64,000 nucleotides of DNA from Providencia manganoxydans (GTDB lineage: Bacteria > Pseudomonadota > Gammaproteobacteria > Enterobacterales > Enterobacteriaceae): positions 2,666,001-2,730,000 of the forward strand of contig NZ_CP067099.1 in assembly GCF_016618195.1 (NCBI RefSeq), written 5' to 3'. Below the pieces are notes generated by a model. That model was not told the DNA's origin. It did not search any database and worked only from the letters and a program-made list of their open reading frames with translations. The translations under genes were made by a program, and so were the position numbers. Each line of letters begins with the position of its first letter. The stretch's first letter is position 1. Below, piece after piece: positions 1 to 64,000 of this stretch.

Positions 1-403
1 TCATTTCCTCATACGGGTGAACTAGACAGCTTTTTAACCGATCAAGTAAAGAGCCAACATGAATTTCTAATTTATGACCATCTGGGTCTAAGAAATAAAA
101 TGATGCCCCTTCACTACGGTTGTCTTTCCATACTTTTACATCGAATTGCTGCAATTTTTCAACGACCAATGAAAAGTCGTTCTCTGTCACACTAAATGCG
201 TAATGGGTATAGTCTGTAGTATCAGGATCAACATGATGCCTTTGCGGATCAAATGAAAGGCATACCCATAATTCACCACATGTTAAATAAGCGCCATTTT
301 TCCAACTAGCATGTAAATGCATCCCTAAGATATGATGATAGAAATAAATACTTTTTTCTACATTCGTCACTGCAATTGTTAAGTGATTGATTCCTAATAA
401 CAT
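1..403 (-). CDS. fosA: FosA-type fosfomycin resistance glutathione transferase (3' end off window)
   Basis: Reading leftward from the ATG at 403-401 gives 134 codons that run off the left edge. The protein begins MLLGINHLTIAV and closely resembles FosA of Klebsiella/Serratia, a small vicinal-oxygen-chelate enzyme that opens the fosfomycin epoxide with glutathione, using Mn and K ions. Visible metal-ligand candidates are His7, His67 (DYTHYAF) and Glu113 (KLEIHVGS); the potassium-loop motif NRSEGAS is at 95-101. FosA proteins are about 135-141 residues, so only a few C-terminal residues should be missing. It is divergent from marC, with no mobile element beside it in view, which suggests a resident chromosomal gene. 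Confidence 0.93.
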   Translation of the reverse strand, partial: MLLGINHLTIAVTNVEKSIYFYHHILGMHLHASWKNGAYLTCGELWVCLSFDPQRHHVDPDTTDYTHYAFSVTENDFSLVVEKLQQFDVKVWKDNRSEGASFYFLDPDGHKLEIHVGSLLDRLKSCLVHPYEEM

Positions 404-540
404 TGTTAATCCACCAATAAAAATAAAACAATAATCTCAGCGTTCTTTTAATGAATTTACATAACAAATAAGTAAATAACATAATTCAGGGTATAACTAA
501 ATACATCGAAATTTTGACAACCTACTAATAGATGCCCTTT

Positions 541-576
541 CCCTTTTTATGACCCCCATAAAAAGGGTTTTTTTTT
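541..576 (+). terminator. Orphan rho-independent terminator, plus strand
   Basis: CCCTTTTTATG pairs with CATAAAAAGGG (11 bp) around a five-base C-rich loop and is followed by nine T. It sits between the divergent fosA and marC genes, so no annotated gene runs into it. It may end a small RNA starting somewhere in 480-510, where a TATAAC -10-like box is seen at about 492. The rest of 404-869 shows no gene. Confidence 0.75.
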
Positions 577-869
577 GCCTATATAATTGAACACTTTTAG
601 CGCAATCTTTTTATCTGCATGTTATATAAGAATTAAATTAAGTTATTCACAATGGAATGCGAATGTTATCCACAGTTAATGTGAACAACTAGCCCCCTCA
701 TTGATTAATCAATTTTAATCTATTGCAGCATAGATAATCACATATGTTATTTAAAACAATGCTACCTAACCAGTCTAAGATACAGATTTATAATCATTTT
801 GTTATACTCTATGTTGTAGCGTTACTATTCACCCTGAATTTTAATATCCACTGAGAGCTTAACTTGCCT

Positions 870-1577
870 ATGATGAATGATTTTTTGCAACTGTTTCAAG
901 CCATCGGTATTGGATTGGTTTTATTACTCCCACTAGCAAACCCACTGACCACAATAGCAGTGATGCTAAGCCTCTCAGGTAATATGACCAAAGAGCAACG
1001 AAATCACCAATCGCTGCTGGCTTCAATTTACGTGTTTTCAATCATGACGATTGCTTTCTACGCGGGGCAACTGGTCATGAGTACCTTTGGAATTTCAATA
1101 CCTGGTTTACGTATTGCGGGTGGTTTAATTGTGGCATTTATCGGCTTTGGTATGCTATTTCCAAGCAATGAGACTAACGATGATGCTAATGTCTTAACCC
1201 CTGATGATTCCACTATTTCTAAAAAACGTCAGAAATCCCCCAACATTGCTTTCGTTCCTTTAGCGATGCCTAGTACAGCAGGGCCGGGTACTATCGCGAT
1301 AATTATTAGTTCAACAGCATCCTTACAAGGTGATACAGGGTTTGCACCATGGGTATTAAAAATCGCCCCTGTATTAACGTTTTTCATTGTCAGTTTAATT
1401 GTTTGGTTAGCTCTAAGAGGAGCGACATCCATTATGAAATGGTTAGGGAATGGGGGGATCGACGCAATATCGCGCGTGATGGGATTTTTACTGATTTGTA
1501 TGGGAGTACAATTTGTTATCAACGGTATTGTTGAAATTGTTGCGCAACTCCCACACTTAATCTCAGCACATCAATAA
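870..1577 (+). CDS. marC: MarC family inner-membrane protein
   Basis: UPF0056 integral membrane protein, 235 residues and about six hydrophobic segments, very close to E. coli Mar[12 protein letters not shown] near the start, [20 protein letters not shown] in the middle and [20 protein letters not shown] later. Physiological role is unknown; the family was once linked to multiple antibiotic resistance without firm support. An upstream in-frame TTG at 864 exists, but ATG 870 or 873 matches the family N-terminus ([15 protein letters not shown]). A weak GAGAG lies at 853-857. The last 7 bp overlap the convergent emtA gene. Confidence 0.93.
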
Positions 1578-2230
1578 TTCATCGCTAGCGAATTATACGC
1601 ATTTTTCACTTTCCATAAATAACGTGGGGCTTGCGGTGCTGGGTGCTTACTTTGCACATGTTGATAAAACTCTTCAGGTGTCATGCTATTGATCATTGCA
1701 ATAGCTCTACCTTTGTTATTATCAAATGTCCTTAACAGAGCACCAGCACCGTTGACATAAGCCACAACGGTTGCGTAATACATTGTTTGAGGATGGTTAA
1801 TACCTGCAAGATGCTGCTCTTTTAAAATCCGAATATAGGCTGTACCAATATCAATATTGGTTCGAGGGTCTTTCAAATCACGGCTTGATGGCTCACCCGT
1901 TTTGCCTTGATAACGATATGCATCTCGTCCTGCTGTTGATGCCTTTATTTGCATCAAGCCAATCGCATTCGACTTACTCACAACTTCTGGACGGAAGTTT
2001 GACTCAACCTCAATAATTGCCCGAATTAACGTCTCATCAACATTATATCGATTAGCAGATTCTCGAATAAATTCATCAAATGGCGTACGAGGAAATGAAA
2101 TATTTTGCTGTGCGGTTGATAAATTGTTACTTTGATTTAACATTCGTTGCGTTGTGGCTGGTTTTTCTGGCCCGCTGGAGCAGCCTGCTAGCAACAGAAA
2201 TACCAATGCACCACCGATTTTTGTTTTCAC
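1571..2230 (-). CDS. emtA: Membrane-bound lytic murein transglycosylase EmtA/MltE-type
   Basis: Outer-membrane lipoprotein endolytic transglycosylase that cleaves peptidoglycan glycan strands. The lipobox LLAGC places the lipidated Cys at residue 17. The SLT fold follows from about residue 50, with catalytic Glu76 in AIIEVES, then [23 protein letters not shown] and [13 protein letters not shown], as in E. coli EmtA. At 219 residues it is slightly longer than the E. coli protein because of an extra linker after the lipobox. The start codon is GTG at 2230, preceded by AGAGGA at normal spacing. It converges on marC. Confidence 0.92.
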
Positions 2231-2324
2231 CGAGATATCCTCTGCTAATAAAACTGACGAAAGAATAACGACTTGCAGGAAAAATAAAATAATTTTTACT
2301 TAACTTTTACTTCAATACATGTTT

Positions 2325-2370
2325 TATACTCTAAATAATTAGAGCCATAGCTTGGAGTATGACGACTATT
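2325..2370. repeat. Shortened ERIC element (about 46 bp)
   Basis: Begins TATACTCTAAATAATT and ends with a GGAGTATGACGACTAT-type terminus, the two conserved ends of the ERIC/IRU repeat, with nearly all the internal sequence absent. It lies between emtA and the sitA promoter. Confidence 0.65.
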
Positions 2371-2420
2371 GTCATCAAAAATAACTATCATAATAATATA
2401 AATAACACACACTTTTTGTC

Positions 2421-2455
2421 TTGACTTTACTCAGATGATATTGATAATCATTATC
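2421..2455 (+). promoter_or_regulatory. sitA promoter with overlapping Fur box
   Basis: TTGACT at 2421-2426 and GATAAT at 2443-2448 (16-bp spacing) form a sigma70-type promoter. The 19-mer GATATTGATAATCATTATC at 2437-2455 matches the consensus Fur box at 18 of 19 positions and covers the -10, so Fe-Fur should block transcription of sitABCD. No separate MntR site was recognised by eye. Confidence 0.85.
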
Positions 2456-2540
2456 AGTTGAGTAATTAATTCTAAGGGAGCTTCCAAGCACCTTTGAATA
2501 TTAAAGAATCCACTAAGCCAATGATGTCAGGATCTGAATA

Positions 2541-3452
2541 ATGAAGAAAAAAATATCACTACTTTCTAAACCCCTACTTTCCGCTCTCTTTGCTTTATCT
2601 GCGATTTTGTTGATAAGTCAACCTGCATTGGCAAAAAAGTTTAAGGTCGTCACAACTTTTACCATCATTCAAGACATTGCACAGAATGTTGCCGGTGATG
2701 CCGCAATAGTCGAATCAATAACAAAACCTGGCGCAGAGATCCACGGTTATCAGCCTACACCAAAAGATATTATGAAAGCCTATGATGCTGATCTTATCTT
2801 ATGGAATGGTATGAATCTTGAAGTTTGGTTCCAACGCTTCTTTGAAAATTTCCAAAATGTACCTGCGGTTGTAGTCACAGAAGGTATTGAACCAATGCCA
2901 ATCCGTGAAGGTGAATATAAAGGCAACCCAAATCCGCATGCATGGATGTCACCTGCAAACGCAAAAATTTATATTGAAAATATTCGCAAAGCACTAGTGA
3001 AGTATGACCCAGAAAATGCAGAAATCTACAATCAGAATGCAAAAAAATATGCAGAGCAAATCGCTCAGCTTGATGCGCCATTACGCGAACGTTTAAGTCG
3101 CATTCCTGAAGACAAACGTTGGTTAGTCTCCAGTGAAGGTGCTTTTAGCTATCTCACCAAAGACTATGGCTTTAAAGAAGTGTACCTGTGGCCAATTAAT
3201 GCGGAAGAACAAGGTTCACCACAGCAAGTGAAAAAAGTGATCGATACCGTACGTAAATACAGCATCCCAGTCGTATTCAGTGAAAGTACTATTTCAGATA
3301 AACCTGCGCGCCAAGTCAGTAAAGAAACGGGCGCAAAATATGGTGGCATGCTTTATGTTGATTCATTATCAACCGCTGATGGCCCAGTACCTACTTATAT
3401 CGACCTGTTAAACACCACTGTAGAAACAATAGCGAAAGGATTTGGTCAATAA
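2541..3452 (+). CDS. sitA: Periplasmic Mn/Fe-binding protein of SitABCD ABC importer
   Basis: Cluster A-I (ZnuA/PsaA-like) solute-binding protein, 303 residues, with an N-terminal signal peptide cleaved near residues 31-32 (QPALA-KK). The expected metal ligands are visible: His68 (EIHGYQPTP), His133 (NPHAWMSP), Glu199 (VSSEGAFSY) and Asp274 (LYVDSLS). This set fits Mn(II)/Fe(II) binding in SitA/YfeA proteins. It is first in a four-gene operon behind the Fur-box promoter and its stop codon abuts the sitB start. Confidence 0.95.
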   Translation: MKKKISLLSKPLLSALFALSAILLISQPALAKKFKVVTTFTIIQDIAQNVAGDAAIVESITKPGAEIHGYQPTPKDIMKAYDADLILWNGMNLEVWFQRFFENFQNVPAVVVTEGIEPMPIREGEYKGNPNPHAWMSPANAKIYIENIRKALVKYDPENAEIYNQNAKKYAEQIAQLDAPLRERLSRIPEDKRWLVSSEGAFSYLTKDYGFKEVYLWPINAEEQGSPQQVKKVIDTVRKYSIPVVFSESTISDKPARQVSKETGAKYGGMLYVDSLSTADGPVPTYIDLLNTTVETIAKGFGQ

Positions 3453-4343
3453 ATGAGTCATACAAACCGCTTTGAACGCCCTAACTTAGTCGTTGATGAC
3501 GCTACAGTCACCTATAACAACGGCCACACGGCAATCTATGATGCAAGCTTTAATATCACTGGCGGATCAATCTGTGCGTTGGTTGGCGTAAATGGCAGTG
3601 GTAAATCAACCCTGTTTAAAACCATTATGGGGCTAGTTACCCCATCGTCTGGTAGCGTGACATTAAACAATGAACCCATTAAAGCCGCTCTAAAAGAAAA
3701 TATTATTGCCTATGTTCCGCAAACCGAGGAAGTGGATTGGAATTTCCCTGTACTGGTTTCTGACGTCGTGATGATGGGCCGTTATGGGAAAATGGGCTTC
3801 TTTCGCATCCCGAAAAGTGAAGACAAAGAAGCCGTCAAACGAGCGCTTGAGCGTGTTGACCTCGCTGGGCTTGAACATCGCCAAATCGGTGAGCTCTCCG
3901 GTGGACAGAAAAAACGCGTATTTTTAGCTCGAGCACTCGCGCAACAAGGTAAAGTATTATTACTGGATGAACCATTTACAGGGGTGGATGTTAAAACTGA
4001 GAACGCCATTATTGATTTATTACGCAGTTTGCGTGACGAAGGGCATCTTATTTTAGTTTCCACGCACAACTTAGGCAGTGTACCCGAGTTTTGTGATCAG
4101 GTTATTTTAATCAACCGTACTGTTCTTGCCAGTGGACCAACAGAAACCACATTTACACAGAAGAACTTACAAATGGCCTTTGGGGGTGTATTACGCCACA
4201 TCAATCTGTCTGGCCAAGAACTGCATGATGATGATGACCCTCGTTCCATTACAGTTATCACCGATGACGAAAGAGCCGCTGTCTTTTATGGTCATGACCA
4301 TGATGCCCCCGTTAGAACAAATCAGCCTAAGGATCCACAATGA
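3453..4343 (+). CDS. sitB: SitB, ATPase of Mn/Fe ABC importer
   Basis: Cytoplasmic ABC ATPase, 296 residues, that powers the SitCD membrane channel. Walker [10 protein letters not shown] is at 45-53, the Q-loop YVPQ at 87-90, signature LSGGQ at 148-152, Walker B VLLLDEP at 168-174 and the switch His at 205 (STHN). The C-terminal tail past about residue 250 carries a GHDHDAP segment that could bind metal, though that is inference. The ATG follows the sitA stop directly and the gene overlaps sitC by 4 bp (ATGA). Confidence 0.95.
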
Positions 4344-5230
4344 TCGAGTTGTTACTTCAGCCCTTTGAGTACAACTATATGGTTAAAGCCATTTGGGTAA
4401 GTGCGATTGTTGGCGCCGTTTGTGCCTTCCTTTCCGCTTATTTGATGCTCAAAGGCTGGTCACTGATGGGAGATGCCCTCTCCCACTCTGTTGTACCCGG
4501 TGTTGCTGGTGCTTACGCACTCGGACTCCCTTATGCCGCTGGCGCATTTTTTACAGGGATCCTCGCCGCGCTCGCCATGACTTTTATTAAACATATAACT
4601 CGACTGCGGGAAGATGCTGTGATTGGTTTTATCTTTTCCACATTTTTTGCTGCGGGTCTATTAATTGTCTCATTGAATCCTACCTCAGTGAATGTGCAAA
4701 CCATCATCTTTGGTAATATCCTAGGTATTGCTGATGCTGATGTATTGCAAGTTGAAATCATTATCGCAATTTCATTTATTGTGCTAGTCGCTCTGTGGAA
4801 AGATTTACTCGCTGTGTTTTTTGATGAAAGCCATGCACGTTCAATCGGTTTAAATCCTCTACGTTTGAAGATTATTTTCTTCACCTTATTAAGTGCTTGT
4901 ACTGTTGCGGCATTGCAAACCGTTGGCGCTATCTTAGTGATTGCGATGGTTGTGACTCCAGGGGCAACCGCTTATTTATTAACAGATCAGTTTAAGCGCT
5001 TATTAATTATTGCGGTTGCTATTGGTACCGCGACGAGTGCAATTGGTGCTTACGCCAGTTATTTCCTAAATGGTGCAACTGGTGGGCTAATCGTTACGTT
5101 ACAAACAGTTATTTTCTTACTGGCATTCTTCTTTGCACCAAAACATGGTGTTTTTGCATCACGCCGTAAAGCAAAACGCGAAGTTGAAAACCTGCATAAA
5201 ATAAAGCAGCAGGAGGCCGCAAATGAGTGA
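4340..5230 (+). CDS. sitC: SitC, Mn/Fe ABC importer permease
   Basis: ABC-3 family inner-membrane permease of 296 residues with about eight to nine hydrophobic segments and the conserved [23 protein letters not shown] region near residues 38-60. The C-terminus is charged ([19 protein letters not shown]) and cytoplasmic by inference. It pairs with SitD, and both ends overlap neighbouring genes (4 bp with sitB, 8 bp with sitD), indicating translational coupling within the operon. Confidence 0.94.
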
Positions 5231-6089
5231 TTTTATTGATTTACTAACCGCGCCTTTTATCTTTCCTTTTATGCAAAAAGCAATTATCACGGCGATTGTT
5301 ACTGGTGCGGTATGCGCTATTTTATCCTGCTTTTTAGTATTAAAGGGTTGGTCTCTAATGGGGGATGCCATTTCCCATGCCGTACTGCCGGGTATCGTTA
5401 TCGCTTCAGTTGCAGGGATCCCTCTAGCTATAGGGGCGTTTTTATCTGGGTTATTTTGTGCCTTTGCAACAGGGTATTTAAAAGAAAATAGCCGTATCAA
5501 AGAAGATACCGTGATGGGGATTGTGTTCTCAGGGATGTTTGCCCTTGGTTTAGTCATGTTCGCTAAAATCGATACCGAACAACACCTCACCCATATCTTA
5601 TTTGGTGATATTTTAGGGATCACTGACGCTGAATTTACACAAAACTTGTGGTTTGCAGGCATTACTATTGCTGTTATCTTACTAAAACGTAAAGATTTTA
5701 TGCTATATTGCTTCGACCCAAATCAAGCGCGAGTCATTGGTCTTCCTGTTAAACTGATCCACTATGGGCTGCTCTCATTATTGGCATTAACAATTGTTGC
5801 TTCCCTCCAAGCTGTGGGGATCATCTTAGTTATTGCAATGCTAATTTCGCCGGGTATTATTGCCTTTGTGCTCTGCCGTAGCTTTGGATGGATGCTCGTT
5901 GTCGCGGTTATCGCCTCCGTAACCTCTAGTGTGATAGGTACCATTGTCAGCTTCCATATTGATGGCGCTACAGGCCCTTGTATTGTGATCACCCAAGCTG
6001 TTTACTTTATTATTGCGCTACTCTACAACAAATTAGTATTAGCACGTAGAAAAGCAAAATTACCTAAAGAGAAGCTACAGACCGCTTAG
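5223..6089 (+). CDS. sitD: SitD, Mn/Fe ABC importer permease
   Basis: Second ABC-3 family permease, 288 residues, a paralogue of SitC sharing the [18 protein letters not shown] motif and the same hydrophobic layout. SitC and SitD would form the heterodimeric channel taking Mn(II)/Fe(II) from SitA. Ribosome-binding sequence AGGAGG lies in the end of sitC. The gene is last in the operon and is followed at once by a strong hairpin terminator. Confidence 0.94.
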   Translation: MSDFIDLLTAPFIFPFMQKAIITAIVTGAVCAILSCFLVLKGWSLMGDAISHAVLPGIVIASVAGIPLAIGAFLSGLFCAFATGYLKENSRIKEDTVMGIVFSGMFALGLVMFAKIDTEQHLTHILFGDILGITDAEFTQNLWFAGITIAVILLKRKDFMLYCFDPNQARVIGLPVKLIHYGLLSLLALTIVASLQAVGIILVIAMLISPGIIAFVLCRSFGWMLVVAVIASVTSSVIGTIVSFHIDGATGPCIVITQAVYFIIALLYNKLVLARRKAKLPKEKLQTA

Positions 6090-6103
6090 TACTCAATAGA
6101 GAC

Positions 6104-6132
6104 AAAAAAGCCACCATCGCGGTGGCTTTTTA
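6104..6132. terminator. Bidirectional terminator between sitD and ydeP
   Basis: GCCACC / GGTGGC stem flanked by A6 on the left and T5 on the right, with an ATCGC loop. It can end both the rightward sit operon and the leftward ydeP transcript. Confidence 0.88.
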
Positions 6133-6139
6133 TGATTAA

Positions 6140-8434
6140 TTAAGATGCAACATCAACTTTTTCTAGCACAATCGGAATATTTTTATAAGCAGGAATACCA
6201 CTTTGTGGATCAAAGTTATCCAGTGCAATTAAGTTGTTGGCTTCAGGGAAATAAGTCACTACACAACGATCAGCCATATCATAAATCACCACTTTTAGGT
6301 TATCTAAACGACGATGCGTGCGTTTTTGTTCACTATCTAATGCGATAATATTCACCCTATCACCCGCAGCTAAGTTCTGCTTCTTAGCCTGTGCTTCGCT
6401 AATAAACATGACATCTCGCTGACCGAACACACCGCGATAGCGATCATTTAATCCATAAATAGTGGTGTTATATTGGTCATGACTACGTACCGTTGCTAAT
6501 ACTAACTCACTGTTTACTGCGGATTTTGGATCTTCAATAACGCCTTCCGTGGTCAGGAAATTAGCTTTACCTGATTGAGTAAGCCAACGACGCTCTGCAG
6601 CCGCATTGGTTAAATGAAAACCACCCGGCACACGAATGCGTGCATTATAATCATCAAAGCCAGGTAATACCGCTTCCATTGCATCACGAATTTTATCGTA
6701 ATCATCGATAAATTCATCCCACTCAACCTTTGTATTTGGTAATGTTGCTTTTGCCATACCAGCAACAATTGCACATTCAGATTTTAAATAAGGGCTAGCA
6801 GGTTTTAACTTGCCATGCGATGCATGAACCATCGACATGGAATCTTCTACTGTAATGCTCTGAGGTCCTGTTTTTTGCTCATCTCGCTCAGTACGACCTA
6901 ATACAGGGAATAAAAAGGTATTTTTTGCCGTTAATAGATGAGAACGATTTAATTTAGTACCAATATGTACCGCTAAATCTAATTTTTTCATTCCCTGATA
7001 GCAGGCATCCTTATCAGGCATTGCAACCGCTAAGTTACCTCCCATGCATATTAAAGCATTCGCTGTTCCCTCGGATATCGCTTGCATACTTGCCACCGCT
7101 GCGTGACCGAATTCCGCTGGTGGTTTAAAACCAAAACGCTGCTCTATCTTATCTAAAAAAGATTTGCTTGGTTTTTCAGTGATCCCCACTGTACGATCGC
7201 CTTGGACATTTGAGTGACCACGCAATGGGCAAATACCCGCGCCTTCACGCCCAATATTCCCTTTGAGCAGAAGTAGATTAACCAGTTGTTGGATATTCTG
7301 AGTGCCATGTTGGTGCTGGGTGATCCCCATTCCATAACAAATAATCGTGTTATCAGCGTCAATATATAACTGAGCAATTTGTTCTATTTGCTCTTTTGAT
7401 AACCCACTAACACGTAATATATTTTCCCAGCTCGTCGTCATGACATCATGTTTAACGGCATCGAACCCAACAGTATGTGTTTGGATAAAATCATTATCTA
7501 ATATAGATGGCTTGCCTTGAGCAATTGCCTCATCATCTTGCTCCAGAATACAGCGTATGACACCCTTTATTAGCGCAGTATCGCCACCAATACGCACTTT
7601 GTAATAATGCTCCGCCAGAGGTGTGGAATCAAAAGTCAGCATTTCCGCGGGATCCTGTGGATATTCAAATCGCTCAAGGCCACGTTCTTTAAGCGGATTT
7701 ATGGCAATGATTTTTGCACCGCGTTTTGAAACTTCACGCAATGAACTTAACATTCTTGGGTGATTAGTTCCGGGGTTATGCCCAATACAAATAACCAAAT
7801 CGGCTTTATCAAAATCTTCTAATAGGACGGTTCCTTTTCCAACGCCGATCGAGGCTGCTAGCCCGACGCTGGTTGGTTCATGGCACATATTTGAACAATC
7901 TGGAAAATTATTCGTACCATATTCTCTGGCAAATAATTGATATAGAAATGCAGCTTCATTTGATGTTCTGCCAGAGGTATAAAACTCAACAGTATTAGGA
8001 TTTGAATAATTCGCTAGGCATTTACCTATTTGTCTGAATGCCTCATCCCACTCAATCGCTTCATAATGATCAGTTTCAGCATTATATTTAACCGGATGAG
8101 TTAAACGACCTTCATTTTCTAAATCGTAATCATCCCATTTTAATAATTCAGTTACAGAATGTTTAGCAAAAAATTCAGGGGTTGTTTTTTTTGATGTGGC
8201 TTCCCATGACATCGCTTTAGCACCATTTTCGCATACATCAAATGAAGCATAATGTTTCGGATCAGGCCATGCGCAGCCAGGGCAATCAAAGCCTTCTGGT
8301 TTGTTCATTTCAAACATAGCAATAACATCGTGACTCACATTCATTTGACCACGAATAGCTTCTGCGACGGCTTTCACGGCTCCCCAGCCTGCTGCTGGAC
8401 CTGTATAATTTTCAATTTTTTGTTTCATTTTCAT
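6140..8434 (-). CDS. ydeP: FdhF/YdeP family molybdopterin oxidoreductase
   Basis: Molybdopterin-dependent oxidoreductase, 764 residues, very similar to E. coli YdeP, a formate-dehydrogenase-like protein linked to acid resistance under EvgA control. The N-terminus has only a CPGC pair (Cys51, Cys54) rather than the full four-Cys iron-sulfur motif of FdhF. Cys184 in [13 protein letters not shown] sits where FdhF has its selenocysteine Mo ligand. Motifs such as [12 protein letters not shown] and [29 protein letters not shown] are typical of the family. Reaction is unknown. Single gene, ending at the terminator shared with sitD. Confidence 0.9.
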
Positions 8435-8769
8435 TACTCTTTCAAATTTAAATATGGCAAAGAATAAATATCAAATAATTACATTCTAATTATGATTTAA
8501 AATAATTTAATTATATTCAATTGAAAATATAGCAAATAATATTAATTACAATAAGTAATTATTTGATTAAATGCGACTTCAATATTAAATTCAAATGATA
8601 GTCGTATTTAAATATTTAATTATGATTACTTATCAATAGAATTTAAAAGTAATGTCTTCATGATTACTTCCAGACTAGCTTTCAACTAAGTGACTGATTT
8701 CGTGATAGGCTCTTCTTTTTAAATAATTATTACTGTTAATTCCCAAACTGTCACTATAGAATCGAGTTA
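8435..8769. other. AT-rich upstream region of ydeP
   Basis: No convincing ORF, RNA or perfect hairpin is seen. The stretch is strongly A/T biased and presumably holds the ydeP promoter, but no clear -35/-10 pair could be fixed by eye. Confidence 0.5.
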
Positions 8770-8881
8770 TATACTAAATAATTCGAGTTGCAGGTAGGCA
8801 AGAAGCGAAGATAGATGGAGGAGTATAGAAAACAACTAGCTGAGCGTAGTTCCCCCTGTAGCTTGAAGTATGACGAGTATA
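8770..8881. repeat. ERIC (IRU) element, about 112 bp
   Basis: Starts TATACTAAATAATTCGAG, continues TGCAGGTAGGC, and ends GCTTGAAGTATGACGAGTATA. The ends form the imperfect ERIC terminal inverted repeat. It finishes about 20 bp before the ribosome-binding site of yniA, so it will be transcribed if the promoter lies further upstream. Confidence 0.9.
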
Positions 8882-8910
8882 GTGAAGACCAAAGCAAAGC
8901 GAGGTGAGTC

Positions 8911-9780
8911 ATGTGGCAAGCAATGTATCGTTTATTAAGCGAACACTTAGGTGAAGCAGAATTTCATAACAAAGAAATTCTCTCTGGCGGTGATATTCAT
9001 CACACGATGAAAATCGATTATGGTCAACATACCATCTTTGTAAAACAAAACCTGCGTGAGTTTTTACCTTTGTTTAAGCAAGAAGCCGAACAACTTGAAA
9101 TGCTTGCTAAAAGTAACACGATCACTGTCCCAAAAGTTTATGGTGTGGGTAGTAATAAACATCATAGTTTCCTGCTTCTCGAATACTTTCCCCTCAAAAA
9201 CTTCGATTCAACTAATGCATGGCGTTTTGGTCAACAACTCGCTCACCTCCATCAATGGGAGGAACAACCGAGTTATGGGTTCGATTTTGATACCATGCTA
9301 GGCACTATCGTACAGCCAAATAGCTGGGAAAAACGCTGGAGCTCTTTTTTTGCAGAGAAGCGTATTGGCTTACAATTACAATTGGCAGCAGAAAAAGGCA
9401 TGGTATTTGGTGATATCCAACGGATCGTTGATGTTGTTAAAGAAAAGCTATCCGGTCATCAACCGCAACCATCACTATTGCATGGTGATTTATGGCCCGC
9501 TAACTGTGCTATGACTGCTGAGAATAATGGGCTGTTATATGATCCAGCATGCTACTGGGGAGACAGAGAGTGTGATATCGCCATGCTCCCGCTATACCCC
9601 GAGCTTCCTATCCAAATTATTGATGGTTACCAAAGCGTATGGCCGCTACCTGCCGGATTTATTAAAAGACAGCCTATTTACCAACTCTATTACTTACTTT
9701 GCCAATCAAATATCTTTGGCCTTGAAAAGAGTTACGTGCATGCACGCTCTATTATTGATGAATTACTTGATGGGAAATAA
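8911..9780 (+). CDS. yniA: Fructosamine kinase family protein YniA
   Basis: Cytosolic kinase-fold protein, 289 residues, of the fructosamine-3-kinase/ketosamine-3-kinase family, which phosphorylates sugars attached to amines so that the glycation product falls apart. The catalytic loop HGDLWPAN is at 191-198 and the DFG-like metal-binding Asp211 opens DPACYWGDRE. Length and motifs match E. coli YniA. SD GAGGTGA is at 8901-8907. It begins the yniA-yniB-yniC-ydjM-tcyP block conserved with E. coli; an ERIC lies directly upstream. Confidence 0.92.
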   Translation: MWQAMYRLLSEHLGEAEFHNKEILSGGDIHHTMKIDYGQHTIFVKQNLREFLPLFKQEAEQLEMLAKSNTITVPKVYGVGSNKHHSFLLLEYFPLKNFDSTNAWRFGQQLAHLHQWEEQPSYGFDFDTMLGTIVQPNSWEKRWSSFFAEKRIGLQLQLAAEKGMVFGDIQRIVDVVKEKLSGHQPQPSLLHGDLWPANCAMTAENNGLLYDPACYWGDRECDIAMLPLYPELPIQIIDGYQSVWPLPAGFIKRQPIYQLYYLLCQSNIFGLEKSYVHARSIIDELLDGK

Positions 9781-9788
9781 TTGATACG

Positions 9789-9814
9789 TTGGCCCAACAC
9801 AATTGCTGGGCCAA
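9789..9814. terminator. Hairpin between convergent yniA and yniB
   Basis: TTGGCCCA pairs with TGGGCCAA over a ten-base loop, between two convergent genes. There is no T-run on either side, so terminator activity is uncertain. Confidence 0.5.
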
Positions 9815-9826
9815 TAAACTGATGAT

Positions 9827-10366
9827 TTACCAATTCAATAATTTCAAAGCAAAGTAAATCGCAATCCCGAATACAATTGGCCAAAAATAAAGAATAAAGA
9901 ACTGGGTGAAAATAGTATGACGAGGAATAGTCACTTTTGCCTCAAGCTCTTCTTTTGAAATATCATTACCTTTGGCTTTTTCTAAAATAACGTGATCTTC
10001 AAGGCTTTCACGAATAAATTTAATTTGTCGGTACATACGTAGGCCTGAGGCACTCAACGCTAAGCCAACAAAAATAAAAATAAAGATCACCATAAAACCA
10101 ATATTTGCACCTGAAAACCCTTCATTGACATGAGGTACAGGAGAATTATTCCAAAACATATTCAAAAATGGTGTACTTTGCCGTGTCATTTCTGCCATTA
10201 GTTTAATAAAATCATTGGCTACTGCATTAATCCCCTCACCTTCTAATCCTTTCATACCCGCCAATTTTACCAATGAAGCTAAAGTTGAAATTAATGCTAC
10301 AAGAAAAACAATCCAACCGAGTATACGCTTGCCGATTGCGACATAACTTGCAGTCTGGTAATTCAT
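9827..10366 (-). CDS. yniB: YniB family membrane protein
   Basis: Conserved inner-membrane protein of 179 residues with about three hydrophobic segments (near 14-34, 85-107 and 152-174) and a charged central part containing KAKGNDISKEELEAKVTIPRHT. Function is unknown. Identification rests on size, topology and its convergent placement between yniA and yniC, exactly as in E. coli. Confidence 0.85.
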   Translation of the reverse strand: MNYQTASYVAIGKRILGWIVFLVALISTLASLVKLAGMKGLEGEGINAVANDFIKLMAEMTRQSTPFLNMFWNNSPVPHVNEGFSGANIGFMVIFIFIFVGLALSASGLRMYRQIKFIRESLEDHVILEKAKGNDISKEELEAKVTIPRHTIFTQFFILYFWPIVFGIAIYFALKLLNW

Positions 10367-10614
10367 TATTAACCCTCAAAAATTTTTTTTATAACTAATC
10401 ATAACTGAATTTTTGAGAAGCCACCAAATTTACATTGGCTAATATTCCTCAGATAATGATTTTCAGATTATTTAACTCATTAATTCCTAAGCTATTAACA
10501 AAGAAAAATGTTCAAATATATATAATCAGTTGCTGACTTGCTACAATGCGGTGTCTCACTAAAAGGCTAGCAGTTTCAAGTTGGCTTAAAAAACGCTATG
10601 AATGGAGTTTTGAT

Positions 10615-11280
10615 ATGTACCATAACTTATCCATCCAATCCGTTATTTTTGATATGGATGGCTTACTGATTGATTCGGAGCCTTTTTGGGCACAAGCTGA
10701 ACACGAAGTTTTTAGTCAACTAGGTTTAGACCTTTCCGTTGCCGACAAACTGCCTGATACATTAGGCTTGCGTATCGACCATGTGGTTGAACTTTGGTAC
10801 CACGCTTCACCATGGCAAGGCCATACTCTTCAACAAGTCGAGCAGATGATCATTGACCGTGTTATTGGGCTTGTTGAAGAGCAGCGTCCCCTTCTTTCAG
10901 GCGTGCACCATGCACTTGATCTCTGCCGCTCAATGGATTTGCGTATCGCATTAGCCTCTGCATCGCCACAATACATGCTAGAAAAAGTCCTAAACTTATT
11001 TGAAATTCGAGATTATTTTTCTGCGGTTGTTTCTGCGGCCGAGCTGCCTCACAGCAAACCGCACCCTGAAGTTTATCTTAATGCGGCTGCTTTATTGGAA
11101 ACCAAACCAATTCATTGTGTATCGTTAGAAGATTCATTTAATGGAATGATAGCAGCTAAAGCCGCTCGAATGCGTTCGATTGTTGTTCCTGATAAACAAC
11201 ACTTTAACGACCCTCGCTGGGGGCTTGCTGATGTGAAGCTATCTTCACTTGAGCAATTGACTGAAAAATACCTACGCTAA
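10615..11280 (+). CDS. hxpB: HAD-family hexitol/2-deoxyglucose-6-phosphate phosphatase (YniC)
   Basis: HAD hydrolase of 221 residues with the nucleophile motif DMDGLLIDSEP at 13-23, motif II near SASPQYMLEK, Lys in SKPHPEVYL and acidic motif LEDSFNGMIAAKAA. It closely matches E. coli YniC/HxpB, which dephosphorylates sugar-6-phosphates. The reading frame is open 69 bp further upstream, but ATG 10615 fits the family start and has GGAG at 10603-10606. Third gene of the conserved yni block. Confidence 0.92.
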   Translation: MYHNLSIQSVIFDMDGLLIDSEPFWAQAEHEVFSQLGLDLSVADKLPDTLGLRIDHVVELWYHASPWQGHTLQQVEQMIIDRVIGLVEEQRPLLSGVHHALDLCRSMDLRIALASASPQYMLEKVLNLFEIRDYFSAVVSAAELPHSKPHPEVYLNAAALLETKPIHCVSLEDSFNGMIAAKAARMRSIVVPDKQHFNDPRWGLADVKLSSLEQLTEKYLR

Positions 11281-11435
11281 TCGCCCTATTCGCTGCTTTC
11301 TTACTCATCCCTATCACATATCGATAGGGATAGAGCACAAAAGTATAAAACTCTAACGTTATCGACTAATAACTAAGAGTTTTTTTCATTTTTAGCCCTA
11401 TCATATTCTTTTTAAACACTTTATACTGCCCGTAT

Positions 11436-11455
11436 AACTGTATAGATAAACAGAT
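11436..11455 (+). promoter_or_regulatory. LexA (SOS) box upstream of ydjM
   Basis: The core CTGTATAGATAAACAG at 11438-11453 fits CTGT-N8-ACAG exactly, 15 bp before the ydjM start. E. coli ydjM is a known LexA-regulated gene, so SOS control appears conserved. I see one clear box here. Confidence 0.88.
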
Positions 11456-11470
11456 GGTAATTTATCCACC

Positions 11471-12046
11471 ATGACCGCTGAAGGGCACCTGCTATTTTCT
11501 GTCGCCTCATTAGTAATGGCACATAAGTTAGAATTAACGCCTGAGCTTGCTCAAGGTGATTGGCTGCATATGGTGCCTGGCGCGTTACTCGGCGCACTAT
11601 TACCAGATATCGATCACCCTTCTTCTATACCGGGTCGGTTGCTGCGTATTTTGTCATTACCTATTTCCAAATTGTGTGGGCATCGTGGATTTACTCATAG
11701 TCTAATTGCTTGGCTGTTGCTTTCTATAACATGTTATCAATGGCTTGCGGTACAATGGCCAATTCCCAGTGATTTACTTCAAGCCTTCTTACTTGGCTAT
11801 ATCAGCCATTTAATCGCCGATATGCTAACCCCTTCGGGGGTACCTTTCTTATGGCCGCTGCCTATACGTTTCTGTTTTCCTATCTTGCGCAGTAAATCAA
11901 ATAAACGTGCAGAACGCTTTATTGCTATCGCATTGACAGTTTGTGCTTTTTCGCTACCCGCTAGTTATAGTTTTGATTTATATGGCCAATTTGAAGGCAT
12001 TATAAAATATATTCACAATCAAATAGATATGCATAACTCTGCATAA
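11471..12046 (+). CDS. ydjM: YdjM family inner-membrane metal-dependent hydrolase-like protein, SOS-regulated
   Basis: DUF457 (LexA-regulated membrane-bound hydrolase) protein of 191 residues. Conserved metal-ligand-like motifs are visible: LLPDIDHPSS, GHRGFTHSL and HLIADMLTPSGV, separated by hydrophobic segments. It aligns along its length with E. coli YdjM. Biochemical function is unknown. The LexA box just upstream predicts induction by DNA damage. Start ATG 11471 has a poor SD but agrees with the family N-terminus MTAEGHLLFS. Confidence 0.9.
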   Translation: MTAEGHLLFSVASLVMAHKLELTPELAQGDWLHMVPGALLGALLPDIDHPSSIPGRLLRILSLPISKLCGHRGFTHSLIAWLLLSITCYQWLAVQWPIPSDLLQAFLLGYISHLIADMLTPSGVPFLWPLPIRFCFPILRSKSNKRAERFIAIALTVCAFSLPASYSFDLYGQFEGIIKYIHNQIDMHNSA

Positions 12047-12224
12047 GTGTCAGTTTTGTAATATACTGTAAGCATCAATCATCATAAGTTATTACTTTTC
12101 GGTATAAGAATTGTCATTTATCTACTGATAACATATAACCAGTTGTTAGGATGAGCTAATCCCTTATAACCTTTAAGGTTGCAACGCTAATAACATAATT
12201 CAAAAACTGCGATTGGAGTTCGGA

Positions 12225-13616
12225 ATGAATATTCCTTTAATAATTAATGTGCTTGTCTTTATAGCACTACTGATACTATTAGCAAAACTCGGGGCAAAGG
12301 GCTGGAGCCTGTCGAAAAAAGTATTGGTTGGTTTAGTTTTCGGTGTTGCCTACGGTGTCGTGCTACACCTAGTTTATGGCAATGGTCATCAAACAGTTAA
12401 AGACTCCATTCTTTGGTTTAATATTGTTGGTAATGGTTACGTACAGCTATTACAAATGGTGATCATGCCATTGGTTTTTGCTTCTATATTGAGTGCTGTC
12501 GCACGCCTACACAAAGCCTCTTCTTTAGGCAGGATCAGTTTCTTAACCATCGCTACGCTACTATTAACCACAGCTATTGCGGCACTGATTGGTATCTTAA
12601 TGGCTAACCTATTTGGCTTAACCGCTGAAGGTTTGGTACAAGGCCAACAAGAAACCGCTCGTTTAGATGCTATTCAAAGTAATTATGTTGGAAAAGTTTC
12701 AGACCTAACTGTTCCACAGCTGATTTTATCATTTATTCCTAAAAATCCATTTGCTGATTTGACTGGTGCAAGTCCAACTTCAATTATCAGCGTGGTTATT
12801 TTTGCTGCTTTCTTAGGTATTGCAGCCTTACAACTATTCAAAGATGATAAAGAACGTGGCGAAAAAGCATTAGCTGCGATTGATGTATTACAAGCGTGGG
12901 CAATGAAATTAGTACGTTTGGTGATGCGTTTAACACCTTATGGGGTGATGGCGTTAATGATCAAAGTCGTCGCAAGCTCTAACCTGTCAGACATCATTAA
13001 TTTAGGTACTTTTGTTATCGCTTCATATGTCGCTATTGCATTAATGTTTATTATCCATGGCATCTTTATCGCGGTAACCGGTTTAAGCCCAATTAAGTTT
13101 TTCAAAAAAGCGGGTCCAGTGTTAACTTTTGCATTTACTAGCCGCTCAAGTGCAGCAAGTATCCCACTGAACATTGAGACACAAACGCGTCGCTTTGGTA
13201 TACCTGAATCTATTGCAAGTTTTTCAGCTTCATTTGGTGCAACAATCGGTCAAAATGGTTGTGCCGGTATCTATCCTGCGATGCTCGCTGTGATGGTCGC
13301 ACCGACTGTTGGGATCAATCCTTTTGATCCGCTCTGGATTGCTACCTTAGTTGGTATTGTAACTGTAAGTTCTGCTGGCGTTGCTGGTGTGGGTGGCGGT
13401 GCGACTTTTGCTGCACTGATTGTTCTACCAGCTATGGGGCTGCCTGTAACACTCGTTGCCTTACTAATCTCAGTTGAGCCATTAATTGATATGGGTCGTA
13501 CAGCATTGAACGTGAGTGGTTCTATGACTGCTGGTACGGTTACCAGCCAACTCATGGGTGAAACGGATAAAGCTATCTTTAACCAAGAGGATGATGGTGA
13601 TTTGAAACACGTCTAA
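12225..13616 (+). CDS. tcyP: L-cystine:cation symporter TcyP (YdjN)
   Basis: Dicarboxylate/amino acid:cation symporter (DAACS) family, 463 residues, the same length as E. coli TcyP, a sodium- or proton-coupled L-cystine importer. Hydrophobic segments run throughout; conserved family stretches include [46 protein letters not shown] and [19 protein letters not shown]. The ATG at 12225 is preceded by TTGGAG at 12213-12218, so the longer TTG start is unlikely. A strong terminator follows. Confidence 0.94.
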
Positions 13617-13639
13617 CCCTCAGTGTTATTCAACTTTTA

Positions 13640-13668
13640 AAGCCTGCTGTTTAAAGCAGGCTTTTTTG
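13640..13668 (+). terminator. tcyP terminator
   Basis: AAGCCTGCT pairs with AGCAGGCTT (9 bp) and is followed by T6, just after the tcyP stop codon. Confidence 0.92.
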
Positions 13669-13865
13669 TTGTCAAAATAATTTAATTAAATTTATTTATC
13701 GTACGGATAATTATAAATAACAGGATTAACGTCTAAAAAACCTTGCCAATAGTTAATAGTACGTAAGATAATATCGCCTGAGTAACGATTCTGGGCCTCC
13801 TGCCTATGTTACGTCAGCCCGTCTTCTGCGGGTCTCTATTATCAAAATTGTTAGTGGTTTTATAT

Positions 13866-14252
13866 ATGACAAATATTCATATACTAAAAACTGATCCTGT
13901 CAATAACCCTTGTATAAGCTGCGGTGCATGCTGCGCTTATTTCCGAGTCTCTTTTTATTGGGCCGAAAGTGAAAGTGGGGGCGGTGTTGTTCCTCAAGAA
14001 CTCACCGAACAAATAACCCCGTTTATGAGCGCAATGAAAGGGACTAACCAGAAACACAATACCCGATGTACTGCCTTGTCAGGCAACATAGGCGAATGCG
14101 TTTCCTGTTCTATCTATACACAAAGGCCAACACCATGCCGTGAATTTGAACAATCATGGCTTGATGGCATACATAACGAAGCCTGTGACCGCGCTCGTGC
14201 TGCTCACGGCCTTCCCCCTCTAGAGCCTCAACGCCCACAAATCGCTTGTTAA
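13866..14252 (+). CDS. YkgJ family cysteine-cluster protein
   Basis: Small soluble protein, 128 residues, with ten cysteines. The N-terminal cluster CISCGACC (Cys16, 19, 22, 23) is followed by [11 protein letters not shown], and further Cys are at 68, 78, 81, 91, 107 and 128. This pattern defines the YkgJ/UPF0153 zinc- or iron-chelating family, whose function is unknown. An in-frame ATG 60 bp upstream would add an unconserved leader, so 13866 is preferred. A hairpin terminator lies just downstream. Confidence 0.82.
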
Positions 14253-14262
14253 GCCGTCTATG

Positions 14263-14294
14263 ACCCAGATATATCTGGGTTATCTTCTTATTAT
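14263..14294 (+). terminator. Hairpin downstream of the cysteine-cluster gene
   Basis: ACCCAGATATATCTGGGT is a perfect 18-bp palindrome followed by a T-rich tract (TATCTTCTTATT). It is placed to end the preceding gene. Confidence 0.65.
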
Positions 14295-14430
14295 TTCTGA
14301 CACCATAGATCTTTATAAAAGCATTCATTGATAGGTAAGAGAGTCGGAACAATTTTAAATTTATTGAGCCATTTTTTGATGATATTTGTGTGAGTGTTTG
14401 CTCCTTTTCGGTTCAAACATTATGTGAACT

Positions 14431-14680
14431 AAAATAAAAAAGCCCCATTAGTTATTGTGTTTAACCAACAAGGCATCGCCCAAAACCAAACTCCTTGGAT
14501 TTCTCCTCTTAGCCAGAAGAGACCAAGGAGAAATGACCCAAAATACATTAATCGCACCTGTTGTCATTTGTATGACAACATTGAGCTTTTCATTACTTTT
14601 ATCGAGATAGGCTCTGTACTATATGGTGACTGCCCCACTCAGTATAGAGTGCCCCTATAAACTCTATGAGCGCAGTCACT
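14431..14680 (-). ncRNA. Candidate structured small RNA or long 3' UTR, minus strand
   Basis: On the minus strand this region contains, in order: a long hairpin (8-bp outer stem 14672-14679 with 14626-14633, inner CTCATAGAGT arm), a perfect 8-bp hairpin GTTGTCAT/ATGACAAC (14560-14579), a hairpin with outer stem CTCCTTGG/CCAAGGAG (14491-14530), and an intrinsic terminator (13-bp stem with G-U pairs, 14442-14474, then TTTTTTATTTT). No protein-coding signal is convincing. It lies downstream of yhbW on the same strand, so it could be its processed 3' UTR. I do not recognise a known RNA family. Confidence 0.5.
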
Positions 14681-14724
14681 TATACTTAAACAAAAGCCCT
14701 GTAACTTGAAAGATGACGAATATA
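14681..14724. repeat. Shortened ERIC element (44 bp)
   Basis: Starts TATACTTAAA and ends CTTGAAAGATGACGAATATA: both ERIC termini with the middle missing. It abuts the candidate small RNA. The stretch from 14725 to 14858 contains a perfect palindrome GGAGGACGTCCTCC at 14791-14804 and nothing else recognised. Confidence 0.6.
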
Positions 14725-14858
14725 TTAGCTTAAGCAGTGGTAGCACAGCGGTTAAACTTATGCTTTATTACCAAGCAGACCAAGCCTCGCGGAGGACGTC
14801 CTCCCGCAATTTCTCTCAGTAATCTGTTGGTAAAATCACGACGCGCGATGCCAAATAA

Positions 14859-15863
14859 TTATGCTAACTCCTTCATTGCTTGCATTGCGAGTTCGAAGGA
14901 GTACAAACGCGCCTGATGATCAAAAATTTGGCCATTAACCATAATTTCATCAGCTTGGGTTTGGCGTAACACAGAAGCTAGTCCATGACGAATTTTTGCT
15001 TTATCACCCACTAGAGACATACCTAGTGCTTGATGTACGCCATACTCTTCTGCTGGAGACCAAATTTTCGCCATATCTTGTACAGGAGGTGGCAATTGTG
15101 ATGGATTACCTCTGCGTAACATCACAAAGGCTTGCTGCATTGAGGTAAATAAAAATTCAGCATCACGGATAGTATCTGCGGCAATAATATTAATACATAC
15201 CATTGCATAAGGTTTTTCTAGCCTTTGTGATGGCTTAAAATTTTCACGGTACACATGAAGTGCCTGTAATAATAAATCAGGTGCAAAATGTGAAGCGAAT
15301 GCAAATGGTAAGCCCATTTGAGCCGCAAGTTGTGCACTATATAAACTGGAGCCCAATAACCAAACTGGGATTTTTTCACCATAGCCGGGAACGGGTCGAA
15401 CAGCCGGTTTAGGATCTATGGCATCAAACCAATTTACCAGCTCAGCAACATCACGGGGGAAATTGTCAATATCATTGCTCATATGACGACGTAATGCGCG
15501 CATCGTTTGTTGATCACTGCCCGGAGCTCGACCAATACCTAAATCTATCCGATTAGGGTACAAGGTATTTAATGTGCCAAATTGTTCAGCAATAACCAGA
15601 GGAGAATGGTTTGGTAGCATCACCCCACCAGAGCCTAAATGCAACGTTTTCGTATTAGCGGCTAAATAACCAATTAAAACCGAAGTTGCCGCACTCGCAA
15701 TACCTGTCATATTATGATGTTCAGCAAGCCAGTAGCGATGAAAACCTTGTTTCTCAGCTAAATGAGCTAAATCTAATGAATGAGAAAAAGCTTCTTTAGC
15801 GCAAGAACCTTCAATGATTGGCGCGAGATCTAACACAGAAAGAGGGATTTGCTTATCAGACAT
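14859..15863 (-). CDS. yhbW: LLM-class flavin-dependent oxidoreductase YhbW
   Basis: Bacterial luciferase-like monooxygenase-fold protein, 334 residues, very close to E. coli YhbW along its length (for example [47 protein letters not shown] and [16 protein letters not shown]). It should bind FMN; the natural substrate is unknown. It is transcribed leftward alone, and the downstream 430 bp end in a clear intrinsic terminator at 14431-14474. Confidence 0.93.
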
Positions 15864-16118
15864 AATGACTCACTTTGTCGTGCTCCAGTATTCAATAAGT
15901 ACCATCCTAATCGATTCTCTGCTCACCTTCCAGACACTACCAGTTAGACCGCACAACCGATGTTGTTTCTGTATTTAATGTGCTAAAAAAGCTAATTAAG
16001 TAGGAAATATGGAAAAAGTGCAGCAATTGTGAAGCTTTAGTCAAAGCAGGTAAAAGCGATTGCGGCTAGAAACTAATTGATTGATTATCTAAATCATTGC
16101 AAATAAGAGGATATATCA

Positions 16119-16445
16119 ATGAATAAATTAAATACGGGTTTACTTGCTATCATGTTAATGTCAGTTGGCTTTGCAGCTAGCGCGGCCAATGGTTCGGATA
16201 ACAAATCACCACGCCATCATATGAGAGCTCCTCATAATGTCATTTATAGCGTCACTCAACAAACCACCAATCCTAATGAAACGCTACAAAAACTGGCTAA
16301 CGATGCCCCCAAAGCAGCAGATGGAAAACGTTACATGGTAAAAATGACTATTGTAGAAGTTCCTGATTTTAACCAAATAAAGCGTGGTTCTACTCAGCAA
16401 TCCACCAATGCTGTTACTCCGCCAGCACCAGCGGTAGCGCAATAG
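16119..16445 (+). CDS. Small exported protein of unknown function
   Basis: 108 residues with a clear Sec signal peptide (MNKLNTGLLAIMLMSVGFAASAA, cleaved near residue 23) and a short hydrophilic mature part rich in Asn, Lys and Pro. The end TPPAPAVAQ is low complexity. I recognise no family. SD AGAGGA precedes the ATG at suitable spacing, and the signal peptide makes real expression likely. Periplasmic location is inferred. Confidence 0.7.
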   Translation: MNKLNTGLLAIMLMSVGFAASAANGSDNKSPRHHMRAPHNVIYSVTQQTTNPNETLQKLANDAPKAADGKRYMVKMTIVEVPDFNQIKRGSTQQSTNAVTPPAPAVAQ

Positions 16446-16628
16446 TTTTAGATCTTCGCTTTAGGTATTACCTTTTATAGATATTACCTTTTAGACTAAT
16501 ACATAGAACCAAATAGCATTGATTGTCATTATTCGCTATTTTGAACTAATAACAATCAGATCTACACTCTCAACATTTTGAGATGCAGTTGCGCGATAAG
16601 TAGAAATTATGTGACTACCTTATGTAAT

Positions 16629-16676
16629 TCACTCTATTTTAACAAAAAGCACTGTAACTTGAAGTGTGACGAGTAC
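16629..16676. repeat. Shortened ERIC element (about 48 bp)
   Basis: A TTCACTCTATTTTAA-like left end runs directly into CTGTAACTTGAAGTGTGACGAGTA. It shares the AACAAAA(A)GC..CTGTAACTTGAA junction with the short copy at 14681, so the two are probably the same deletion class. Confidence 0.55.
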
Positions 16677-16691
16677 ATTAATCCTACGATT

Positions 16692-16719
16692 GCCTCTATC
16701 TCCATAGAGGCTTTTTTTT
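16692..16719 (+). terminator. Rho-independent terminator, plus strand
   Basis: GCCTCTAT pairs with ATAGAGGC around CTCC and is followed by T8. It lies 246 bp past the stop of the exported protein and 116 bp before the next start. It ends either a long 3' UTR of that gene or a separate small RNA from 16446-16691. Confidence 0.85.
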
Positions 16720-16835
16720 GTCTGAAATTGAAACCAAAAACTAGTAATTTTGCATATTTGTTTCTAGTCTTAAGAAATAGCAGAGGTAATAACCACTGCT
16801 TGCTTTTCGACTTTAAACAACTATTGGAGTTTATC

Positions 16836-17024
16836 ATGGGTTATTTCGAACTGAAAAAATCAACAAAGGACACGTCTCAACCTTATTACTTTGTTCTTAA
16901 AGCAGCGAACCATGAAATTATCGCAAGTAGTGAAATGTATTCGTCTAAACAAGCTGCGATGAAAGGTATAGCATCCGTGCAAAAAAATGCTACAACGGAT
17001 GAGATTAAAGATCTTACATCATAA
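16836..17024 (+). CDS. YegP/DUF1508 family small protein
   Basis: 62-residue protein with one DUF1508 (UPF0339) unit: GYFELKKS, QPYYFVLKAANHEIIASSEMYSSKQAAMKGIASVQKNA. E. coli YegP has two such repeats, so this is a single-repeat form, as in many bacteria. Function unknown. The reading frame extends upstream, but ATG 16836 has TTGGAG at 16824-16829 and starts the conserved domain; the upstream part crosses a terminator and a repeat. Confidence 0.88.
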   Translation: MGYFELKKSTKDTSQPYYFVLKAANHEIIASSEMYSSKQAAMKGIASVQKNATTDEIKDLTS

Positions 17025-17110
17025 TACTGCGTAGTTAGCGGCTTAATCACATATAAAAAGTTGTAACCTCTGGCGCCTTTGTTTAATTAAGCAAAGGCGT
17101 TTTAGTATAA

Positions 17111-17431
17111 CTAAAAAATGAACCGCAATAATGCTGTAACCACTGACGCTGACAATACAATAATAATAAAGGGTTTTTGGTACCAAGTTAGAATACCAGC
17201 CACCAATACGCCTATTATTTTAGCGGGGTCGGAAAAATATTCCCCATCAAATACTGTAGATGTCATAGCAACTGAAAATAAAATAACAATCGCCGCAGCT
17301 GAAAACAGGGCTTTCTTGCTATCTGAAAGTACTACTTTACCTTTAAAATAGGCGCCTGAAGCACGCATTAAATAAGTGCCCACCGCAAGTATGATAATAC
17401 CTGCCAATATAAGCCATGGATTATCCATCAT
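17111..17431 (-). CDS. AzlD family branched-chain amino acid exporter small subunit
   Basis: 106-residue membrane protein with about four hydrophobic segments and the AzlD/YgaH signature layout (start MMDNPWLILAGIIILAVGTYLMRASGAYF). With AzlC it should form an exporter of branched-chain amino acids or related compounds; the exact substrate cannot be read. It starts 2 bp after the azlC stop, so the two are one operon. Confidence 0.87.
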   Translation of the reverse strand: MMDNPWLILAGIIILAVGTYLMRASGAYFKGKVVLSDSKKALFSAAAIVILFSVAMTSTVFDGEYFSDPAKIIGVLVAGILTWYQKPFIIIVLSASVVTALLRFIF

Positions 17432-17433
17432 AT

Positions 17434-18117
17434 TCAGCTCCTAATATAAATAACCAAACTGATAAGAGCCATTAATACTGGTATCCCCGCAGGTAAAAAT
17501 GGAGTTGATGCAACTGCAATTACGGCACCAATAATCGCCGTTAAGCGTAAACTTTTATCTTTTAATGCAGGTAATGAAAGCGCTAAAATAATTGCAGGAA
17601 ACATTGCATCCATACCCAAAGCCTTTGTATCTTGAATAAAACTGCCTACTCCTTCGCCAATCAATACCCCTATAGGCCAACACATAAGAATACCCAGACC
17701 GCATAACCAAAAAGCAGCTCTTTTTTCTTTGTCTGTTTCCTGAGCTAACCCAAATACCACACTTTCATCATTCATAATGTGGTAACCCAGTAGGGCTTTT
17801 GGGCCTTTGCCGGCTAATTCGCTCACGGCAAAGCTAAATGGAATATGTCGAGAATTGACTAATAAACCAGCTAATGCTGCTGAAATTGGGCTACCACCAG
17901 AGAACACCACACCAATAAATAAAAATTCAGACGCCCCAGCCAATACTAGTATAGAAAGTGTTAAAGGAACCCAAAAATCAAATCCTTGAGAGTGAGCTAA
18001 AGCTCCATAAGAAATGCCGACAATTAAATCAGCAAGACAAACCAGTACAATATTTTTTACCGTGCTATGATTTAGCGTTGAAAGTAGCATATCAAAACCG
18101 TTCGATATATAATACAT
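17434..18117 (-). CDS. AzlC family branched-chain amino acid exporter large subunit
   Basis: Polytopic inner-membrane protein of the AzlC/YgaZ family (about 227 residues from ATG 18117), with family stretches LADLIVGISYGALAHSQGFDFW, AGASEFLFIGVVFSGGSP and NSRHIPFSFAVSELAG. The frame is open to 18189, but that start would overlap the divergent regulator; ATG 18117 or 18090 gives normal length, although neither has a strong SD. Probably regulated by the divergent XRE-cupin protein. Confidence 0.85.
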   Translation of the reverse strand: MYYISNGFDMLLSTLNHSTVKNIVLVCLADLIVGISYGALAHSQGFDFWVPLTLSILVLAGASEFLFIGVVFSGGSPISAALAGLLVNSRHIPFSFAVSELAGKGPKALLGYHIMNDESVVFGLAQETDKEKRAAFWLCGLGILMCWPIGVLIGEGVGSFIQDTKALGMDAMFPAIILALSLPALKDKSLRLTAIIGAVIAVASTPFLPAGIPVLMALISLVIYIRS

Positions 18118-18170
18118 TTGTTCATTATGTAGAACGAGAATAAAAAGCGCAATCAAAATAGGAAATAAAA

Positions 18171-18731
18171 TTGAGCACATTGACCCCACCTATCGAGTTA
18201 ATTGCCAAAGCATTAGCCAAAGAGCGCCAAAAAAGCGGACTATCGCTTTCAGAACTGTCTCGCCAAGCGGGTATTGCCAAGTCAACCCTATCACAACTGG
18301 AATCAGGTACTGGCAACCCAAGTATTGAAACGCTATGGGCTATTTGTGTCGCTCTTAATGTCCCTTTTTCTCGTTTGATTGAAGAGCAGCAGGAACCTGT
18401 AACCGTAATTCGTCATGGTGAAGGCACTAAAATCAGTGCTGAACATGCAAACTATTTAGCCTTTTTACTTTCATCTGCACCGTCAAATTCACAACGTGAT
18501 ATCTATACTGTTCTTGCACAGCCCGGACGAGATCGGATCTCTGATCCTCATATGAATGGTGTGAGTGAGCATATTATCTTAATGAGTGGTCGTGCTATGG
18601 TAGGGCCTTTAGATAATCCAACTGAGCTGTCCCCCGGTGACTATATTCATTATCCGGGAGATATACCCCATATTATGAGAGCCCTTGAGCCAAACACAAT
18701 GGCAGTGATGATTATTGATAGACAGAATTAA
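18171..18731 (+). CDS. XRE-family HTH regulator with C-terminal cupin domain
   Basis: 186-residue DNA-binding protein. The HTH lies at about residues 9-65 (ALAKERQKSGLSLSELSRQAGIAKSTLSQLESGTGNPSIETLWAI) and a cupin sensor domain fills the C-terminal half (SPGDYIHYPGDIPHIMRAL). The start codon is TTG, with AGGA about 9 bp before it. It is divergent from azlCD with a gap of about 50 bp, the usual layout for the regulator of an amino acid exporter. Ligand unknown. Confidence 0.88.
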   Translation: MSTLTPPIELIAKALAKERQKSGLSLSELSRQAGIAKSTLSQLESGTGNPSIETLWAICVALNVPFSRLIEEQQEPVTVIRHGEGTKISAEHANYLAFLLSSAPSNSQRDIYTVLAQPGRDRISDPHMNGVSEHIILMSGRAMVGPLDNPTELSPGDYIHYPGDIPHIMRALEPNTMAVMIIDRQN

Positions 18732-18733
18732 AA

Positions 18734-18769
18734 CGAAGCCAAGCATAAATATATTTATGATTGGCTTCG
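18734..18769. terminator. Convergent-gene hairpin
   Basis: CGAAGCCAA pairs with TTGGCTTCG, and an inner CATAAATA/TATTTATG stem extends the fold. It sits between the HTH regulator and the convergent lipoprotein gene. No T-run, so activity is uncertain. Confidence 0.55.
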
Positions 18770-18806
18770 AAGTGTAACTAAACATAATTTAGGTCAGTAT
18801 TTTCAA

Positions 18807-19160
18807 TTATTCCCAAAAATAGTACCTTTTTTCTTGCCATCCCTTACGTTTCATACACTTGCTATATTCTTGGTAGCGGCTATCTTTATTCACATCCAAT
18901 ACGTAGCTTTCTGTCGCCGGAACTTTTTCTTCGTAAGTTTCCGCTTTGCCACATTCATCACTTTTCTTACATCTTTTTGTAATCGTTTCATACACAGTGC
19001 GTTGTGCGACTTCGTTACGTACTGGAAATCGCTTAAAAGCATCAAATTCACACTGTGAATCAGCCTCTTGGTAAGTCCATTCAGGTGATCCTATAGGCTC
19101 CCATTTTGTCGATGAACAAGCAAAAAGTAATAAACTCATCACGATGACAATCAATTTCAA
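18807..19160 (-). CDS. Small lipoprotein of unknown function
   Basis: 117 residues. The signal sequence MKLIVIVMSLLLFACSS contains a lipobox (LLFAC) with lipidated Cys at residue 15. The mature part has four further Cys (QCEFDAFKRF, RCKKSDECG, KCMKRKGW), which could form disulfides, and ends aromatic (RYYFWE). The pattern of a Cys-rich body with SKCMKRKGW resembles small enterobacterial lipoproteins of unassigned function. No operon partner. Confidence 0.78.
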   Translation of the reverse strand: MKLIVIVMSLLLFACSSTKWEPIGSPEWTYQEADSQCEFDAFKRFPVRNEVAQRTVYETITKRCKKSDECGKAETYEEKVPATESYVLDVNKDSRYQEYSKCMKRKGWQEKRYYFWE

Positions 19161-19267
19161 GATCTTATTCCTATGTATAATATAAAAAATAAACCACTTC
19201 CAGTATCAATAATAACCTTCATATCCCTGTGTTATAATCTGTTGATCACCACGATTAGGAGGTATGC

Positions 19268-19444
19268 ATGCAGCATTATGAAGATATCGTAAAACAAGTT
19301 GATTCCCTACTCACTGAGAACTCAATTGTAAATATGAATATATTATTAGCTCAGCTTTCTCATGACGAATTATTAACCCAAGAACAACGTTTTGAGTTAC
19401 AGCAACGATTGAGAAATGCTATTTTTAAACACCATGAGCTTTAG
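19268..19444 (+). CDS. 58-residue protein, possibly YmgB/AriR-like
   Basis: ATG 19268 has an excellent SD (AGGAGG at 19257-19262) and a TATAAT box at 19233-19238. The product is MQHYEDIVKQVDSLL... with NSIVNMNILLAQLS and a helical C-terminal half ending AIFKHHEL. The predicted two-helix form and the phrase around VNMNILLAQL recall the small biofilm/acid-resistance regulators YmgB/AriR/YcgZ, but similarity is weak and the family call is tentative. The gene is too short for standard ORF cut-offs. Confidence 0.65.
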   Translation: MQHYEDIVKQVDSLLTENSIVNMNILLAQLSHDELLTQEQRFELQQRLRNAIFKHHEL

Positions 19445-19701
19445 TATAAGGGCAAACATATTACTCTTTATGTGATTAATATTGTTTGAGATGAATTATA
19501 TTGGCGTGATTGATTGTGTCAATAAATAGACTTGATTAAGTGAAACATATAATCACTTGTTTATATTTGGTTAACGATATTGCCTAAAGATATCGTTAAC
19601 CATTTAGTTATCTTTTATCTATTAGGCGCTATATTCAACTACTGTAGCGACCAATACATACACTTTTAGACTGAATACCCAGCACTTTAAGAAAGATATT
19701 A

Positions 19702-21378
19702 CTACCAAAACCATTGAACATTTAAACCTATATTTAAATCACTTGTTTCATATTCCGCGGGCTTATAAAGAGGAACAGCAATAAACAGATCATAATTAAA
19801 TATATTAAAATTTCCTCTAACACCTAGTGCACTCCCCAACAACTGATCATTTGAGTAAAGACCGATAGGATAAATATCACCAATTATGCGACCATAGTCT
19901 AATGCGTAATAAGGATAAATAGAGACATTAGGAAAGTAAAAATTAAACTCATTTCTAAAATAAAATCCTTTATCACCAATTAATGAGTACTCTTCATCAA
20001 AACCTCTCACTGTCCAACGATTTCCTAACGAAAATTGATCTTGAATCGTCAAGTTATCAGGGGTGTACTGAATAAACACTTGAGGGTTATAACTCATAAC
20101 AAAGTTATCGAAAGAAAAAGGGATGACTGCATTGACATCAATAGTGATGATCCTTCCCATTTTACTCACATCACCATACTCCATATCCCAACTGGGTTTT
20201 GCTCCCAGCCATTGGACATTTCGTTGATAATTAATTGATGCATCAACTGTAGAGTTATTAATATTCTGGCGATGATTTAATCCTATATTAATATTAGTTA
20301 AATCTCTTTCTTGGGATAACAATGAAATATCTTCAAGGTGATATCTAGATTTTCTTTTCATTAACTGGAATGTTAATGAGTCTTTATAGGATTGCCCTCG
20401 CAAAAAAACATGACTTGCACTAAAATTTAAATATCGGTTTTCACCATAATATTTATAGCTCATAATACTATCATTGATTGTTTGCTTATAATTACTTTTA
20501 CTTGCATATACGGAATACAACCAATAGTTATAAGGAACTGCATAATAAATTGCTTGGTTCTTAGTCGAATATCGCGCTCTATTTTCTAGGTTTTTACCCA
20601 TTGAAACATAAATTGTATCATTTAATGAAGTTAAATTATTACCATATACAGTAACGCCAATTTGATTTTTTCCTGTTTGTCGACTTCCCGCATTATTAAG
20701 CCAACCACCAACATTAAAATATGATGACTGTACCCTTTCAATTTCAATATCTGTTGTTGAAAATTCTTTACCGGGCATTAATTCAATATTGGTTTTTACT
20801 CCGGGTATCCGCTCTAAATTCTCAAGCCCTTGTTCTAAATCTCTTAAATTTAAAACTTTGCCTTTCTCTGTGGGCATGGTATTAAACAACGAAATATATT
20901 CACTACTGTTGTCTGTTAATTTAATATTATCCACAGTACCGGGAATAATTTTTAATTTTAGCAAACCTTTACTAATATTTTGTTCAGGTATATTAATACG
21001 TGTCGTAACATAACCTATTTTAATAATTTTGTCTTGTAAACCTTTTGCTAACGTTTCCATACCATAAATACCAAGGCACTGCCCTACAGCTTGATCAACA
21101 TACTGCTGTAACAAACGCATATTAGCAATTTTTCTTTCCGTATCAAGGTGTATTGATTTTATTTCATAACAATTTTGTTCTGGTTGAAAATATAATTTAT
21201 CTTCTTTTATCTCGGCTTTATCATCCAAAACATCTTTAGTCGTTAACTGTGTTTGTTGATATCGTGATTTATCTTGAGATATTTGATTATTAATTTGTTG
21301 GTCTATTGGCTGTATTGGATCAGCATAAACCATAAACGCAAATACAGATAGCGATATAATCGTTAAACGTAAAAACAT
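19702..21378 (-). CDS. TpsB outer-membrane transporter (ShlB/FhaC/HecB family)
   Basis: 558 residues with a signal peptide (MFLRLTIISLSVFAFMVYA), POTRA-type domains in about 60-210 (ETLAKGLQDKIIKIGYVTTRINIPEQNISKGLLKLKIIPG and later GLENLERIPGVKTNIELMPG) and a C-terminal beta-barrel with the VRGF-type motif (WTVRGFDEEYSLIGDKGFYFRNEF) ending in aromatic FW. It should secrete, and perhaps activate, the TpsA protein encoded immediately upstream. The 59-bp gap between the genes contains a perfect hairpin. Confidence 0.9.
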   Translation of the reverse strand: MFLRLTIISLSVFAFMVYADPIQPIDQQINNQISQDKSRYQQTQLTTKDVLDDKAEIKEDKLYFQPEQNCYEIKSIHLDTERKIANMRLLQQYVDQAVGQCLGIYGMETLAKGLQDKIIKIGYVTTRINIPEQNISKGLLKLKIIPGTVDNIKLTDNSSEYISLFNTMPTEKGKVLNLRDLEQGLENLERIPGVKTNIELMPGKEFSTTDIEIERVQSSYFNVGGWLNNAGSRQTGKNQIGVTVYGNNLTSLNDTIYVSMGKNLENRARYSTKNQAIYYAVPYNYWLYSVYASKSNYKQTINDSIMSYKYYGENRYLNFSASHVFLRGQSYKDSLTFQLMKRKSRYHLEDISLLSQERDLTNINIGLNHRQNINNSTVDASINYQRNVQWLGAKPSWDMEYGDVSKMGRIITIDVNAVIPFSFDNFVMSYNPQVFIQYTPDNLTIQDQFSLGNRWTVRGFDEEYSLIGDKGFYFRNEFNFYFPNVSIYPYYALDYGRIIGDIYPIGLYSNDQLLGSALGVRGNFNIFNYDLFIAVPLYKPAEYETSDLNIGLNVQWFW

Positions 21379-21404
21379 ACATACCCTTAATTATTCTGAA
21401 AATA

Positions 21405-21427
21405 TAGGGGAGCAAACTGCTCCCCTA
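21405..21427 (-). terminator. Intercistronic hairpin between tpsA and tpsB
   Basis: Perfect 10-bp stem TAGGGGAGCA/TGCTCCCCTA with a 3-base loop, followed on the minus strand by TATTTT. It could partly terminate after tpsA, lowering tpsB expression relative to tpsA, or protect the tpsA mRNA end. Confidence 0.65.
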
Positions 21428-21437
21428 AAATTAGGTA

Positions 21438-23588
21438 TTAGTAATAACCTAAGGTGTTGAGTACTACTGTTCCACCAAGAATTTGACCATTTCTTTGTGA
21501 GTAGATTGTTGGACTATCAATTTGTGTTGTATTTACTGAACGAATAGTTCCATATTGGTTATTAACTGATTTAAACGATTTTATCATTGCGCTATTACCT
21601 GCATCGATAAGACCATAAGTATTCGTCATATTACCAACAGTGATATTCATATTATTTGAGGCTCTAACTGTTCCTCGGTTGTTTTGAAAATCATTTCTAA
21701 CCGTGACATTAATATCACCTGTCACTTTTGCTTTTTGAGTGATATTGGCAAATACCAACCCATATTGGTTATCAAAGCTATTCGCCTTAATCGAAATACC
21801 ACCATCACTGCTTTCTAAACCACCGGATTGGTTAATTAAACCAAAACGTGAACTGACTTGCTTAAAGTTGTCACTATAACGGTTATATATTGTACCAGAA
21901 TCAACGGTTAGTGATTTATTAGCATGAATATAACCAGACTGGTTATTTAATGAATCAGAAGTCATTTCTATCTCATTTGCTTTAATATAACCATACTGGT
22001 TAGATAACGCTGTCGCTGAGATATTCGCTTTACCATTTTCAAAAACGATAGAACCTGTATTAGTCAATCGTGATGATTTGACGTTTAAGTTTTTCTCTCC
22101 ATTGATTGTTGCAACATTATCGTTATTGAGCGTTGTTGCCGTAATATTCATATCTCCACCCGCTTTGATCGTTGAAGATAAGTTATTGATGGTTGAACTA
22201 TCAATGTTCATTGAACCTTTAGACTGAAGTGTTGCCTTACCGTTATTCCTCACTTCTAAACGATTACGAATGTCCATATTACGTTCAGCTGAAATGTTAC
22301 CATAGTTATTAGTTAACTGATTCGATGAAATATTGATATCACGACCAGAAATAATTCCACGCCTATTCTGTTCATGTAGGTTATTTCTTAAATCGAAGCT
22401 ATTAACTATTGCACCCGTAGTATTAATATTAATATCACCAGTTCGAGTTTGGATCGTACCATTTGTGTTAGCTACAGAGCCTGATTGAGTATCAATCGTA
22501 TTGAATGCACTGACGATACCGTTATTATTATTAATCGAGTTGAGTGTCGCTAACTTAACGTTACCACCATTAGATACAATTTGGCCTTTCTGATTGTCAA
22601 TATAACCATATCCGCTGGTAGTAATATCAATATCACTGTTTCCTGCAATACTACTGCGGTTTGTAATAGTACTTGCTGCTTTGATATTAATCTTACCTTG
22701 CGATTCAATTTTAAGCCCAGTATTAGTTACTTGGCCTGCGGAATTAATCACTAAACCACCGGTACCTGCTGAAATAACGCCATTATTTGTCACACCAACG
22801 CCATTCTCAGTGGTAACTAAGGTGATCTTATCAGCATACATTCCACCAATAGAGGAAGTATCAATACCGACTCGAGAAGTAGAACCGATGCCTCTGATCG
22901 CAGTAGTAAAACGATTGTCTGCATCCACAAAGTTACTGCCTGTCGTGATATTTATCTCTTTTGCACGAATATCACCACGAATAGCCACTGAACGAGCCAA
23001 TAAATCCGTCGGTGAATCTGAACGTAGTGCACCATTAACAATGATTTGGCCTTTTTCAACGTTATAACCAACAATTGTGCCATCTGTTGCTTTAACTGCA
23101 TTACCCGTTGTTAATGTTGCACGACTGGTATTAATAAAACCACAGCTATTACAAGTGATACCTGATGGGTTTGCGACGATAACTTGAGCCTTATCCCCCG
23201 CTACTTCAATTAATCCATTTAATGTACTGGCTCTATTAGAATTAACTTCATTCAAAATGACTTTTGCACTGCCACCAGCTAAATTAGCGTTACCATTGAT
23301 TGTTCCACCTAATTGGGTCGTGGAAGAATCTTTGCTGTTATTCAAAATCACACCCGTCGGATCGACGTCAAAACTGTGATAAATATTGTGCGAGACACCT
23401 TTATCACTCGCTTTATTAATATTAACAATAGTTGGTCCATTAGGCTGTACTTGTACACCTGCACCATTAGTATTAATAATTGCTCCATGAGCAACAGAAG
23501 CAAAACCTAAAATAACAGACACACATAAGTAAATAGGCTTAATTTTCAGCATGGGCGTGCTGAAAACTTTATTTGTATTCTTTTTCAT
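21438..23588 (-). CDS. Short TpsA exoprotein, filamentous haemagglutinin/haemolysin-type
   Basis: 716 residues. An extended signal peptide (ending SVAHGA near residue 36) precedes a two-partner-secretion domain (INTNGAGVQVQPNGPTIVNIN, NPSGITCNSCGFINTSRATLTTG) and then about 400 residues of beta-helix repeats of the type NNQYGxIxA and NxxGxIxA. It stops after these repeats with no recognisable toxin, CDI or cytolysin C-terminus, much shorter than typical 1500-3000 residue TpsA proteins. It is either a genuinely short adhesin-like exoprotein or a truncated remnant whose frame ends cleanly. Cognate TpsB lies downstream. Confidence 0.87.
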   Translation of the reverse strand: MKKNTNKVFSTPMLKIKPIYLCVSVILGFASVAHGAIINTNGAGVQVQPNGPTIVNINKASDKGVSHNIYHSFDVDPTGVILNNSKDSSTTQLGGTINGNANLAGGSAKVILNEVNSNRASTLNGLIEVAGDKAQVIVANPSGITCNSCGFINTSRATLTTGNAVKATDGTIVGYNVEKGQIIVNGALRSDSPTDLLARSVAIRGDIRAKEINITTGSNFVDADNRFTTAIRGIGSTSRVGIDTSSIGGMYADKITLVTTENGVGVTNNGVISAGTGGLVINSAGQVTNTGLKIESQGKINIKAASTITNRSSIAGNSDIDITTSGYGYIDNQKGQIVSNGGNVKLATLNSINNNNGIVSAFNTIDTQSGSVANTNGTIQTRTGDININTTGAIVNSFDLRNNLHEQNRRGIISGRDINISSNQLTNNYGNISAERNMDIRNRLEVRNNGKATLQSKGSMNIDSSTINNLSSTIKAGGDMNITATTLNNDNVATINGEKNLNVKSSRLTNTGSIVFENGKANISATALSNQYGYIKANEIEMTSDSLNNQSGYIHANKSLTVDSGTIYNRYSDNFKQVSSRFGLINQSGGLESSDGGISIKANSFDNQYGLVFANITQKAKVTGDINVTVRNDFQNNRGTVRASNNMNITVGNMTNTYGLIDAGNSAMIKSFKSVNNQYGTIRSVNTTQIDSPTIYSQRNGQILGGTVVLNTLGYY

Positions 23589-24226
23589 AATTAAACCCTA
23601 GATTATTTATAGATAAAAACAAAAGAAAAAAGAAATAAAATCGCCCTAAGGCAAATGAATTATGGAATAAACAAAATTTAAAGAACAATTAAATAACCTA
23701 AAGTTAAATTATATAAAAATCACAGATAGATAAACTTTTCAAAAGCTAACTATTTCAATAGAGAAACCATCAAAATAAGATATACAACTTTGAAATCAAT
23801 CAGTTGAAATTTTTAAATTTTAAGGGAAGTGATGTTAAAGTGTTTTTTAATAGCGTAAAGAAAACCCCCAAAAAACATTAAAATAGATCATATATAAAAT
23901 TATTTTTATGAATATTTATTAGTGTTATATTATTGCTTATTTACGCCGTTTTTAATTAAATAAACCATAGGTACCTTTATAATAAAAAAAAACAGAGAAT
24001 AATAAGTACATAAAAACAACGAAAAATAAAATTAAGATTAATCTCAAGAGAAAAATAGAAAATTATAGAGAATAAAATAATGAAACAATTACAATAAAAG
24101 TATTTTATTTAAATAACGCCATTTACATGTTTAATTAAAATTTAATTTTAGGTGATTTTTATTTACATAAGTAAATTATTTTCGGCTACTTATATTAATA
24201 GTCCTGGAATTAACAAGTAACAGCCT
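23589..24226. other. AT-rich region upstream of tpsA
   Basis: No credible ORF or RNA is seen. The base composition is markedly A/T rich, typical of promoter regions of H-NS-silenced surface-protein genes; H-NS control is inference only. Confidence 0.45.
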
Positions 24227-24367
24227 TATACTTTAAATAACTCGAGATGTAGGTAGGCGACAAACGAAGATAGGTGGGAGCATAAATAAACTATGTGACT
24301 CGATAAACCTCAATGTAGCCATCTTACCTTAAGGAAAATCACGGTATCTCCATAGTATGACAAGTAC
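24227..24367. repeat. ERIC (IRU) element, about 141 bp, interrupted or diverged
   Basis: Starts TATACTTTAAATAACTCGAG, then TGTAGGTAGGCGACAAACGAAGATAG and CTATGTGACTCG, and ends AGTATGACAAGTACA. The right half has extra bases relative to the 127-bp copy at 43712. Confidence 0.8.
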
Positions 24368-24438
24368 ATAGTTAAAATAACCAAGCGGATAGGCATACAG
24401 GCACCAACGAAATCAATTCAGTTAATTAGAACCTGTCA

Positions 24439-24475
24439 GCGAAGTGTGAAAAACAATGCTATTTTCTCACTTCGC
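24439..24475 (-). terminator. Hairpin downstream of the M20 hydrolase operon
   Basis: GCGAAGTG pairs with CACTTCGC, and GAAAA/TTTTC extends the stem. It lies about 50 bp beyond the last gene of the leftward operon; the T-run is absent. Confidence 0.5.
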
Positions 24476-24523
24476 CAGCAACCTAACATCTCACGATAAT
24501 ACCTGTAGTAAAGCGTAAGACTC

Positions 24524-25708
24524 TTAGAATTTATCTTGTTGTAAATAGGACCACGCATACTGAGCATAGAGTTCAGCGCCTGCGACCATTGCATCTTCAT
24601 CGATATTAAAACGTCCGTGATGATGTGCCCACTGAGTGTCTTTATCAGGATTACCGGATCCTAATAGGGCGAAACAGCCAGGAATATTTTCAATATAGAA
24701 ACTAAAGTCCTCACCGCCCGTAGTTGGTTTTTCAAATATTAATGTATCTTCACCAAACGCTTCAGTAATCACAGACTGTGCCAACAATGCACTTCGCTCT
24801 TCATTAATGACAGGTAATGTGCCGTAGGTATAAATCACCTCAGCTGTTGCTCCATACATTGCGGCAGTATGTTCTGCATAGCGACGGATTGCCGACTCAA
24901 TGCGACTACGCGTTTCAATATTAAAGCAGCGTACCGTACCATCTAAGACCGCGTTTTCCGCAATAACATTAAAACGTGTACCAACATCCATTTTACCAAT
25001 ACTCACCACCGCAGACTCAAGCGGTGAGGTTTCTCGTGAAATCACGGCTTGTAAATTCATCACAAAAGAAGATGCAACAACCGCAGCATCAATGGTCGCT
25101 TCAGGCATAGAGCCGTGGCCCCCCCGACCTTTAAATTTGACAACAAGTAAATCAGCGGAAGCAAATGTGCCCCCTACATTACAAGAGATTTTTCCTGAAG
25201 GTGTGGTTGACCAGATATGCATACCGAATACGTTATCGACATTTTCAACTGCGCCTTGCCTTACCATTTCTTTCGCGCCTTGAGCTATCTCTTCAGCGGG
25301 CTGGAAAATAAGCCTGACATTACCACTCAGTTGTTCGCGTATATCGTAGAGGGCTTTCGCCGCAGTTAATAGCATGGAAGTATGTGCATCATGACCACAT
25401 GCATGCATTTTTCCTTGATTTTGTGATTTATAATCTAATGAATCATTCAGCTCCAACACCGGTAGTGCATCAATATCGGCTCTTAGAGCAACCGTTTTAC
25501 CTGGTTTGCCGCCTTTTATTTCAGCAATGATCCCTGTAGGCTCGGTGAGGCGATACTCAATCCCAATTTTAGTCAGTTCTTCTGCGATACGTTTAGTGGT
25601 ACGTACCTCTTCCCAAGGCAATTCAGGATGTGAATGTAATTCACGACGAAAAGCGATCATTGCTGAGGTGTATTTTTTAATTGCCTGAGTAATCGTTGTA
25701 TTTACCAT
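24524..25708 (-). CDS. M20 family amidohydrolase (N-acyl-L-amino-acid or hippurate hydrolase type)
   Basis: 394-residue zinc peptidase-fold amidohydrolase. The motifs are those of the M20D group: LHSHPELPWEE near residue 24, DIDALPV near 79, GKMHACGHDAHTSMLL with Cys and His ligands near 98, QPAEEIAQGAKEM with the catalytic Glu, GMHIWS, and the C-terminal GGEDFSFY. Such enzymes remove acyl groups from amino acids; the true substrate is not readable. It is last in a three-gene operon with a second hydrolase and a transporter. Confidence 0.9.
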   Translation of the reverse strand: MVNTTITQAIKKYTSAMIAFRRELHSHPELPWEEVRTTKRIAEELTKIGIEYRLTEPTGIIAEIKGGKPGKTVALRADIDALPVLELNDSLDYKSQNQGKMHACGHDAHTSMLLTAAKALYDIREQLSGNVRLIFQPAEEIAQGAKEMVRQGAVENVDNVFGMHIWSTTPSGKISCNVGGTFASADLLVVKFKGRGGHGSMPEATIDAAVVASSFVMNLQAVISRETSPLESAVVSIGKMDVGTRFNVIAENAVLDGTVRCFNIETRSRIESAIRRYAEHTAAMYGATAEVIYTYGTLPVINEERSALLAQSVITEAFGEDTLIFEKPTTGGEDFSFYIENIPGCFALLGSGNPDKDTQWAHHHGRFNIDEDAMVAGAELYAQYAWSYLQQDKF

Positions 25709-25743
25709 GTTTCTACCTTTACCTAAGAATACTTATTTTTAAT

Positions 25744-26979
25744 TCAACACTCTGCTAGCGACCGAGCTGTCGCGAACATGACATCAACACCCCGTACAAT
25801 TTGTTCATAATCAGTCCATTCATCAGGGTGATGACTTAACCCATTACGGCTTGGCACAAAAATTAATCCTGTTTGGGTAATGCCCGCAAATATCATTGTA
25901 TCGTGCCCAGCACCACTCACCATTGTGCGGTATTGCAACCCTTGTTGAGCTGCATGCTGTACCATCAACTGATGAATATTTTCATTTAATACCGTTGGCG
26001 GAACATACAGTGGTTGAATGACATCACTTTGTATCGCTGATTGACGGCTTGCTTGCTCAACTAAATCAATAATTCGCTCAATGGTTTGTCGTAGTGCTTT
26101 ATCATTTTTTGACCGAATATCAACGCTAAAAATCACTTCACTCGGGATCACATTCGCACCATTAGGTAGCACATTGAGCCGCCCTACCGTTGCAACCGTA
26201 CCATCACCAGCCGCTATTGCTATTGCGGGGATCTGACCAATTATATGGCTCGCGCAAACTAATGCATCAGAACGCATATTCATCGGCGTAGTTCCAGCAT
26301 GCCCCGCTTTACCATTTAGTTTCACTTCAAGTTGTGCAATACCCACGATTGTATCGACAATGCCAACATCTTCTTGTACTTGCTCTAATATTGGCCCTTG
26401 TTCAATGTGTAATTCCAAAAAAGCTTTTACTTGGGAAGGATTAAGGATCGCCTCATCCGCTTTATCCGCATTAAAACCGGCCTCAGCCATACGTTTTGCC
26501 GCTGACACTCCCTGTCTATCTTTGAGTTGATATAACTCTTTAGTGCCAATTAAACCTGTGATCACGCTTGAAGCCATCAAACCTCTTCCAAAGCTTGTGC
26601 CTTCCTCCTCAACTAGTGCAATCACCTCAATAGGGTAACGCGGCTGTAGTTGCTGTTCACGGATGCGAGCAATAATGTCTAACCCACAAACAATACCCGC
26701 TGGCCCGTCGAAGGCGCCTCCATGGGGAACTGAGTCAAAGTGCGAACCAATGATCACCGCAGGCAAATTAGGTTCAGAGCCTTCTAATCGTCCATAGATA
26801 TTACCTATAGCGTCTTCCCTGACCTGTAAACCCAGCTGGCACATTTGCTGTTTTAAATAATTTCTCGCCTGTTTATCCTGCTCGCTATAACTCATACGCG
26901 TCGTACCTTGGCCCGGTGTCGCGGTATATTCAGCTAATTGCTCTAAATGACGTTGAATTCTTAATTTGCTCATTTCCAT
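25744..26979 (-). CDS. Zn-dependent hydrolase (allantoate amidohydrolase / N-carbamoyl-L-amino acid hydrolase type)
   Basis: 411-residue M20C-type enzyme of the AllC/HyuC group: GSHFDSVPHGGAFDGPAGIVCGLD, EEEGTSFGRGLMAS (metal and catalytic residues), ELHIEQGPILE, NGKAGHAGTTPMNMRSDAL and the C-terminal GAGHDTM. These enzymes release ammonia, CO2 or carbamoyl groups from N-carbamoyl amino acids or ureido compounds. The frame opens at a TTG 15 bp upstream, but ATG 26979 leaves a 4-bp gap after the transporter stop and follows CGGGAT. With the M20D enzyme it suggests N-substituted amino acid use. Confidence 0.88.
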   Translation of the reverse strand: MEMSKLRIQRHLEQLAEYTATPGQGTTRMSYSEQDKQARNYLKQQMCQLGLQVREDAIGNIYGRLEGSEPNLPAVIIGSHFDSVPHGGAFDGPAGIVCGLDIIARIREQQLQPRYPIEVIALVEEEGTSFGRGLMASSVITGLIGTKELYQLKDRQGVSAAKRMAEAGFNADKADEAILNPSQVKAFLELHIEQGPILEQVQEDVGIVDTIVGIAQLEVKLNGKAGHAGTTPMNMRSDALVCASHIIGQIPAIAIAAGDGTVATVGRLNVLPNGANVIPSEVIFSVDIRSKNDKALRQTIERIIDLVEQASRQSAIQSDVIQPLYVPPTVLNENIHQLMVQHAAQQGLQYRTMVSGAGHDTMIFAGITQTGLIFVPSRNGLSHHPDEWTDYEQIVRGVDVMFATARSLAEC

Positions 26980-26983
26980 TGTG

Positions 26984-28207
26984 TTATCCCGCAATTGGTG
27001 TAATAAAACCGACCATAATTCCAGCTAATACTACCGAAACCATCGTAACTGAAATAAATCCCCCCACTAACATTGGACCTAACATATGTGCCGTTAGGAT
27101 CTGACGTTCTTTTTCATCTTTAGTGAGCGCATTAATCGCTTCGTTGGTAATAATATAATCAGCAGGAAAACCGTATAACGCAGTCAAGGAGACAGCAAAT
27201 GCCATTTCTTTGGAAACACCAAGAATTTTACCGACTATCCATGATGCCAAATACATACCGATGACAGCTGCAACGATTAAAACAACCATTGGATAAACAA
27301 GGCGTAATAACATGTCTGGTGTAGCATGGTTTAAGGTATCAAATATAAATAACATCAGCGCCATAATTGCAAAACCGAAACCATTAGCCTTTTGTAGCGG
27401 CTGTCTTTCTAAAAATCCTAGCGATGATGCAATAACGCCAAATAATAAGCACAATACAAATGGACTGATACTAACAATTGGTGCGGCCCATGTTGAAACT
27501 AAATAAGCAAGGTAGCCTACCGCTGCAAGACGTAAGAATTTGAAATAGCTAGTATTATAGTGTGATGGGATTTTTTTGAATAAACGAGGCATTTCCTCAT
27601 CAGAAGTGACTGTTTTGACTTCTACATCATCAGCCCCATCAACCGACAGCGATTCTTTCCATTGTCCACTGCGATATTGGGTCAAAACCCGCCGGCCTTC
27701 ACGTTTTAACATAACAGCAGTTAATGGATAACCCGCAAATCCTTGCATCACGTAAATAAGAATAGCAAAAACAGATAAGTCAATTAGCCCTGCATCTGCA
27801 GCACCTTTTGACATAATTAACGAAGAAACGATCCCACCAACTAATGGCGGAATAGCTACTAATACGGTATTAAGATCAAATAACACCATTCCAATGGCAT
27901 AGATAAAAACAATAATGCCTAAAATACCCGACAAAGAAATTAAAATGGTTTTCCACTGACGTAACAATTCTTTTAATGATAATAGCGTTCCCATGTTGGT
28001 GATAAGTAAATACATCAATGTCACAGCAACGACCTGTGGTATTCCCGCAATACTGACAATATTTTTAGGGAAAAATGTCCAATAACCTAATAAAAATAAG
28101 ACAGCACATACAAACACTGAAGGGATCCATGCTTTAGTTCTCACTGCAATCGCATCCCCGATATACAAAATCAAAACTATAATAAACAGCGCTAACATCT
28201 GCGACAT
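26984..28207 (-). CDS. Polytopic inner-membrane protein, putative transporter
   Basis: 407 residues with about ten hydrophobic segments and one central hydrophilic loop (about 175-215, rich in Asp, Glu and Lys). Conserved-looking stretches are LLITNMGTLLSLKELL, IPPLVGGIVSSLIMSKGAADAGL and YGFPADYIITNEAINALTKDEKERQ. I do not recognise the family with confidence; the GG-rich membrane loop recalls glutamate/2-hydroxycarboxylate-type symporters. It is first in an operon with two M20 hydrolases, so uptake of their N-substituted amino acid substrate is a reasonable inference. Confidence 0.75.
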   Translation of the reverse strand: MSQMLALFIIVLILYIGDAIAVRTKAWIPSVFVCAVLFLLGYWTFFPKNIVSIAGIPQVVAVTLMYLLITNMGTLLSLKELLRQWKTILISLSGILGIIVFIYAIGMVLFDLNTVLVAIPPLVGGIVSSLIMSKGAADAGLIDLSVFAILIYVMQGFAGYPLTAVMLKREGRRVLTQYRSGQWKESLSVDGADDVEVKTVTSDEEMPRLFKKIPSHYNTSYFKFLRLAAVGYLAYLVSTWAAPIVSISPFVLCLLFGVIASSLGFLERQPLQKANGFGFAIMALMLFIFDTLNHATPDMLLRLVYPMVVLIVAAVIGMYLASWIVGKILGVSKEMAFAVSLTALYGFPADYIITNEAINALTKDEKERQILTAHMLGPMLVGGFISVTMVSVVLAGIMVGFITPIAG

Positions 28208-28767
28208 AACTTTTCCCCGTCTATATCTGTTTAAAATTCAATTTTTTATAGATTATAAATTTTATTATTTATGATTAGAGGTGACATACGACACCATTTA
28301 GTATGGTATTTGGTCACAATAAAGATGATTTATCTAAAAGCGATTAAAAGCATACCAAAATTCATAATATCATCGAAAATCAATATGTATAGATAACCCA
28401 CTGAAGAGGTCACAAATTACAAAATAGAAAGCTACTAAGCTTAACAGTGATAAATCATAGCCGATCGGCATATGACATTAGAATTGACTAACAATTAGTT
28501 AACATATCGATGTGATATCGCTAATTTATAAAAAAAATCAAATGATAATTTTTTTGGTTTGTTTTTTAAACAGTGAAATTATATTCTGTCGAAAAGTGCT
28601 ATATATTAAAAAGGTATACTCGCTATTTTGGAAAACGAATTATTTTATAAAAGAATTAATTAATTTATCCCAAACAATCTACTTTATTCAGTATTGAGTG
28701 TAATCAATACCTAAAATAGGTTTTCCACTAATAACAGCGCCCTCTCCCTTAAATAATTTTAGAGGCC
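28208..28767. other. Intergenic region without recognised gene
   Basis: AT-rich. Short open frames exist (for example 28512-28697) but lack a ribosome-binding site and protein-like composition. The promoter of the leftward hydrolase operon should lie just above 28207. Confidence 0.5.
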
Positions 28768-28885
28768 GCTAGGTAACAACTGAACGAGTCTCTAGGCACC
28801 TAAAAAATAGGTAATAGCTACGATCAAATACAATCAACATATCTTAATGAAAGGCGCTGCAACCTGAAGCATACCCGCTAAATAT
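28768..28885. repeat. Decayed ERIC element
   Basis: Contains CGAGTCTCTAGGCACC, ATCTTAATGAAAGGCGCTGC and AACCTGAAGC, matching in order the internal and right-end parts of the ERIC at 55112-55210. The termini are eroded. Confidence 0.5.
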
Positions 28886-28961
28886 GCAATATAAGCGCAT
28901 ACCTCATCGTTTATTTAACGGGTATCGTTACCAAACACTCAATCAAAAATTCATTGCTTAA

Positions 28962-29342
28962 TCACTGCTGAGCAAGCCAGTTATGGCATAACATGCCTAA
29001 AAAAGTAAAAATTAGTGCCCCGATAACATGAATAGCAATCGTGCTCAGTGCCACCAGTAATTTTCCTTCTTGTATTTGCACTAAGACTTCCAATGAAAAC
29101 GTTGAAAATGTAGTAAACGCGCCACAAAAACCGGTCACAATAAACAGTTTATAGGCAGGACTGAGATTGGCATTGGCAAAATAAGAAATCGCAAAGCCAA
29201 TGATAAATCCCCCGACAAGATTGACAAATACAGTTCCCATTGGAATATTTGGATAGAGATGATTGAGTTTTAGACTGATAAACCATCTTAACCAACCACC
29301 TAAAACAGAACCTAGCGCGATAGAAAAAAGAGCTGCATACAT
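28962..29342 (-). CDS. crcB: Fluoride ion channel CrcB/FluC
   Basis: 126-residue inner-membrane protein with four hydrophobic segments, forming a dual-topology dimeric fluoride exporter. Signature GxxxRW near the start (GSVLGGWLRWFIS), NLVGGFIIGF, and the GFCGAFTTFSTFSLE stretch that forms the ion path are present. The frame is open to 29396, but ATG 29342 has AGGGG eight bases upstream and fits the family length. A fluoride riboswitch lies about 110 bp upstream in the leader. Confidence 0.95.
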   Translation of the reverse strand: MYAALFSIALGSVLGGWLRWFISLKLNHLYPNIPMGTVFVNLVGGFIIGFAISYFANANLSPAYKLFIVTGFCGAFTTFSTFSLEVLVQIQEGKLLVALSTIAIHVIGALIFTFLGMLCHNWLAQQ

Positions 29343-29425
29343 AGCGGGATCCCCTAGTGTTATCATGGGGAAATAAATGCGCGGATATATTAACATTTAT
29401 GCCCCAATAATTAGGGCACATAATA

Positions 29426-29514
29426 CCTACGTACCCCATCAATTGAAAAGGTTAACGTAGGCATCATCAACCCATTAAGGGCGGTTTTTCACGGGAGGAA
29501 TGCCATCTCCTGCA
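29426..29514 (-). promoter_or_regulatory. Fluoride riboswitch (crcB motif) with expression-platform stem
   Basis: On the minus strand, GGAGATGGCATTCCTCC (from 29510), then AACCGCC and GGGTTGATGATGCCTAC, match the crcB-motif consensus including the terminal GATGATGCCTAC. The aptamer covers about 29456-29514. Its last bases CCTACG (29461-29456) can pair with CGTAGG (29431-29426), a likely switching stem. There is no T-run, so control of translation or Rho access is more likely than intrinsic termination. Fluoride binding should raise crcB expression. Confidence 0.9.
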
Positions 29515-29581
29515 ATTAGATTACAGCTAATTAATTACAAGGTAAATAGTGGATTATTGTATAATTTATTCACTCGTTGAA

Positions 29582-29608
29582 CAGCACCTATACACTATAT
29601 AAGTGCTG
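29582..29608 (-). terminator. Hairpin after the 2-hydroxycarboxylate operon
   Basis: CAGCAC pairs with GTGCTG, with an inner TATA/TATA pairing. It lies just beyond the transporter stop codon on the minus strand; no clear T-run. Confidence 0.4.
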
Positions 29609-29617
29609 ATTGTGACA

Positions 29618-30934
29618 TCAACTTAGTTGAGCAAATATTAATAAGGCAATCATCACAGTAATAGCACCGCCAATTCGTGTAGATATTTGAGCAAACGGCA
29701 ATAACGTCATACGTTCAGCTGCGGTTAAAATAGCAATATCACCAGTTCCACCTAAACCACTATGGCACGCCGTAACAATCCCCGCTTCGACAGGATACAT
29801 ACCCATTTTCTTAGCCATGAGAAAACCAACTAAGGCTAACGTCGCTACAGTCACAAAAATAGTAATTAATATTGTTGGATGGAATGCAGCAACTAATTCG
29901 CTCCAGTGTGTCACCGCAACTGAGTTCGCAAATAATAATGGGTATGTCACACTCGCTAAGAAAAACTGAAATAACGTCTTTGCCCCCTGTTCAAGCGGAG
30001 CAGGAATTAAATTACTCAGCTTTAATATTACTGCAAGAAAGAGCATGCATACTGGACCAGGTAGGCCAAATAATGCATGTAACAGAACACCAGCTAAATA
30101 AAGTGTAATCGCACACATACCTGCGCTAATAACCCAATTAACATCAATAGTACCTTTTACCTCTTGTTTATTTCCTGCCAGTAAATTATCACCAGTCACC
30201 TGTAACTGCCCATTTCCTGTTAGATGTGGATAACGGCGACCGATCATGTTTAAAAAACCACAAATAATAATTGCGAACAAGTTAGCAACTAATATCACAG
30301 GCAATAATTGTGCAAGTACTTTTCCAGAATCAATCCCCATGATTTCAGAATATCCAACCGATAATGGAATGGCACCTTCCCCTAATCCCCCACCCATTAC
30401 TGGCGTACTAATAAAGAATACGATTTGTTTTAAATCTAAACCACAAGCGAGCCCAACTAACCCACCAATAATAAAGGCAAGTATTGAACCAATAAATAAT
30501 GGTAAGAAAATCTTAGCAAACCCTTTTAATATAAGATTTCTATCCATAGTAAAAATACTACCAACGACTACTGAAGAAACAAACAAGTAAATAAAATTGC
30601 TGGACTTGGTAAATGATGTAATCGGCTCGACTAATGTTTGTGGAATAACATTAATACTCACTAAATATGATGGAAGAAATGCAGCAATGATTGCGGATCC
30701 GCCCATTTTACCTAAATAAGGAATGCGTTTACCGATTTCCGCACAAGTTGCTCCACCTAATCCCAATATTGCTATCATAGTAGGTAAATCAGTACCTATT
30801 TTCTTCACAGACATAATGCCAGCCACTAGCAACAATAATAATAGATAGACAGGTAACGGAATAAATCCCACTTTATAGTTAAATACTTTGACCAAAGTCT
30901 GTGGTGGTGATGCAGCAATATTATGTTGTGTCAT
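29618..30934 (-). CDS. 2-hydroxycarboxylate transporter family (CitS/MalP-like) symporter
   Basis: 438-residue polytopic membrane protein of the 2HCT family (TC 2.A.24), which carries citrate, malate, lactate or citramalate-like acids with Na or H ions or by exchange. Recognisable features are SSVVVGSIFTMDRNLILKGFAKI, the GGxGxG reentrant-loop motif (STPVMGGGLGEGAIPLS) and the second one near the C-terminus (TACHSGLGGTGDIAILTAAERM). Third gene of an operon with a CoA transferase and a CitE-like lyase; a 62-bp gap separates it from the transferase. Confidence 0.9.
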   Translation of the reverse strand: MTQHNIAASPPQTLVKVFNYKVGFIPLPVYLLLLLLVAGIMSVKKIGTDLPTMIAILGLGGATCAEIGKRIPYLGKMGGSAIIAAFLPSYLVSINVIPQTLVEPITSFTKSSNFIYLFVSSVVVGSIFTMDRNLILKGFAKIFLPLFIGSILAFIIGGLVGLACGLDLKQIVFFISTPVMGGGLGEGAIPLSVGYSEIMGIDSGKVLAQLLPVILVANLFAIIICGFLNMIGRRYPHLTGNGQLQVTGDNLLAGNKQEVKGTIDVNWVISAGMCAITLYLAGVLLHALFGLPGPVCMLFLAVILKLSNLIPAPLEQGAKTLFQFFLASVTYPLLFANSVAVTHWSELVAAFHPTILITIFVTVATLALVGFLMAKKMGMYPVEAGIVTACHSGLGGTGDIAILTAAERMTLLPFAQISTRIGGAITVMIALLIFAQLS

Positions 30935-30996
30935 GGTGACCTCTTTATATTATTTGTATGAGTGTTACCGATTTTTGTAGGGTGATGCGAGATCTT

Positions 30997-32223
30997 TTAT
31001 GCGATCGCACCTTTTTGTCGCAACATGGATATTTTTTGCTCGTCAAATCCAAGTTCGCTCAAAATTTCATGACTGTGCTCCCCCAATTTAGGAGCGGGGA
31101 AACGCCAAACACCGGGTGTTGAGGAATATCGAGGTAAAATATTTGGCATACTCAACGATCCAAAATCATCGTCTGCTACAGATAGATGAACTTGGCGATG
31201 AATAAAATGTGGGTCATTAACAATATCATCAATACTATAAACAGGGCCAACAGTGACGCCTGCTTCTCGAACTAGCTCAAGTGCTTCTGCTCGGTTTCTT
31301 TGTGCAAACCAATCAGCGATAATGATATCCAGTTGTTCACGATTTTTAACTCGTGCACTGTTATCACAAAATCGAGGGTCATCCGCAAACTCACTGTGTC
31401 CAATTAAGTCAAAAAAACGTAATGCCATGGTTTGCGTTGAGCCTGAAAGTGCGACATATTTTCCGTCACGGCAACAATAAACATTTCTTGGAGCGCTAGT
31501 ATTAGACGCGCTACCAATGCGCTGCTTAATCAAACCGGTTTTTTCATAAATAGCCGCCTCTGGCCCCAAAACCGAGTAGATAGATTCTAACAGTGATAAA
31601 TCAATTACTTGCCCTTGAGAAAGTTGCCTAAATCGAGCAAATAGTGCTGTCGTAACCGCATTTGCACCATACACTCCTGTGATCATATCAGCCAATGCAA
31701 GCGGTGGTAATACAGGCTCTCGATCCGCAAAACCGGTTCGATGAGCAAAACCACTCATAGCTTCCACTAATGTGCCAAATCCTGGCTGTTGTGCGTAGGG
31801 ACCGGTTTGCCCAAAACCAGAGATACGCACAATGATTAATTGGGGATTGTGCTGATGCAAAACCTCGGGTGAAAGCCCCATTTTTTCAAGTGTCCCAGGG
31901 CGATAGTTTTCAATAAAGACATCAGCTTGCTTCAATAATTCTAATAGTATCGCCTTGCCTTCATCATCACGTACGTTTAAGGCAATAGAACGCTTGTTTC
32001 TAGCATAGACTTTCCAAAAATATGAATCGCCCTCTTCTTTCCATGCCCGAAGAGGATCTCCTTTAATTGGCTCGATTTTTATAACATCCGCTCCCGCATC
32101 TCCCAGCTGCAATGACAACATATTACCCGCGACTAAACGTGATATATCGATAACGCGGATCCCTTGTAGTGCTCCTTTCGTTTGTGGATTAAATTCCTGA
32201 ATTCTTGTATTATTTTTATTCAT
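30997..32223 (-). CDS. CaiB/BaiF family (class III) CoA transferase
   Basis: 408-residue family III CoA transferase: GIRVIDISRLVAGNMLSLQLGDAGADVIKIEPIKGDPLRAW at the N-terminus with the catalytic Asp expected in MITGVYGANAVTTALF (DMITG, about residue 179), and ARNKRSIALNVRDDEGKAI and FIENYRPGTLEKMGL. It would activate a carboxylic acid with CoA from succinyl-CoA or acetyl-CoA. Its start overlaps the end of the lyase gene by 8 bp. Context points to (S)-citramalate, malate or a similar hydroxy acid as acceptor. Confidence 0.9.
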   Translation of the reverse strand: MNKNNTRIQEFNPQTKGALQGIRVIDISRLVAGNMLSLQLGDAGADVIKIEPIKGDPLRAWKEEGDSYFWKVYARNKRSIALNVRDDEGKAILLELLKQADVFIENYRPGTLEKMGLSPEVLHQHNPQLIIVRISGFGQTGPYAQQPGFGTLVEAMSGFAHRTGFADREPVLPPLALADMITGVYGANAVTTALFARFRQLSQGQVIDLSLLESIYSVLGPEAAIYEKTGLIKQRIGSASNTSAPRNVYCCRDGKYVALSGSTQTMALRFFDLIGHSEFADDPRFCDNSARVKNREQLDIIIADWFAQRNRAEALELVREAGVTVGPVYSIDDIVNDPHFIHRQVHLSVADDDFGSLSMPNILPRYSSTPGVWRFPAPKLGEHSHEILSELGFDEQKISMLRQKGAIA

Positions 32224-33091
32224 TATTCAACTTCCTTTTGCTGATATTTTTTATTTGCTCAACAACCGCGTATGCTTGAGCGAGATAAGGCGCATCAATC
32301 ATTTTTCCCTGATATTGACTAGCACCGTGCTGACTATTTTTTGCGGTCTCAATAATGGCTAATGCCTGTTCTACTTCTTGCTTAGTTGGCATAAAAATAC
32401 GATTTGCCAATACAATTTGAGTTGGATGAATGCAAGACTTGCCTGTGTATCCAAGATTTTTTGCTGCTTGCGCATCCGCGATAAAACCTTCACTGTCGTG
32501 GATATCAGGCCAAGCCGAATCCCAAACCGCTAACTGATGTTCGGCTGCCGCCATTTTTAGCTGTAATCGGATATATTGGCGTATTGACATATCCGTAGCC
32601 GTGATATTAAAAGGGGCTAATAAGTCGCCAAACCCCAGCTGTAAAGCCACTAATTGTTCAGAGGAACCCGCTATTTCATGGGCATTGCGTAATCCTTTTG
32701 GAGTTTCTATTGTGGCAAGTATCGCTAGCTTATTTTTTAATCCCTTTTTGGCAGCAATAACATTAATACGCTCAGCTAATTCAATAATTTGTTCTTTTGA
32801 CTCAACTTTTGGGAGATTAATAATTTGAATATTAGGATGAACTGCAACTTGTAAGTCGGCGCGAATATCATCACTTTCTAATGAGTTGATACGAACAATT
32901 AAATCTTTTGTTTGTGATTGAGAATTTAATGGCATTTGATCGAGAAACTGAGATAAAAACTTTCTTGCTTCAGGCCTATCTTCAGGCTTTACTGCATCTT
33001 CAAGATCGAAGCTAACCGAATCAGATGCACTATTTAGCGCCTTACGATAAAGTTCAGGCCTTGATGCAGGCACAAATAATTTGCTACGCAT
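32216..33091 (-). CDS. CitE-like CoA ester lyase (HpcH/HpaI family)
   Basis: 291-residue Mg-dependent lyase: MRSKLFVPASRPELYRKAL, SFDLEDAVKPEDRPEAR (metal-binding region), IETPKGLRNAHEIA, LQLGFGDLLAPF and GYTGKSCIHPTQI. This stand-alone group includes malyl-CoA, methylmalyl-CoA and citramalyl-CoA lyases such as RipC/Ccl; it is not the citrate lyase beta subunit, since no citD/citF genes are near. It is first in the operon. Expected products are acetyl-CoA plus pyruvate or glyoxylate. Confidence 0.88.
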   Translation of the reverse strand: MRSKLFVPASRPELYRKALNSASDSVSFDLEDAVKPEDRPEARKFLSQFLDQMPLNSQSQTKDLIVRINSLESDDIRADLQVAVHPNIQIINLPKVESKEQIIELAERINVIAAKKGLKNKLAILATIETPKGLRNAHEIAGSSEQLVALQLGFGDLLAPFNITATDMSIRQYIRLQLKMAAAEHQLAVWDSAWPDIHDSEGFIADAQAAKNLGYTGKSCIHPTQIVLANRIFMPTKQEVEQALAIIETAKNSQHGASQYQGKMIDAPYLAQAYAVVEQIKNISKRKLNNE

Positions 33092-33106
33092 AATTCACCC
33101 GATGTT

Positions 33107-33137
33107 ATGTATTTGTAAAAAAGAAATGTATTTACAA
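33107..33137. promoter_or_regulatory. Possible LysR-regulator site (direct repeat) in divergent promoter
   Basis: ATGTATTTGTAAA (33107-33119) and ATGTATTTACAA (33126-33137) repeat at 19-bp spacing in the 116-bp gap between the lyase operon and the LysR gene. About two helical turns on one DNA face would suit regulator binding. Evidence is positional only. Confidence 0.35.
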
Positions 33138-33207
33138 CCACTGTACTCAGCCATTAAAGTAAACAAAACATTGTTTTTCTACTTTCAAACTCAACAAAAA
33201 GTTAATT

Positions 33208-34086
33208 ATGAATATTCGATTCTTAGAAACTTTTCTCTGTATTGTTGAAGAAGGCTCCGTTGCTTCTGCCGCACGTAAATTGCATTTAACAGCAACGGCC
33301 ATGGCACAGAGAATCAAAGCATTAGAGGATGAGATTGGCGTAGCACTGCTTTATCGAACAGGTCGTACAATGCAAGTCACGCCTGAAGGGAAAGCAATTC
33401 TTCCTAAAGTCAGGGAATTAATTGCAGGAAGTAAGGCCTTAAAACAGCTAGCCTCAATGCAAGATGTTGCAGGAGAGCTTCGGATTGGCGTCTTACCAAC
33501 CTTATTGTCAATGTTAGTTCCTGATGTCTTAACACATTTAAACGAACAGTTTCCGCAGTTAGTTTTATCAATTGAATTAGGGTTTTCCAGTGGTTTGTAC
33601 CGACAATTGGCAAATGATGAAATCGATCTTGCTTTGCTAGTAACACCACTATTTCCTCTTAGTAAAGAATATTGTTGGTTACACCATCATCAAGAAAAAT
33701 TTGTCGTCGTCGCCCCCGCAACATTAAAAGGCCGTACGGCTCATGACTTGCTAAAAACAGAGCCATTTATTCGCTATCACCAACAATCATGGGGGGGGAT
33801 TGTTGCTGACCGCTATTTGCAATCACAAAATATTCAGGTAAATAAACGTTTTGATTTAAATACACTTGATGCGATTGTGTCACTTGTCAGTAGTGGCTGT
33901 GGTATTTCATTAATACCAGACTGGCAGCCGCTATTTAGTGATAGGAAAAATATCATTAAATTTCCATTACCTGAACCTGCTCCTAGCCGCGACATTGGTA
34001 TTTTATACAAATATAATTCAGCTAAAAAAAACCTTATTGCCCCCGTTATTGAGCAATTGTTTCTTGATAAAAATGAAGAAAAATAG
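33208..34086 (+). CDS. LysR family transcriptional regulator
   Basis: 292 residues. The winged HTH occupies 1-60 (FLETFLCIVEEGSVASAARKLHLTATAMAQRIKALEDEIGVALLYRTGRTMQVTPEG) and the periplasmic-binding-protein-like effector domain about 88-290 (LRIGVLPTLLSMLVPDVL ... SLVSSGCGISLIPDW). It is divergent from the lyase/CoA transferase/2HCT operon, the standard placement for its regulator; the effector is probably the hydroxy acid or a CoA derivative. Confidence 0.9.
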   Translation: MNIRFLETFLCIVEEGSVASAARKLHLTATAMAQRIKALEDEIGVALLYRTGRTMQVTPEGKAILPKVRELIAGSKALKQLASMQDVAGELRIGVLPTLLSMLVPDVLTHLNEQFPQLVLSIELGFSSGLYRQLANDEIDLALLVTPLFPLSKEYCWLHHHQEKFVVVAPATLKGRTAHDLLKTEPFIRYHQQSWGGIVADRYLQSQNIQVNKRFDLNTLDAIVSLVSSGCGISLIPDWQPLFSDRKNIIKFPLPEPAPSRDIGILYKYNSAKKNLIAPVIEQLFLDKNEEK

Positions 34087-34308
34087 TTTGAACTGTTAAT
34101 TTATTGTGATGTTTTTAAAGTGACAGATAGCTCAGTATCGATTTCTTCCTTTAACTCAGTGAAATATATAAATTTGAGTTTAAATAGCGCATAATATTTT
34201 CATCGCAGAACAAAACCATGTTACCTGCTTTTTTCATGCGTAAAGTCAGAAATCAACAATAATAAGCTCAGCATGAAACCATGTTAATTGTATAGGTTAA
34301 GCGTAAAA

Positions 34309-34968
34309 ATGGATAAAAACCGCACTTTCTTGAAAATTGATGATATTGGGTATTCTATTGATGGTAAGACCATATTGGAGCATGTCCAATTTGAATTAAA
34401 ATTAGGCGAGTTTAAGCTAATTACAGGCCCTTCAGGCTGTGGGAAAAGTACACTATTAAAGATAGTTGCATCATTGTTGCCTCCTACTTCAGGAACAATT
34501 CTATTTGATGGCCGTGATTATGCATCTATATCACCTGAAGAGTATCGACAACAAGTTTCCTATTGCACCCAAACGCCATCTTTGTTTGGCAATACTGTCT
34601 ATGATAATTTATTTTTCCCCTATAAAATTCGAAAACTAAATTTTGACAAAGCTAAAATATTGCATGACCTAAATTACTTTTCACTACCTGAATCTATCTT
34701 AGAAAAAGGAATAAATGAGTTATCGGGGGGTGAAAAACAGCGTGTTTCACTAATTCGTAATCTCCAATTCTTACCGAAGGTATTACTACTGGATGAAATC
34801 ACCAGTGCATTAGATGAAGCAAATAAAGTCAAAGTTAATGAGCTGATCCATCAATATACAACTCAGCAGGGTATTGCTGTTTTATGGGTAACTCACGATC
34901 AAGATGAAATTATGCATGCAGATGACGTCATCACTCTTCCCATCCATAATCAAGAACATAGGAATTAA
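34309..34968 (+). CDS. fetA: FetA, ATPase of iron-export ABC system
   Basis: ABC ATPase of 219 residues from ATG 34309. Walker A GPSGCGKST is at 40-48, the Q-loop in SYCTQTPS, signature LSGGEKQR, Walker B VLLLDEITSALDE and switch WVTHD follow. Together with FetB it corresponds to E. coli FetAB (YbbLM), linked to iron export and oxidative stress resistance. The frame opens at a TTG 21 bp upstream, but the ATG suits the family start. It lies 2 bp before fetB. Confidence 0.88.
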   Translation: MDKNRTFLKIDDIGYSIDGKTILEHVQFELKLGEFKLITGPSGCGKSTLLKIVASLLPPTSGTILFDGRDYASISPEEYRQQVSYCTQTPSLFGNTVYDNLFFPYKIRKLNFDKAKILHDLNYFSLPESILEKGINELSGGEKQRVSLIRNLQFLPKVLLLDEITSALDEANKVKVNELIHQYTTQQGIAVLWVTHDQDEIMHADDVITLPIHNQEHRN

Positions 34969-34970
34969 AC

Positions 34971-35747
34971 ATGCACCAACCCACTATCACCAATGAGTCC
35001 TTGGGTTTTTCTATTATGCTTGTTCTGGTTGCAATATTTATCAGCCATAAAGAAAAACTCGCTCTAGAAAAAGACATTATTTGGAGTACGTTGCGTGCCA
35101 TCATCCAACTATTAATTGTCGGTTATATCCTTAAGTATATTTTTCAGGTCGACCATGAAATACTCACCATCGCAATGGTTATGTTTATCTGTTTTAATGC
35201 GGCATGGAATGCGAAAAAACGCAGTAAATACATAGATAAAATTTTCGGCACTGCCTTTATCGCAATTACTTCAGGGACATTCCTAACCTTAATCATATTA
35301 ATCACCAGTAAAGCCATTGCTTTCACACCAATGCAAGTGATCCCAATTACAGGTATGATTGCGGGTAATGCAATGATCGCTGTAGGTCTTTGTTTTAATA
35401 ACTTAGGGCAACGTTTTAACAGTCAGCAACAACAAATACAAGAAATGCTAAGTCTAGGTGCAACGCCTAAAATTGCTTCAGCATCAATTATTCGTGAAAG
35501 TATTCGTGCATCGCTGATCCCAACTGTCGATTCTGCAAAAACAGTCGGTATTGTTAGCTTACCGGGTATGATGTCAGGATTAATATTTGCAGGTGTTGAT
35601 CCGCTAGAAGCGGTAAAATATCAGATTATGGTCACTTTTATGTTATTGGCAACAGCAAGTTTATCAACTATTTTAGCTGGCTATATGACATATATTAAAT
35701 TTTACAATGAGCGCCACCAACTGCTTATTAATACATTGAATAAGTAA
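34971..35747 (+). CDS. fetB: FetB, permease of iron-export ABC system
   Basis: UPF0014 family inner-membrane protein of 258 residues with about seven hydrophobic segments. Typical motifs are STLRAIIQLLIVGYILKYIF, PITGMIAGNAMIAVGL and SLPGMMSGLIFAGVDPLEAVKYQIMVTFMLLATASLST. It forms the membrane channel for FetA. A strong hairpin follows the stop codon, ending the two-gene operon. No Fur box was seen upstream. Confidence 0.9.
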   Translation: MHQPTITNESLGFSIMLVLVAIFISHKEKLALEKDIIWSTLRAIIQLLIVGYILKYIFQVDHEILTIAMVMFICFNAAWNAKKRSKYIDKIFGTAFIAITSGTFLTLIILITSKAIAFTPMQVIPITGMIAGNAMIAVGLCFNNLGQRFNSQQQQIQEMLSLGATPKIASASIIRESIRASLIPTVDSAKTVGIVSLPGMMSGLIFAGVDPLEAVKYQIMVTFMLLATASLSTILAGYMTYIKFYNERHQLLINTLNK

Positions 35748-35756
35748 TATTATCAG

Positions 35757-35787
35757 ACGCTTGATAACATTACTTGTTATCAAGCGT
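35757..35787 (+). terminator. fetAB terminator hairpin
   Basis: ACGCTTGATAAC pairs with GTTATCAAGCGT, a perfect 12-bp stem, followed by a pyrimidine-rich TCCTAATCTCTTTT. Confidence 0.75.
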
Positions 35788-35963
35788 TCCTAATCTCTTT
35801 TAATTCTATGAAAAATCGCTCATTCGACTAACAAAAAACCTGATAAAGCTTCTTTAATCGGCAAACTTATTTTTAATAAAAAACGCGACCTTTTGTATTA
35901 ATGTAAAATAATAACGTCAATTTTGTTTGTTTTTTGTTAAAACACTTCCATACCAAGCTATTA

Positions 35964-36353
35964 TTAAGAGCAATACTTTACCCAGAGATTTTCTATAACC
36001 GAAAGTGGTAATAAATCATCATCGCCTTCAACCAAAGGAAATGACAGAACAGCTCGTCCATCTTTACTATGATATGCTTTTACTATAAATCTTTTATAGC
36101 CTTCTATTTTTGCATTTTTTATTCTTAACACCTTACCACAAACATAACCGACTTCGCCTTTATCTGCGGTTACTCTGATAAGATTATATTTTACATGCTT
36201 AAATGATGCCGACTCAGGGTAAGATAAATAATCTTCAACATTGTATTCAGCCAGTTTGATCACATCTGGTTGTGGCTTATAATAGATAGTTACGCCTAAT
36301 AAAAATGAGCACCCAATAAGTAATGCCATCGTAAGCAGCTTAACGATATTCAT
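35964..36353 (-). CDS. Membrane-anchored protein of unknown function
   Basis: 129 residues with one N-terminal hydrophobic segment (residues 4-24, no lipobox: the Cys is in LIGCSFLLG) and a soluble part starting near YNVEDYLSYPESASFKHVKYNLIR. The phrase around YPESASFKHV and VCGKVLRIK resembles short exported domains that recur in Gram-negative bacteria without known function. It stands alone between AT-rich regions. Confidence 0.7.
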   Translation of the reverse strand: MNIVKLLTMALLIGCSFLLGVTIYYKPQPDVIKLAEYNVEDYLSYPESASFKHVKYNLIRVTADKGEVGYVCGKVLRIKNAKIEGYKRFIVKAYHSKDGRAVLSFPLVEGDDDLLPLSVIENLWVKYCS

Positions 36354-37396
36354 ATCTTGTACTCTTCAAAATAATTAATCATTTTATTCATAATCAATTT
36401 TTACAGAAAAAATATACGATACCTTTTGGATTAAAATAATCTCATCCTCTCACTTCTGATATATGTCAGTTTTCGCGATCACAACTTAAATTGTTCTTAT
36501 ATTTCTATCACTAAAAATAATTACAACACCTACAGAATTATGGCTAAAGATAGTTAAAAACATACAGCCATTATAACTTCTCTTAATAAAACTCAATTAT
36601 GGAGTAATTTTATCAGCAATGTTCTTTTAAAATAAGTATCAGTAGTAGATTGAACTGTTACAGGTTGTATCCTTTTTACTATAAAAATAATCAATCTAAA
36701 ATGACTAAACGTATCATTTAACTTAAGTGTCAATCATATTTCATTTTCATCCATGTATAAACATGAATAAGTTATACAAATGGATAATATATATTTCAAT
36801 ATATATAAAATCCCTTTTGTGAGTAAAAAAGCAATAAAAATAATCTAACCATATATTCATTAATCTATTATTCTGAGCAATCAAACTCATAAATTTTGTT
36901 TTTGCACATGTTTTATAATTTAACTACTCAGTTGGCAGGAAGCCAACATAGGCGGGCTATTGATATCTCAAGGATATTCTAGCAGCATATTTATACTGTA
37001 AATTTGATGTTTCCCTTCAGCTATCTCATACTTGATGTTCACAATGTTCTTAATACAATAGACTACAATTAGATATAATCATTCGAACGATTATATCTTA
37101 AGCTATTCTTATCAATTCATTTATCTTAAAATGGAATTTAACGCAAGTTAAAAGTAAAAAAACCCCGTTAAAAACAAAATAGATAAATAAAGTTAATTTA
37201 TCCACTATAAAAAATAATTAAACAATCACATCACCAATACGTATTTTATCCTATAGCCACCTTATCCCCCGCTCTAAATACAGAATATTCCTATAAATGG
37301 GGTTAGAGCCTAAAAACTAAAATTATACGACCAATTTTGACAATGGATTTTATTTTAGTCAGGTAGCATCTACATGTCCCGACGATAAGGTGTATC
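36354..37396. other. Long AT-rich region without a recognised gene
   Basis: About 1 kb with no convincing ORF. The only structures seen are an inverted repeat at 37071-37098 (separate entry) and a stretch near 36928-36955 (CAGTTGGCAGGAAGCCAAC) that might be an eroded ERIC left end. The composition suggests silenced or decayed DNA. Confidence 0.5.
37071..37098. promoter_or_regulatory. Operator-like inverted repeat
   Basis: AGATATAATC and GATTATATCT are perfect 10-bp arms separated by eight bases, about 300 bp upstream of the 37397 gene. No T-run follows, so a protein-binding site is more likely than a terminator. The binding protein is unknown. Confidence 0.4.
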
Positions 37397-37687
37397 ATGA
37401 CAAATATTCAGCTACTACTACTTGCAACTAATAACTTCAAAGAAGACATTGCACTTTCACACACGCAAGGATCATATATTTATCAGTTTTATTATGCGCA
37501 AATCGCTCTTCAACATTTAAGCATTGATTCTTTTTTAAGCAACTATAAAGTGCAAATCGACCCGATATTGAAAAATAACCATGAGTTGTACGCTCAACGC
37601 GAGCAAATTTATCAATTAATCAAAAGTTATTTAGAACAAGCAGAAACACGCTTTATTGAAAGAAAAAAAATTCTCAACCAAGACTAA
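37397..37687 (+). CDS. Hypothetical protein, 96 residues
   Basis: MTNIQLLLLATNNFKEDIALSHTQGSYIYQFYYAQIALQHL opens a small, mainly helical, soluble protein rich in Gln, Tyr and charged residues, ending in a long helix (QAETRFIERKKILNQD). No family is recognised. An AAGGTG ribosome-binding sequence precedes the ATG and a perfect 11-bp hairpin follows, which supports a real gene. Confidence 0.65.
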   Translation: MTNIQLLLLATNNFKEDIALSHTQGSYIYQFYYAQIALQHLSIDSFLSNYKVQIDPILKNNHELYAQREQIYQLIKSYLEQAETRFIERKKILNQD

Positions 37688-37695
37688 TAAATGAT

Positions 37696-37727
37696 TAAGC
37701 CCCTTATCTAGATGGTTAAGGGGCTTA
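37696..37727. terminator. Convergent-gene hairpin
   Basis: TAAGCCCCTTA pairs perfectly with TAAGGGGCTTA (11 bp) over a ten-base loop, between the 37397 gene and the convergent nuclease-fold gene. The T-run is weak on both strands. Confidence 0.65.
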
Positions 37728-37791
37728 CATTATCAATGACTTGGAATAGAAACATCATTTTTCCATCCCAAGTTATTTTATATTTATCGGG

Positions 37792-38691
37792 TTATTGTTC
37801 CTGCAACTCTAATTCCGCAATAATAGGCAGATGGTCGCTAGCTTGTGACCATTGAAACTCTTTGCTGTCTTTCGGGATCACCATATCTTTCACATCCCAA
37901 ACTTGACCTTTAAAGGTGAAAATATGGTCAATATCAATCGCAGGATTTACCGCGGGCCAGCTTCGATAGTTCACGCCTGATTTTTCTACTGGCACCCAAA
38001 AATAGCGAAGCTCTTTAATCGGCTGCTCTTCTGCTGTAGAGTTAAAATCTCCCGCCAATATTTTGATTGACGCTGCAATATTATCGAATCCCGTATCAGT
38101 ATCGCCAATAGCCGCATCAAGTATATGTCTCACTTGGCCAATACGAATTGTGGGATCCTTTTGCCAATCTAAATGAGTTCCCATAATAATAATCGGTGAA
38201 TCAAAACCCGGTTTACTGATTTGTGATAATAAAACAACTCGCTGTTCGGCATCTCCCGACGGTAGTGGAATAACTTTCGATTTTTCAATTGGATATTTTG
38301 ATAAGATCCCAACTCCATACTCTCCACCATCGAAGTCTAAAGCTTTACCAAATGCATGATACATTTTATTCGCTTTCGCCAACGTTTCGAGTTGATCAAC
38401 TTTTTTACTGCGTGCCGTTTTATTATCAACTTCAGTCACCACAATGACATCCGCATCGATTTTAGCAATCGCCTGATTAAGCTGATTAAAATCAGCAACA
38501 TTCTCGGATAATTCGTTTTTACCTATATTATAAGTCGCGACTTTAATCGTAGGTTTATTTGTTTGGTACACTTTATCAGGTGTCCCGCCGTTTTGTACCG
38601 CGAGTATTTCAGAGCCTGTTGTGCTTGCTGCCACTGAGCATGACGCGAGTAGCGCAGCAGATAACGCTATTTTTAGTTGTGTTGTGTTCAT
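37792..38691 (-). CDS. Exported endonuclease/exonuclease/phosphatase-family protein
   Basis: 299 residues with a signal peptide (MNTTQLKIALSAALLASCSVAAS). It may be cleaved or lipidated, since LLASC can act as a lipobox. The DNase-I-like fold is complete: ATYNIG, VVTEVD (catalytic Glu), GTHLDW, LAGDFNS and terminal ASDHLPI. It therefore hydrolyses a phosphodiester or phosphomonoester outside the cytoplasm; nucleic acid, lipid and sugar-phosphate substrates are all possible. No operon partner reveals which. Confidence 0.85.
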   Translation of the reverse strand: MNTTQLKIALSAALLASCSVAASTTGSEILAVQNGGTPDKVYQTNKPTIKVATYNIGKNELSENVADFNQLNQAIAKIDADVIVVTEVDNKTARSKKVDQLETLAKANKMYHAFGKALDFDGGEYGVGILSKYPIEKSKVIPLPSGDAEQRVVLLSQISKPGFDSPIIIMGTHLDWQKDPTIRIGQVRHILDAAIGDTDTGFDNIAASIKILAGDFNSTAEEQPIKELRYFWVPVEKSGVNYRSWPAVNPAIDIDHIFTFKGQVWDVKDMVIPKDSKEFQWSQASDHLPIIAELELQEQ

Positions 38692-38870
38692 AAATTCCCC
38701 TGTAATTTATCTACAAATCATGCCTTGTGAGACAACATATTGACTTTGCAAAATAAAAAATAATTAACTGCTTAATCAAATTACCACAATCAATTAATGA
38801 TTCCGTGACATCATCGACAATCTTATTTCGAGGGTTAAAATAACTATCTAATCGATAATTAAACAGTGAC

Positions 38871-38898
38871 CGCTAACACATTTTTGAATGTGTTAGCG
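38871..38898 (-). terminator. Hairpin downstream of the LacI-type gene
   Basis: CGCTAACACATT pairs with AATGTGTTAGCG, a perfect 12-bp stem with a 4-base loop, 54 bp beyond the regulator's stop codon. The T-run is poor. Confidence 0.55.
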
Positions 38899-38951
38899 TA
38901 TAAATAAGGGATTAAAAAGGCAGAAAATATGCCCTTCTCGGCATTTGCATT

Positions 38952-39986
38952 TCATGCACTTTGCCTGGCTTCGAATTTGTAGGGGAAAATAATTTCTTCT
39001 TGCTGGTTTGAAAAATCGCTATCGGGATCAGAAAGCCATTTTTGTAATTTCTTGGCTGCTTCCTTTGCCATTTTACTGTAATCGATCCTAACGGATGTGA
39101 GCGATGGATGGATATAATCGCAATTTGATGACCCTTCAACACAGGCTACAGCTAACATTGATGGAACTTTAATCAACCGCCTTTGGCATTCAAAAAGTAC
39201 CCCTAATGCAATCATTTCATGACTGCATATCACTGCATCGAGTTCTGGTTGACGAGTTAACATTTCGCTAATGGCTTGCCGTCCAAAATCCATAGTGGCC
39301 ACATAAGGGGTGGTTATGCTTTGTTCTGCACTGTGATTATGGCTTAACATTGCCTTTGTCCAGCCACTTAGCTGTTGACTTTGTACCTTACTATCCATTT
39401 GTGCACCAATATAACCAATTTTTCGATAACCTTTTTGTAGCATATGATTAGTTAGAAAATATACGGCCTCACCAATATTGCTTCGGATGTTAAGCGAAAG
39501 TGAGTGTGTTGCTTCCCCTGCAACACTAATAACGGGAATATCAATATTTTTAAGATAGCTAAGCACGCTTTCAGAATTAATCGCGCCAAAAATAACCATC
39601 GCTGCTGGACTACTTTGCAATAAAGTAAAGAAAACTTCAGATTCTTTTTTCTGTTGATAATCATGGCTGCCAATAACAACTTGATAGCTGTTTTTGTTAA
39701 GTACATCCTGTAGTGATTGCAAAAATGCCGAACTCGCATAGTCTCGTAATGATGGCACAAGTACTGCGATCGTTCGGCTTTGACCGGAGGCGAGTATACC
39801 CGCCGCAGAGTTTGGTATATACCCAAGCTCTGCGACTGCTTCATTGATTTTTTCTCGCAGTTTATCTGATACTAAGTCTGGAGTGCGCAGCGCCCTTGAG
39901 ACAGTCATTGAACCAACGCCTGCATATTTAGCAACATCTTGTAGCGTCACTCGCCCAGTATTCTTTCTTTTGCGTGTTTTTTCCAT
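38952..39986 (-). CDS. LacI/GntR-type repressor of the adjacent PTS
   Basis: 344 residues. The HTH with hinge helix occupies about 12-70 (VTLQDVAKYAGVGSMTVSRALRTPDLVSDKLREKI, then GILASGQSRTIAVLVPSL), followed by a periplasmic-binding-type effector domain. The closest recognisable relatives are gluconate-repressor-like LacI proteins. It is divergent from a three-gene ascorbate-family PTS operon, and two LacI-type operators lie in the gap, so it should repress that operon and perhaps itself. Confidence 0.9.
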   Translation of the reverse strand: MEKTRKRKNTGRVTLQDVAKYAGVGSMTVSRALRTPDLVSDKLREKINEAVAELGYIPNSAAGILASGQSRTIAVLVPSLRDYASSAFLQSLQDVLNKNSYQVVIGSHDYQQKKESEVFFTLLQSSPAAMVIFGAINSESVLSYLKNIDIPVISVAGEATHSLSLNIRSNIGEAVYFLTNHMLQKGYRKIGYIGAQMDSKVQSQQLSGWTKAMLSHNHSAEQSITTPYVATMDFGRQAISEMLTRQPELDAVICSHEMIALGVLFECQRRLIKVPSMLAVACVEGSSNCDYIHPSLTSVRIDYSKMAKEAAKKLQKWLSDPDSDFSNQQEEIIFPYKFEARQSA

Positions 39987-40104
39987 AAAAGATGCTTTTT
40001 TACTCTATTACCCAATTTGTCACGCTATAACTTACCACAGGTTAGATTTGTTAATGAGCGGTCTTTAATGTTGTTTGCAATATATTCACTTTATTTATAT
40101 GAAA

Positions 40105-40118
40105 TGATAGCGCTATCA
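40105..40118. promoter_or_regulatory. LacI-family operator O1
   Basis: TGATAGCGCTATCA is a perfect 14-bp palindrome with the central CG step typical of LacI/GntR operators, between the repressor and PTS genes. Confidence 0.75.
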
Positions 40119-40138
40119 CGAAAATGAACAATTCAGCT

Positions 40139-40152
40139 AGATAGCGCTACCA
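40139..40152. promoter_or_regulatory. LacI-family operator O2
   Basis: AGATAGCGCTACCA repeats the GATAGCGCTA core of the first site, 34 bp away (centre to centre) and thus on about the same helix face. It lies 78 bp before the EIIA start. Confidence 0.65.
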
Positions 40153-40229
40153 TAGATCACTACTATGCTCTTAGTTTGATAGTTAGAAAAAAAGCTAAAA
40201 ATAGTTTTACATTACCAGGAGCAAATTCA

Positions 40230-40673
40230 ATGCTAACGACATTATTGACCCCTAACGTCATTCAGGTCGTCGATAGCGCCACTGACTGGCGTGATGCGAT
40301 ACATATCGCCTGTGAACCACTCATCAAAAATAACGCGATTGAGCCGTCTTATGTCGATGCCATCATTCGCTCTCATGAAAAAATTGGCCCGTATTATGTA
40401 TTAGGCCCAGGTATTGCAATGCCCCATGCTCGCCCCGAAGATGGTGTAAACCAATTATCATTAGGTCTAACGGTGATTAAACAGGGCGTTGAGTTTGGCT
40501 CGGAAGGCAACGATCCAATTAAGTTGTTAATCGTACTCGCTGCGACAGACAGTAATAGCCATATTGGCGCTATTGCTAAACTCGCTGAACTATTTGATAA
40601 CCAAGATCATATTGACCAAATCATCCAATCAGAAAACATTGATGACATCATTAGAATCATCGCTAACTATTAA
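40230..40673 (+). CDS. PTS EIIA component (fructose/mannitol-type, UlaC/SgcA-like)
   Basis: 147 residues from ATG 40230, which has AGGAG at 40216-40220; the longer open frame has no SD. The phosphorylated His is His66 in GIAMPHARPEDGV. This cytoplasmic protein takes phosphate from HPr and passes it to EIIB. It is first in a three-gene operon EIIA-EIIB-EIIC. Confidence 0.9.
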   Translation: MLTTLLTPNVIQVVDSATDWRDAIHIACEPLIKNNAIEPSYVDAIIRSHEKIGPYYVLGPGIAMPHARPEDGVNQLSLGLTVIKQGVEFGSEGNDPIKLLIVLAATDSNSHIGAIAKLAELFDNQDHIDQIIQSENIDDIIRIIANY

Positions 40674-40692
40674 TTTTTAGAAGGAAAAGAAT

Positions 40693-40980
40693 ATGAAAAT
40701 TACCGTCGTATGTGGAAATGGTTTAGGTACTAGTCTGATGATGGAAATGAGTATCAAAACGATTTTAAAAGATTTGCAAGTCAGTGCTGATGTAGATCAC
40801 GTGGATCTTGGTTCTGCCAAAGGAACTGCTAGTGATATTTTTGTTGGTACAAAAGATATTGCTGAACAATTAGTTGCACAGCAAGTCGATGGTGAAATCG
40901 TTGCTCTAGAAAATATGATCGACAAAGTCGCTATGAAAGAACATTTGAGTGTTGCACTGCGTAAGTTAGGCGCACTGTAA
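40693..40980 (+). CDS. PTS EIIB component (ascorbate/galactitol-type)
   Basis: 95-residue cytoplasmic EIIB with the phosphorylated Cys7 in MKITVVCGNGLGTSLMMEM. The P-loop-like CGNGLGTS matches UlaB/SgcB proteins. It starts 20 bp after the EIIA stop, with AGAAGG upstream. Confidence 0.92.
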   Translation: MKITVVCGNGLGTSLMMEMSIKTILKDLQVSADVDHVDLGSAKGTASDIFVGTKDIAEQLVAQQVDGEIVALENMIDKVAMKEHLSVALRKLGAL

Positions 40981-40991
40981 GCGGAGGCTAT

Positions 40992-42248
40992 ATGTCATTT
41001 TTTCGTTTTCTGATGCAGGATGTCCTTTCTGAACCGGCGATCCTAGTCGGTCTGATTGCTTTAATTGGCTTAATTGCTCAAAAGAAACCCGTTACTGAAT
41101 GTATTAAAGGCACCATCAAAACCATTATGGGTTTTGTCATTTTAGGTGCAGGTGCAGGCCTCGTTGTCAGCTCATTAGGTGATTTCTCAGCAATTTTCCA
41201 ACATGCTTTCGGTATTAATGGTGTTGTACCAAACAATGAAGCCATTGTTTCTATTGCACAAAAAAGCTTTGGCCGAGAAATGGCAATGATCATGTTCTTC
41301 GCCATGCTTATTAATATCTTGATTGCCCGCTTAACCCCATGGAAATTCATTTTCCTAACGGGTCACCACACTTTATTCATGTCAATGATGGTGGCAGTGA
41401 TCCTTGCAACAGCAGGTATGGAAGGTACGCTACTGGTGGTTGTTGGCTCACTCATTGTTGGTTTTTGTATGGTGTTCTTCCCTGCCATCGCCCACCCATA
41501 CATGAAGAAAGTGACGGGTTCAGATGACGTCGCTATCGGACACTTTTCAACGATCTCTTATGTGCTTGCTGGTTTTATCGGGAGCAAATTTGGTAATAAA
41601 GCACATTCAACTGAAGACATGAACGTACCGAAAAGTTTACTTTTCCTACGTGATACCCCAGTTGCTATTTCATTCACTATGTTCATTATTTTTATCATCA
41701 CTTGTTTATTTGCTGGCAGTGATTACGTTCGTGAAGTGAGTGGTGGTAAAAACTGGTTTATGTTCTCATTGATGCAATCTATCACTTTCGCTGCGGGTGT
41801 TTATATCATTCTGCAAGGTGTTCGTATGGTCATTGCAGAAATTGTTCCCGCTTTCAAAGGGATCTCCGATAAATTAGTTCCTAATGCCAAACCTGCGCTA
41901 GATTGCCCAGTTGTGTTCCCTTATGCGCCTAATGCTGTATTAGTTGGTTTCTTAAGTAGCTTTGCCGCTGGTGTGATCGGTATGTTTATCCTGTATGCGT
42001 TAAATATGACTGTGATTATACCGGGTGTTGTACCTCACTTTTTCGTGGGGGCTGCTGCTGGGGTGTTTGGTAATGCTACGGGCGGTCGTCGTGGAGCAAT
42101 TTTAGGTGCGTTCGCGCAAGGCCTATTAATTACCTTCTTGCCTGTGTTCCTACTCCCTGTTCTTGGTGATATTGGTATCGCTAATACAACATTCAGCGAT
42201 GCAGACTTCGGTGTTATTGGTATTTTACTTGGCATTATCGTTCGATAA
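40992..42248 (+). CDS. PTS EIIC component, ascorbate (UlaA/SgcC) family
   Basis: 418-residue membrane permease of the PTS ascorbate-GAT superfamily, with about ten hydrophobic segments. Features such as VILGAGAGLVVSSLGDF, ARLTPWKFIFLTGHHTLFMS and PHFFVGAAAGVFGNATGGRRGAILGAFAQGLLITFLPVFLLP match UlaA. The sugar is not certain: none of the ascorbate-6-phosphate lactonase or later ula genes lie nearby. A 9-bp hairpin follows. Confidence 0.92.
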   Translation: MSFFRFLMQDVLSEPAILVGLIALIGLIAQKKPVTECIKGTIKTIMGFVILGAGAGLVVSSLGDFSAIFQHAFGINGVVPNNEAIVSIAQKSFGREMAMIMFFAMLINILIARLTPWKFIFLTGHHTLFMSMMVAVILATAGMEGTLLVVVGSLIVGFCMVFFPAIAHPYMKKVTGSDDVAIGHFSTISYVLAGFIGSKFGNKAHSTEDMNVPKSLLFLRDTPVAISFTMFIIFIITCLFAGSDYVREVSGGKNWFMFSLMQSITFAAGVYIILQGVRMVIAEIVPAFKGISDKLVPNAKPALDCPVVFPYAPNAVLVGFLSSFAAGVIGMFILYALNMTVIIPGVVPHFFVGAAAGVFGNATGGRRGAILGAFAQGLLITFLPVFLLPVLGDIGIANTTFSDADFGVIGILLGIIVR

Positions 42249-42254
42249 AAATAT

Positions 42255-42278
42255 CCCCGCAGGCATGCACCTGCGGGG
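42255..42278. terminator. PTS operon hairpin
   Basis: CCCCGCAGG pairs with CCTGCGGGG over a CATGCA loop, between the PTS operon and the convergent DUF4239 gene. Confidence 0.75.
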
Positions 42279-42283
42279 GTCAT

Positions 42284-43099
42284 TTAATTGCCTAATTGTC
42301 CAACCAATGTACCCTCTTTAAATAAGAATTCTTGCAATGAAATCAAATCGTCCGGTGTGACATGAATGACCCCTTCACCAGGAATATCAATTTCTGCAAT
42401 CATAAATAAAGCCAAAGTAGTTAGTGAAGGTAAGATCAAGATCAACCAGTTCTTCCCTTTAGTGCCACGAATGTTGTAACCAATTAAAATATTCGAGCAA
42501 ACCGCAAAGAAAATTAATAAAAACCATGCCGCATTAGGTATTTGATGTCGCCAGCTTGCCATCGTTTTCTGCTGCGAAAGATAAAGATCACTAATTGCCG
42601 TCAGTACTGATGCAATCACAGGGTTCGGTGTTTTAGTCGCTTCTTTAACTGCGAGCTCCCATAATGCGGCTTGTTTTTCTAAAGAAAGGCGTCGCCACTG
42701 GTTATTTTCATCACTCACTCCCGATTTGAAAAATTCAATACGTGCCTCTAGGTACTGTTCCAATAAATTCATCGCATCAGCCCTATCACTGCTGTTCAAT
42801 ATTTGCACGCGTTGATAAGCATTGCCAATCGCAATCGCTTCATTTTCCTCGGTTTGCTGCCGATTATTGTAGCCATTAATTGAGATGGAGAGTACAAAAC
42901 CAATTAATAAGCCCAATAATGATAAAATGGCACCTAGTATAATTTTAGCTTCATCGTCAGCAATTTCTTCGTGCGCATTTCGGCGCTTAAATATAAATTT
43001 ACCGATATACGCAGAAATAACTAATAACACAAATGTGATTACAAATAATAAAATAGAGTCAATCGGCGTATCATTAATTAATTCAGAAAGACTAAACAT
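42284..43099 (-). CDS. DUF4239 (bestrophin-like) membrane protein
   Basis: 271 residues with four hydrophobic segments: two N-terminal (about 16-33 and 52-70) and two C-terminal (about 185-203 and 215-233), flanking a helical soluble middle (ENEAIAIGNAYQRVQIL ... EQYLEARIEFF). This is the layout of the DUF4239 family, sometimes called bestrophin-like. Function unknown. It converges on the PTS operon and has no obvious partner. Confidence 0.8.
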   Translation of the reverse strand: MFSLSELINDTPIDSILLFVITFVLLVISAYIGKFIFKRRNAHEEIADDEAKIILGAILSLLGLLIGFVLSISINGYNNRQQTEENEAIAIGNAYQRVQILNSSDRADAMNLLEQYLEARIEFFKSGVSDENNQWRRLSLEKQAALWELAVKEATKTPNPVIASVLTAISDLYLSQQKTMASWRHQIPNAAWFLLIFFAVCSNILIGYNIRGTKGKNWLILILPSLTTLALFMIAEIDIPGEGVIHVTPDDLISLQEFLFKEGTLVGQLGN

Positions 43100-43279
43100 A
43101 GACTCTGTCCAGATAGATAATTTTCCGATGATATACCATATCCAGAATCAGGCTTTCTAGCTTTTTATTGACTGAGAATAACTTCAGACTTTAACGCTAA
43201 AATCTTATCCATAAATGATAAGATTTATATATTAGCCATTCTTTTATCTCAAAAAAAAGAGTCATCTAACCACCTGTTT

Positions 43280-43714
43280 TTAAATCAATTTTAGACTATA
43301 AATATATTCCCCATCGACAATTTCACCTGTATAAGTAAAACCATGTGATATATAGAGGTTTTTAGCAATATTGTTCTCATTATCAACTCCTAATGTGACA
43401 CGATGGAGTCCTTTGGCTTTAAAGTAATCAATTATTGCTGAAAATGTTTTTTTTCCGAGACCTTGCCCAATAAACTTGTGATCTAACATATAACGACAAA
43501 TTTGGGCTTCATTCGGCAGCAAATCTCGCTCTCGGTACATAAAGAAACCAATCAACGCTTGCTCACAATATAATGCTTTAGGCTTGAACTCAGGATAATA
43601 ATGGGATTCTGCAATTGATATAGCATTACAGCAGATATAATCTTCAAGTACGGTCGCTATGCCATTAGCGTTTGATGTTAATTCACAGACATCAAACAGG
43701 TTATCTTTATCTAT
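43280..43714 (-). pseudogene. GNAT acetyltransferase gene broken near its 5' end by an ERIC insertion
   Basis: The open frame from 43714 reads IDKDNLFDVCELTSNANGIATVLEDYI and continues through a whole GNAT domain (ICRYMLDHKFIGQGLGKKTFSAIIDYFKAKGLHRVTLGVDNENNIAKNLYISHGF). It has no start codon: the 127-bp ERIC at 43712-43838 ends exactly here, with TAG in frame just beyond. Deleting the ERIC and one TA joins it in frame to VNCDLNDV on the far side (to about 43863), behind a GGAGAG. A 91-residue product from an internal TTG is possible but would lack the first strands and helices. Confidence 0.8.
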
Positions 43715-43838
43715 ACTCTAAATAATTCGAGATGCAGGTAGGCGACAAGCAAAGATAGACGGGGAGCATAGATAAACTATGTGACTCGGCGAGCGTAGCG
43801 CAGTCAACAATCCTGCATCTTGAAGTATGACGGGTATA
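43712..43838. repeat. ERIC (IRU) element, complete, 127 bp
   Basis: Runs from TATACTCTAAATAATTCGAG to CTTGAAGTATGACGGGTATA, exactly 127 bp, the canonical ERIC length. The ends are imperfect inverted repeats of about 26 bp, and the inner part has TAAACTATGTGACTCGGCGAGCG as in ERIC consensus cores. It splits the acetyltransferase gene at a TA. Confidence 0.95.
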
Positions 43839-43920
43839 CATCATTTAAGTCACAATTAACGATGCACTCTCCAATCCCGAGGAGCAGAGAAAACACGCTG
43901 CCGACTATCAATGAACCTAG

Positions 43921-45084
43921 TCACCATGCCTGTTGGTATAATTCCAATGCATTTTGCTCTGTCAACTCCCGAGGATTATTCACTAATAAGCGAGTTTGAG
44001 CCATTGCCGCCTGAGCCAATGATGATAAATCGCTGTGTAAGATCCCGACTTCACGTAAGCGTTGAGGCACTTGGCATTCAGCAATAATTTGCGCCATTTT
44101 GTTGATAAAGGCGTCACTATCTTGCTGCACATTGTGTTTTACTGAAGCACCCACATACGTCGCCAATTCCGCATATAACATCTGCGCACTAGGTAAATTA
44201 AAATGAAGCACTGGCAGCAACATTAATGCATTTGATAATCCATGAGAAATATGATGCTGCGCGCCGAGTGGATAGGCTAACGCATGAACCGCCGCAACAG
44301 GTGAATTAGCAAAAGCGATACCGGCAAGTGTCGCACCTAATAAGTTCGCTTCTCTGGCCGCTCGGTTATTACCATCATTACAAGCAGCCACTAAATTTTG
44401 GCTAAGTAACACCAGCGCTTCTTTGGCAAGTAAATCAGAAAATAGGTTTTTCTTATGTTTACTGGTATAAGCTTCAATTGCATGCACCATAGCATCAATC
44501 CCTGATGCAGCCGTATGTATTGCGGGTAACTTAAGGGTTAATTGCGCATCCAACACCACCACATCACAGAATAATTTTGCATCGACTATGCCCATTTTAT
44601 TATCATCAGAGGTAGTGAGGATTGCTATATTAGTGACTTCTGATCCTGTCCCCGCAGTCGTGGGGATTTGGATCAATGGTAATCGTTGTCCCTTAACCTT
44701 ATTGATGCCATACATTTGTGAAAGCGGTTGTTGTGATTGCGCCATAATTGCTACCAGCTTTGCAACATCAAGACTTGATCCCCCGCCTAATCCAATGATT
44801 ATTTCTGCGCCAACATTCGTGGCCATTTCAGCGGCATCAATCACTTGCTGCTCTAACGGATCAGGCTGAACAGCCGAATATAGCGAAACGCTATATCCCG
44901 CACGCTCTAAATTAAGCATGACATCAGAGACAATACCCGCTTGCACAAGCCCCTGATCTGAAATAATCATCACTTGTCTTGGAGAGCCGAAGGTTTCTAT
45001 AATTTGCGCTAATCGCTGTGCGGCCCCCCATTCAAAAATAAGCTTTGGTACACAGGCAAATTCAAATTTGTCTAAGTTTATCAT
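43921..45084 (-). CDS. Iron-containing (group III) alcohol dehydrogenase
   Basis: 387-residue Fe-ADH of the GldA/EutG/FucO superfamily. NAD-binding GGGSSLDVAKLVA and TTAGTGSEVT are visible; metal ligands Asp and three His lie in AASGIDAMVHAIEAY and AVHALAYPLGAQHHISHGLSNALMLLPVL. It interconverts an alcohol and aldehyde with NAD(P). As last gene of the glycerol-phosphate-type operon (4-bp ATGA overlap with the gene before), it may oxidise an alcohol released by the pathway; substrate unknown. Confidence 0.9.
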   Translation of the reverse strand: MINLDKFEFACVPKLIFEWGAAQRLAQIIETFGSPRQVMIISDQGLVQAGIVSDVMLNLERAGYSVSLYSAVQPDPLEQQVIDAAEMATNVGAEIIIGLGGGSSLDVAKLVAIMAQSQQPLSQMYGINKVKGQRLPLIQIPTTAGTGSEVTNIAILTTSDDNKMGIVDAKLFCDVVVLDAQLTLKLPAIHTAASGIDAMVHAIEAYTSKHKKNLFSDLLAKEALVLLSQNLVAACNDGNNRAAREANLLGATLAGIAFANSPVAAVHALAYPLGAQHHISHGLSNALMLLPVLHFNLPSAQMLYAELATYVGASVKHNVQQDSDAFINKMAQIIAECQVPQRLREVGILHSDLSSLAQAAMAQTRLLVNNPRELTEQNALELYQQAW

Positions 45085-45413
45085 TGACGTACTCCTTGAT
45101 TGAGCGAATTATTTCCTTGTGTCACAAAAATACTTTCCACCTGTTTGCTGTCCAGAAGTGGCGTGATGATGCTCCCCCCAATACGCTGGAAATGTTCCGT
45201 TTGACGGTGTGCTTCCAAACCATTCGCCGTTTGATATTGTTCTAGAATAACAAAGTGATCGCTATTTTCTGTGGAACGAAAGAACTGATACGATAAATTA
45301 TCAGGCTCTGTCCGTGTTGCTGCGGCCAGCTCTATCAAGGCTTGATTAACATGCTCCCCCATTCCTTGTTTGGCATAGTAATAAGCGATAACTTGAAGAT
45401 AACCATTATTCAT
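45081..45413 (-). CDS. Antibiotic biosynthesis monooxygenase (ABM/YgiN-like) domain protein
   Basis: 110 residues from ATG 45413, which overlaps the preceding stop by ATGA. A dimeric alpha/beta ferredoxin-like fold of the ABM family is indicated by YLQVIAYYYAKQGMGEHVNQALIELAAATRTEPDNLSYQFFRSTENSDHFVILEQYQTANGLEAHRQTEHFQRI. Members include quinol monooxygenase YgiN and AI-2 degradation protein LsrG, an aldehyde/ketone phosphate isomerase. The latter precedent, in a phosphorylated-substrate operon, makes a cofactor-free isomerase role attractive, but this is inference. Confidence 0.82.
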   Translation of the reverse strand: MNNGYLQVIAYYYAKQGMGEHVNQALIELAAATRTEPDNLSYQFFRSTENSDHFVILEQYQTANGLEAHRQTEHFQRIGGSIITPLLDSKQVESIFVTQGNNSLNQGVRQ

Positions 45414-46000
45414 TTTATTTTTCCTTCTGGTGATAGGGCCATTCCCCACAGTTGACAATCACTACTTGAAACTGCAATAGCGCCATTGGCTAATGCATAT
45501 GTGACATCATTTGCATGGCTCACAAATCCAGAAGCCACAATAGGAGGTAATTTCATTTTATCGGCTTGAGATAATAGAGGCAGCATAGGGGCTGGCATCA
45601 GTTGGACATAGTCAGGAGCACTTTGTTCGATCGCATTTAAACTACGTAACCACGTGGAGCGGTCAGTCACAAAGATTTTTTGCATCGTCAGTAACTCAAG
45701 ACGATTCGCGCGTTGGATCGTTTGTAAGCGAGTTGACAATATGCCAGTAGCGCCGCTTTCAGCAATATATTCGATACCACTTTTATCTTGCTGAATGCCA
45801 TTACAACTATCAATATTCACAATGACAAATTTATCTGCTTGCGTGAGTAAATTAATCACAGGTTGAATTTTTAACAGATCGATATTGGCGATAATGCACA
45901 CTTTTGCTTCGCTTTCGATGGCGACTTTTAATTGCTCCACACCATAGATAGCCATAATGACAGGATGGCGCGCTAACAGCGCGCCAAAGTTATGAACCAT
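45410..46000 (-). CDS. GlpP-type glycerol-3-phosphate-responsive antiterminator
   Basis: 196 residues matching the GlpP family along its length: HPVIMAIYGVEQLKVAIESEAKVCIIANIDLLKI, KFVIVNIDSCNGIQQDKSGIEYIAESGATGILSTR, APDYVQLMPAPMLPLL and IVASGFVSHANDVTYALANGAIAVSSSD. In Bacillus, GlpP with glycerol-3-phosphate stops termination in glp mRNA leaders. GlpP is common in Firmicutes and unusual in enterobacteria. A leader terminator precedes the operon at 52277-52324, its obvious target. Confidence 0.88.
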   Translation of the reverse strand: MVHNFGALLARHPVIMAIYGVEQLKVAIESEAKVCIIANIDLLKIQPVINLLTQADKFVIVNIDSCNGIQQDKSGIEYIAESGATGILSTRLQTIQRANRLELLTMQKIFVTDRSTWLRSLNAIEQSAPDYVQLMPAPMLPLLSQADKMKLPPIVASGFVSHANDVTYALANGAIAVSSSDCQLWGMALSPEGKIK

Positions 46001-46011
46001 AATTCACCTAC

Positions 46012-47556
46012 CTAATCATTAGGAAGCTCAGTACTAAATCCGAGCTTACCTGGGTTGAGTATTTGTTTAGGGTCAAGCGCCGCTTTCAAACTTTGCATAA
46101 TAGGAAAAGCCGATGACAGTGATCTCTCCATATAAGGCGATCTTAGTAGCCCGACCCCATGGTGATGGCTGAGTGTTGCTTTGTGTTTAATGATCACTTG
46201 GTTTGCCGCATCCCATGCTGCGCGGTACCATGCAGCTCGTTGTGTTACCTCAACATCGCCGCGCAAAGAGAAATATAAACAAGCGCCATCAACATAAGCA
46301 TGAGATTGGTGCGCAGAGCCTGCTAGTGTTCCTGGGACTGCATTAATCGCCGCCACAACCTCATCATAAATAGTACTGAGATCACGCCAACAACCAATCA
46401 TTTCTAGTGTATCAGCAACCAGTCCCGGTGTTCGTTTAAAACCCTCTGCGCTTTTTCCTGTTAAATAACGCGTATCTAACCAACGCTCAAAAATAAATGC
46501 ATGATCGAGAGGCTGCCCTATTTGCTGGCATACCCGCTCAGCGATGGTCAAAAAGGCATCAACCACTTCTTTTGCACCTTCATCGGCAATTAACAACACG
46601 TTGGTATTAGGTAGATCAAATTGCACACCGCTTTCGAGATTATCATAAAGACGCAGAACCGCTGGCGTTGTGCCCTGTTGCATGATTTGTCGACATGCTT
46701 CTAGCCCCTCGGCAAAACTGTCAAACCCCCATGCAATCGCACGACCATAATCAGGCAAACGGTGTAGCTTAAAACGAATACGTACAATGATGCCTAATGT
46801 TCCTTCTGAACCAATAAATAATTGCTGTAAATCAGGTCCTGTCGCCGCACGCGAATAGCCCCCTACCGTAATTAATTGACCATCAGCGAGCACGATATCC
46901 ATACCGTAAACCATATCTTCAATTTTGCCGTAACGTGTAGAAAGTTGCCCTGCACCTCGGCATGCCACCCAACCACCTACCGTGCTAATACCAAATGATG
47001 AAGGCCAATGCCCCATCGTCATTCCGTATTCTTTTTGAATGATCTCTTCAAAAACATCACCAAACATGCCCGCTTCAACATCAACAATTTGGCTCGTTTT
47101 ATCAAAACTCACGAGTTTATTCAGTTCACAGACATCTAGCACAATCCCACCACGTAGAGGCAACGCTGCGCCAGTCACATTACTACGCCCAGCGGAAACT
47201 GTGACGGGTAAGCTTTTTTCGTGAGCAATACGCATCACCGCTTGAACTTGTTCAACGGTGGAGACACAGACGATCACCGCCATCGGAGTTGCAGGCTGGC
47301 CTTCTGTCTCGCTGATCATCGTTCGCGCCCACCAGTCACGAGTGAAATTAATGACGTCTTGCTCTGACGTCATCACTCGATCGGCGATCTGCTTGAGTTG
47401 CTTAATGGTTTCTTTATTCACATGCACTGGCGCTGTTTGTAATCCTTGATTACCGTTACTTGAAGACACTGACGTTGCCCAACTTGGTGGCGTGTGAGCG
47501 CCAACAACATAGTTACCTCGGTTATAGCCGCGCTTAATCGCATCTTTACTGATCAT
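46012..47556 (-). CDS. FAD-binding oxidase resembling alkyldihydroxyacetonephosphate synthase (AGPS)
   Basis: 514-residue vanillyl-alcohol-oxidase-superfamily flavoprotein. FAD-binding motifs are PVTVSAGRSNVTGAALPLRGG (about 108-128) and SFGISTVGGWVACRGAGQLSTRYGKIEDMV; the GPDLQQLFIGSEGTLGII block follows, and the C-terminus has the LSHHHGVGLLR signature with His464-466 and the final DPKQILNPGKLG. The HHHGVG motif is that of AGPS, which exchanges acyl and alkyl groups on DHAP; lactate-oxidase relatives differ there. Exact reaction unknown. It overlaps the GlpD-like gene by 4 bp. Confidence 0.85.
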   Translation of the reverse strand: MISKDAIKRGYNRGNYVVGAHTPPSWATSVSSSNGNQGLQTAPVHVNKETIKQLKQIADRVMTSEQDVINFTRDWWARTMISETEGQPATPMAVIVCVSTVEQVQAVMRIAHEKSLPVTVSAGRSNVTGAALPLRGGIVLDVCELNKLVSFDKTSQIVDVEAGMFGDVFEEIIQKEYGMTMGHWPSSFGISTVGGWVACRGAGQLSTRYGKIEDMVYGMDIVLADGQLITVGGYSRAATGPDLQQLFIGSEGTLGIIVRIRFKLHRLPDYGRAIAWGFDSFAEGLEACRQIMQQGTTPAVLRLYDNLESGVQFDLPNTNVLLIADEGAKEVVDAFLTIAERVCQQIGQPLDHAFIFERWLDTRYLTGKSAEGFKRTPGLVADTLEMIGCWRDLSTIYDEVVAAINAVPGTLAGSAHQSHAYVDGACLYFSLRGDVEVTQRAAWYRAAWDAANQVIIKHKATLSHHHGVGLLRSPYMERSLSSAFPIMQSLKAALDPKQILNPGKLGFSTELPND

Positions 47557-49232
47557 ATTGCTTCTCCTATAAGTATCGATTTTTCACGTTTAATCGCTGC
47601 CTGATAGTCGTCTACTTGTGTCTTAATCTCTTCGGCAGTAAAACTCAGTTCTTGTTGAAGTAATTCACCAACTCGTTGAGCTGCTTGCGCAGAGGCATCT
47701 CGTGCCATCAAACGTGCACGGATCCGTCTTGCCAAAACATCATCAACCGTACTGGCTAGCTCATGACGAATGGCATAAAGTACCTCTGCCTCGCTATAAG
47801 GCAGTCCTTCAACAATGGGTTTTGCAAGTGTTGGATCCTGCTGCAAAATATCACTAACAAAATGTGCTTCGGTGCCATAGCGTTCGCCTAGATGTGCAGC
47901 CATTCCACCAGATGCCATCACCGCTTGTGGATCATAACCAGCCGCACCTAGTAGATAAGCGGATTTGGTCGTACAGCGTTTTTTCTTACCCAATAGTTTG
48001 CTAGCAGCATCAATGGTTTGTTCTGCCATATGGCGTGAAGTCGTCAACTTGCCACCAACAACGGTAATCAAGCCATCTTCTGCAACTGTAATTTGGTGGT
48101 TACGTTTCATCTCAATAGTTTTTCCGCCTTTTCCCCCCACTAACGGGCGGCAACCTGCGATACTGCCAACCACATCATCAACAGTTAAATTGGTTTTCAA
48201 CGCGGTATTGGCACCTTCAATTAAGAAATCTAATTCCTTACGTGTACAATGCACATCATCTAGATTTCCTTCATAGTCTTCATCTGTCGTGCCTAAGTAA
48301 GAAACATTTCCCCAGCGTGTAATCGTTGCACGACGATTGCGCCCCGGAACAGGGATAGTCACAGTACAATCATTGCGTATTTTCAACCATGGGATTGCAA
48401 TATGAACCCCTTTTGCTGGGCGCACATGCAAAGCACTTTCCGTGCCTTTTTTCTCGCCTTTCCAATCACGCAACCATACACCTGTCGCCATGATCACCAC
48501 TTTCGCTGAAACATGAATTTCACGGTTATTTACCTGAACTATCGCACCATTAACCTTCCCGTTCGCGTCTCTTAGTATTTGTTGCGCTTTGGTATGATTG
48601 ATAACAGTGACTCCGTGATGTGCAGCGGTTCTCGCTAATGCAAGTGTCAATCTGGCGTCATCGACACGTGCATCAAAATACATAAATCCACCGGAAAGCT
48701 GTTCTTCATTCAGTGTTGGGCAATGTGATAGCACCTCAGCAGGTGTCAATTTTTGATGTAAAATACCTTCACGCCATCCCCCTGCCAGATCGTATGTCCA
48801 TAATAAGCTTTCGAAGGCTTTGGCTAATCTTTTATCAAATACCCCGTTTTTATCTAAGATTGGGAACATAAACGGTAAACGTTGTACTAGGTGCCTTGCA
48901 TTACGGCGTAAACGTTGTCGCTCTAGTAAAGAATGAAACACCAGTTTTAAATTCCCTTGTTCGATATAACGCAGCCCTCCATGTACCATTTTGGAGGATT
49001 TAGATGATGTCCCCGACGCAAAATCATCTTTTTCGACTAAAGCAACTTTATATCCCCTCAAACTGGCATCTAATGCGGAATAAGCACCAGTCACTCCACC
49101 GCCGATAATCAAGATGTCATATTTTTCATGTTGTAACCGATCAAGTTGTTCTTCTCGATTGAGTCTTAATGGCGCTGTTGTAAACAAATCACTGTGTGAT
49201 TTACTTGGTTTACGAGATGGAAAAAAATTCAT
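47553..49232 (-). CDS. GlpD-like FAD-dependent glycerol-3-phosphate dehydrogenase
   Basis: 559 residues from ATG 49232 (a TTG 21 bp earlier is also open). N-terminal dinucleotide fold YDILIIGGGVTGAYSALDASLRGYKVALVEKDDFASGTSSKSSKMVHGGLRY is the GlpD signature; later RPAKGVHIAIP, YLGTTDEDYEG and TVVGGKLTTSRHMAEQ, and a C-terminal helical domain. It resembles longer actinobacterial-type GlpD rather than E. coli GlpD. It should oxidise a C2-hydroxyl of glycerol-3-phosphate or a derivative to a DHAP-type ketone. Start overlaps the kinase end region. Confidence 0.88.
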   Translation of the reverse strand: MNFFPSRKPSKSHSDLFTTAPLRLNREEQLDRLQHEKYDILIIGGGVTGAYSALDASLRGYKVALVEKDDFASGTSSKSSKMVHGGLRYIEQGNLKLVFHSLLERQRLRRNARHLVQRLPFMFPILDKNGVFDKRLAKAFESLLWTYDLAGGWREGILHQKLTPAEVLSHCPTLNEEQLSGGFMYFDARVDDARLTLALARTAAHHGVTVINHTKAQQILRDANGKVNGAIVQVNNREIHVSAKVVIMATGVWLRDWKGEKKGTESALHVRPAKGVHIAIPWLKIRNDCTVTIPVPGRNRRATITRWGNVSYLGTTDEDYEGNLDDVHCTRKELDFLIEGANTALKTNLTVDDVVGSIAGCRPLVGGKGGKTIEMKRNHQITVAEDGLITVVGGKLTTSRHMAEQTIDAASKLLGKKKRCTTKSAYLLGAAGYDPQAVMASGGMAAHLGERYGTEAHFVSDILQQDPTLAKPIVEGLPYSEAEVLYAIRHELASTVDDVLARRIRARLMARDASAQAAQRVGELLQQELSFTAEEIKTQVDDYQAAIKREKSILIGEAI

Positions 49233-49246
49233 GAGTAAATAGACTC

Positions 49247-50773
49247 CTAACAAGCAATGGCTTTTATTGCGGTATAATCAATTTCAAGTTGAAGGCGTGA
49301 ATTCCACAATAGAAGACGTTGATTACGCTCGGCTTCGCTTATTGATGGAATAAACCGTTTCGCTACCGTTAATGTTTCACAGGCACTTTCGAGAGAGTCC
49401 CAAAGCAATCCATTAGAACCCGCTAAAAATGCGGCTCCTCTTAGACTCGCTCTCGCTGTTTCAGACATGCGTAATACAGGTATACCGCTGATATCTGCCT
49501 GAATTTGCAATAAAGCATCACTGTTTGACATCCCACCCCCGACTACCAATTGTTGTGCGGTTAACCCTGTTGCAGATTGATTCGCACGTAAGCAACCTGC
49601 GACTGAATTCGCAATGCCTTCTAAAATGGCGTAGGCGATCTGTGGACGTGTAGTTGAAATTGATATGCCGTTTAAAGAGGCACGTGCTTGAGGTTGTAAA
49701 CTCGGCACTCGTAGCCCAGTTAAAGCAGGTATAAAGCTAACACCACCTGCATCTTGCGCTTGCATTGCCAGTTCACTTATTTGCTCAGGTGAATCAAACC
49801 AATGTAATTTCTCACACACCCAATTCAGCGCAGAACCTGTTGTCGGAACAAAGGTTTCTACTGAATAATGAGATTGTGATTGCTGACGACGAGCCACCAT
49901 CGCAAGCGTGCTTTCCAATTGATGATCGAATGAAGGAACACTCTCACTAACAATTTGGTCGATAAAACTGCCAGTACCATGCATACAAATAGATTGCCCA
50001 TGTTGAATGCAACCTAATCCAACAGCACCCGCAAATTGATCCCCCATGCAAGCCAAAATCGGTACCGAAATACCAAGTAGGTCTTGCTTTGTGGTTCCTA
50101 GGTCATCTAAATCATCTTTAAGTTCGGGCAGTAATGATAGAGGAAATGATAATGCCTCTAACCAAGGAGTGTAGTAACGATGCTCACGCAAGCTATAAGC
50201 GCCCGCTGACGTTGCGTTTGTGGGCGTTGTAACACAGTGGCCTTCTTGTGATAAATTCCAAAGCAACCAGCTATCTATGGTGCCAAATTTGAGTCGATTG
50301 GCCTTAAAAGCCTCTGCAACGACTGGGGTTTCTTGAATATGTTTTGCAGCCCATAAATAAGGTGAGCGGATCCCTACAGGACGGCCTGTATGTTGTAGTA
50401 GGCGGCTGTCCCACTCATCAGCTAGAGTATGTAAAATATCGGCATAGCGTGCATCTTGCCAAACCATAGCGGGGACTAATGATTTGCCTGTTTTACTGTC
50501 CCATAGCACTGAGGTCGAACGCTGAGTTGCAATACTTAAGGCAACAATATGCAAATTATCTTGTTGTGCCTGAGCAATTGTTTTACGGCAAACCTCTAAT
50601 GTTGCCTTTAATATGTCATCTGCATTTTGCTCTGTAACACCATGCTGTAAACTTTCAACACGTAAAGGATGATATTCTAAAAAACGCACTAATCCATCTG
50701 CACTGACAACTGCTGAACGAGTACCTGATGTACCTTCATCAATCGCTAGAATGACATTTTGACCGTGTTTCAT
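49247..50773 (-). CDS. FGGY-family carbohydrate kinase, glycerol-kinase-like
   Basis: 508 residues, two actin-like domains: ILAIDEGTSGTRSAVVSADG at the N-terminus, SIATQRSTSVLWDSKTGKSLVPAMVWQDAR, FGTIDSWLLWNLS, ACMGDQFAGAVG, HGTGSFID and LVVGGGMSNSDALLQIQADISGIPVLR. The overall pattern is GlpK-like, but the active-site loop NQRET of GlpK is replaced by TQRST and the sequence is clearly diverged, so a modified glycerol or polyol is a plausible substrate. It overlaps the MFS gene by 4 bp. Confidence 0.88.
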   Translation of the reverse strand: MKHGQNVILAIDEGTSGTRSAVVSADGLVRFLEYHPLRVESLQHGVTEQNADDILKATLEVCRKTIAQAQQDNLHIVALSIATQRSTSVLWDSKTGKSLVPAMVWQDARYADILHTLADEWDSRLLQHTGRPVGIRSPYLWAAKHIQETPVVAEAFKANRLKFGTIDSWLLWNLSQEGHCVTTPTNATSAGAYSLREHRYYTPWLEALSFPLSLLPELKDDLDDLGTTKQDLLGISVPILACMGDQFAGAVGLGCIQHGQSICMHGTGSFIDQIVSESVPSFDHQLESTLAMVARRQQSQSHYSVETFVPTTGSALNWVCEKLHWFDSPEQISELAMQAQDAGGVSFIPALTGLRVPSLQPQARASLNGISISTTRPQIAYAILEGIANSVAGCLRANQSATGLTAQQLVVGGGMSNSDALLQIQADISGIPVLRMSETARASLRGAAFLAGSNGLLWDSLESACETLTVAKRFIPSISEAERNQRLLLWNSRLQLEIDYTAIKAIAC

Positions 50774-52233
50774 TCTGTTCTCCTTAACGGATTGTCAATT
50801 ATCGTTTCTTTTTCAGCTTTAAATTGAGGAGCATTTGGCTCGTTGTCAGGCACGATGTGAGTGCGAGTAGGATCCCATTTAATTAGGAAGCAAATGATAC
50901 TGGCGACCAACGGTACCACTGACATAATCAGAAAGGTGGTTTGTAAACCATAAGACTCACGAAAAACAGGGAAGATGAATAAACCAAGCGCAGCCCCCAT
51001 CGCACCAAGAGCACCAATGATGCCGTTTGCACCAGCGCGCAATTCACTTCTGAATGAAAGTGATGATAGGCTTTTACCATTCGCACCGGGTCCACCTGAA
51101 TGACAAAGAATGAACAAGGCAGGAACCGTCAATGACAACCAAATTGGCATCACATCACTGTATAGCCCTAAAGAAAGTAATACTAAAAATGCAACTGCAA
51201 AACCGGTTGCTGATGCCATTCTCAAGCCAAGCCAACGGCCAATCAGCGGGGACATAAACCCACCAAGGATCCCAAACAGATTGAAAAATAGTGAACCTAA
51301 GGTTGCATAAACAAAATTCTTACCAAACATCGCTGCACTGATCACTGGCAAATACCAACCAATCCCAAAATATTGTATAGATTGACAAATTTGCACCGTT
51401 GCAGCCAAAATCGTTCTTGGTAAATAAACGCCTTTAAAAATAAGTAATAGATTCCGTACTCCCCCTTTTGCTTGACCAACAATGGGTTTCAATTCTTCTT
51501 TAGGGGCTAATGTAAAATAATCGCCATAGACTTTTGACATCGCCTTTGTTGCTTCAGCAAAGCGCGATTTTCTCGCCAGCCAAATGGGACTTTCAACGAG
51601 GTAAACAAATTGCAGAATAAAAATTGTAATACCACAAACCGCAGTCACCCCAATAGAATAACGCCAGATTGCATCACCCACATCCATTGAGAAGAATAAC
51701 AAGGCAAATATCAAATTCAGGCACACAGCAACATACCAAACCCCTTGCCATGTATTAAGGCGACTTTTTAGTTTCGCAGGCGTAAACTCCGCTAACATTG
51801 CCATTGCAACAGCAAAGTCCATTCCATAAGACACCCCAACAAAGAAGCGCCCTGCAATAATGGTGTGAAAATCAGTTGAGAACATCACTAATAATGCGCC
51901 GATAATAGCGACAATCTTAGCAATGATTAATGGTTTTACTCTTCCCCATCGGTCAGCAATCCAACCACCTACAGGGTTAAAAATAATAGCGACCCATGAC
52001 GAAAAAGACGTCAATAACGCAATCTGCGTTGCCGATAAATTTAAATCACGAGTCATTGGATTAAGCCCTGCGCTTAACGCTGAGTTAGAAAATGCATCAA
52101 GGAATAATCCTCCGAGCATTAACCACCAAATCAGCCCAGCACGGCCAGTAAGACGAGCCTGAGAATCGATGAACTGAATAATGTCATCGATACCTCTAAT
52201 AGTTACGGATTTTGATAGATTGCGAACAGTCAT
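50770..52233 (-). CDS. MFS transporter of the glycerol-phosphate-type operon
   Basis: 487 residues with twelve expected membrane helices. The motif GWIADRWGRVKPLIIAK after helix 2 is the MFS loop motif, and VESPIWLARKSRFAEATKAMSKVYGDYF lies in the central loop, as in sugar/aromatic-acid porters. ATG 52233 is preceded by AAGGGGG at ideal spacing. The frame opens 72 bp earlier, but that start lies inside the leader terminator. First gene of a seven-gene operon, it presumably imports the pathway substrate. Confidence 0.88.
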   Translation of the reverse strand: MTVRNLSKSVTIRGIDDIIQFIDSQARLTGRAGLIWWLMLGGLFLDAFSNSALSAGLNPMTRDLNLSATQIALLTSFSSWVAIIFNPVGGWIADRWGRVKPLIIAKIVAIIGALLVMFSTDFHTIIAGRFFVGVSYGMDFAVAMAMLAEFTPAKLKSRLNTWQGVWYVAVCLNLIFALLFFSMDVGDAIWRYSIGVTAVCGITIFILQFVYLVESPIWLARKSRFAEATKAMSKVYGDYFTLAPKEELKPIVGQAKGGVRNLLLIFKGVYLPRTILAATVQICQSIQYFGIGWYLPVISAAMFGKNFVYATLGSLFFNLFGILGGFMSPLIGRWLGLRMASATGFAVAFLVLLSLGLYSDVMPIWLSLTVPALFILCHSGGPGANGKSLSSLSFRSELRAGANGIIGALGAMGAALGLFIFPVFRESYGLQTTFLIMSVVPLVASIICFLIKWDPTRTHIVPDNEPNAPQFKAEKETIIDNPLRRTE

Positions 52234-52276
52234 AGCAGCCCCCTTCGTAATATTGGTAAGATGGCCGCTATCTGCT

Positions 52277-52324
52277 GAAAAAAGACAATAAGAGACCATA
52301 TTCATATCACAGATAGTCTCTTAT
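52277..52324 (-). terminator. Leader terminator of the GlpP-containing operon
   Basis: On the minus strand ATAAGAGAC (52324-52316) pairs with GTCTCTTAT (52296-52288) over a 19-base loop and is followed by TGTCTTTTTTC. It lies upstream of the first gene of the operon (start 52233), not at an operon end. The operon encodes a GlpP-type antiterminator, so this is the expected regulated terminator. The loop includes TATCTGTGATATGAATATG, available for protein binding or for an alternative fold. Confidence 0.8.
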
Positions 52325-52816
52325 CTAAAATCTGCTGCCTTCAATCTACTTGCATATAACAATAAATGTCAAAACATTGTTAACATAATTGATTGTAATT
52401 GTGACATGTAACGCAGTTGTTAACACAAGACAAATAAGATGATCCTTCTGCCTAAAATTAAATAATGTTGCAATATTCACTACGTTATTTTGAGCATTGT
52501 TACATTCTGTTAATCCATAAGTAATAACTTATAATCAATTCAAGATAAGTCATAGAAGTCAAAATAAAATATATGATAATATATTCAATTAAATTAATCA
52601 TAAACGTAAGACCTCAAATTATTAGTTATCGCTAACTTAATAGGTAACAGACTAAATCATCATCAAATTTAAAGTTTACATTGAGAGGAGGAAAATAAAT
52701 TACAATCTTAACATTAATATTAATGCCAGTCGTCATCATTATATCCGATAAGCCTTATTGATGGCTTATCGTACAACTTAATTTTATCAATCTCTTAATA
52801 TACTTCATATTTAATG
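52325..52816. other. AT-rich upstream region of the GlpP-containing operon
   Basis: No ORF or RNA recognised. It should hold the promoter of the leftward operon. TTGTTAAC/GTTAACA-like sequences recur near 52377-52428 (CATTGTTAACATAATTG and GTTGTTAACACAAG) and could be regulator sites. Confidence 0.45.
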
Positions 52817-53167
52817 CTATTCTTTTTCTCCATAACGTTTTTTCATTGAAATTAAAAGCGAATCTACAATCCAGCTAATCTTTTTAGTACCAAGAAAGCC
52901 TATCATTGCTCCACAAAATTCAGCGAGAGATGACCACGCTTCAGAGTAATTCATGTAAACTAATAACCATTGTAGTGCTCGGATCGCACTCACAGTAATT
53001 GCCCCACAAATCACTGCTTCCGCTAATGATTGCCATGTACTATTACCATCTCGCCATTCTCGAATAAATGCAATCAGCGTTGCCAACATAACACCACTTA
53101 ATAATGGAAAATTGAGTTGAACCCAGCGAAAAATCTGCTCCCAAAAGTCAATATTTTTTTCATGCAT
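52817..53167 (-). CDS. Lambda-type phage holin family protein, orphan
   Basis: 116-residue small membrane protein with about three hydrophobic segments, an N-terminal FWEQIFRWVQLNFPLLSGVMLATLIAFIREWRDGNSTWQSLAEAVICGAIT and a charged C-terminus (SMKKRYGEKE). This matches the lambda-like holin family 3 pattern. No endolysin, spanin or other phage gene adjoins it. It may be a prophage relic or a holin recruited for protein release, as in chitinase secretion in Serratia. Confidence 0.75.
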   Translation of the reverse strand: MHEKNIDFWEQIFRWVQLNFPLLSGVMLATLIAFIREWRDGNSTWQSLAEAVICGAITVSAIRALQWLLVYMNYSEAWSSLAEFCGAMIGFLGTKKISWIVDSLLISMKKRYGEKE

Positions 53168-53540
53168 AATGATATCTCCTAAATGGAGTGCTAGTTTATT
53201 GTCAATAAATGAAGCCTCCTTATAATTTTATAAGATCATTAGGTTATATAGATTCTCATAATCTTATCGAGTCAAATTAATATTCATTTAAATAATTATC
53301 ATCATTAACTTAAAATATAATTTCATATAAAAACAATGATAAAGTAAGCCTTACACACAATAAGATAAAGTTACAACCATTAGTTGAAAATTCCACTTCA
53401 TATTATTTAACACAAAATAGCATACAGTATGAATACTCGCATGAATAAAGATCAGCATAAATACGTTATTTCTTTAGTCATTAATAATATTTACATATTA
53501 AACTATATTACAAAAAACGAGAATAACTAATATTAAAGAT
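53168..53540. other. AT-rich region without recognised gene
   Basis: Nothing is recognised other than low-complexity A/T sequence between the holin-like gene and the MocR regulator. Confidence 0.5.
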
Positions 53541-54977
53541 TTATTGAGTTAAAAAATAACAATTTTTTAATTTCAAACACAACTCAAATGCATCTTGAGC
53601 ACTTTTAATATTAGTGAATCCTAACAAAATAATTTGCGTAGAATGATTAGACTGCATCCAACTTGTCAGTGATTGAATTCCTATACCCTGCCTATTCGCT
53701 TGTTTAACAAAACGTTCCGATGATTGCCCGTTGATCAGCTCGGCAACAATATGCATCCCCCCTGACTGCTGATGAACAAATAAAATGTCAGCAAAGACTT
53801 GGTTTATTGCATCAATTAAGTATTGCCGCCTCTGTCGATATAGATTGCGCATTTTTCGTAAATGACGCGAAAAATGACCTTCTTGGATGAATAATTGGCT
53901 GACTTGTTGTGTCCATATTGGGCTATTCCCACCTAATTGTTGTGCTGTACTTTTAAATCGAGCGACTTGGTGAGTAGGCACAACCATATATGAGAGACGT
54001 AAAGAAGGAAATAATGCCTTACTTAAGGTTCCACAGTAGATAACCCTATTGTCATTATCAAGGTTTTTCAACGCAGGAATTGGACGACCTAAATAACGAA
54101 ATTCACTGTCATAGTCATCTTCAATTACCCAGCTTTTATGTTTATTTGCCCATTCAAGCAAATCCATACGTCTTTCTAACGATAAAGTGACATTAGTCGG
54201 GCTTTGATGAGTCGGTGTCACTAACGCAAACCTCGCTTTTGCGGCTGTTTTATTACCTAAATGAACATTTATTCCCTCCGCATCAACATCAATAGGCACT
54301 AAAACCATCCCCATTTTTTGCAAAAACTCTCGAGCGATATGGTATCCAGGCTCCTCGAACCAACCTACATCCCCTTCTTGGAATAAACTGCGTAAAATTA
54401 AAAGTAAACTTGCTCTATAGCCTGAAGAAATAAAAATTTGCTCAGGGGAGCAAACTACGCCTCTTGATACAGCTAAATAACTCGCTAATGCTTCTCTTAA
54501 ACCAATAAAACCTTGTGGATCAGGATAGCCCAGTTGCACAGACTCCGTATTACGTAAAACTCGATGCATTAACCGATTCCATAATGTCAAAGGAAATGCA
54601 TCCAAAGCAGGAATACCAAGTTGAAAAGGCAATACCTCATTTTCATGATAGAAACTGGTAACCTTAGAGTTGTGTGTATCCTGATTGAAATTAGGCGTTA
54701 TAATTGATTTTTTATTGCGCAAACAATTCGCCATTGGCGCAATAAATGTACCTTTAGCCCCTCGCCCAATCAATATTCCTTCACTAATCAATAGCTGATA
54801 AGTTAACTCGACTGTCCCTCTCGCAAGGTTTAATTCACTTGCTAGAGCACGGATCGAAGGTACTCGTTGTTCAGCAAGCAATTGCCCTGAATCGATTGCA
54901 TCACGAAAACGATGGTATAACTGCATATACAGTGGTTCATTTAGCGTACTATCAACTTTAAATATATTACTCACCAT
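53541..54977 (-). CDS. MocR/PdxR family regulator (GntR HTH plus aminotransferase-like domain)
   Basis: 478 residues. The GntR-type winged HTH spans about 12-78 (EPLYMQLYHRFRDAIDSGQLLAEQRVPSIRALASELNLARGTVELTYQLL) and a fold-type-I aminotransferase-like domain spans about 120-475, with the PLP-binding Lys region YCGTLSKALFPSLRLSYMV and IEDDYDSEFRY. Such proteins sense PLP or amino-containing ligands. It faces the AhpD-like gene across a region with two ERIC copies, and so is its likely regulator. Confidence 0.9.
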   Translation of the reverse strand: MVSNIFKVDSTLNEPLYMQLYHRFRDAIDSGQLLAEQRVPSIRALASELNLARGTVELTYQLLISEGILIGRGAKGTFIAPMANCLRNKKSIITPNFNQDTHNSKVTSFYHENEVLPFQLGIPALDAFPLTLWNRLMHRVLRNTESVQLGYPDPQGFIGLREALASYLAVSRGVVCSPEQIFISSGYRASLLLILRSLFQEGDVGWFEEPGYHIAREFLQKMGMVLVPIDVDAEGINVHLGNKTAAKARFALVTPTHQSPTNVTLSLERRMDLLEWANKHKSWVIEDDYDSEFRYLGRPIPALKNLDNDNRVIYCGTLSKALFPSLRLSYMVVPTHQVARFKSTAQQLGGNSPIWTQQVSQLFIQEGHFSRHLRKMRNLYRQRRQYLIDAINQVFADILFVHQQSGGMHIVAELINGQSSERFVKQANRQGIGIQSLTSWMQSNHSTQIILLGFTNIKSAQDAFELCLKLKNCYFLTQ

Positions 54978-55111
54978 CTTGACCCAGTCATTTCAATCAT
55001 TTTTGTCACTTTATTATAGGACAACTTATCATTACTATCTTTATTAATTGTTCGCTGAGACATTGAAAATACAGAGACTGGTACGAATGTTTGCCGTAAC
55101 GATGCCTTAAT

Positions 55112-55210
55112 GATGAGACCCTAGGCGCATACATGAGTATATGACTAGCGCGCATGAACGTAGTCACCATACCTTAACGAAAAGCGCTGCAACTTGAAGT
55201 ATGACGAATC
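55112..55210. repeat. Partial ERIC element, tandem copy 1
   Basis: Contains GATGAGACCCTAGGCGCATACATGAG, ATGACTAGCGCGCATGAACGTAGTC and ends GCGCTGCAACTTGAAGTATGACGAAT. The left terminus is missing. It is followed with no gap by a complete copy. Confidence 0.75.
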
Positions 55211-55336
55211 ATACTCTAAATAATTCGAGGTGCAGCTAGGCGACAAGTGAATGAGACGCTAGGAGCATACATAAGTATGTGACTGGCGCGAATGAGCGTA
55301 GTCAACAACGCTGCAACTTGAAGTATGACGAGTATA
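55211..55336. repeat. ERIC (IRU) element, tandem copy 2, near complete
   Basis: Starts ATACTCTAAATAATTCGAGG and ends AACTTGAAGTATGACGAGTATA. The core GTGAATGAGACGCTAGGAG and CATACATAAGTATGTGACTGG closely follows published ERIC cores. Its last bases supply an out-of-family in-frame ATG for the next gene. Confidence 0.93.
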
Positions 55337-55351
55337 GATAAAGGAATTAAT

Positions 55352-55783
55352 ATGAACACACTACGCCTACCCTATAGCAAATTATCACCTGATGCCTATA
55401 GAGGCTTAATTGATTGTAAAAAAGCATTAGAAAAAGGTGGATTAGGCATCGAGTTAATTGAACTCGTCAATCTACGAGTTTCACAAATGAATGGATGTGC
55501 TTTTTGTTTAGAAATGCATGCTGCTTCATTAAGAGAGCGTGGTGTGAGTAATAAAAAAATTGATAGCTTAGCGGGTTGGCAAGTGAGTTCTCATTTTAAT
55601 GACAAAGAACGTGTGGCACTGGCTTGGGCTGAATCTTTGGTGAATATTGCTCAAACTGTCGCACCTGATACGTTATTTCAAAACCTGAAACATTATTTTT
55701 CCGATGAACAAATATCAGATTTAACCCTTGCCATTGGGCTAATGAGTGCGTTGAATCGTGTTGCTATTGGTATGCGCCAATAA
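55352..55783 (+). CDS. Carboxymuconolactone decarboxylase/AhpD-like family protein
   Basis: 143 residues with the AhpD-type redox motif CAFCLEMH (Cys-x-x-Cys-x-x-x-His; about residues 48-55), after LIELVNLRVSQMNG. AhpD-like proteins reduce peroxides or act as small redox carriers; true decarboxylases of the family lack this motif. ATG 55352 has AGGA upstream; the open frame further 5' derives from the ERIC. Divergent MocR regulator is its probable controller. Confidence 0.9.
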   Translation: MNTLRLPYSKLSPDAYRGLIDCKKALEKGGLGIELIELVNLRVSQMNGCAFCLEMHAASLRERGVSNKKIDSLAGWQVSSHFNDKERVALAWAESLVNIAQTVAPDTLFQNLKHYFSDEQISDLTLAIGLMSALNRVAIGMRQ

Positions 55784-55945
55784 TATCTATGGTTGGTGTG
55801 ATTATTTTCCTCTTCACACCAACATGGCTGTTTAATTTCCTGTTTTCAAATATGCACAGAAAAGATCTTAAATAATTAGTATTAATCCAAATCGTCACTG
55901 TGCGCAGCAATATGAAATTAACGACTACACGGGTTAATTAACACA

Positions 55946-55965
55946 AAGGCCGCATCTGCGGCCTT
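55946..55965. terminator. Convergent-gene hairpin
   Basis: AAGGCCGCA/TGCGGCCTT is an almost perfect GC-rich stem between the AhpD-like gene and the convergent methionine aminopeptidase gene; T-run is absent. Confidence 0.65.
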
Positions 55966-56015
55966 CAAATGATGAATGTCAATAACGTGAATATAGTCCG
56001 CTACGAGTTAAACGC

Positions 56016-56801
56016 TCATGAGGACATCATATTTTTCTCTTCATCGCGTAAAGTTAATACTTCATAGCCCGTAGCTGTTACCAAAATAGTATGTTCTGAC
56101 TGGGCAGAAAGCTTTTTATCACGGGTAACCACCGTCCAACCATCTTTCTTGGTTTTGATCTTCATTCCGCCTTGATTGATCATTGGCTCAATAGTAAAGG
56201 TCATTCCTTCTTTTAATTCAATGCCTTGCCCACGAACACCGTAATGTAAAACTTGAGGATCTTCATGCATCTCTCGGCCTATACCATGGCCACAATATTC
56301 ACGAACAACACTATAACCATTGGTTTGAGCATGATGTTGAATAGCGGCGCCAATATCGCCTAACGTTGCCCCTGGTTTTACCTGTTTAATCCCTTCCCAC
56401 ATGGCATCATAGGTATCTTTCACTAATTTGCGCGCTAGTGGCGATGCTTCAGGCATCACATACATTTTACTCGAATCAGCAATAAAGCCATTTTTCTCCA
56501 ACGTAATATCAACGTTGATAATATCTTTTGCCTTCAAATGTTCATCAACCTTTGGAACACCATGACAAACGACTTCATTTAATGAGGTGTTTAAAACATA
56601 CTGATAATCATATTGCCCTTTACTCGCTGGCCTTGCCTGTAACTCATTGACAATATAATCTTCAACCTTGTCATTTATTTCCATGGTGGTAATACCCGGC
56701 ACAATAAAAGTATCTAACATAGCAAATACTTTGGCTAATAAGCGCCCCGACTCACGCATCAATTCAATTTCTTCAGCTGTTTTGATTGTGATATTACTCA
56801 T
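56016..56801 (-). CDS. map: Type I methionine aminopeptidase (stand-alone paralogue)
   Basis: 261-residue pita-bread-fold metalloenzyme that removes the initiator Met. Ligand motifs are NVDITLEKNGFIADSSKMYV (two Asp), EYCGHGIGREMHEDP (His), MTFTIEPM (Glu) and SAQSEHTI (Glu). LNEVVCHGVP marks the substrate-His region. The usual essential map gene lies beside rpsB/tsf; neither is here and the sequence differs noticeably from E. coli Map, so this looks like a second copy. Single gene. Confidence 0.88.
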   Translation of the reverse strand: MSNITIKTAEEIELMRESGRLLAKVFAMLDTFIVPGITTMEINDKVEDYIVNELQARPASKGQYDYQYVLNTSLNEVVCHGVPKVDEHLKAKDIINVDITLEKNGFIADSSKMYVMPEASPLARKLVKDTYDAMWEGIKQVKPGATLGDIGAAIQHHAQTNGYSVVREYCGHGIGREMHEDPQVLHYGVRGQGIELKEGMTFTIEPMINQGGMKIKTKKDGWTVVTRDKKLSAQSEHTILVTATGYEVLTLRDEEKNMMSS

Positions 56802-57140
56802 GGTACTTCCCTTTATCGTTAATAGACTCTTCTTCTGACGTGTGACTTAATAACAGCGCAATGCTATATACACGCTAAAATAATACACCGCGCACTAAAC
56901 CATATCCCATACAAAGAGATAATGATAGATAATCAGCACAAACGAGATATTCACAGACTTATTTGCCCTATATTTTTTAACATTAATTCCTAACTTAAAT
57001 CTGACGTCAAAGTATTATTGATTATTATGATGTATGCTCCTGATCGTGAGTTACTCTAGAATTCCTTATCGTTTGAACATTTTTATCTTCATGGTCTGGT
57101 TAGTTTTTAAAACACGATTGACGATTGCTCGGAGAACAAT
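56802..57140. other. Divergent promoter region between map and usp genes
   Basis: No ORF or RNA recognised. It must hold the promoters of both flanking genes; no clear regulator site was found by eye. Confidence 0.5.
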
Positions 57141-57566
57141 ATGTATAAGAAAATTTTAGTTCCTATTGATATTACTGAAAAAAGTTTGGCTAATATGGTA
57201 CTTCCTCACATTAGATACCTTTCAGAGGAAGAAAGCGCTCATATTCATTTTTTAGCAATCATCCCAACTGTACCTTTTTATACCTCAATGGGCTTCGGTT
57301 TTGCAGAAAAAGCAGACAGTGAAAACGACAAAGTGACAAAACAACTAGTTGATATAATTAAAGAATTTAATTTACCCAAAGAGAAGTTTACTGCCCAAGT
57401 GATCATGGGAACACCGAGAGATGAAATTTTACGTATCGCTGATGATATTCAAGCAGACCTAATTGTTATTGGTTCAAGACGACCTGGAGTATCGACGTAT
57501 TTTCTTGGCTCAACCGCTTCAATGATCATCCAAAACTCTAAAATTTCTGTTTTAACTGTACGTTAA
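57141..57566 (+). CDS. Universal stress protein (UspA/UspF-like)
   Basis: 141-residue USP domain protein: MYKKILVPIDITEKSLANMVLPHIRYL, then VIMGTPRDEILRIADDIQADLIVIGSRRPGVSTYFLGSTASMIIQNSKISVLTV. The ATP-binding motif G-x2-G-x9-GS is represented by GTPRDE and GSRRPGVSTYFLGSTAS, so it is of the nucleotide-binding UspF/UspG type. Cytoplasmic stress role. ATG 57141 has CGGAG nearby and a textbook terminator follows. Confidence 0.9.
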   Translation: MYKKILVPIDITEKSLANMVLPHIRYLSEEESAHIHFLAIIPTVPFYTSMGFGFAEKADSENDKVTKQLVDIIKEFNLPKEKFTAQVIMGTPRDEILRIADDIQADLIVIGSRRPGVSTYFLGSTASMIIQNSKISVLTVR

Positions 57567-57572
57567 AATAGC

Positions 57573-57594
57573 AACCCACTTCGGTGGGTTTTTT
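57573..57594 (+). terminator. usp terminator
   Basis: AACCCAC-TTCG-GTGGGTT followed by T-run: a 7-bp stem closed by a stable UUCG tetraloop. Confidence 0.95.
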
Positions 57595-57999
57595 AGAAAC
57601 TTACTGTAACAATTTGTCATATATAATGATTACCCATTTCCTTGCATAAAAAAATGTTGAAAAAGGTTTTCAATCTAAACTGCATCGCCAATCTTAAAAG
57701 AAAAAGTATAAAAAATATCAACTAAGCCATTTTTGAGTACTTCATTAGAAATATCGAGTGAAATAGCGTAAATGGCCTATTTTCCCCTTCCCCTCTAACG
57801 CAACAATTCATTTCTTGTTTCTTATATGAAACTAAAACTAATCATAATCTAGACACACTGCACATTTTAAAACAATCATTTTACATGATAGTAACAATTG
57901 ATTGACTGTTTATCATCCAACCAATTAGTCTGGTTTTAAATAATAAACAATGTTTTATATATGAAACAAAATTATTTGGCTGTAGAGAGAGGAAACAAG
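57595..57999. other. Promoter region of the Rieske cluster
   Basis: AT-rich and without genes. GAGAGAGGAAAC at 57984-57995 is the ribosome-binding site of the first cluster gene. The repeated TAACAATTGATTGACTGTTTATC-like sequence around 57892-57915 might hold a regulator site, but no firm match is claimed. Confidence 0.45.
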
Positions 58000-58314
58000 A
58001 TGAGTTGGATAGCGGTATGTGATGTCTCGCAAGTACAAGAGGAATTTCCTTATTCAGCACGTGTCAAGGATACCGAAATCGGCATTTTTCTCGTGGAAGA
58101 AAAATATTATGCCATGGAGGATGTTTGCCCACACGCTTATGCCTTACTCAGCCAAGGCTTTGTTGAAGATGGCAAAGTCGAGTGCCCACTCCACGAAGCC
58201 GTGTTTGATATACGAACAGGTAAGTGTCTACGTGAGCCAGGCGGCCGTGATTTGAAAACATACCAAACACGTGTTGTTGAAAACCGAATCGAAATCAGTT
58301 TGATTGAGGAGTAG
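58000..58314 (+). CDS. Rieske-type ferredoxin of ring-hydroxylating oxygenase system
   Basis: 104 residues from ATG 58000 (SD GAGAGGAAA). The [2Fe-2S] Rieske ligands are Cys43, His45, Cys62 and His65 in DVCPHAYALLSQG and VECPLHEAVFD. It should carry electrons from the FAD reductase (62506-63720) to the oxygenase (58776-59813). First gene of the cluster, 2 bp before the next. Confidence 0.92.
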   Translation: MSWIAVCDVSQVQEEFPYSARVKDTEIGIFLVEEKYYAMEDVCPHAYALLSQGFVEDGKVECPLHEAVFDIRTGKCLREPGGRDLKTYQTRVVENRIEISLIEE

Positions 58315-58316
58315 AT

Positions 58317-58625
58317 ATGGATCCAATACAAAATTTTAACCCCTTCTTACCGGCTAATCATCAAATTATCCCAGCAAGAGAAGGCGGTAAAGGTCATATT
58401 CAATCACCCGGTACTGCACCTAATGTCGTTTGGCAAACTCGCTCACGTATTCCCGATGAGTACGAAGTCTCACTAATAGCGATGTTAGAAACGTTATTTG
58501 CATCGGGTGTTGAAACCCTTGAACAAATCATTGATGAATTAAATCAAAAACAGCTATTTGACCGACAAGGTCAACAATGGAATGAAGCCAGTTTTCGCGA
58601 ATTTCTCCAAGTAAATGGGTATTAA
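58317..58625 (+). CDS. Recombinase-like helix-turn-helix domain protein in the dioxygenase operon
   Basis: 102 residues. N-terminal half is extended and Pro/Asn-rich (MDPIQNFNPFLPANHQIIPAREGGKGHIQSPGTAPNVVWQTRSR); the C-terminal half (LETLFASGVETLEQIIDELNQKQLFDRQGQQWNEASFREFLQVNGY) resembles the DNA-contacting repeat of large serine recombinases. Small proteins of this kind accompany some Rieske oxygenase genes. No catalytic recombinase domain is present. Role unknown; a regulator or assembly partner of the oxygenase are both possible. Confidence 0.75.
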   Translation: MDPIQNFNPFLPANHQIIPAREGGKGHIQSPGTAPNVVWQTRSRIPDEYEVSLIAMLETLFASGVETLEQIIDELNQKQLFDRQGQQWNEASFREFLQVNGY

Positions 58626-58637
58626 TTCACTGCTATC

Positions 58638-58724
58638 TACTCTGCCTATTCGCAGTGAGACTAGGAACAGACTCAAGATGTGACTAGAACACATAAACAC
58701 TGCAACTTGAAATATCACGAGTAG
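58638..58724. repeat. Diverged ERIC element inside the Rieske cluster
   Basis: Right end CACTGCAACTTGAAATATCACGAGTA and internal GAGACTAGGAACAGACTCAAGATGTGACTAG match the ERIC plan; the left end is shortened. It lies in the 150-bp gap between the HTH gene and the oxygenase gene. Confidence 0.65.
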
Positions 58725-58775
58725 TTAACAGAAATAATAATAACGAATAATACCGCCAATAACAGGAAGCAAATT

Positions 58776-59813
58776 ATGACAACCAAAACACAACTTCAAA
58801 ACTATCAAGATTACTTAGATGTTGGATTACGAGGCCAGTGGTATCCCGTTTTATCGAGCTGGGAAGTCACTAGCAACCCGATAGGCATCACCCGCCTCGA
58901 AGAACAAATTGTTTTATGGCGTGATGATAAAGGGCAAATTCATGCCTTAGAAGATCGCTGCCCACACCGTGGAGCGCGGTTATCTATGGGCTGGAATCTA
59001 GGTGAACGCATTGCTTGTTGGTATCACGGTGTTGAAGTTGGTGGTGATGGTATTGTCAAAGATGTTCCTGCGGTTAGTCAATGCCCGCTTGAAGGACAAA
59101 AATGCTTAAAAACCTACCCGGTTCAAGAATTGCATGGCGCCATTTTTCTCTACTTTGCCATTGAAGATGAAGTACCGCCATCACTTGAGTTTCCAGAAGA
59201 GTTAGCTGATAGCGAAAATCATAGCAATTTCTTATGTACTGCGACATGGCATTGCAACTATCAATATGCACTTGAAAATGTCATGGATCCAATGCATGGC
59301 ACCTATTTGCATTCATCTTCTCACTCCATGGCGGATGGGGATAAACAATCAGAAATGATCTTACAGCCAACTGAAAATGGATTTATTTTCCGCAAAAATG
59401 ACCAAGTCGGCGTCAACTTTGACTGGGTAGAATTTGCTAGCACAGGCGCTAATTGGCTTCGTTTATCGATTCCTTATCAAAAGCGTTTTGGACCAGGTGG
59501 ACACTTCTGGATCATCGGTATGGTGGTTCCTGAAGATAGATTTAATACCCGAGTCTTCTTTTGGCGTATCCGTAAGGTCAAAGATTGGCAACGCGACCTG
59601 TGGCGCTTTATGTACCGCAATCGCTTAGAAGGCTTGCACTGGGATGTACTTGAGCAAGATCGCCTCATTTTAGAAAACATGGCACCAAATGCTCGTCAAC
59701 AAGAATTCCTTTATCAACATGATGTTGGTTTATCACGTCTACGCCGTATTATGCAGCGCGAGGCCAAAAAGCAATTTGACCAAATCTACAACAAGGAAGT
59801 CTCAAATGCATGA
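58776..59813 (+). CDS. Rieske aromatic ring-hydroxylating oxygenase, alpha subunit
   Basis: 345 residues. N-terminal Rieske domain: Cys62-x-His64 (RCPHRGARLSMG) and Cys81-x2-His84 (ACWYHG). The catalytic mononuclear iron site is D-x2-H-x4-H at Asp171, His174, His179 (NVMDPMHGTYLH). No beta subunit gene is present, so it belongs with the alpha-only oxygenases (phthalate/vanillate/carbazole types). It adds O2 to an aromatic ring or removes a methyl or other group; the substrate cannot be read. The stop overlaps the SDR start by 8 bp. Confidence 0.92.
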   Translation: MTTKTQLQNYQDYLDVGLRGQWYPVLSSWEVTSNPIGITRLEEQIVLWRDDKGQIHALEDRCPHRGARLSMGWNLGERIACWYHGVEVGGDGIVKDVPAVSQCPLEGQKCLKTYPVQELHGAIFLYFAIEDEVPPSLEFPEELADSENHSNFLCTATWHCNYQYALENVMDPMHGTYLHSSSHSMADGDKQSEMILQPTENGFIFRKNDQVGVNFDWVEFASTGANWLRLSIPYQKRFGPGGHFWIIGMVVPEDRFNTRVFFWRIRKVKDWQRDLWRFMYRNRLEGLHWDVLEQDRLILENMAPNARQQEFLYQHDVGLSRLRRIMQREAKKQFDQIYNKEVSNA

Positions 59814-60561
59814 TTTACTGGCGGGGAAACGTATTGTTATTACTGGTGCGGCAAGAGGCTTAGGGTTTAGTTTCGCCCAAACGATTGCCGAACAAGGCGC
59901 CCATGTTGTGTTGTGTGACATCCTAAAGGAGCGTTTACAGCAGAGCGTCATGCAACTACAACAAGCAGGTTTAACCGCCGAAGGTCATCACTTAGATATC
60001 GCCGATCCTGAGGCGATAGAACGTGTTTTTCAATTGATCGGACAGCAAGGGGCTATTGATGGCTTAGTGAATAATGCCGCACTTGCGACAGGGGTTGGTG
60101 GTAAGACATTAGACGAATATGACCTCGACCTTTGGGATCGCGTGATGACCGTTAATGTAAAAGGTACTTGGCTGGTTACTAAGGCGGCGCTGCCCTATTT
60201 ACGTCAAAGTCAGCAAGGCAAAATTGTCAATATTGCCTCGGATACCGCTCTTTGGGGCGCACCAAAACTGATGGCTTATGTCGCTAGCAAAGGAGCAATT
60301 ATTAGTATGACCCGTTCTATGGCGCGTGAGCTGGGCGCACAAAAGATCTGCGTCAATGCTATCGCTCCGGGTCTAACCAAAGTTGAAGCGACAGAATACG
60401 TTCCCGCAGAACGCCATCAACTCTATGAGAATGGACGAGCACTGCAAGGAGAGCAACAGCCTGAAGATGTCACAGGCACTGTTTTATATTTGCTTTCACC
60501 AATGGCTAATTTCGTGACGGGACAATTGATCCCAGTTAATGGCGGGTTTGTATTTAACTAA
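59806..60561 (+). CDS. Short-chain dehydrogenase/reductase (possible cis-diol dehydrogenase)
   Basis: 251 residues from ATG 59806. NAD(P)-binding TGAARGLG at 13-20, NNAALATG (Asn-Asn-Ala motif), catalytic Ser in NIASDTALWG and Tyr-x3-Lys in AYVASKGA are all present; the ending VNGGFVFN is typical. The frame is open further upstream inside the oxygenase gene, but ATG 59806 starts the fold and overlaps the oxygenase stop. In context it may rearomatise an oxygenase product. Confidence 0.9.
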   Translation: MHDLLAGKRIVITGAARGLGFSFAQTIAEQGAHVVLCDILKERLQQSVMQLQQAGLTAEGHHLDIADPEAIERVFQLIGQQGAIDGLVNNAALATGVGGKTLDEYDLDLWDRVMTVNVKGTWLVTKAALPYLRQSQQGKIVNIASDTALWGAPKLMAYVASKGAIISMTRSMARELGAQKICVNAIAPGLTKVEATEYVPAERHQLYENGRALQGEQQPEDVTGTVLYLLSPMANFVTGQLIPVNGGFVFN

Positions 60562-60591
60562 TCACACCGCTGATGCGGGGAGGTTAAGATT

Positions 60592-61368
60592 TTGAGTTCA
60601 ACATGCAAATATTTGATCCCCGGTTTAGAAAAAGGGTTACAACTTTTATTACTCCTTGCACAGCAACACCGCGAACTGACTTTCGCAGAAATTTTACGTT
60701 TAGTTGATATGCCAAAAGCTACAGCCTATCGCGCTATACAAACATTGGTTCATTTGGATTTTATCGAGCAGCACCCAAGAACCGGCGCCTTCTCCCTAGG
60801 TCGCAAAGTGCTTAGCCTAGGCTTAGGCTATATCGCCTCGCTCGATCTTACTCAATTAGGGCAACCTATCATCGAGCAATTACGCGATCGCAGTCAGTGC
60901 AATAGCCACCTTGTAATACGCGACGGCAGAGACATTATTTATATTGCCAGAGTCAGTGGAGCCGAATCAAAAATTAACCATGTTACCGTTGGAACACGTT
61001 TACTGGCACATCGGACATCCCTTGGACGTATGTTACTGAGTGGATTAAGTCGCGCCGAATTTGATGAATTGTATCCAGATGATGAACTTCCTGATGACGC
61101 CGGCAGTAAACAGGTTTTTTGGAATATGATCCAAGCAGACCGCTTACGCGGCTATGTCATCGGGGAATCATTCTATCGACGAGGAATTTCTTCTATTGTT
61201 TATCCTGTGTACAACCGAGACAGCGGTGTCGAAGCCGTCATTAGCATTATGATGCCAATGGATAGTATCCCAGCCCAAGAACGACAGCGATTACAAAATG
61301 AAGTTAGAAGTGCAGCGCAAAAACTTACCGAGTTTATTGGTGGCATGACATCCATGAAAGCGATATAG
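60592..61368 (+). CDS. IclR family transcriptional regulator
   Basis: 258 residues with N-terminal winged HTH (GLEKGLQLLLLLAQQHRELTFAEILRLVDMPKATAYRAIQTLVHLDFIEQHPRTGAFSLG) and the C-terminal IclR effector domain (GTRLLAHRTSLGRMLLSGL, GYVIGESFYRRGISSIVYPVY). The start is TTG at 60592 behind a strong GGGGAGG at 60577-60583. IclR proteins often control aromatic catabolism; being inside the cluster it likely controls it. Confidence 0.9.
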   Translation: MSSTCKYLIPGLEKGLQLLLLLAQQHRELTFAEILRLVDMPKATAYRAIQTLVHLDFIEQHPRTGAFSLGRKVLSLGLGYIASLDLTQLGQPIIEQLRDRSQCNSHLVIRDGRDIIYIARVSGAESKINHVTVGTRLLAHRTSLGRMLLSGLSRAEFDELYPDDELPDDAGSKQVFWNMIQADRLRGYVIGESFYRRGISSIVYPVYNRDSGVEAVISIMMPMDSIPAQERQRLQNEVRSAAQKLTEFIGGMTSMKAI

Positions 61369-61387
61369 CACGAATAATGCGCTGAAG

Positions 61388-61471
61388 AGTTCGAGGTGTC
61401 GCTAGCGACGAAATTAGCGTAACCGCCGAATCTAAACAAACAGCGCTGCAACTTAACGTTGCATGAGTTTA
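61388..61471. repeat. Diverged ERIC-like element
   Basis: GAGTTCGAGGTGTCGCTAGCGACG ... CAGCGCTGCAACTTAACGTTGCATGAGTTTA keeps the ERIC plan with eroded ends. It lies between the IclR and extradiol-type genes. Confidence 0.5.
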
Positions 61472-61574
61472 ACGAAATAACACCAAACATTAGGTTTATT
61501 GCCATAAACCAGCGGCCTTTGCTTGCCCAAAATCTAGCTCGGCAATAAACCAATATCATATAGAGGGTCAAATT

Positions 61575-62501
61575 ATGTCAGTCATTGGTATTGAAAAATT
61601 AGAGTTTGGGGTCGACGACATTGCGGCTTGCCAGCAATTTTTACAGGATTTTGGTTTACACAAATCCTCCAGTAACCCATCTCATTTCACCACATTATCG
61701 GGGGCTAGCATCACAGTTTCCGCTATTGACGACCCTCACCTACCCGCTGCATTTGAATCAGGCTCAACCTTGCGGCGTATCACTTGGGGCGTCAAAGATG
61801 CCTCAGAGCTAGAACAGATCATCAAACAAATCGCCGATTGTCCCCAATTCAAACGCACAGAGAATGGTGCTGAATGTCTGGATCCAAACGGTATGACAGT
61901 CGCGTTTACTATTACACAGCAACAGCCCGTTGATGTTGAAATTTCCCCTATTAATCAGTGGGGAGATATTCGCCGTATTGATGCACCGAGTCCTGTTTAC
62001 GATAAAGCGACCCCAATTAATATCGGTCACGTGGTGTTTTTCGTTGATGATTTACCAACAACAGAAGCTTTTTACTGTCAAAAACTCGGTTTTCAAGTTT
62101 CCGATCGTTATATCGATCGCGCTGTTTTCTTGCGCACTCAAATCAATGGCTGCCATCACAATCTCTTTTTACTCAAGCTGCCACACCGAGGACGCGGCCT
62201 CAATCATGTCGCCTTTACCGTTCGTGATATCCATGAAGTCATTGGTGGTGGTCTGGCAATGAACCGCCAGAACTGGAGTACATTTATCGGCCCAGGCCGC
62301 CACCCAATATCATCTGCTTACTTTTGGTATGTCAACAGCCCAACAGGTGGCGCCTTTGAATATTACACCAATGACGACTATTTAACTGAAAAGTGGCAAC
62401 CACGTGAACTCGAACACTCTCTAGTTTCTTTTACTGAATGGGCTATCGAGGGAGGTATCGACCACGAAACTCGCCGCCAAGTCAAAAAAGAGAAGGAGTG
62501 A
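61575..62501 (+). CDS. VOC family protein, extradiol (meta-cleavage) dioxygenase type
   Basis: 308 residues made of two VOC modules (about 5-115 and 148-300). The second holds the Fe(II)-ligand pattern: His152 (IGHVVFFVDD), His211 (LNHVAFTVRD) and Glu262 (GAFEYYTND), as in catechol 2,3-dioxygenase-type enzymes. It would open a catechol-like ring with O2. The first module lacks ligands. It starts about 200 bp after the IclR gene and ends 4 bp before the reductase gene. Confidence 0.85.
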   Translation: MSVIGIEKLEFGVDDIAACQQFLQDFGLHKSSSNPSHFTTLSGASITVSAIDDPHLPAAFESGSTLRRITWGVKDASELEQIIKQIADCPQFKRTENGAECLDPNGMTVAFTITQQQPVDVEISPINQWGDIRRIDAPSPVYDKATPINIGHVVFFVDDLPTTEAFYCQKLGFQVSDRYIDRAVFLRTQINGCHHNLFLLKLPHRGRGLNHVAFTVRDIHEVIGGGLAMNRQNWSTFIGPGRHPISSAYFWYVNSPTGGAFEYYTNDDYLTEKWQPRELEHSLVSFTEWAIEGGIDHETRRQVKKEKE

Positions 62502-62505
62502 TGTC

Positions 62506-63720
62506 ATGACACAGATAATCAATGGTGGAATTGTCATTATTGGCGGAGGCCAAGCTGGCGGCTGGGCAGCCAAAACCTTAAGAGATGAAGGTTACCAAGG
62601 CACTTTATCTGTGATCAGCGATGAAGCGCATGATTTCTATGAACGACCACCGTTATCCAAGGCCGCTCTTAAACAAGCCGATTTCTCGCTATCACGTTTA
62701 TTTAGTGAAGAAGACACTGCGGCATTGAACATCACATGGTATCGACCACTTAGAGCAACCGCGATTGATTCTCAGCACAAACAAGTTCTACTCAGTGATG
62801 GGCGTGCTATTTCATTTGATAAACTCTTAATTGCTACCGGTGGACGGGCTCGTTACCTCTCTTCAGATTGGCAATCACACCCTCGTGTTTTCACATTACG
62901 TTCATGGGATGATGCGCAACGTTTACGTGAAGCCATGCTTAAGGCAGACAATATTGCCATTATTGGTGGTGGTTGGATCGGCTTAGAAGTAGCAGCTTCT
63001 GCACGTCAAATGGGGCTTGACGTCACTGTATTTGAACGCCAAACACGTCTATGCCAACGTAGCGTTCCTGCTTCAGTTTCTGATGCTTTAATGCAGCGTC
63101 ACCAGCAAGCTGGCGTTAATATCATTACAGATTGTGGCGATATCTGCCTTGATGAAACCACTGACTCGTTATCAATAAGCTGTGATAAACAAGCCAGCCA
63201 ATGTTTTGATATTGCTGTTATGGGGATTGGGGTAGAACTCAATCTAGAATTAGCTTCTGAAGCAGGTCTTGAATTAGCCCATGGCATTGTGATTAACGGT
63301 CAAGGGCAAACCTCACACCCCGATATCTATGCAGCTGGTGATGTGGCTTGTCATCCTACATTATCACTGTGTTTACAATCTTGGGCGTATGCACAAAACC
63401 AAGCCATCTCAACAGCAAAAGCGATGCTTAATGCACACAGTGAGCCGTTTAGTGATCTCGCTTGGCTGTGGTCGGATCAATATCAAGACAATATCCAAAT
63501 ACTTGGCATACCTACGGCTGAAGCGACTCAACATATTCAACGTATCACCCCCAATTCTGAAATTTATTTCTCACTAAATCAAAACAATGAGTTGATCCAG
63601 ATGGTGTCATTCAATGATGCCAGAGCCATTAAATTGGGTAAGAGATGGATGCAAAACAACCGTAAGCTATCACCGACAGAGCTTGCAGATCCTAATTTTT
63701 CACTGATGTCGCTGAAATAA
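62506..63720 (+). CDS. FAD-dependent ferredoxin reductase of the oxygenase system
   Basis: 404 residues of the HcaD/ThcD/rubredoxin-reductase group: FAD-binding GGIVIIGGGQAGGWAAKTLRDEGYQG, second Rossmann fold IAIIGGGWIGLEVAASARQMGLDVTVFE for NAD(P)H, and TSHPDIYAAGDVACHP near the C-terminal FAD contact. It passes electrons from NAD(P)H to the Rieske ferredoxin encoded at 58000. The SD GAAGGAG lies in the end of the preceding gene. Confidence 0.92.
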   Translation: MTQIINGGIVIIGGGQAGGWAAKTLRDEGYQGTLSVISDEAHDFYERPPLSKAALKQADFSLSRLFSEEDTAALNITWYRPLRATAIDSQHKQVLLSDGRAISFDKLLIATGGRARYLSSDWQSHPRVFTLRSWDDAQRLREAMLKADNIAIIGGGWIGLEVAASARQMGLDVTVFERQTRLCQRSVPASVSDALMQRHQQAGVNIITDCGDICLDETTDSLSISCDKQASQCFDIAVMGIGVELNLELASEAGLELAHGIVINGQGQTSHPDIYAAGDVACHPTLSLCLQSWAYAQNQAISTAKAMLNAHSEPFSDLAWLWSDQYQDNIQILGIPTAEATQHIQRITPNSEIYFSLNQNNELIQMVSFNDARAIKLGKRWMQNNRKLSPTELADPNFSLMSLK

Positions 63721-63742
63721 ACAAGCGAGTAGGAGAAACACC

Positions 63743-64000
63743 ATGGCAAACCAACAAGTTTCTGTTTCCTCAGTGACTAACGAGTTAGAAACACAACAAG
63801 AAGAAAAAGTGAATTGGTTTATTCCAATTGGATTATTTTCTTGTGTACTGCTCGCCTTTTTTGACAAAATTAGTATCGCAGCACTGTTCTCTGATGAACA
63901 ATTTCAAAAAGCACTAGGCATTGATTTTGATCCAACTCGCCTTGGTTTATTAATGAGCGCCTTTCTTTTTGCTTATGGTATTTCGTCCATGGTGCTCAGT
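63743..64000 (+). CDS. MFS transporter, 5' part only (continues past window)
   Basis: ATG 63743 with TAGGAGA upstream opens a frame of 86 codons to the right edge: a hydrophilic N-terminus rich in Gln and Glu, then WFIPIGLFSCVLLAFFDKISIAALFSDEQFQ and LGLLMSAFLFAYGISSMVLS, the first two helices typical of anion:cation-symporter-type MFS proteins. As the eighth gene of the Rieske cluster it probably imports the aromatic substrate. Confidence 0.82.
   Translation, partial: MANQQVSVSSVTNELETQQEEKVNWFIPIGLFSCVLLAFFDKISIAALFSDEQFQKALGIDFDPTRLGLLMSAFLFAYGISSMVLS

Follow-up and report, generated by a model that had tools for sequence, protein, structure and literature searches.

A seven-gene operon in Providencia manganoxydans probably encodes a catabolic route for glycerol substituted at one of its end hydroxyls with a group R. 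The operon occupies positions 43921-52233 of the window, by which we mean the whole 64,000-nucleotide stretch of DNA analysed. Seven intact minus-strand genes lie there, with junctions of -4, -7, -4, +11, -4 and -4 bp, confirming the original prediction of seven tightly packed genes. Their products belong to the families MFS_1; FGGY_N/FGGY_C; DAO with DAO_C; FAD_binding_4 with FAD-oxidase_C; G3P_antiterm; ABM; and Fe-ADH, in line with the enzyme types named in the original prediction. The features are:

52343..52372, minus strand: sigma-70-like promoter TTGACA-18-TAGATT, 10/12 matches, directly upstream of the leader element
52285..52335, minus strand: leader RNA element, covariance-model match of 41.4 bits, E 1.1e-7
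52310..52334, minus strand: hairpin P1, candidate antiterminator; CAGAT (52334-52330) pairs with ATCTG (52314-52310)
52278..52322, minus strand: hairpin P2 with T-run, predicted terminator; AAGAGACTAT (52322-52313) pairs with ATGGTCTCTT (52299-52290)
50770..52233, minus strand: MFS importer, 487 aa, start ATG 52233
49247..50773, minus strand: GlpK-like FGGY kinase, 508 aa, Glu84 to Ser and Tyr135 to Val
47553..49253, minus strand: GlpD-like FAD dehydrogenase, 566 aa as a TTG open frame, probable start ATG 49232
46012..47556, minus strand: AGPS-like FAD enzyme, 514 aa; R302, Y428 and H464-H466 correspond to AGPS active-site residues
45410..46000, minus strand: GlpP-type (G3P_antiterm) antiterminator, 196 aa
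45081..45413, minus strand: ABM-fold protein, 110 aa, start ATG 45413
43921..45084, minus strand: iron-containing alcohol dehydrogenase (Fe-ADH), 387 aa

Leader RNA and conservation of the operon

The start of the importer gene was placed at 52233 rather than at the end of a longer open frame reaching 52305, because the extra stretch holds the leader terminator. The alternative in-frame ATG of the GlpD-like gene at 49232 is preceded by AGGAG and would make that junction +14 instead of -7 bp. With 25 such sites in the window against 26.5 expected in shuffles, the promoter match is weak alone; that the leader element follows it closely strengthens the call.

Judged from its sequence, the conserved two-hairpin leader is probably a GlpP switch. 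P1 and P2 are mutually exclusive in their pairing, and the window combines two features of GlpP systems, a G3P_antiterm protein (PF04309, 4.1e-50) and a predicted terminator between promoter and first gene. The covariance model was built with the window leader left out, and that leader is its single match in the whole genome at E up to 0.1. A strict terminator scan was positive in 16 of 62 leaders, compared with 0.03 per shuffled sequence. Taken alone, the window leader has an ordinary folding energy (z -1.17, with 25 of 200 shuffles folding equally well); it is conservation and pairing that support the element. Covariation within the model's own alignment was mixed, the score being equalled in 3 of 500 shuffles and the number of two-side pair changes in 432 of 500. 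No Rfam family matched the leader at the gathering threshold, and 12 of 27 operon leaders gave no match to our model. The model also matched, at E 0.0013 to 0.06, five same-genus genomes that lack the operon and one further genome from the order, so little weight attaches to its weak matches.

To follow the gene set across bacteria, as the original prediction had proposed, we surveyed 78 loci of other genomes with the AGPS-like gene as query, so that its presence there is given. In 64 of the 78 the genes stand in the order MFS-kinase-GlpD-AGPS-GlpP, more than chance would give, and genes for the kinase and the GlpD-like enzyme accompany the AGPS-like gene in 72 of the 78, six of them cut or incomplete. 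The ABM and Fe-ADH genes are also present in 16 of the 64 same-order loci; 35 of the 78 loci consist of the five-gene core with no match to either at the threshold used. These two genes are thus optional and lie outside the universal core, and the survey lends no support to the alcohol dehydrogenase as an essential step. In nine loci the place of Fe-ADH is occupied by one other protein cluster, the two tested members of which are Zn-ADHs. In fold, the solved structures closest to the ABM protein are those of PA3566, of other ABM proteins and of LsrG, an enzyme that acts on a phosphorylated dicarbonyl; these neighbours are too unspecific to point to a reaction.

The operon has a G+C content of 0.440, compared with 0.385 in the remainder of the window, and no ortholog of it was found in 23 same-genus genomes, where the only matches (28% identity at best, E 7.3e-10) belong to open frames 830 to 1040 aa long, which represent paralogs. 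Together, the higher G+C and the absence of a same-genus ortholog suggest horizontal acquisition.

The AGPS-like gene of Cupriavidus metallidurans is 72% identical to that of the window, and its locus, Rmet_5442-5446, contains the five core genes by name (PMC7912956). That paper describes them as putative second-glp genes that were not differentially expressed there, so the claim that the operon is undescribed finds no support in the strict sense.

Kinase and dehydrogenase

That description raises the possibility of a second plain glycerol locus, in which the MFS protein imports glycerol, kinase and GlpD-like enzyme convert it to DHAP, and the AGPS-like protein is an accessory. In its favour, a single operon combines genes of GlpK-like, GlpD-like and GlpP type, and PMC7912956 names the Cupriavidus MFS protein as a possible glycerol transporter. 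The kinase pocket argues otherwise. In the aligned partner kinases, GlpK residues Glu84 and Tyr135, both of which contact glycerol according to PMC3245297 and PMC2680290, are replaced in 79 of 79 sequences, while Arg83, Trp103, Asp245 and Gln246 are retained; ordinary GlpKs keep all these residues in 30 of 30. The window kinase itself has E84 changed to S and Y135 to V, with R83, D245 and F270 kept. Its best models are GlpK and then XylB, with no EryA model among the matches (the set may contain none), and it scores 334.7 bits against the GlpK NCBIfam equivalog, well below the cut-off of 590.35. Moreover, the genome already encodes an ordinary GlpK elsewhere (G000:C1:4216738-4218222), and kinase and GlpD-like genes regularly keep company with the AGPS-like query gene. 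We therefore consider a plain glycerol locus distinctly improbable.

The GlpD-like protein likewise falls below its equivalog cut-off (NF008899; 285.9 bits against 360). Its R95 and Y96, which by hand count correspond to E. coli R54 and Y55, are invariant in the alignment. Compared with the Bacillus-type GlpF-GlpK-GlpD system with GlpP, as outlined in PMC9604022, the operon shares a kinase followed by a C2 dehydrogenase, an antiterminator of the GlpP type and a predicted terminator in the leader. It differs in having an MFS protein for GlpF, an added AGPS-like step, and a kinase and dehydrogenase below the GlpK and GlpD cut-offs, the kinase without Glu84 and Tyr135.

The AGPS-like flavoenzyme

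The closest solved structures to the flavoenzyme by sequence are those of AGPS (2uuu, E 2.6e-50; next family E 8.6e-29), and the 21 top matches in a fold search were all AGPS chains, at about 22-24% identity in the fold alignments, although D-lactate dehydrogenases score similarly in the same search. With AGPS/ADPS (D. discoideum 2uuu, guinea pig 4bby) the protein shares the fold, the FAD domain, the HHH motif, the catalytic Arg (D. discoideum R352, guinea pig R419) and the Tyr (Y508/Y578). Across the 78 loci, the residues equivalent to D. discoideum R352 and Y508 are conserved in 76 of 76 and 77 of 77 covered orthologs respectively, and the HHH triplet in 77 of 77. The predicted AGPS signature HHHGVG is present, as SHHHGVG, and the E-H-G motif of the GlcD-type D-2-hydroxyacid dehydrogenases, (S/T)GEHG(I/V)G in the FAD-oxidase_C family, is absent from the window protein; by sequence, then, it is not the plain 2-hydroxyacid dehydrogenase that would have undone the original prediction. 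One AGPS residue departs from this pattern. R447, important for catalysis in D. discoideum according to PMC3509576, is not conserved in the bacterial proteins: the window protein has Gly at this position, and Arg occurs in just 1 of 16 FGGY-partnered rows and, among the AGPS-like rows, in 3 of 19 (L107, L110 and L112), in an alignment that is uncertain because the region is gappy.

Review passages portray AGPS as a synthase only. Family membership and the occurrence of some AGPS-like genes beside lipid kinases would also be expected of an anabolic ether-lipid cluster producing alkyl-DHAP. Such a cluster is very hard to reconcile with the seven genes, among which an acyl-DHAP acyltransferase, an enzyme producing fatty alcohol and an alkyl-DHAP reductase are all missing, and with an importer, a GlpP-type regulator and an alcohol dehydrogenase that indicate catabolism. 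Since it sits in an import-kinase-dehydrogenase operon, the bacterial enzyme probably cleaves rather than makes.

Genomic company separates these enzymes from their relatives. In a census of hand-picked loci, 40 from each of two lists, genes for both a kinase and a dehydrogenase lay no more than 7 kb from AGPS-like proteins with an H-x-H-G motif in 15/15 and 15/21 cases (30/36 sampled loci), and from related 2-hydroxyacid dehydrogenases in 0/20 and 0/8 (0/28). The second list, meant to reach beyond the proteobacteria through the phyla of G429 (a Leifsonia locus) and G430 (a Sporosarcina locus), is treated as unlabelled by phylum because both queries gave largely the same genomes. The HHHA subtype mostly stands without these partners (0/5 and 2/11 with them), and four H-H-H-G loci have neither (L177, L179, L181 and L182, the last two assigned to the group by aligned motif position). 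The pairs vary in type within one and the same scheme: GlpK-like kinase with GlpD, xylulokinase-like kinase with GldA or an SDR, lipid kinase with GlpD, and four-carbon-acid-sugar kinase with PdxA. Each could yield a 1-substituted DHAP phosphate. A neat coupling of kinase and dehydrogenase types is contradicted by the H-Q-H-G clade, where the kinase beside GlpD is xylulokinase-like (2/2 tested).

Routes for pentoses and tetritols often employ FGGY kinases and xylulokinase-like partners. A substrate with four or more carbons, a larger polyol or sugar such as a tetritol, with the flavoenzyme isomerising the keto-phosphate or performing carbon-carbon chemistry on it, might likewise account for a P. 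contaminans variant that adjoins uronate-type genes and a Novosphingobium variant with a sugar phosphate isomerase/epimerase adjacent on the opposite strand. We think this quite improbable for the window: its kinase is GlpK-like and not pentulose-kinase-like, genes for an isomerase, epimerase or aldolase are missing from the conserved core, AGPS is known for substitution at C1-O of DHAP, and erythritol kinase stems from the RhaB lineage (PMC3245297).

The partners also bear on whether the flavoenzyme acts in a redox-neutral manner. It might instead oxidise the substituted DHAP phosphate at C1, an oxidative dealkylation to phospho-hydroxypyruvaldehyde with an electron-transfer flavoprotein (ETF), quinone or oxygen as acceptor, leaving ABM protein and alcohol dehydrogenase to handle the reactive aldehyde. 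Annotated ETF genes adjoin the AGPS-like gene in the Ilyobacter and Enterococcus raffinosus clusters; together with E. coli YgcR, which is weakly ETF-beta-like (E 4e-9; YgcQ gave no match in that search), they suggest net oxidation in those systems. The lack of R447 conservation fits as well, as do LsrG and, by its structure titles, PA0709 with glyoxal modifications among the ABM fold neighbours. For the window, however, we judge such oxidation unlikely: none of the seven genes encodes an ETF or ferredoxin, the residues of redox-neutral AGPS are kept while E-H-G is missing, and the 35 core-only loci manage with neither ABM nor Fe-ADH match.

Proposed route and its relatives

We favour a route in which the MFS protein would import R-O-glycerol, where R is probably held as an ether, with a thioether or similar link also possible. 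The GlpK-like kinase, its pocket shorn of two glycerol-holding side chains, would phosphorylate the free end, and the GlpD-like enzyme would oxidise C2 to give a 1-R-DHAP phosphate. The AGPS-like flavoenzyme would then form a flavin-N5/DHAP adduct of the AGPS kind, R-OH leaving and water entering, to release R-OH and DHAP, the latter for glycolysis. Where present, Fe-ADH, or the Zn-ADH that takes its place in other taxa, may oxidise R-OH; the ABM protein would have a side role, and GlpP, probably carrying the kinase product, would open the leader RNA terminator. As predicted from sequence, this order of reactions is the best explanation found, and the partner statistics and the kinase pocket lend it independent support. 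The original reading is thereby partly upheld; its short-chain alkyl substituent is not, as nothing in the genes and loci examined identifies R.

AGMO, which also breaks the alkylglycerol ether, is an oxygenase that acts directly on alkylglycerol and is not known to involve phosphorylation or a DHAP intermediate. It is called the sole known enzyme for that cleavage in the abstract of a 2021 review (PMC7911779). The E. coli ygc cluster (ygcN-ygcE, putative products) is a closer relative, sharing an AGPS-like YgcU (VHHHGIG), an FGGY kinase YgcE, a GlpP-like YgcP and transporters. It differs in an SDR-type YgcW for GlpD, the flavoproteins YgcQ/YgcR and YgcN/YgcO, and a kinase that is xylulokinase-like; the covariance model found no leader element of the window type there. 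Our literature search, outside which lay most subscription journals and all preprints, found no function for the operon or for YgcU/YgcE. It covered the operon, its E. coli relatives and the breakdown of glycerol ethers or betaine lipids, and the only mention of the gene set that it gave is in PMC7912956.

More tentatively, at somewhat less than even confidence, we propose that widely different bacteria share a modular destruction of substituted glycerols through AGPS flavin-N5 cleavage. Different kinase/dehydrogenase pairs would converge on a 1-substituted DHAP phosphate, and its cleavage by an H-x-H-G AGPS-like enzyme would yield DHAP together with an alcohol; in this clade, a GlpP-bound RNA switch would run the gene set. 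For variants beside BCCT, OpuC-type or polyamine-type transporters, the substrate may be the head group of a betaine lipid, for instance glyceryl-trimethylhomoserine. The betaine-lipid idea was prompted by a BCCT transporter at L127 and an OpuC-type transporter at L114; at L101, a polyamine-type ABC transporter and a betaine-aldehyde-dehydrogenase-like ALDH lie near the AGPS-like gene. The usual sn-3 position of the betaine-lipid head group is no simple fit to a GlpK-type kinase. We did not adopt this head group as the main proposal for the window operon, whose own importer is an MFS protein and whose genes give no pointer to R.

If the proposed route is correct, a large bacterial branch breaks glycerol ethers with AGPS chemistry, a new catabolic use of the flavin covalent intermediate. 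A function would then be suggested for a gene set present in numerous soil and enteric bacteria, as well as for the relatives of E. coli ygcU and the conserved leader RNA. The loss of Glu84 and Tyr135 would make such kinases easy to recognise; in many cases they probably carry the annotation of glycerol kinase.

Operon content and distribution

The operon comprises seven minus-strand genes running from 52233 to 43921, with intergenic gaps of -4, -7, -4, +11, -4 and -4 bases. In order of transcription, the products and their Pfam families are:

Transporter: MFS_1
GlpK-like kinase: FGGY_N and FGGY_C
GlpD-like protein: DAO and DAO_C
Flavoenzyme resembling alkyldihydroxyacetonephosphate synthase (AGPS): FAD_binding_4 and FAD-oxidase_C
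GlpP-type protein: G3P_antiterm
ABM protein: ABM
Iron alcohol dehydrogenase: Fe-ADH

No operon protein reached the cut-off of the NCBIfam models shown: the kinase scored 334.7 bits against GlpK (cut-off 590.35), the GlpD-like protein 285.9 (cut-off 360) and the flavoprotein 157 against GlcD (cut-off 567.9). Given this layout and these families and scores, the gene-by-gene description in the original prediction is correct. Its MFS start at 52233 is also right, with a ribosome-binding site present and the longer ORF crossing a terminator. Three further features lie in the window; the first is perhaps a trace of operon insertion, and the last resembles a gene cluster for an aromatic O-demethylase or dioxygenase.

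52817-53167, minus: orphan ORF resembling a phage holin (PF05106), immediately upstream of the operon leader
29451-29519, minus: fluoride riboswitch (Rfam RF01734, 51.7 bits), just upstream of an ORF at 28962-29396, minus
58776-63720, plus: Rieske oxygenase with VanA_C, SDR, IclR regulator and ferredoxin-reductase-like protein

Conserved co-occurrence in other genomes, named in the original prediction as support for a single pathway, was found. Using the AGPS-like protein as query against genome contigs, we obtained 78 loci, 64 of which carry the full order MFS-kinase-GlpD-AGPS-GlpP. These divide into 35 with the five genes alone, 16 with ABM and Fe-ADH and 13 with ABM and no Fe-ADH match, counts that depend on score threshold (two of the 35, L075 and L095, have a weak ABM match). 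Four more loci hold a partial set: L022, L049 and L074 are cut by a contig end, and L097, away from one, has its AGPS match divided between two frames. The remaining ten (L085-L092, L096, L098) show a GlpD-AGPS(-kinase) layout at about 42-49% identity. Hosts include Citrobacter, Burkholderia, Paraburkholderia, Achromobacter, Cupriavidus, Bradyrhizobium, Aureimonas, Arthrobacter, Agromyces, Saccharopolyspora and Sporosarcina. In nine loci (L037, L046, L057, L061, L065, L066, L082, L093, L097) a member of one extra protein cluster comes next on the same strand; the two members tested (L037, L057) are Zn-dependent alcohol dehydrogenases, and the Fe-ADH position is taken over there by this unrelated dehydrogenase. 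Because none of 23 other genomes of the window's genus has an ortholog, the operon was probably acquired.

A candidate RNA switch in the leader

Of 65 sequences with an MFS match, 54 (the window among them) share a conserved motif ahead of the MFS start. Across 30 distinct leader sequences it contains two mutually exclusive hairpins with one common strand: P1, a candidate antiterminator (CAGAT with ATCTG), and P2, a candidate terminator (AAGAGACCATC with GATGGTCTCTT). The two sides of both hairpins change in step: counting pairs from 0, P1 pair 4 is A-U in 17, G-C in 8 and G-U in 5; P2 pair 1 is U-A in 20, C-G in 8 and U-G in 2, and P2 pair 2 is A-U in 20, U-A in 7 and G-U or U-G in 3. Independent changes are few because most reflect the difference between two clades, and the proteobacterial leaders by themselves hold one compensatory pair. 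Pairing was 0.833 for P1 and 0.909 for P2, against at most 0.795 and 0.855 in 500 deals each of the letters among sequences, a comparison biased toward the observed values by picking the best-pairing register per sequence.

A covariance model of 13 proteobacterial leaders was searched in 36 sources outside that set, 27 of them with an operon leader region. It matched at the leader position in 15 of the 27 (window E 1.1e-7), leaving 12 unmatched. Among the 15 are L029 and L030, which the motif pattern had overlooked, and three Arthrobacter loci (L061, L065, L093) at E 0.017-0.11. No match came from the E. coli ygc region, two of its close relatives or the Enterococcus GlpP loci. The model's single match in the window's genome is at the operon; among 40 other genomes, six gave weak matches (best E 0.0013), five of them of the same genus and lacking the operon. 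Rfam at gathering thresholds returned nothing at the leader. Because Bacillus GlpP with G3P is described as disrupting a terminator that closely follows the promoter (PMC9604022), the natural reading would be that the operon's own GlpP acts by antitermination here.

Flavoenzyme and kinase active sites

By sequence, the closest solved relatives of the flavoenzyme are AGPS from Dictyostelium discoideum (2uuu, E 2.6e-50) and guinea pig (4bby, E 9.7e-41), with a lactate dehydrogenase trailing well behind (E 8.6e-29). The top 21 fold matches of its predicted model (mean pLDDT 76.9) were all AGPS chains, with D-lactate dehydrogenases close behind, so fold alone is not decisive. Judged on sequence, the enzyme is AGPS-type, as originally proposed, and a plain 2-hydroxyacid dehydrogenase is disfavoured.

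R352, Y508 and R447 are reported as important for catalysis in D. discoideum AGPS, and its reaction as redox-neutral, via a flavin-N5/DHAP adduct (PMC3509576). Titles of solved guinea pig entries include the mutants Arg419His and Tyr578Phe, positions that align with window R302 and Y428 (residues counted by hand). R302 is conserved in all 76 orthologs covered at that position, Y428 and the three histidines in all 77 covered there. R447 is not kept: in a gappy alignment stretch, the window has Gly and 3 of 19 AGPS-like rows have Arg, namely L107 (1 of 16 FGGY-partnered rows) and two lipid-kinase-associated rows. Because R302, Y428 and the histidines are shared with AGPS but R447 is not, the flavoenzyme is best described as an AGPS relative with a partly retained active site. 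We did not adopt the name alkyl-DHAP synthase, since R447, one tested AGPS feature, fails.

In GlpK, Arg83, Glu84, Tyr135 and Asp245 are reported to hydrogen-bond glycerol and Phe270 to pack on it (PMC3245297), with similar contacts described for the Plasmodium enzyme (PMC2680290). We aligned the window kinase with 78 partner kinases, leaving out 6 of 84 sources with no match covering more than 300 residues. Arg83, Trp103, Asp245 and Gln246 are retained in all 79 and Phe270 in 68. Glu84 is replaced in every one (Ala 64, Ser 7, Cys 6, Thr 2). So is Tyr135, mostly by Val, Ala, Thr, Asn or Gly, in an alignment-dependent column where an earlier pairwise alignment had placed another window-kinase Tyr. 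Many of the 79 are close relatives, so the losses are not 79 independent events, but both residues are also replaced in the distant kinases L101, L102 and L107, whereas ordinary GlpKs from the window's order (best GlpK-model matches) keep all seven residues in 30 of 30. Loss of two glycerol contacts with the catalytic Asp kept could make room for a substituent at glycerol's far end. Plain glycerol use, suggested for the Cupriavidus copy (PMC7912956), is hard to square with such a pocket. On contig C1 of the window's genome, the ordinary GlpK lies at 4216738-4218222 and a further GlpK-like kinase, scoring 409 bits and so below the GlpK cut-off, at 1303391-1304707.

Partner genes and the proposed route

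We examined 16 of 40 matched plasmid records (13 annotated, 3 unannotated).

Partners beside diverged AGPS-like genes
GlpD + FGGY: Paracoccus jeotgali L101, Microbacterium L102, Novosphingobium L107
Xylulokinase + glycerol-dehydrogenase-type Fe-ADH + SDR: Roseibium L103, Shinella L109, P. contaminans L111
Glycerol dehydrogenase + FGGY + GlpP: Enterococcus gilvus L105
SDR + FGGY + ETF: Ilyobacter L106, E. raffinosus L114
PdxA + four-carbon-acid-sugar kinase: Methylobacterium L108
GlpD + lipid kinase: Streptomyces L110, Tsukamurella L112
Xylulokinase, no obvious dehydrogenase: Mesorhizobium L113

Tested by model fit, dehydrogenase type largely predicts kinase type. The xylulokinase model was best for all five kinases tested that adjoin a glycerol dehydrogenase or SDR (L103, L105, L106, L114 and the E. 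coli ygc cluster, L099), which fits dehydrogenase first, then ketose kinase. GlpK was best for four of six adjoining GlpD (window, L101, L102, L107), which fits kinase first, then GlpD; the other two (L122, L130), both of the H-Q-H-G clade, fit xylulokinase best and break a simple pairing rule.

Two 40-locus samples, both hand-picked from match lists and non-random, came from a profile search over 397 Pseudomonadota genomes and from 246 further genomes with taxonomy unlabelled. In the first, all 15 H-[HQ]-H-G proteins (5 HHHG, 10 HQHG) have an FGGY kinase and a dehydrogenase (GlpD 13, SDR 2) within 7 kb; both partners accompany 0 of 5 THHHA(V/L)G proteins and none of 20 G-E-H-G (2-hydroxyacid dehydrogenase) proteins; a lone SDR adjoins one of these 20. 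In the second, 15 of 21 H-H-H-G proteins have both, two have one (L169, L176) and four neither (L177, L179, L181, L182), with 2 of 11 for HHHA and 0 of 8 for G-E-H-G. These partner genes suggest the role of the AGPS-like enzyme, the reference set including the plasmid and E. coli clusters that first prompted the idea.

The THHHA(V/L)G subtype (L132-L136, L173, L174, L180, L183-L189, L195), with both partners in 2 of 16 loci (L173, L174), may have a different role. GlpD, an AGPS-like protein and a DAG/YegS-type lipid kinase also cluster (L110, L112, L167, L168, L171, L173-L175, L178), a lipid version of the same scheme; R447 is kept in both such proteins tested (L110, L112).

Most likely, a substituted glycerol would be imported, phosphorylated and oxidised at C2 to a 1-substituted DHAP phosphate, and the flavoenzyme would then swap the substituent for water, yielding DHAP and an alcohol. 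The flavoenzyme may instead oxidise its substrate: ETF genes lie nearby in the Ilyobacter and E. raffinosus clusters, and E. coli YgcR is weakly ETF-like. The E. coli ygc cluster (L099, L119 in G349, L120 in G024; products annotated as putative) encodes a YgcU of AGPS type, its catalytic residues unchanged, together with flavoproteins, one weakly ETF-beta-like; the cluster's function may be related but redox-coupled. Some relatives have transporters (BCCT in L127, OpuC-type in L114, polyamine-type in L101) that would suit substrates with charged head groups, a hint that does not carry over to the MFS clade.

The exchange route retains most of the pathway logic of the original prediction, strengthened by the partner genes and kinase pocket; its specific substrate, possibly an O-alkyl glycerol, is not established. 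AGPS chemistry itself is known; its setting here appears to be degradative, modular and widely spread.
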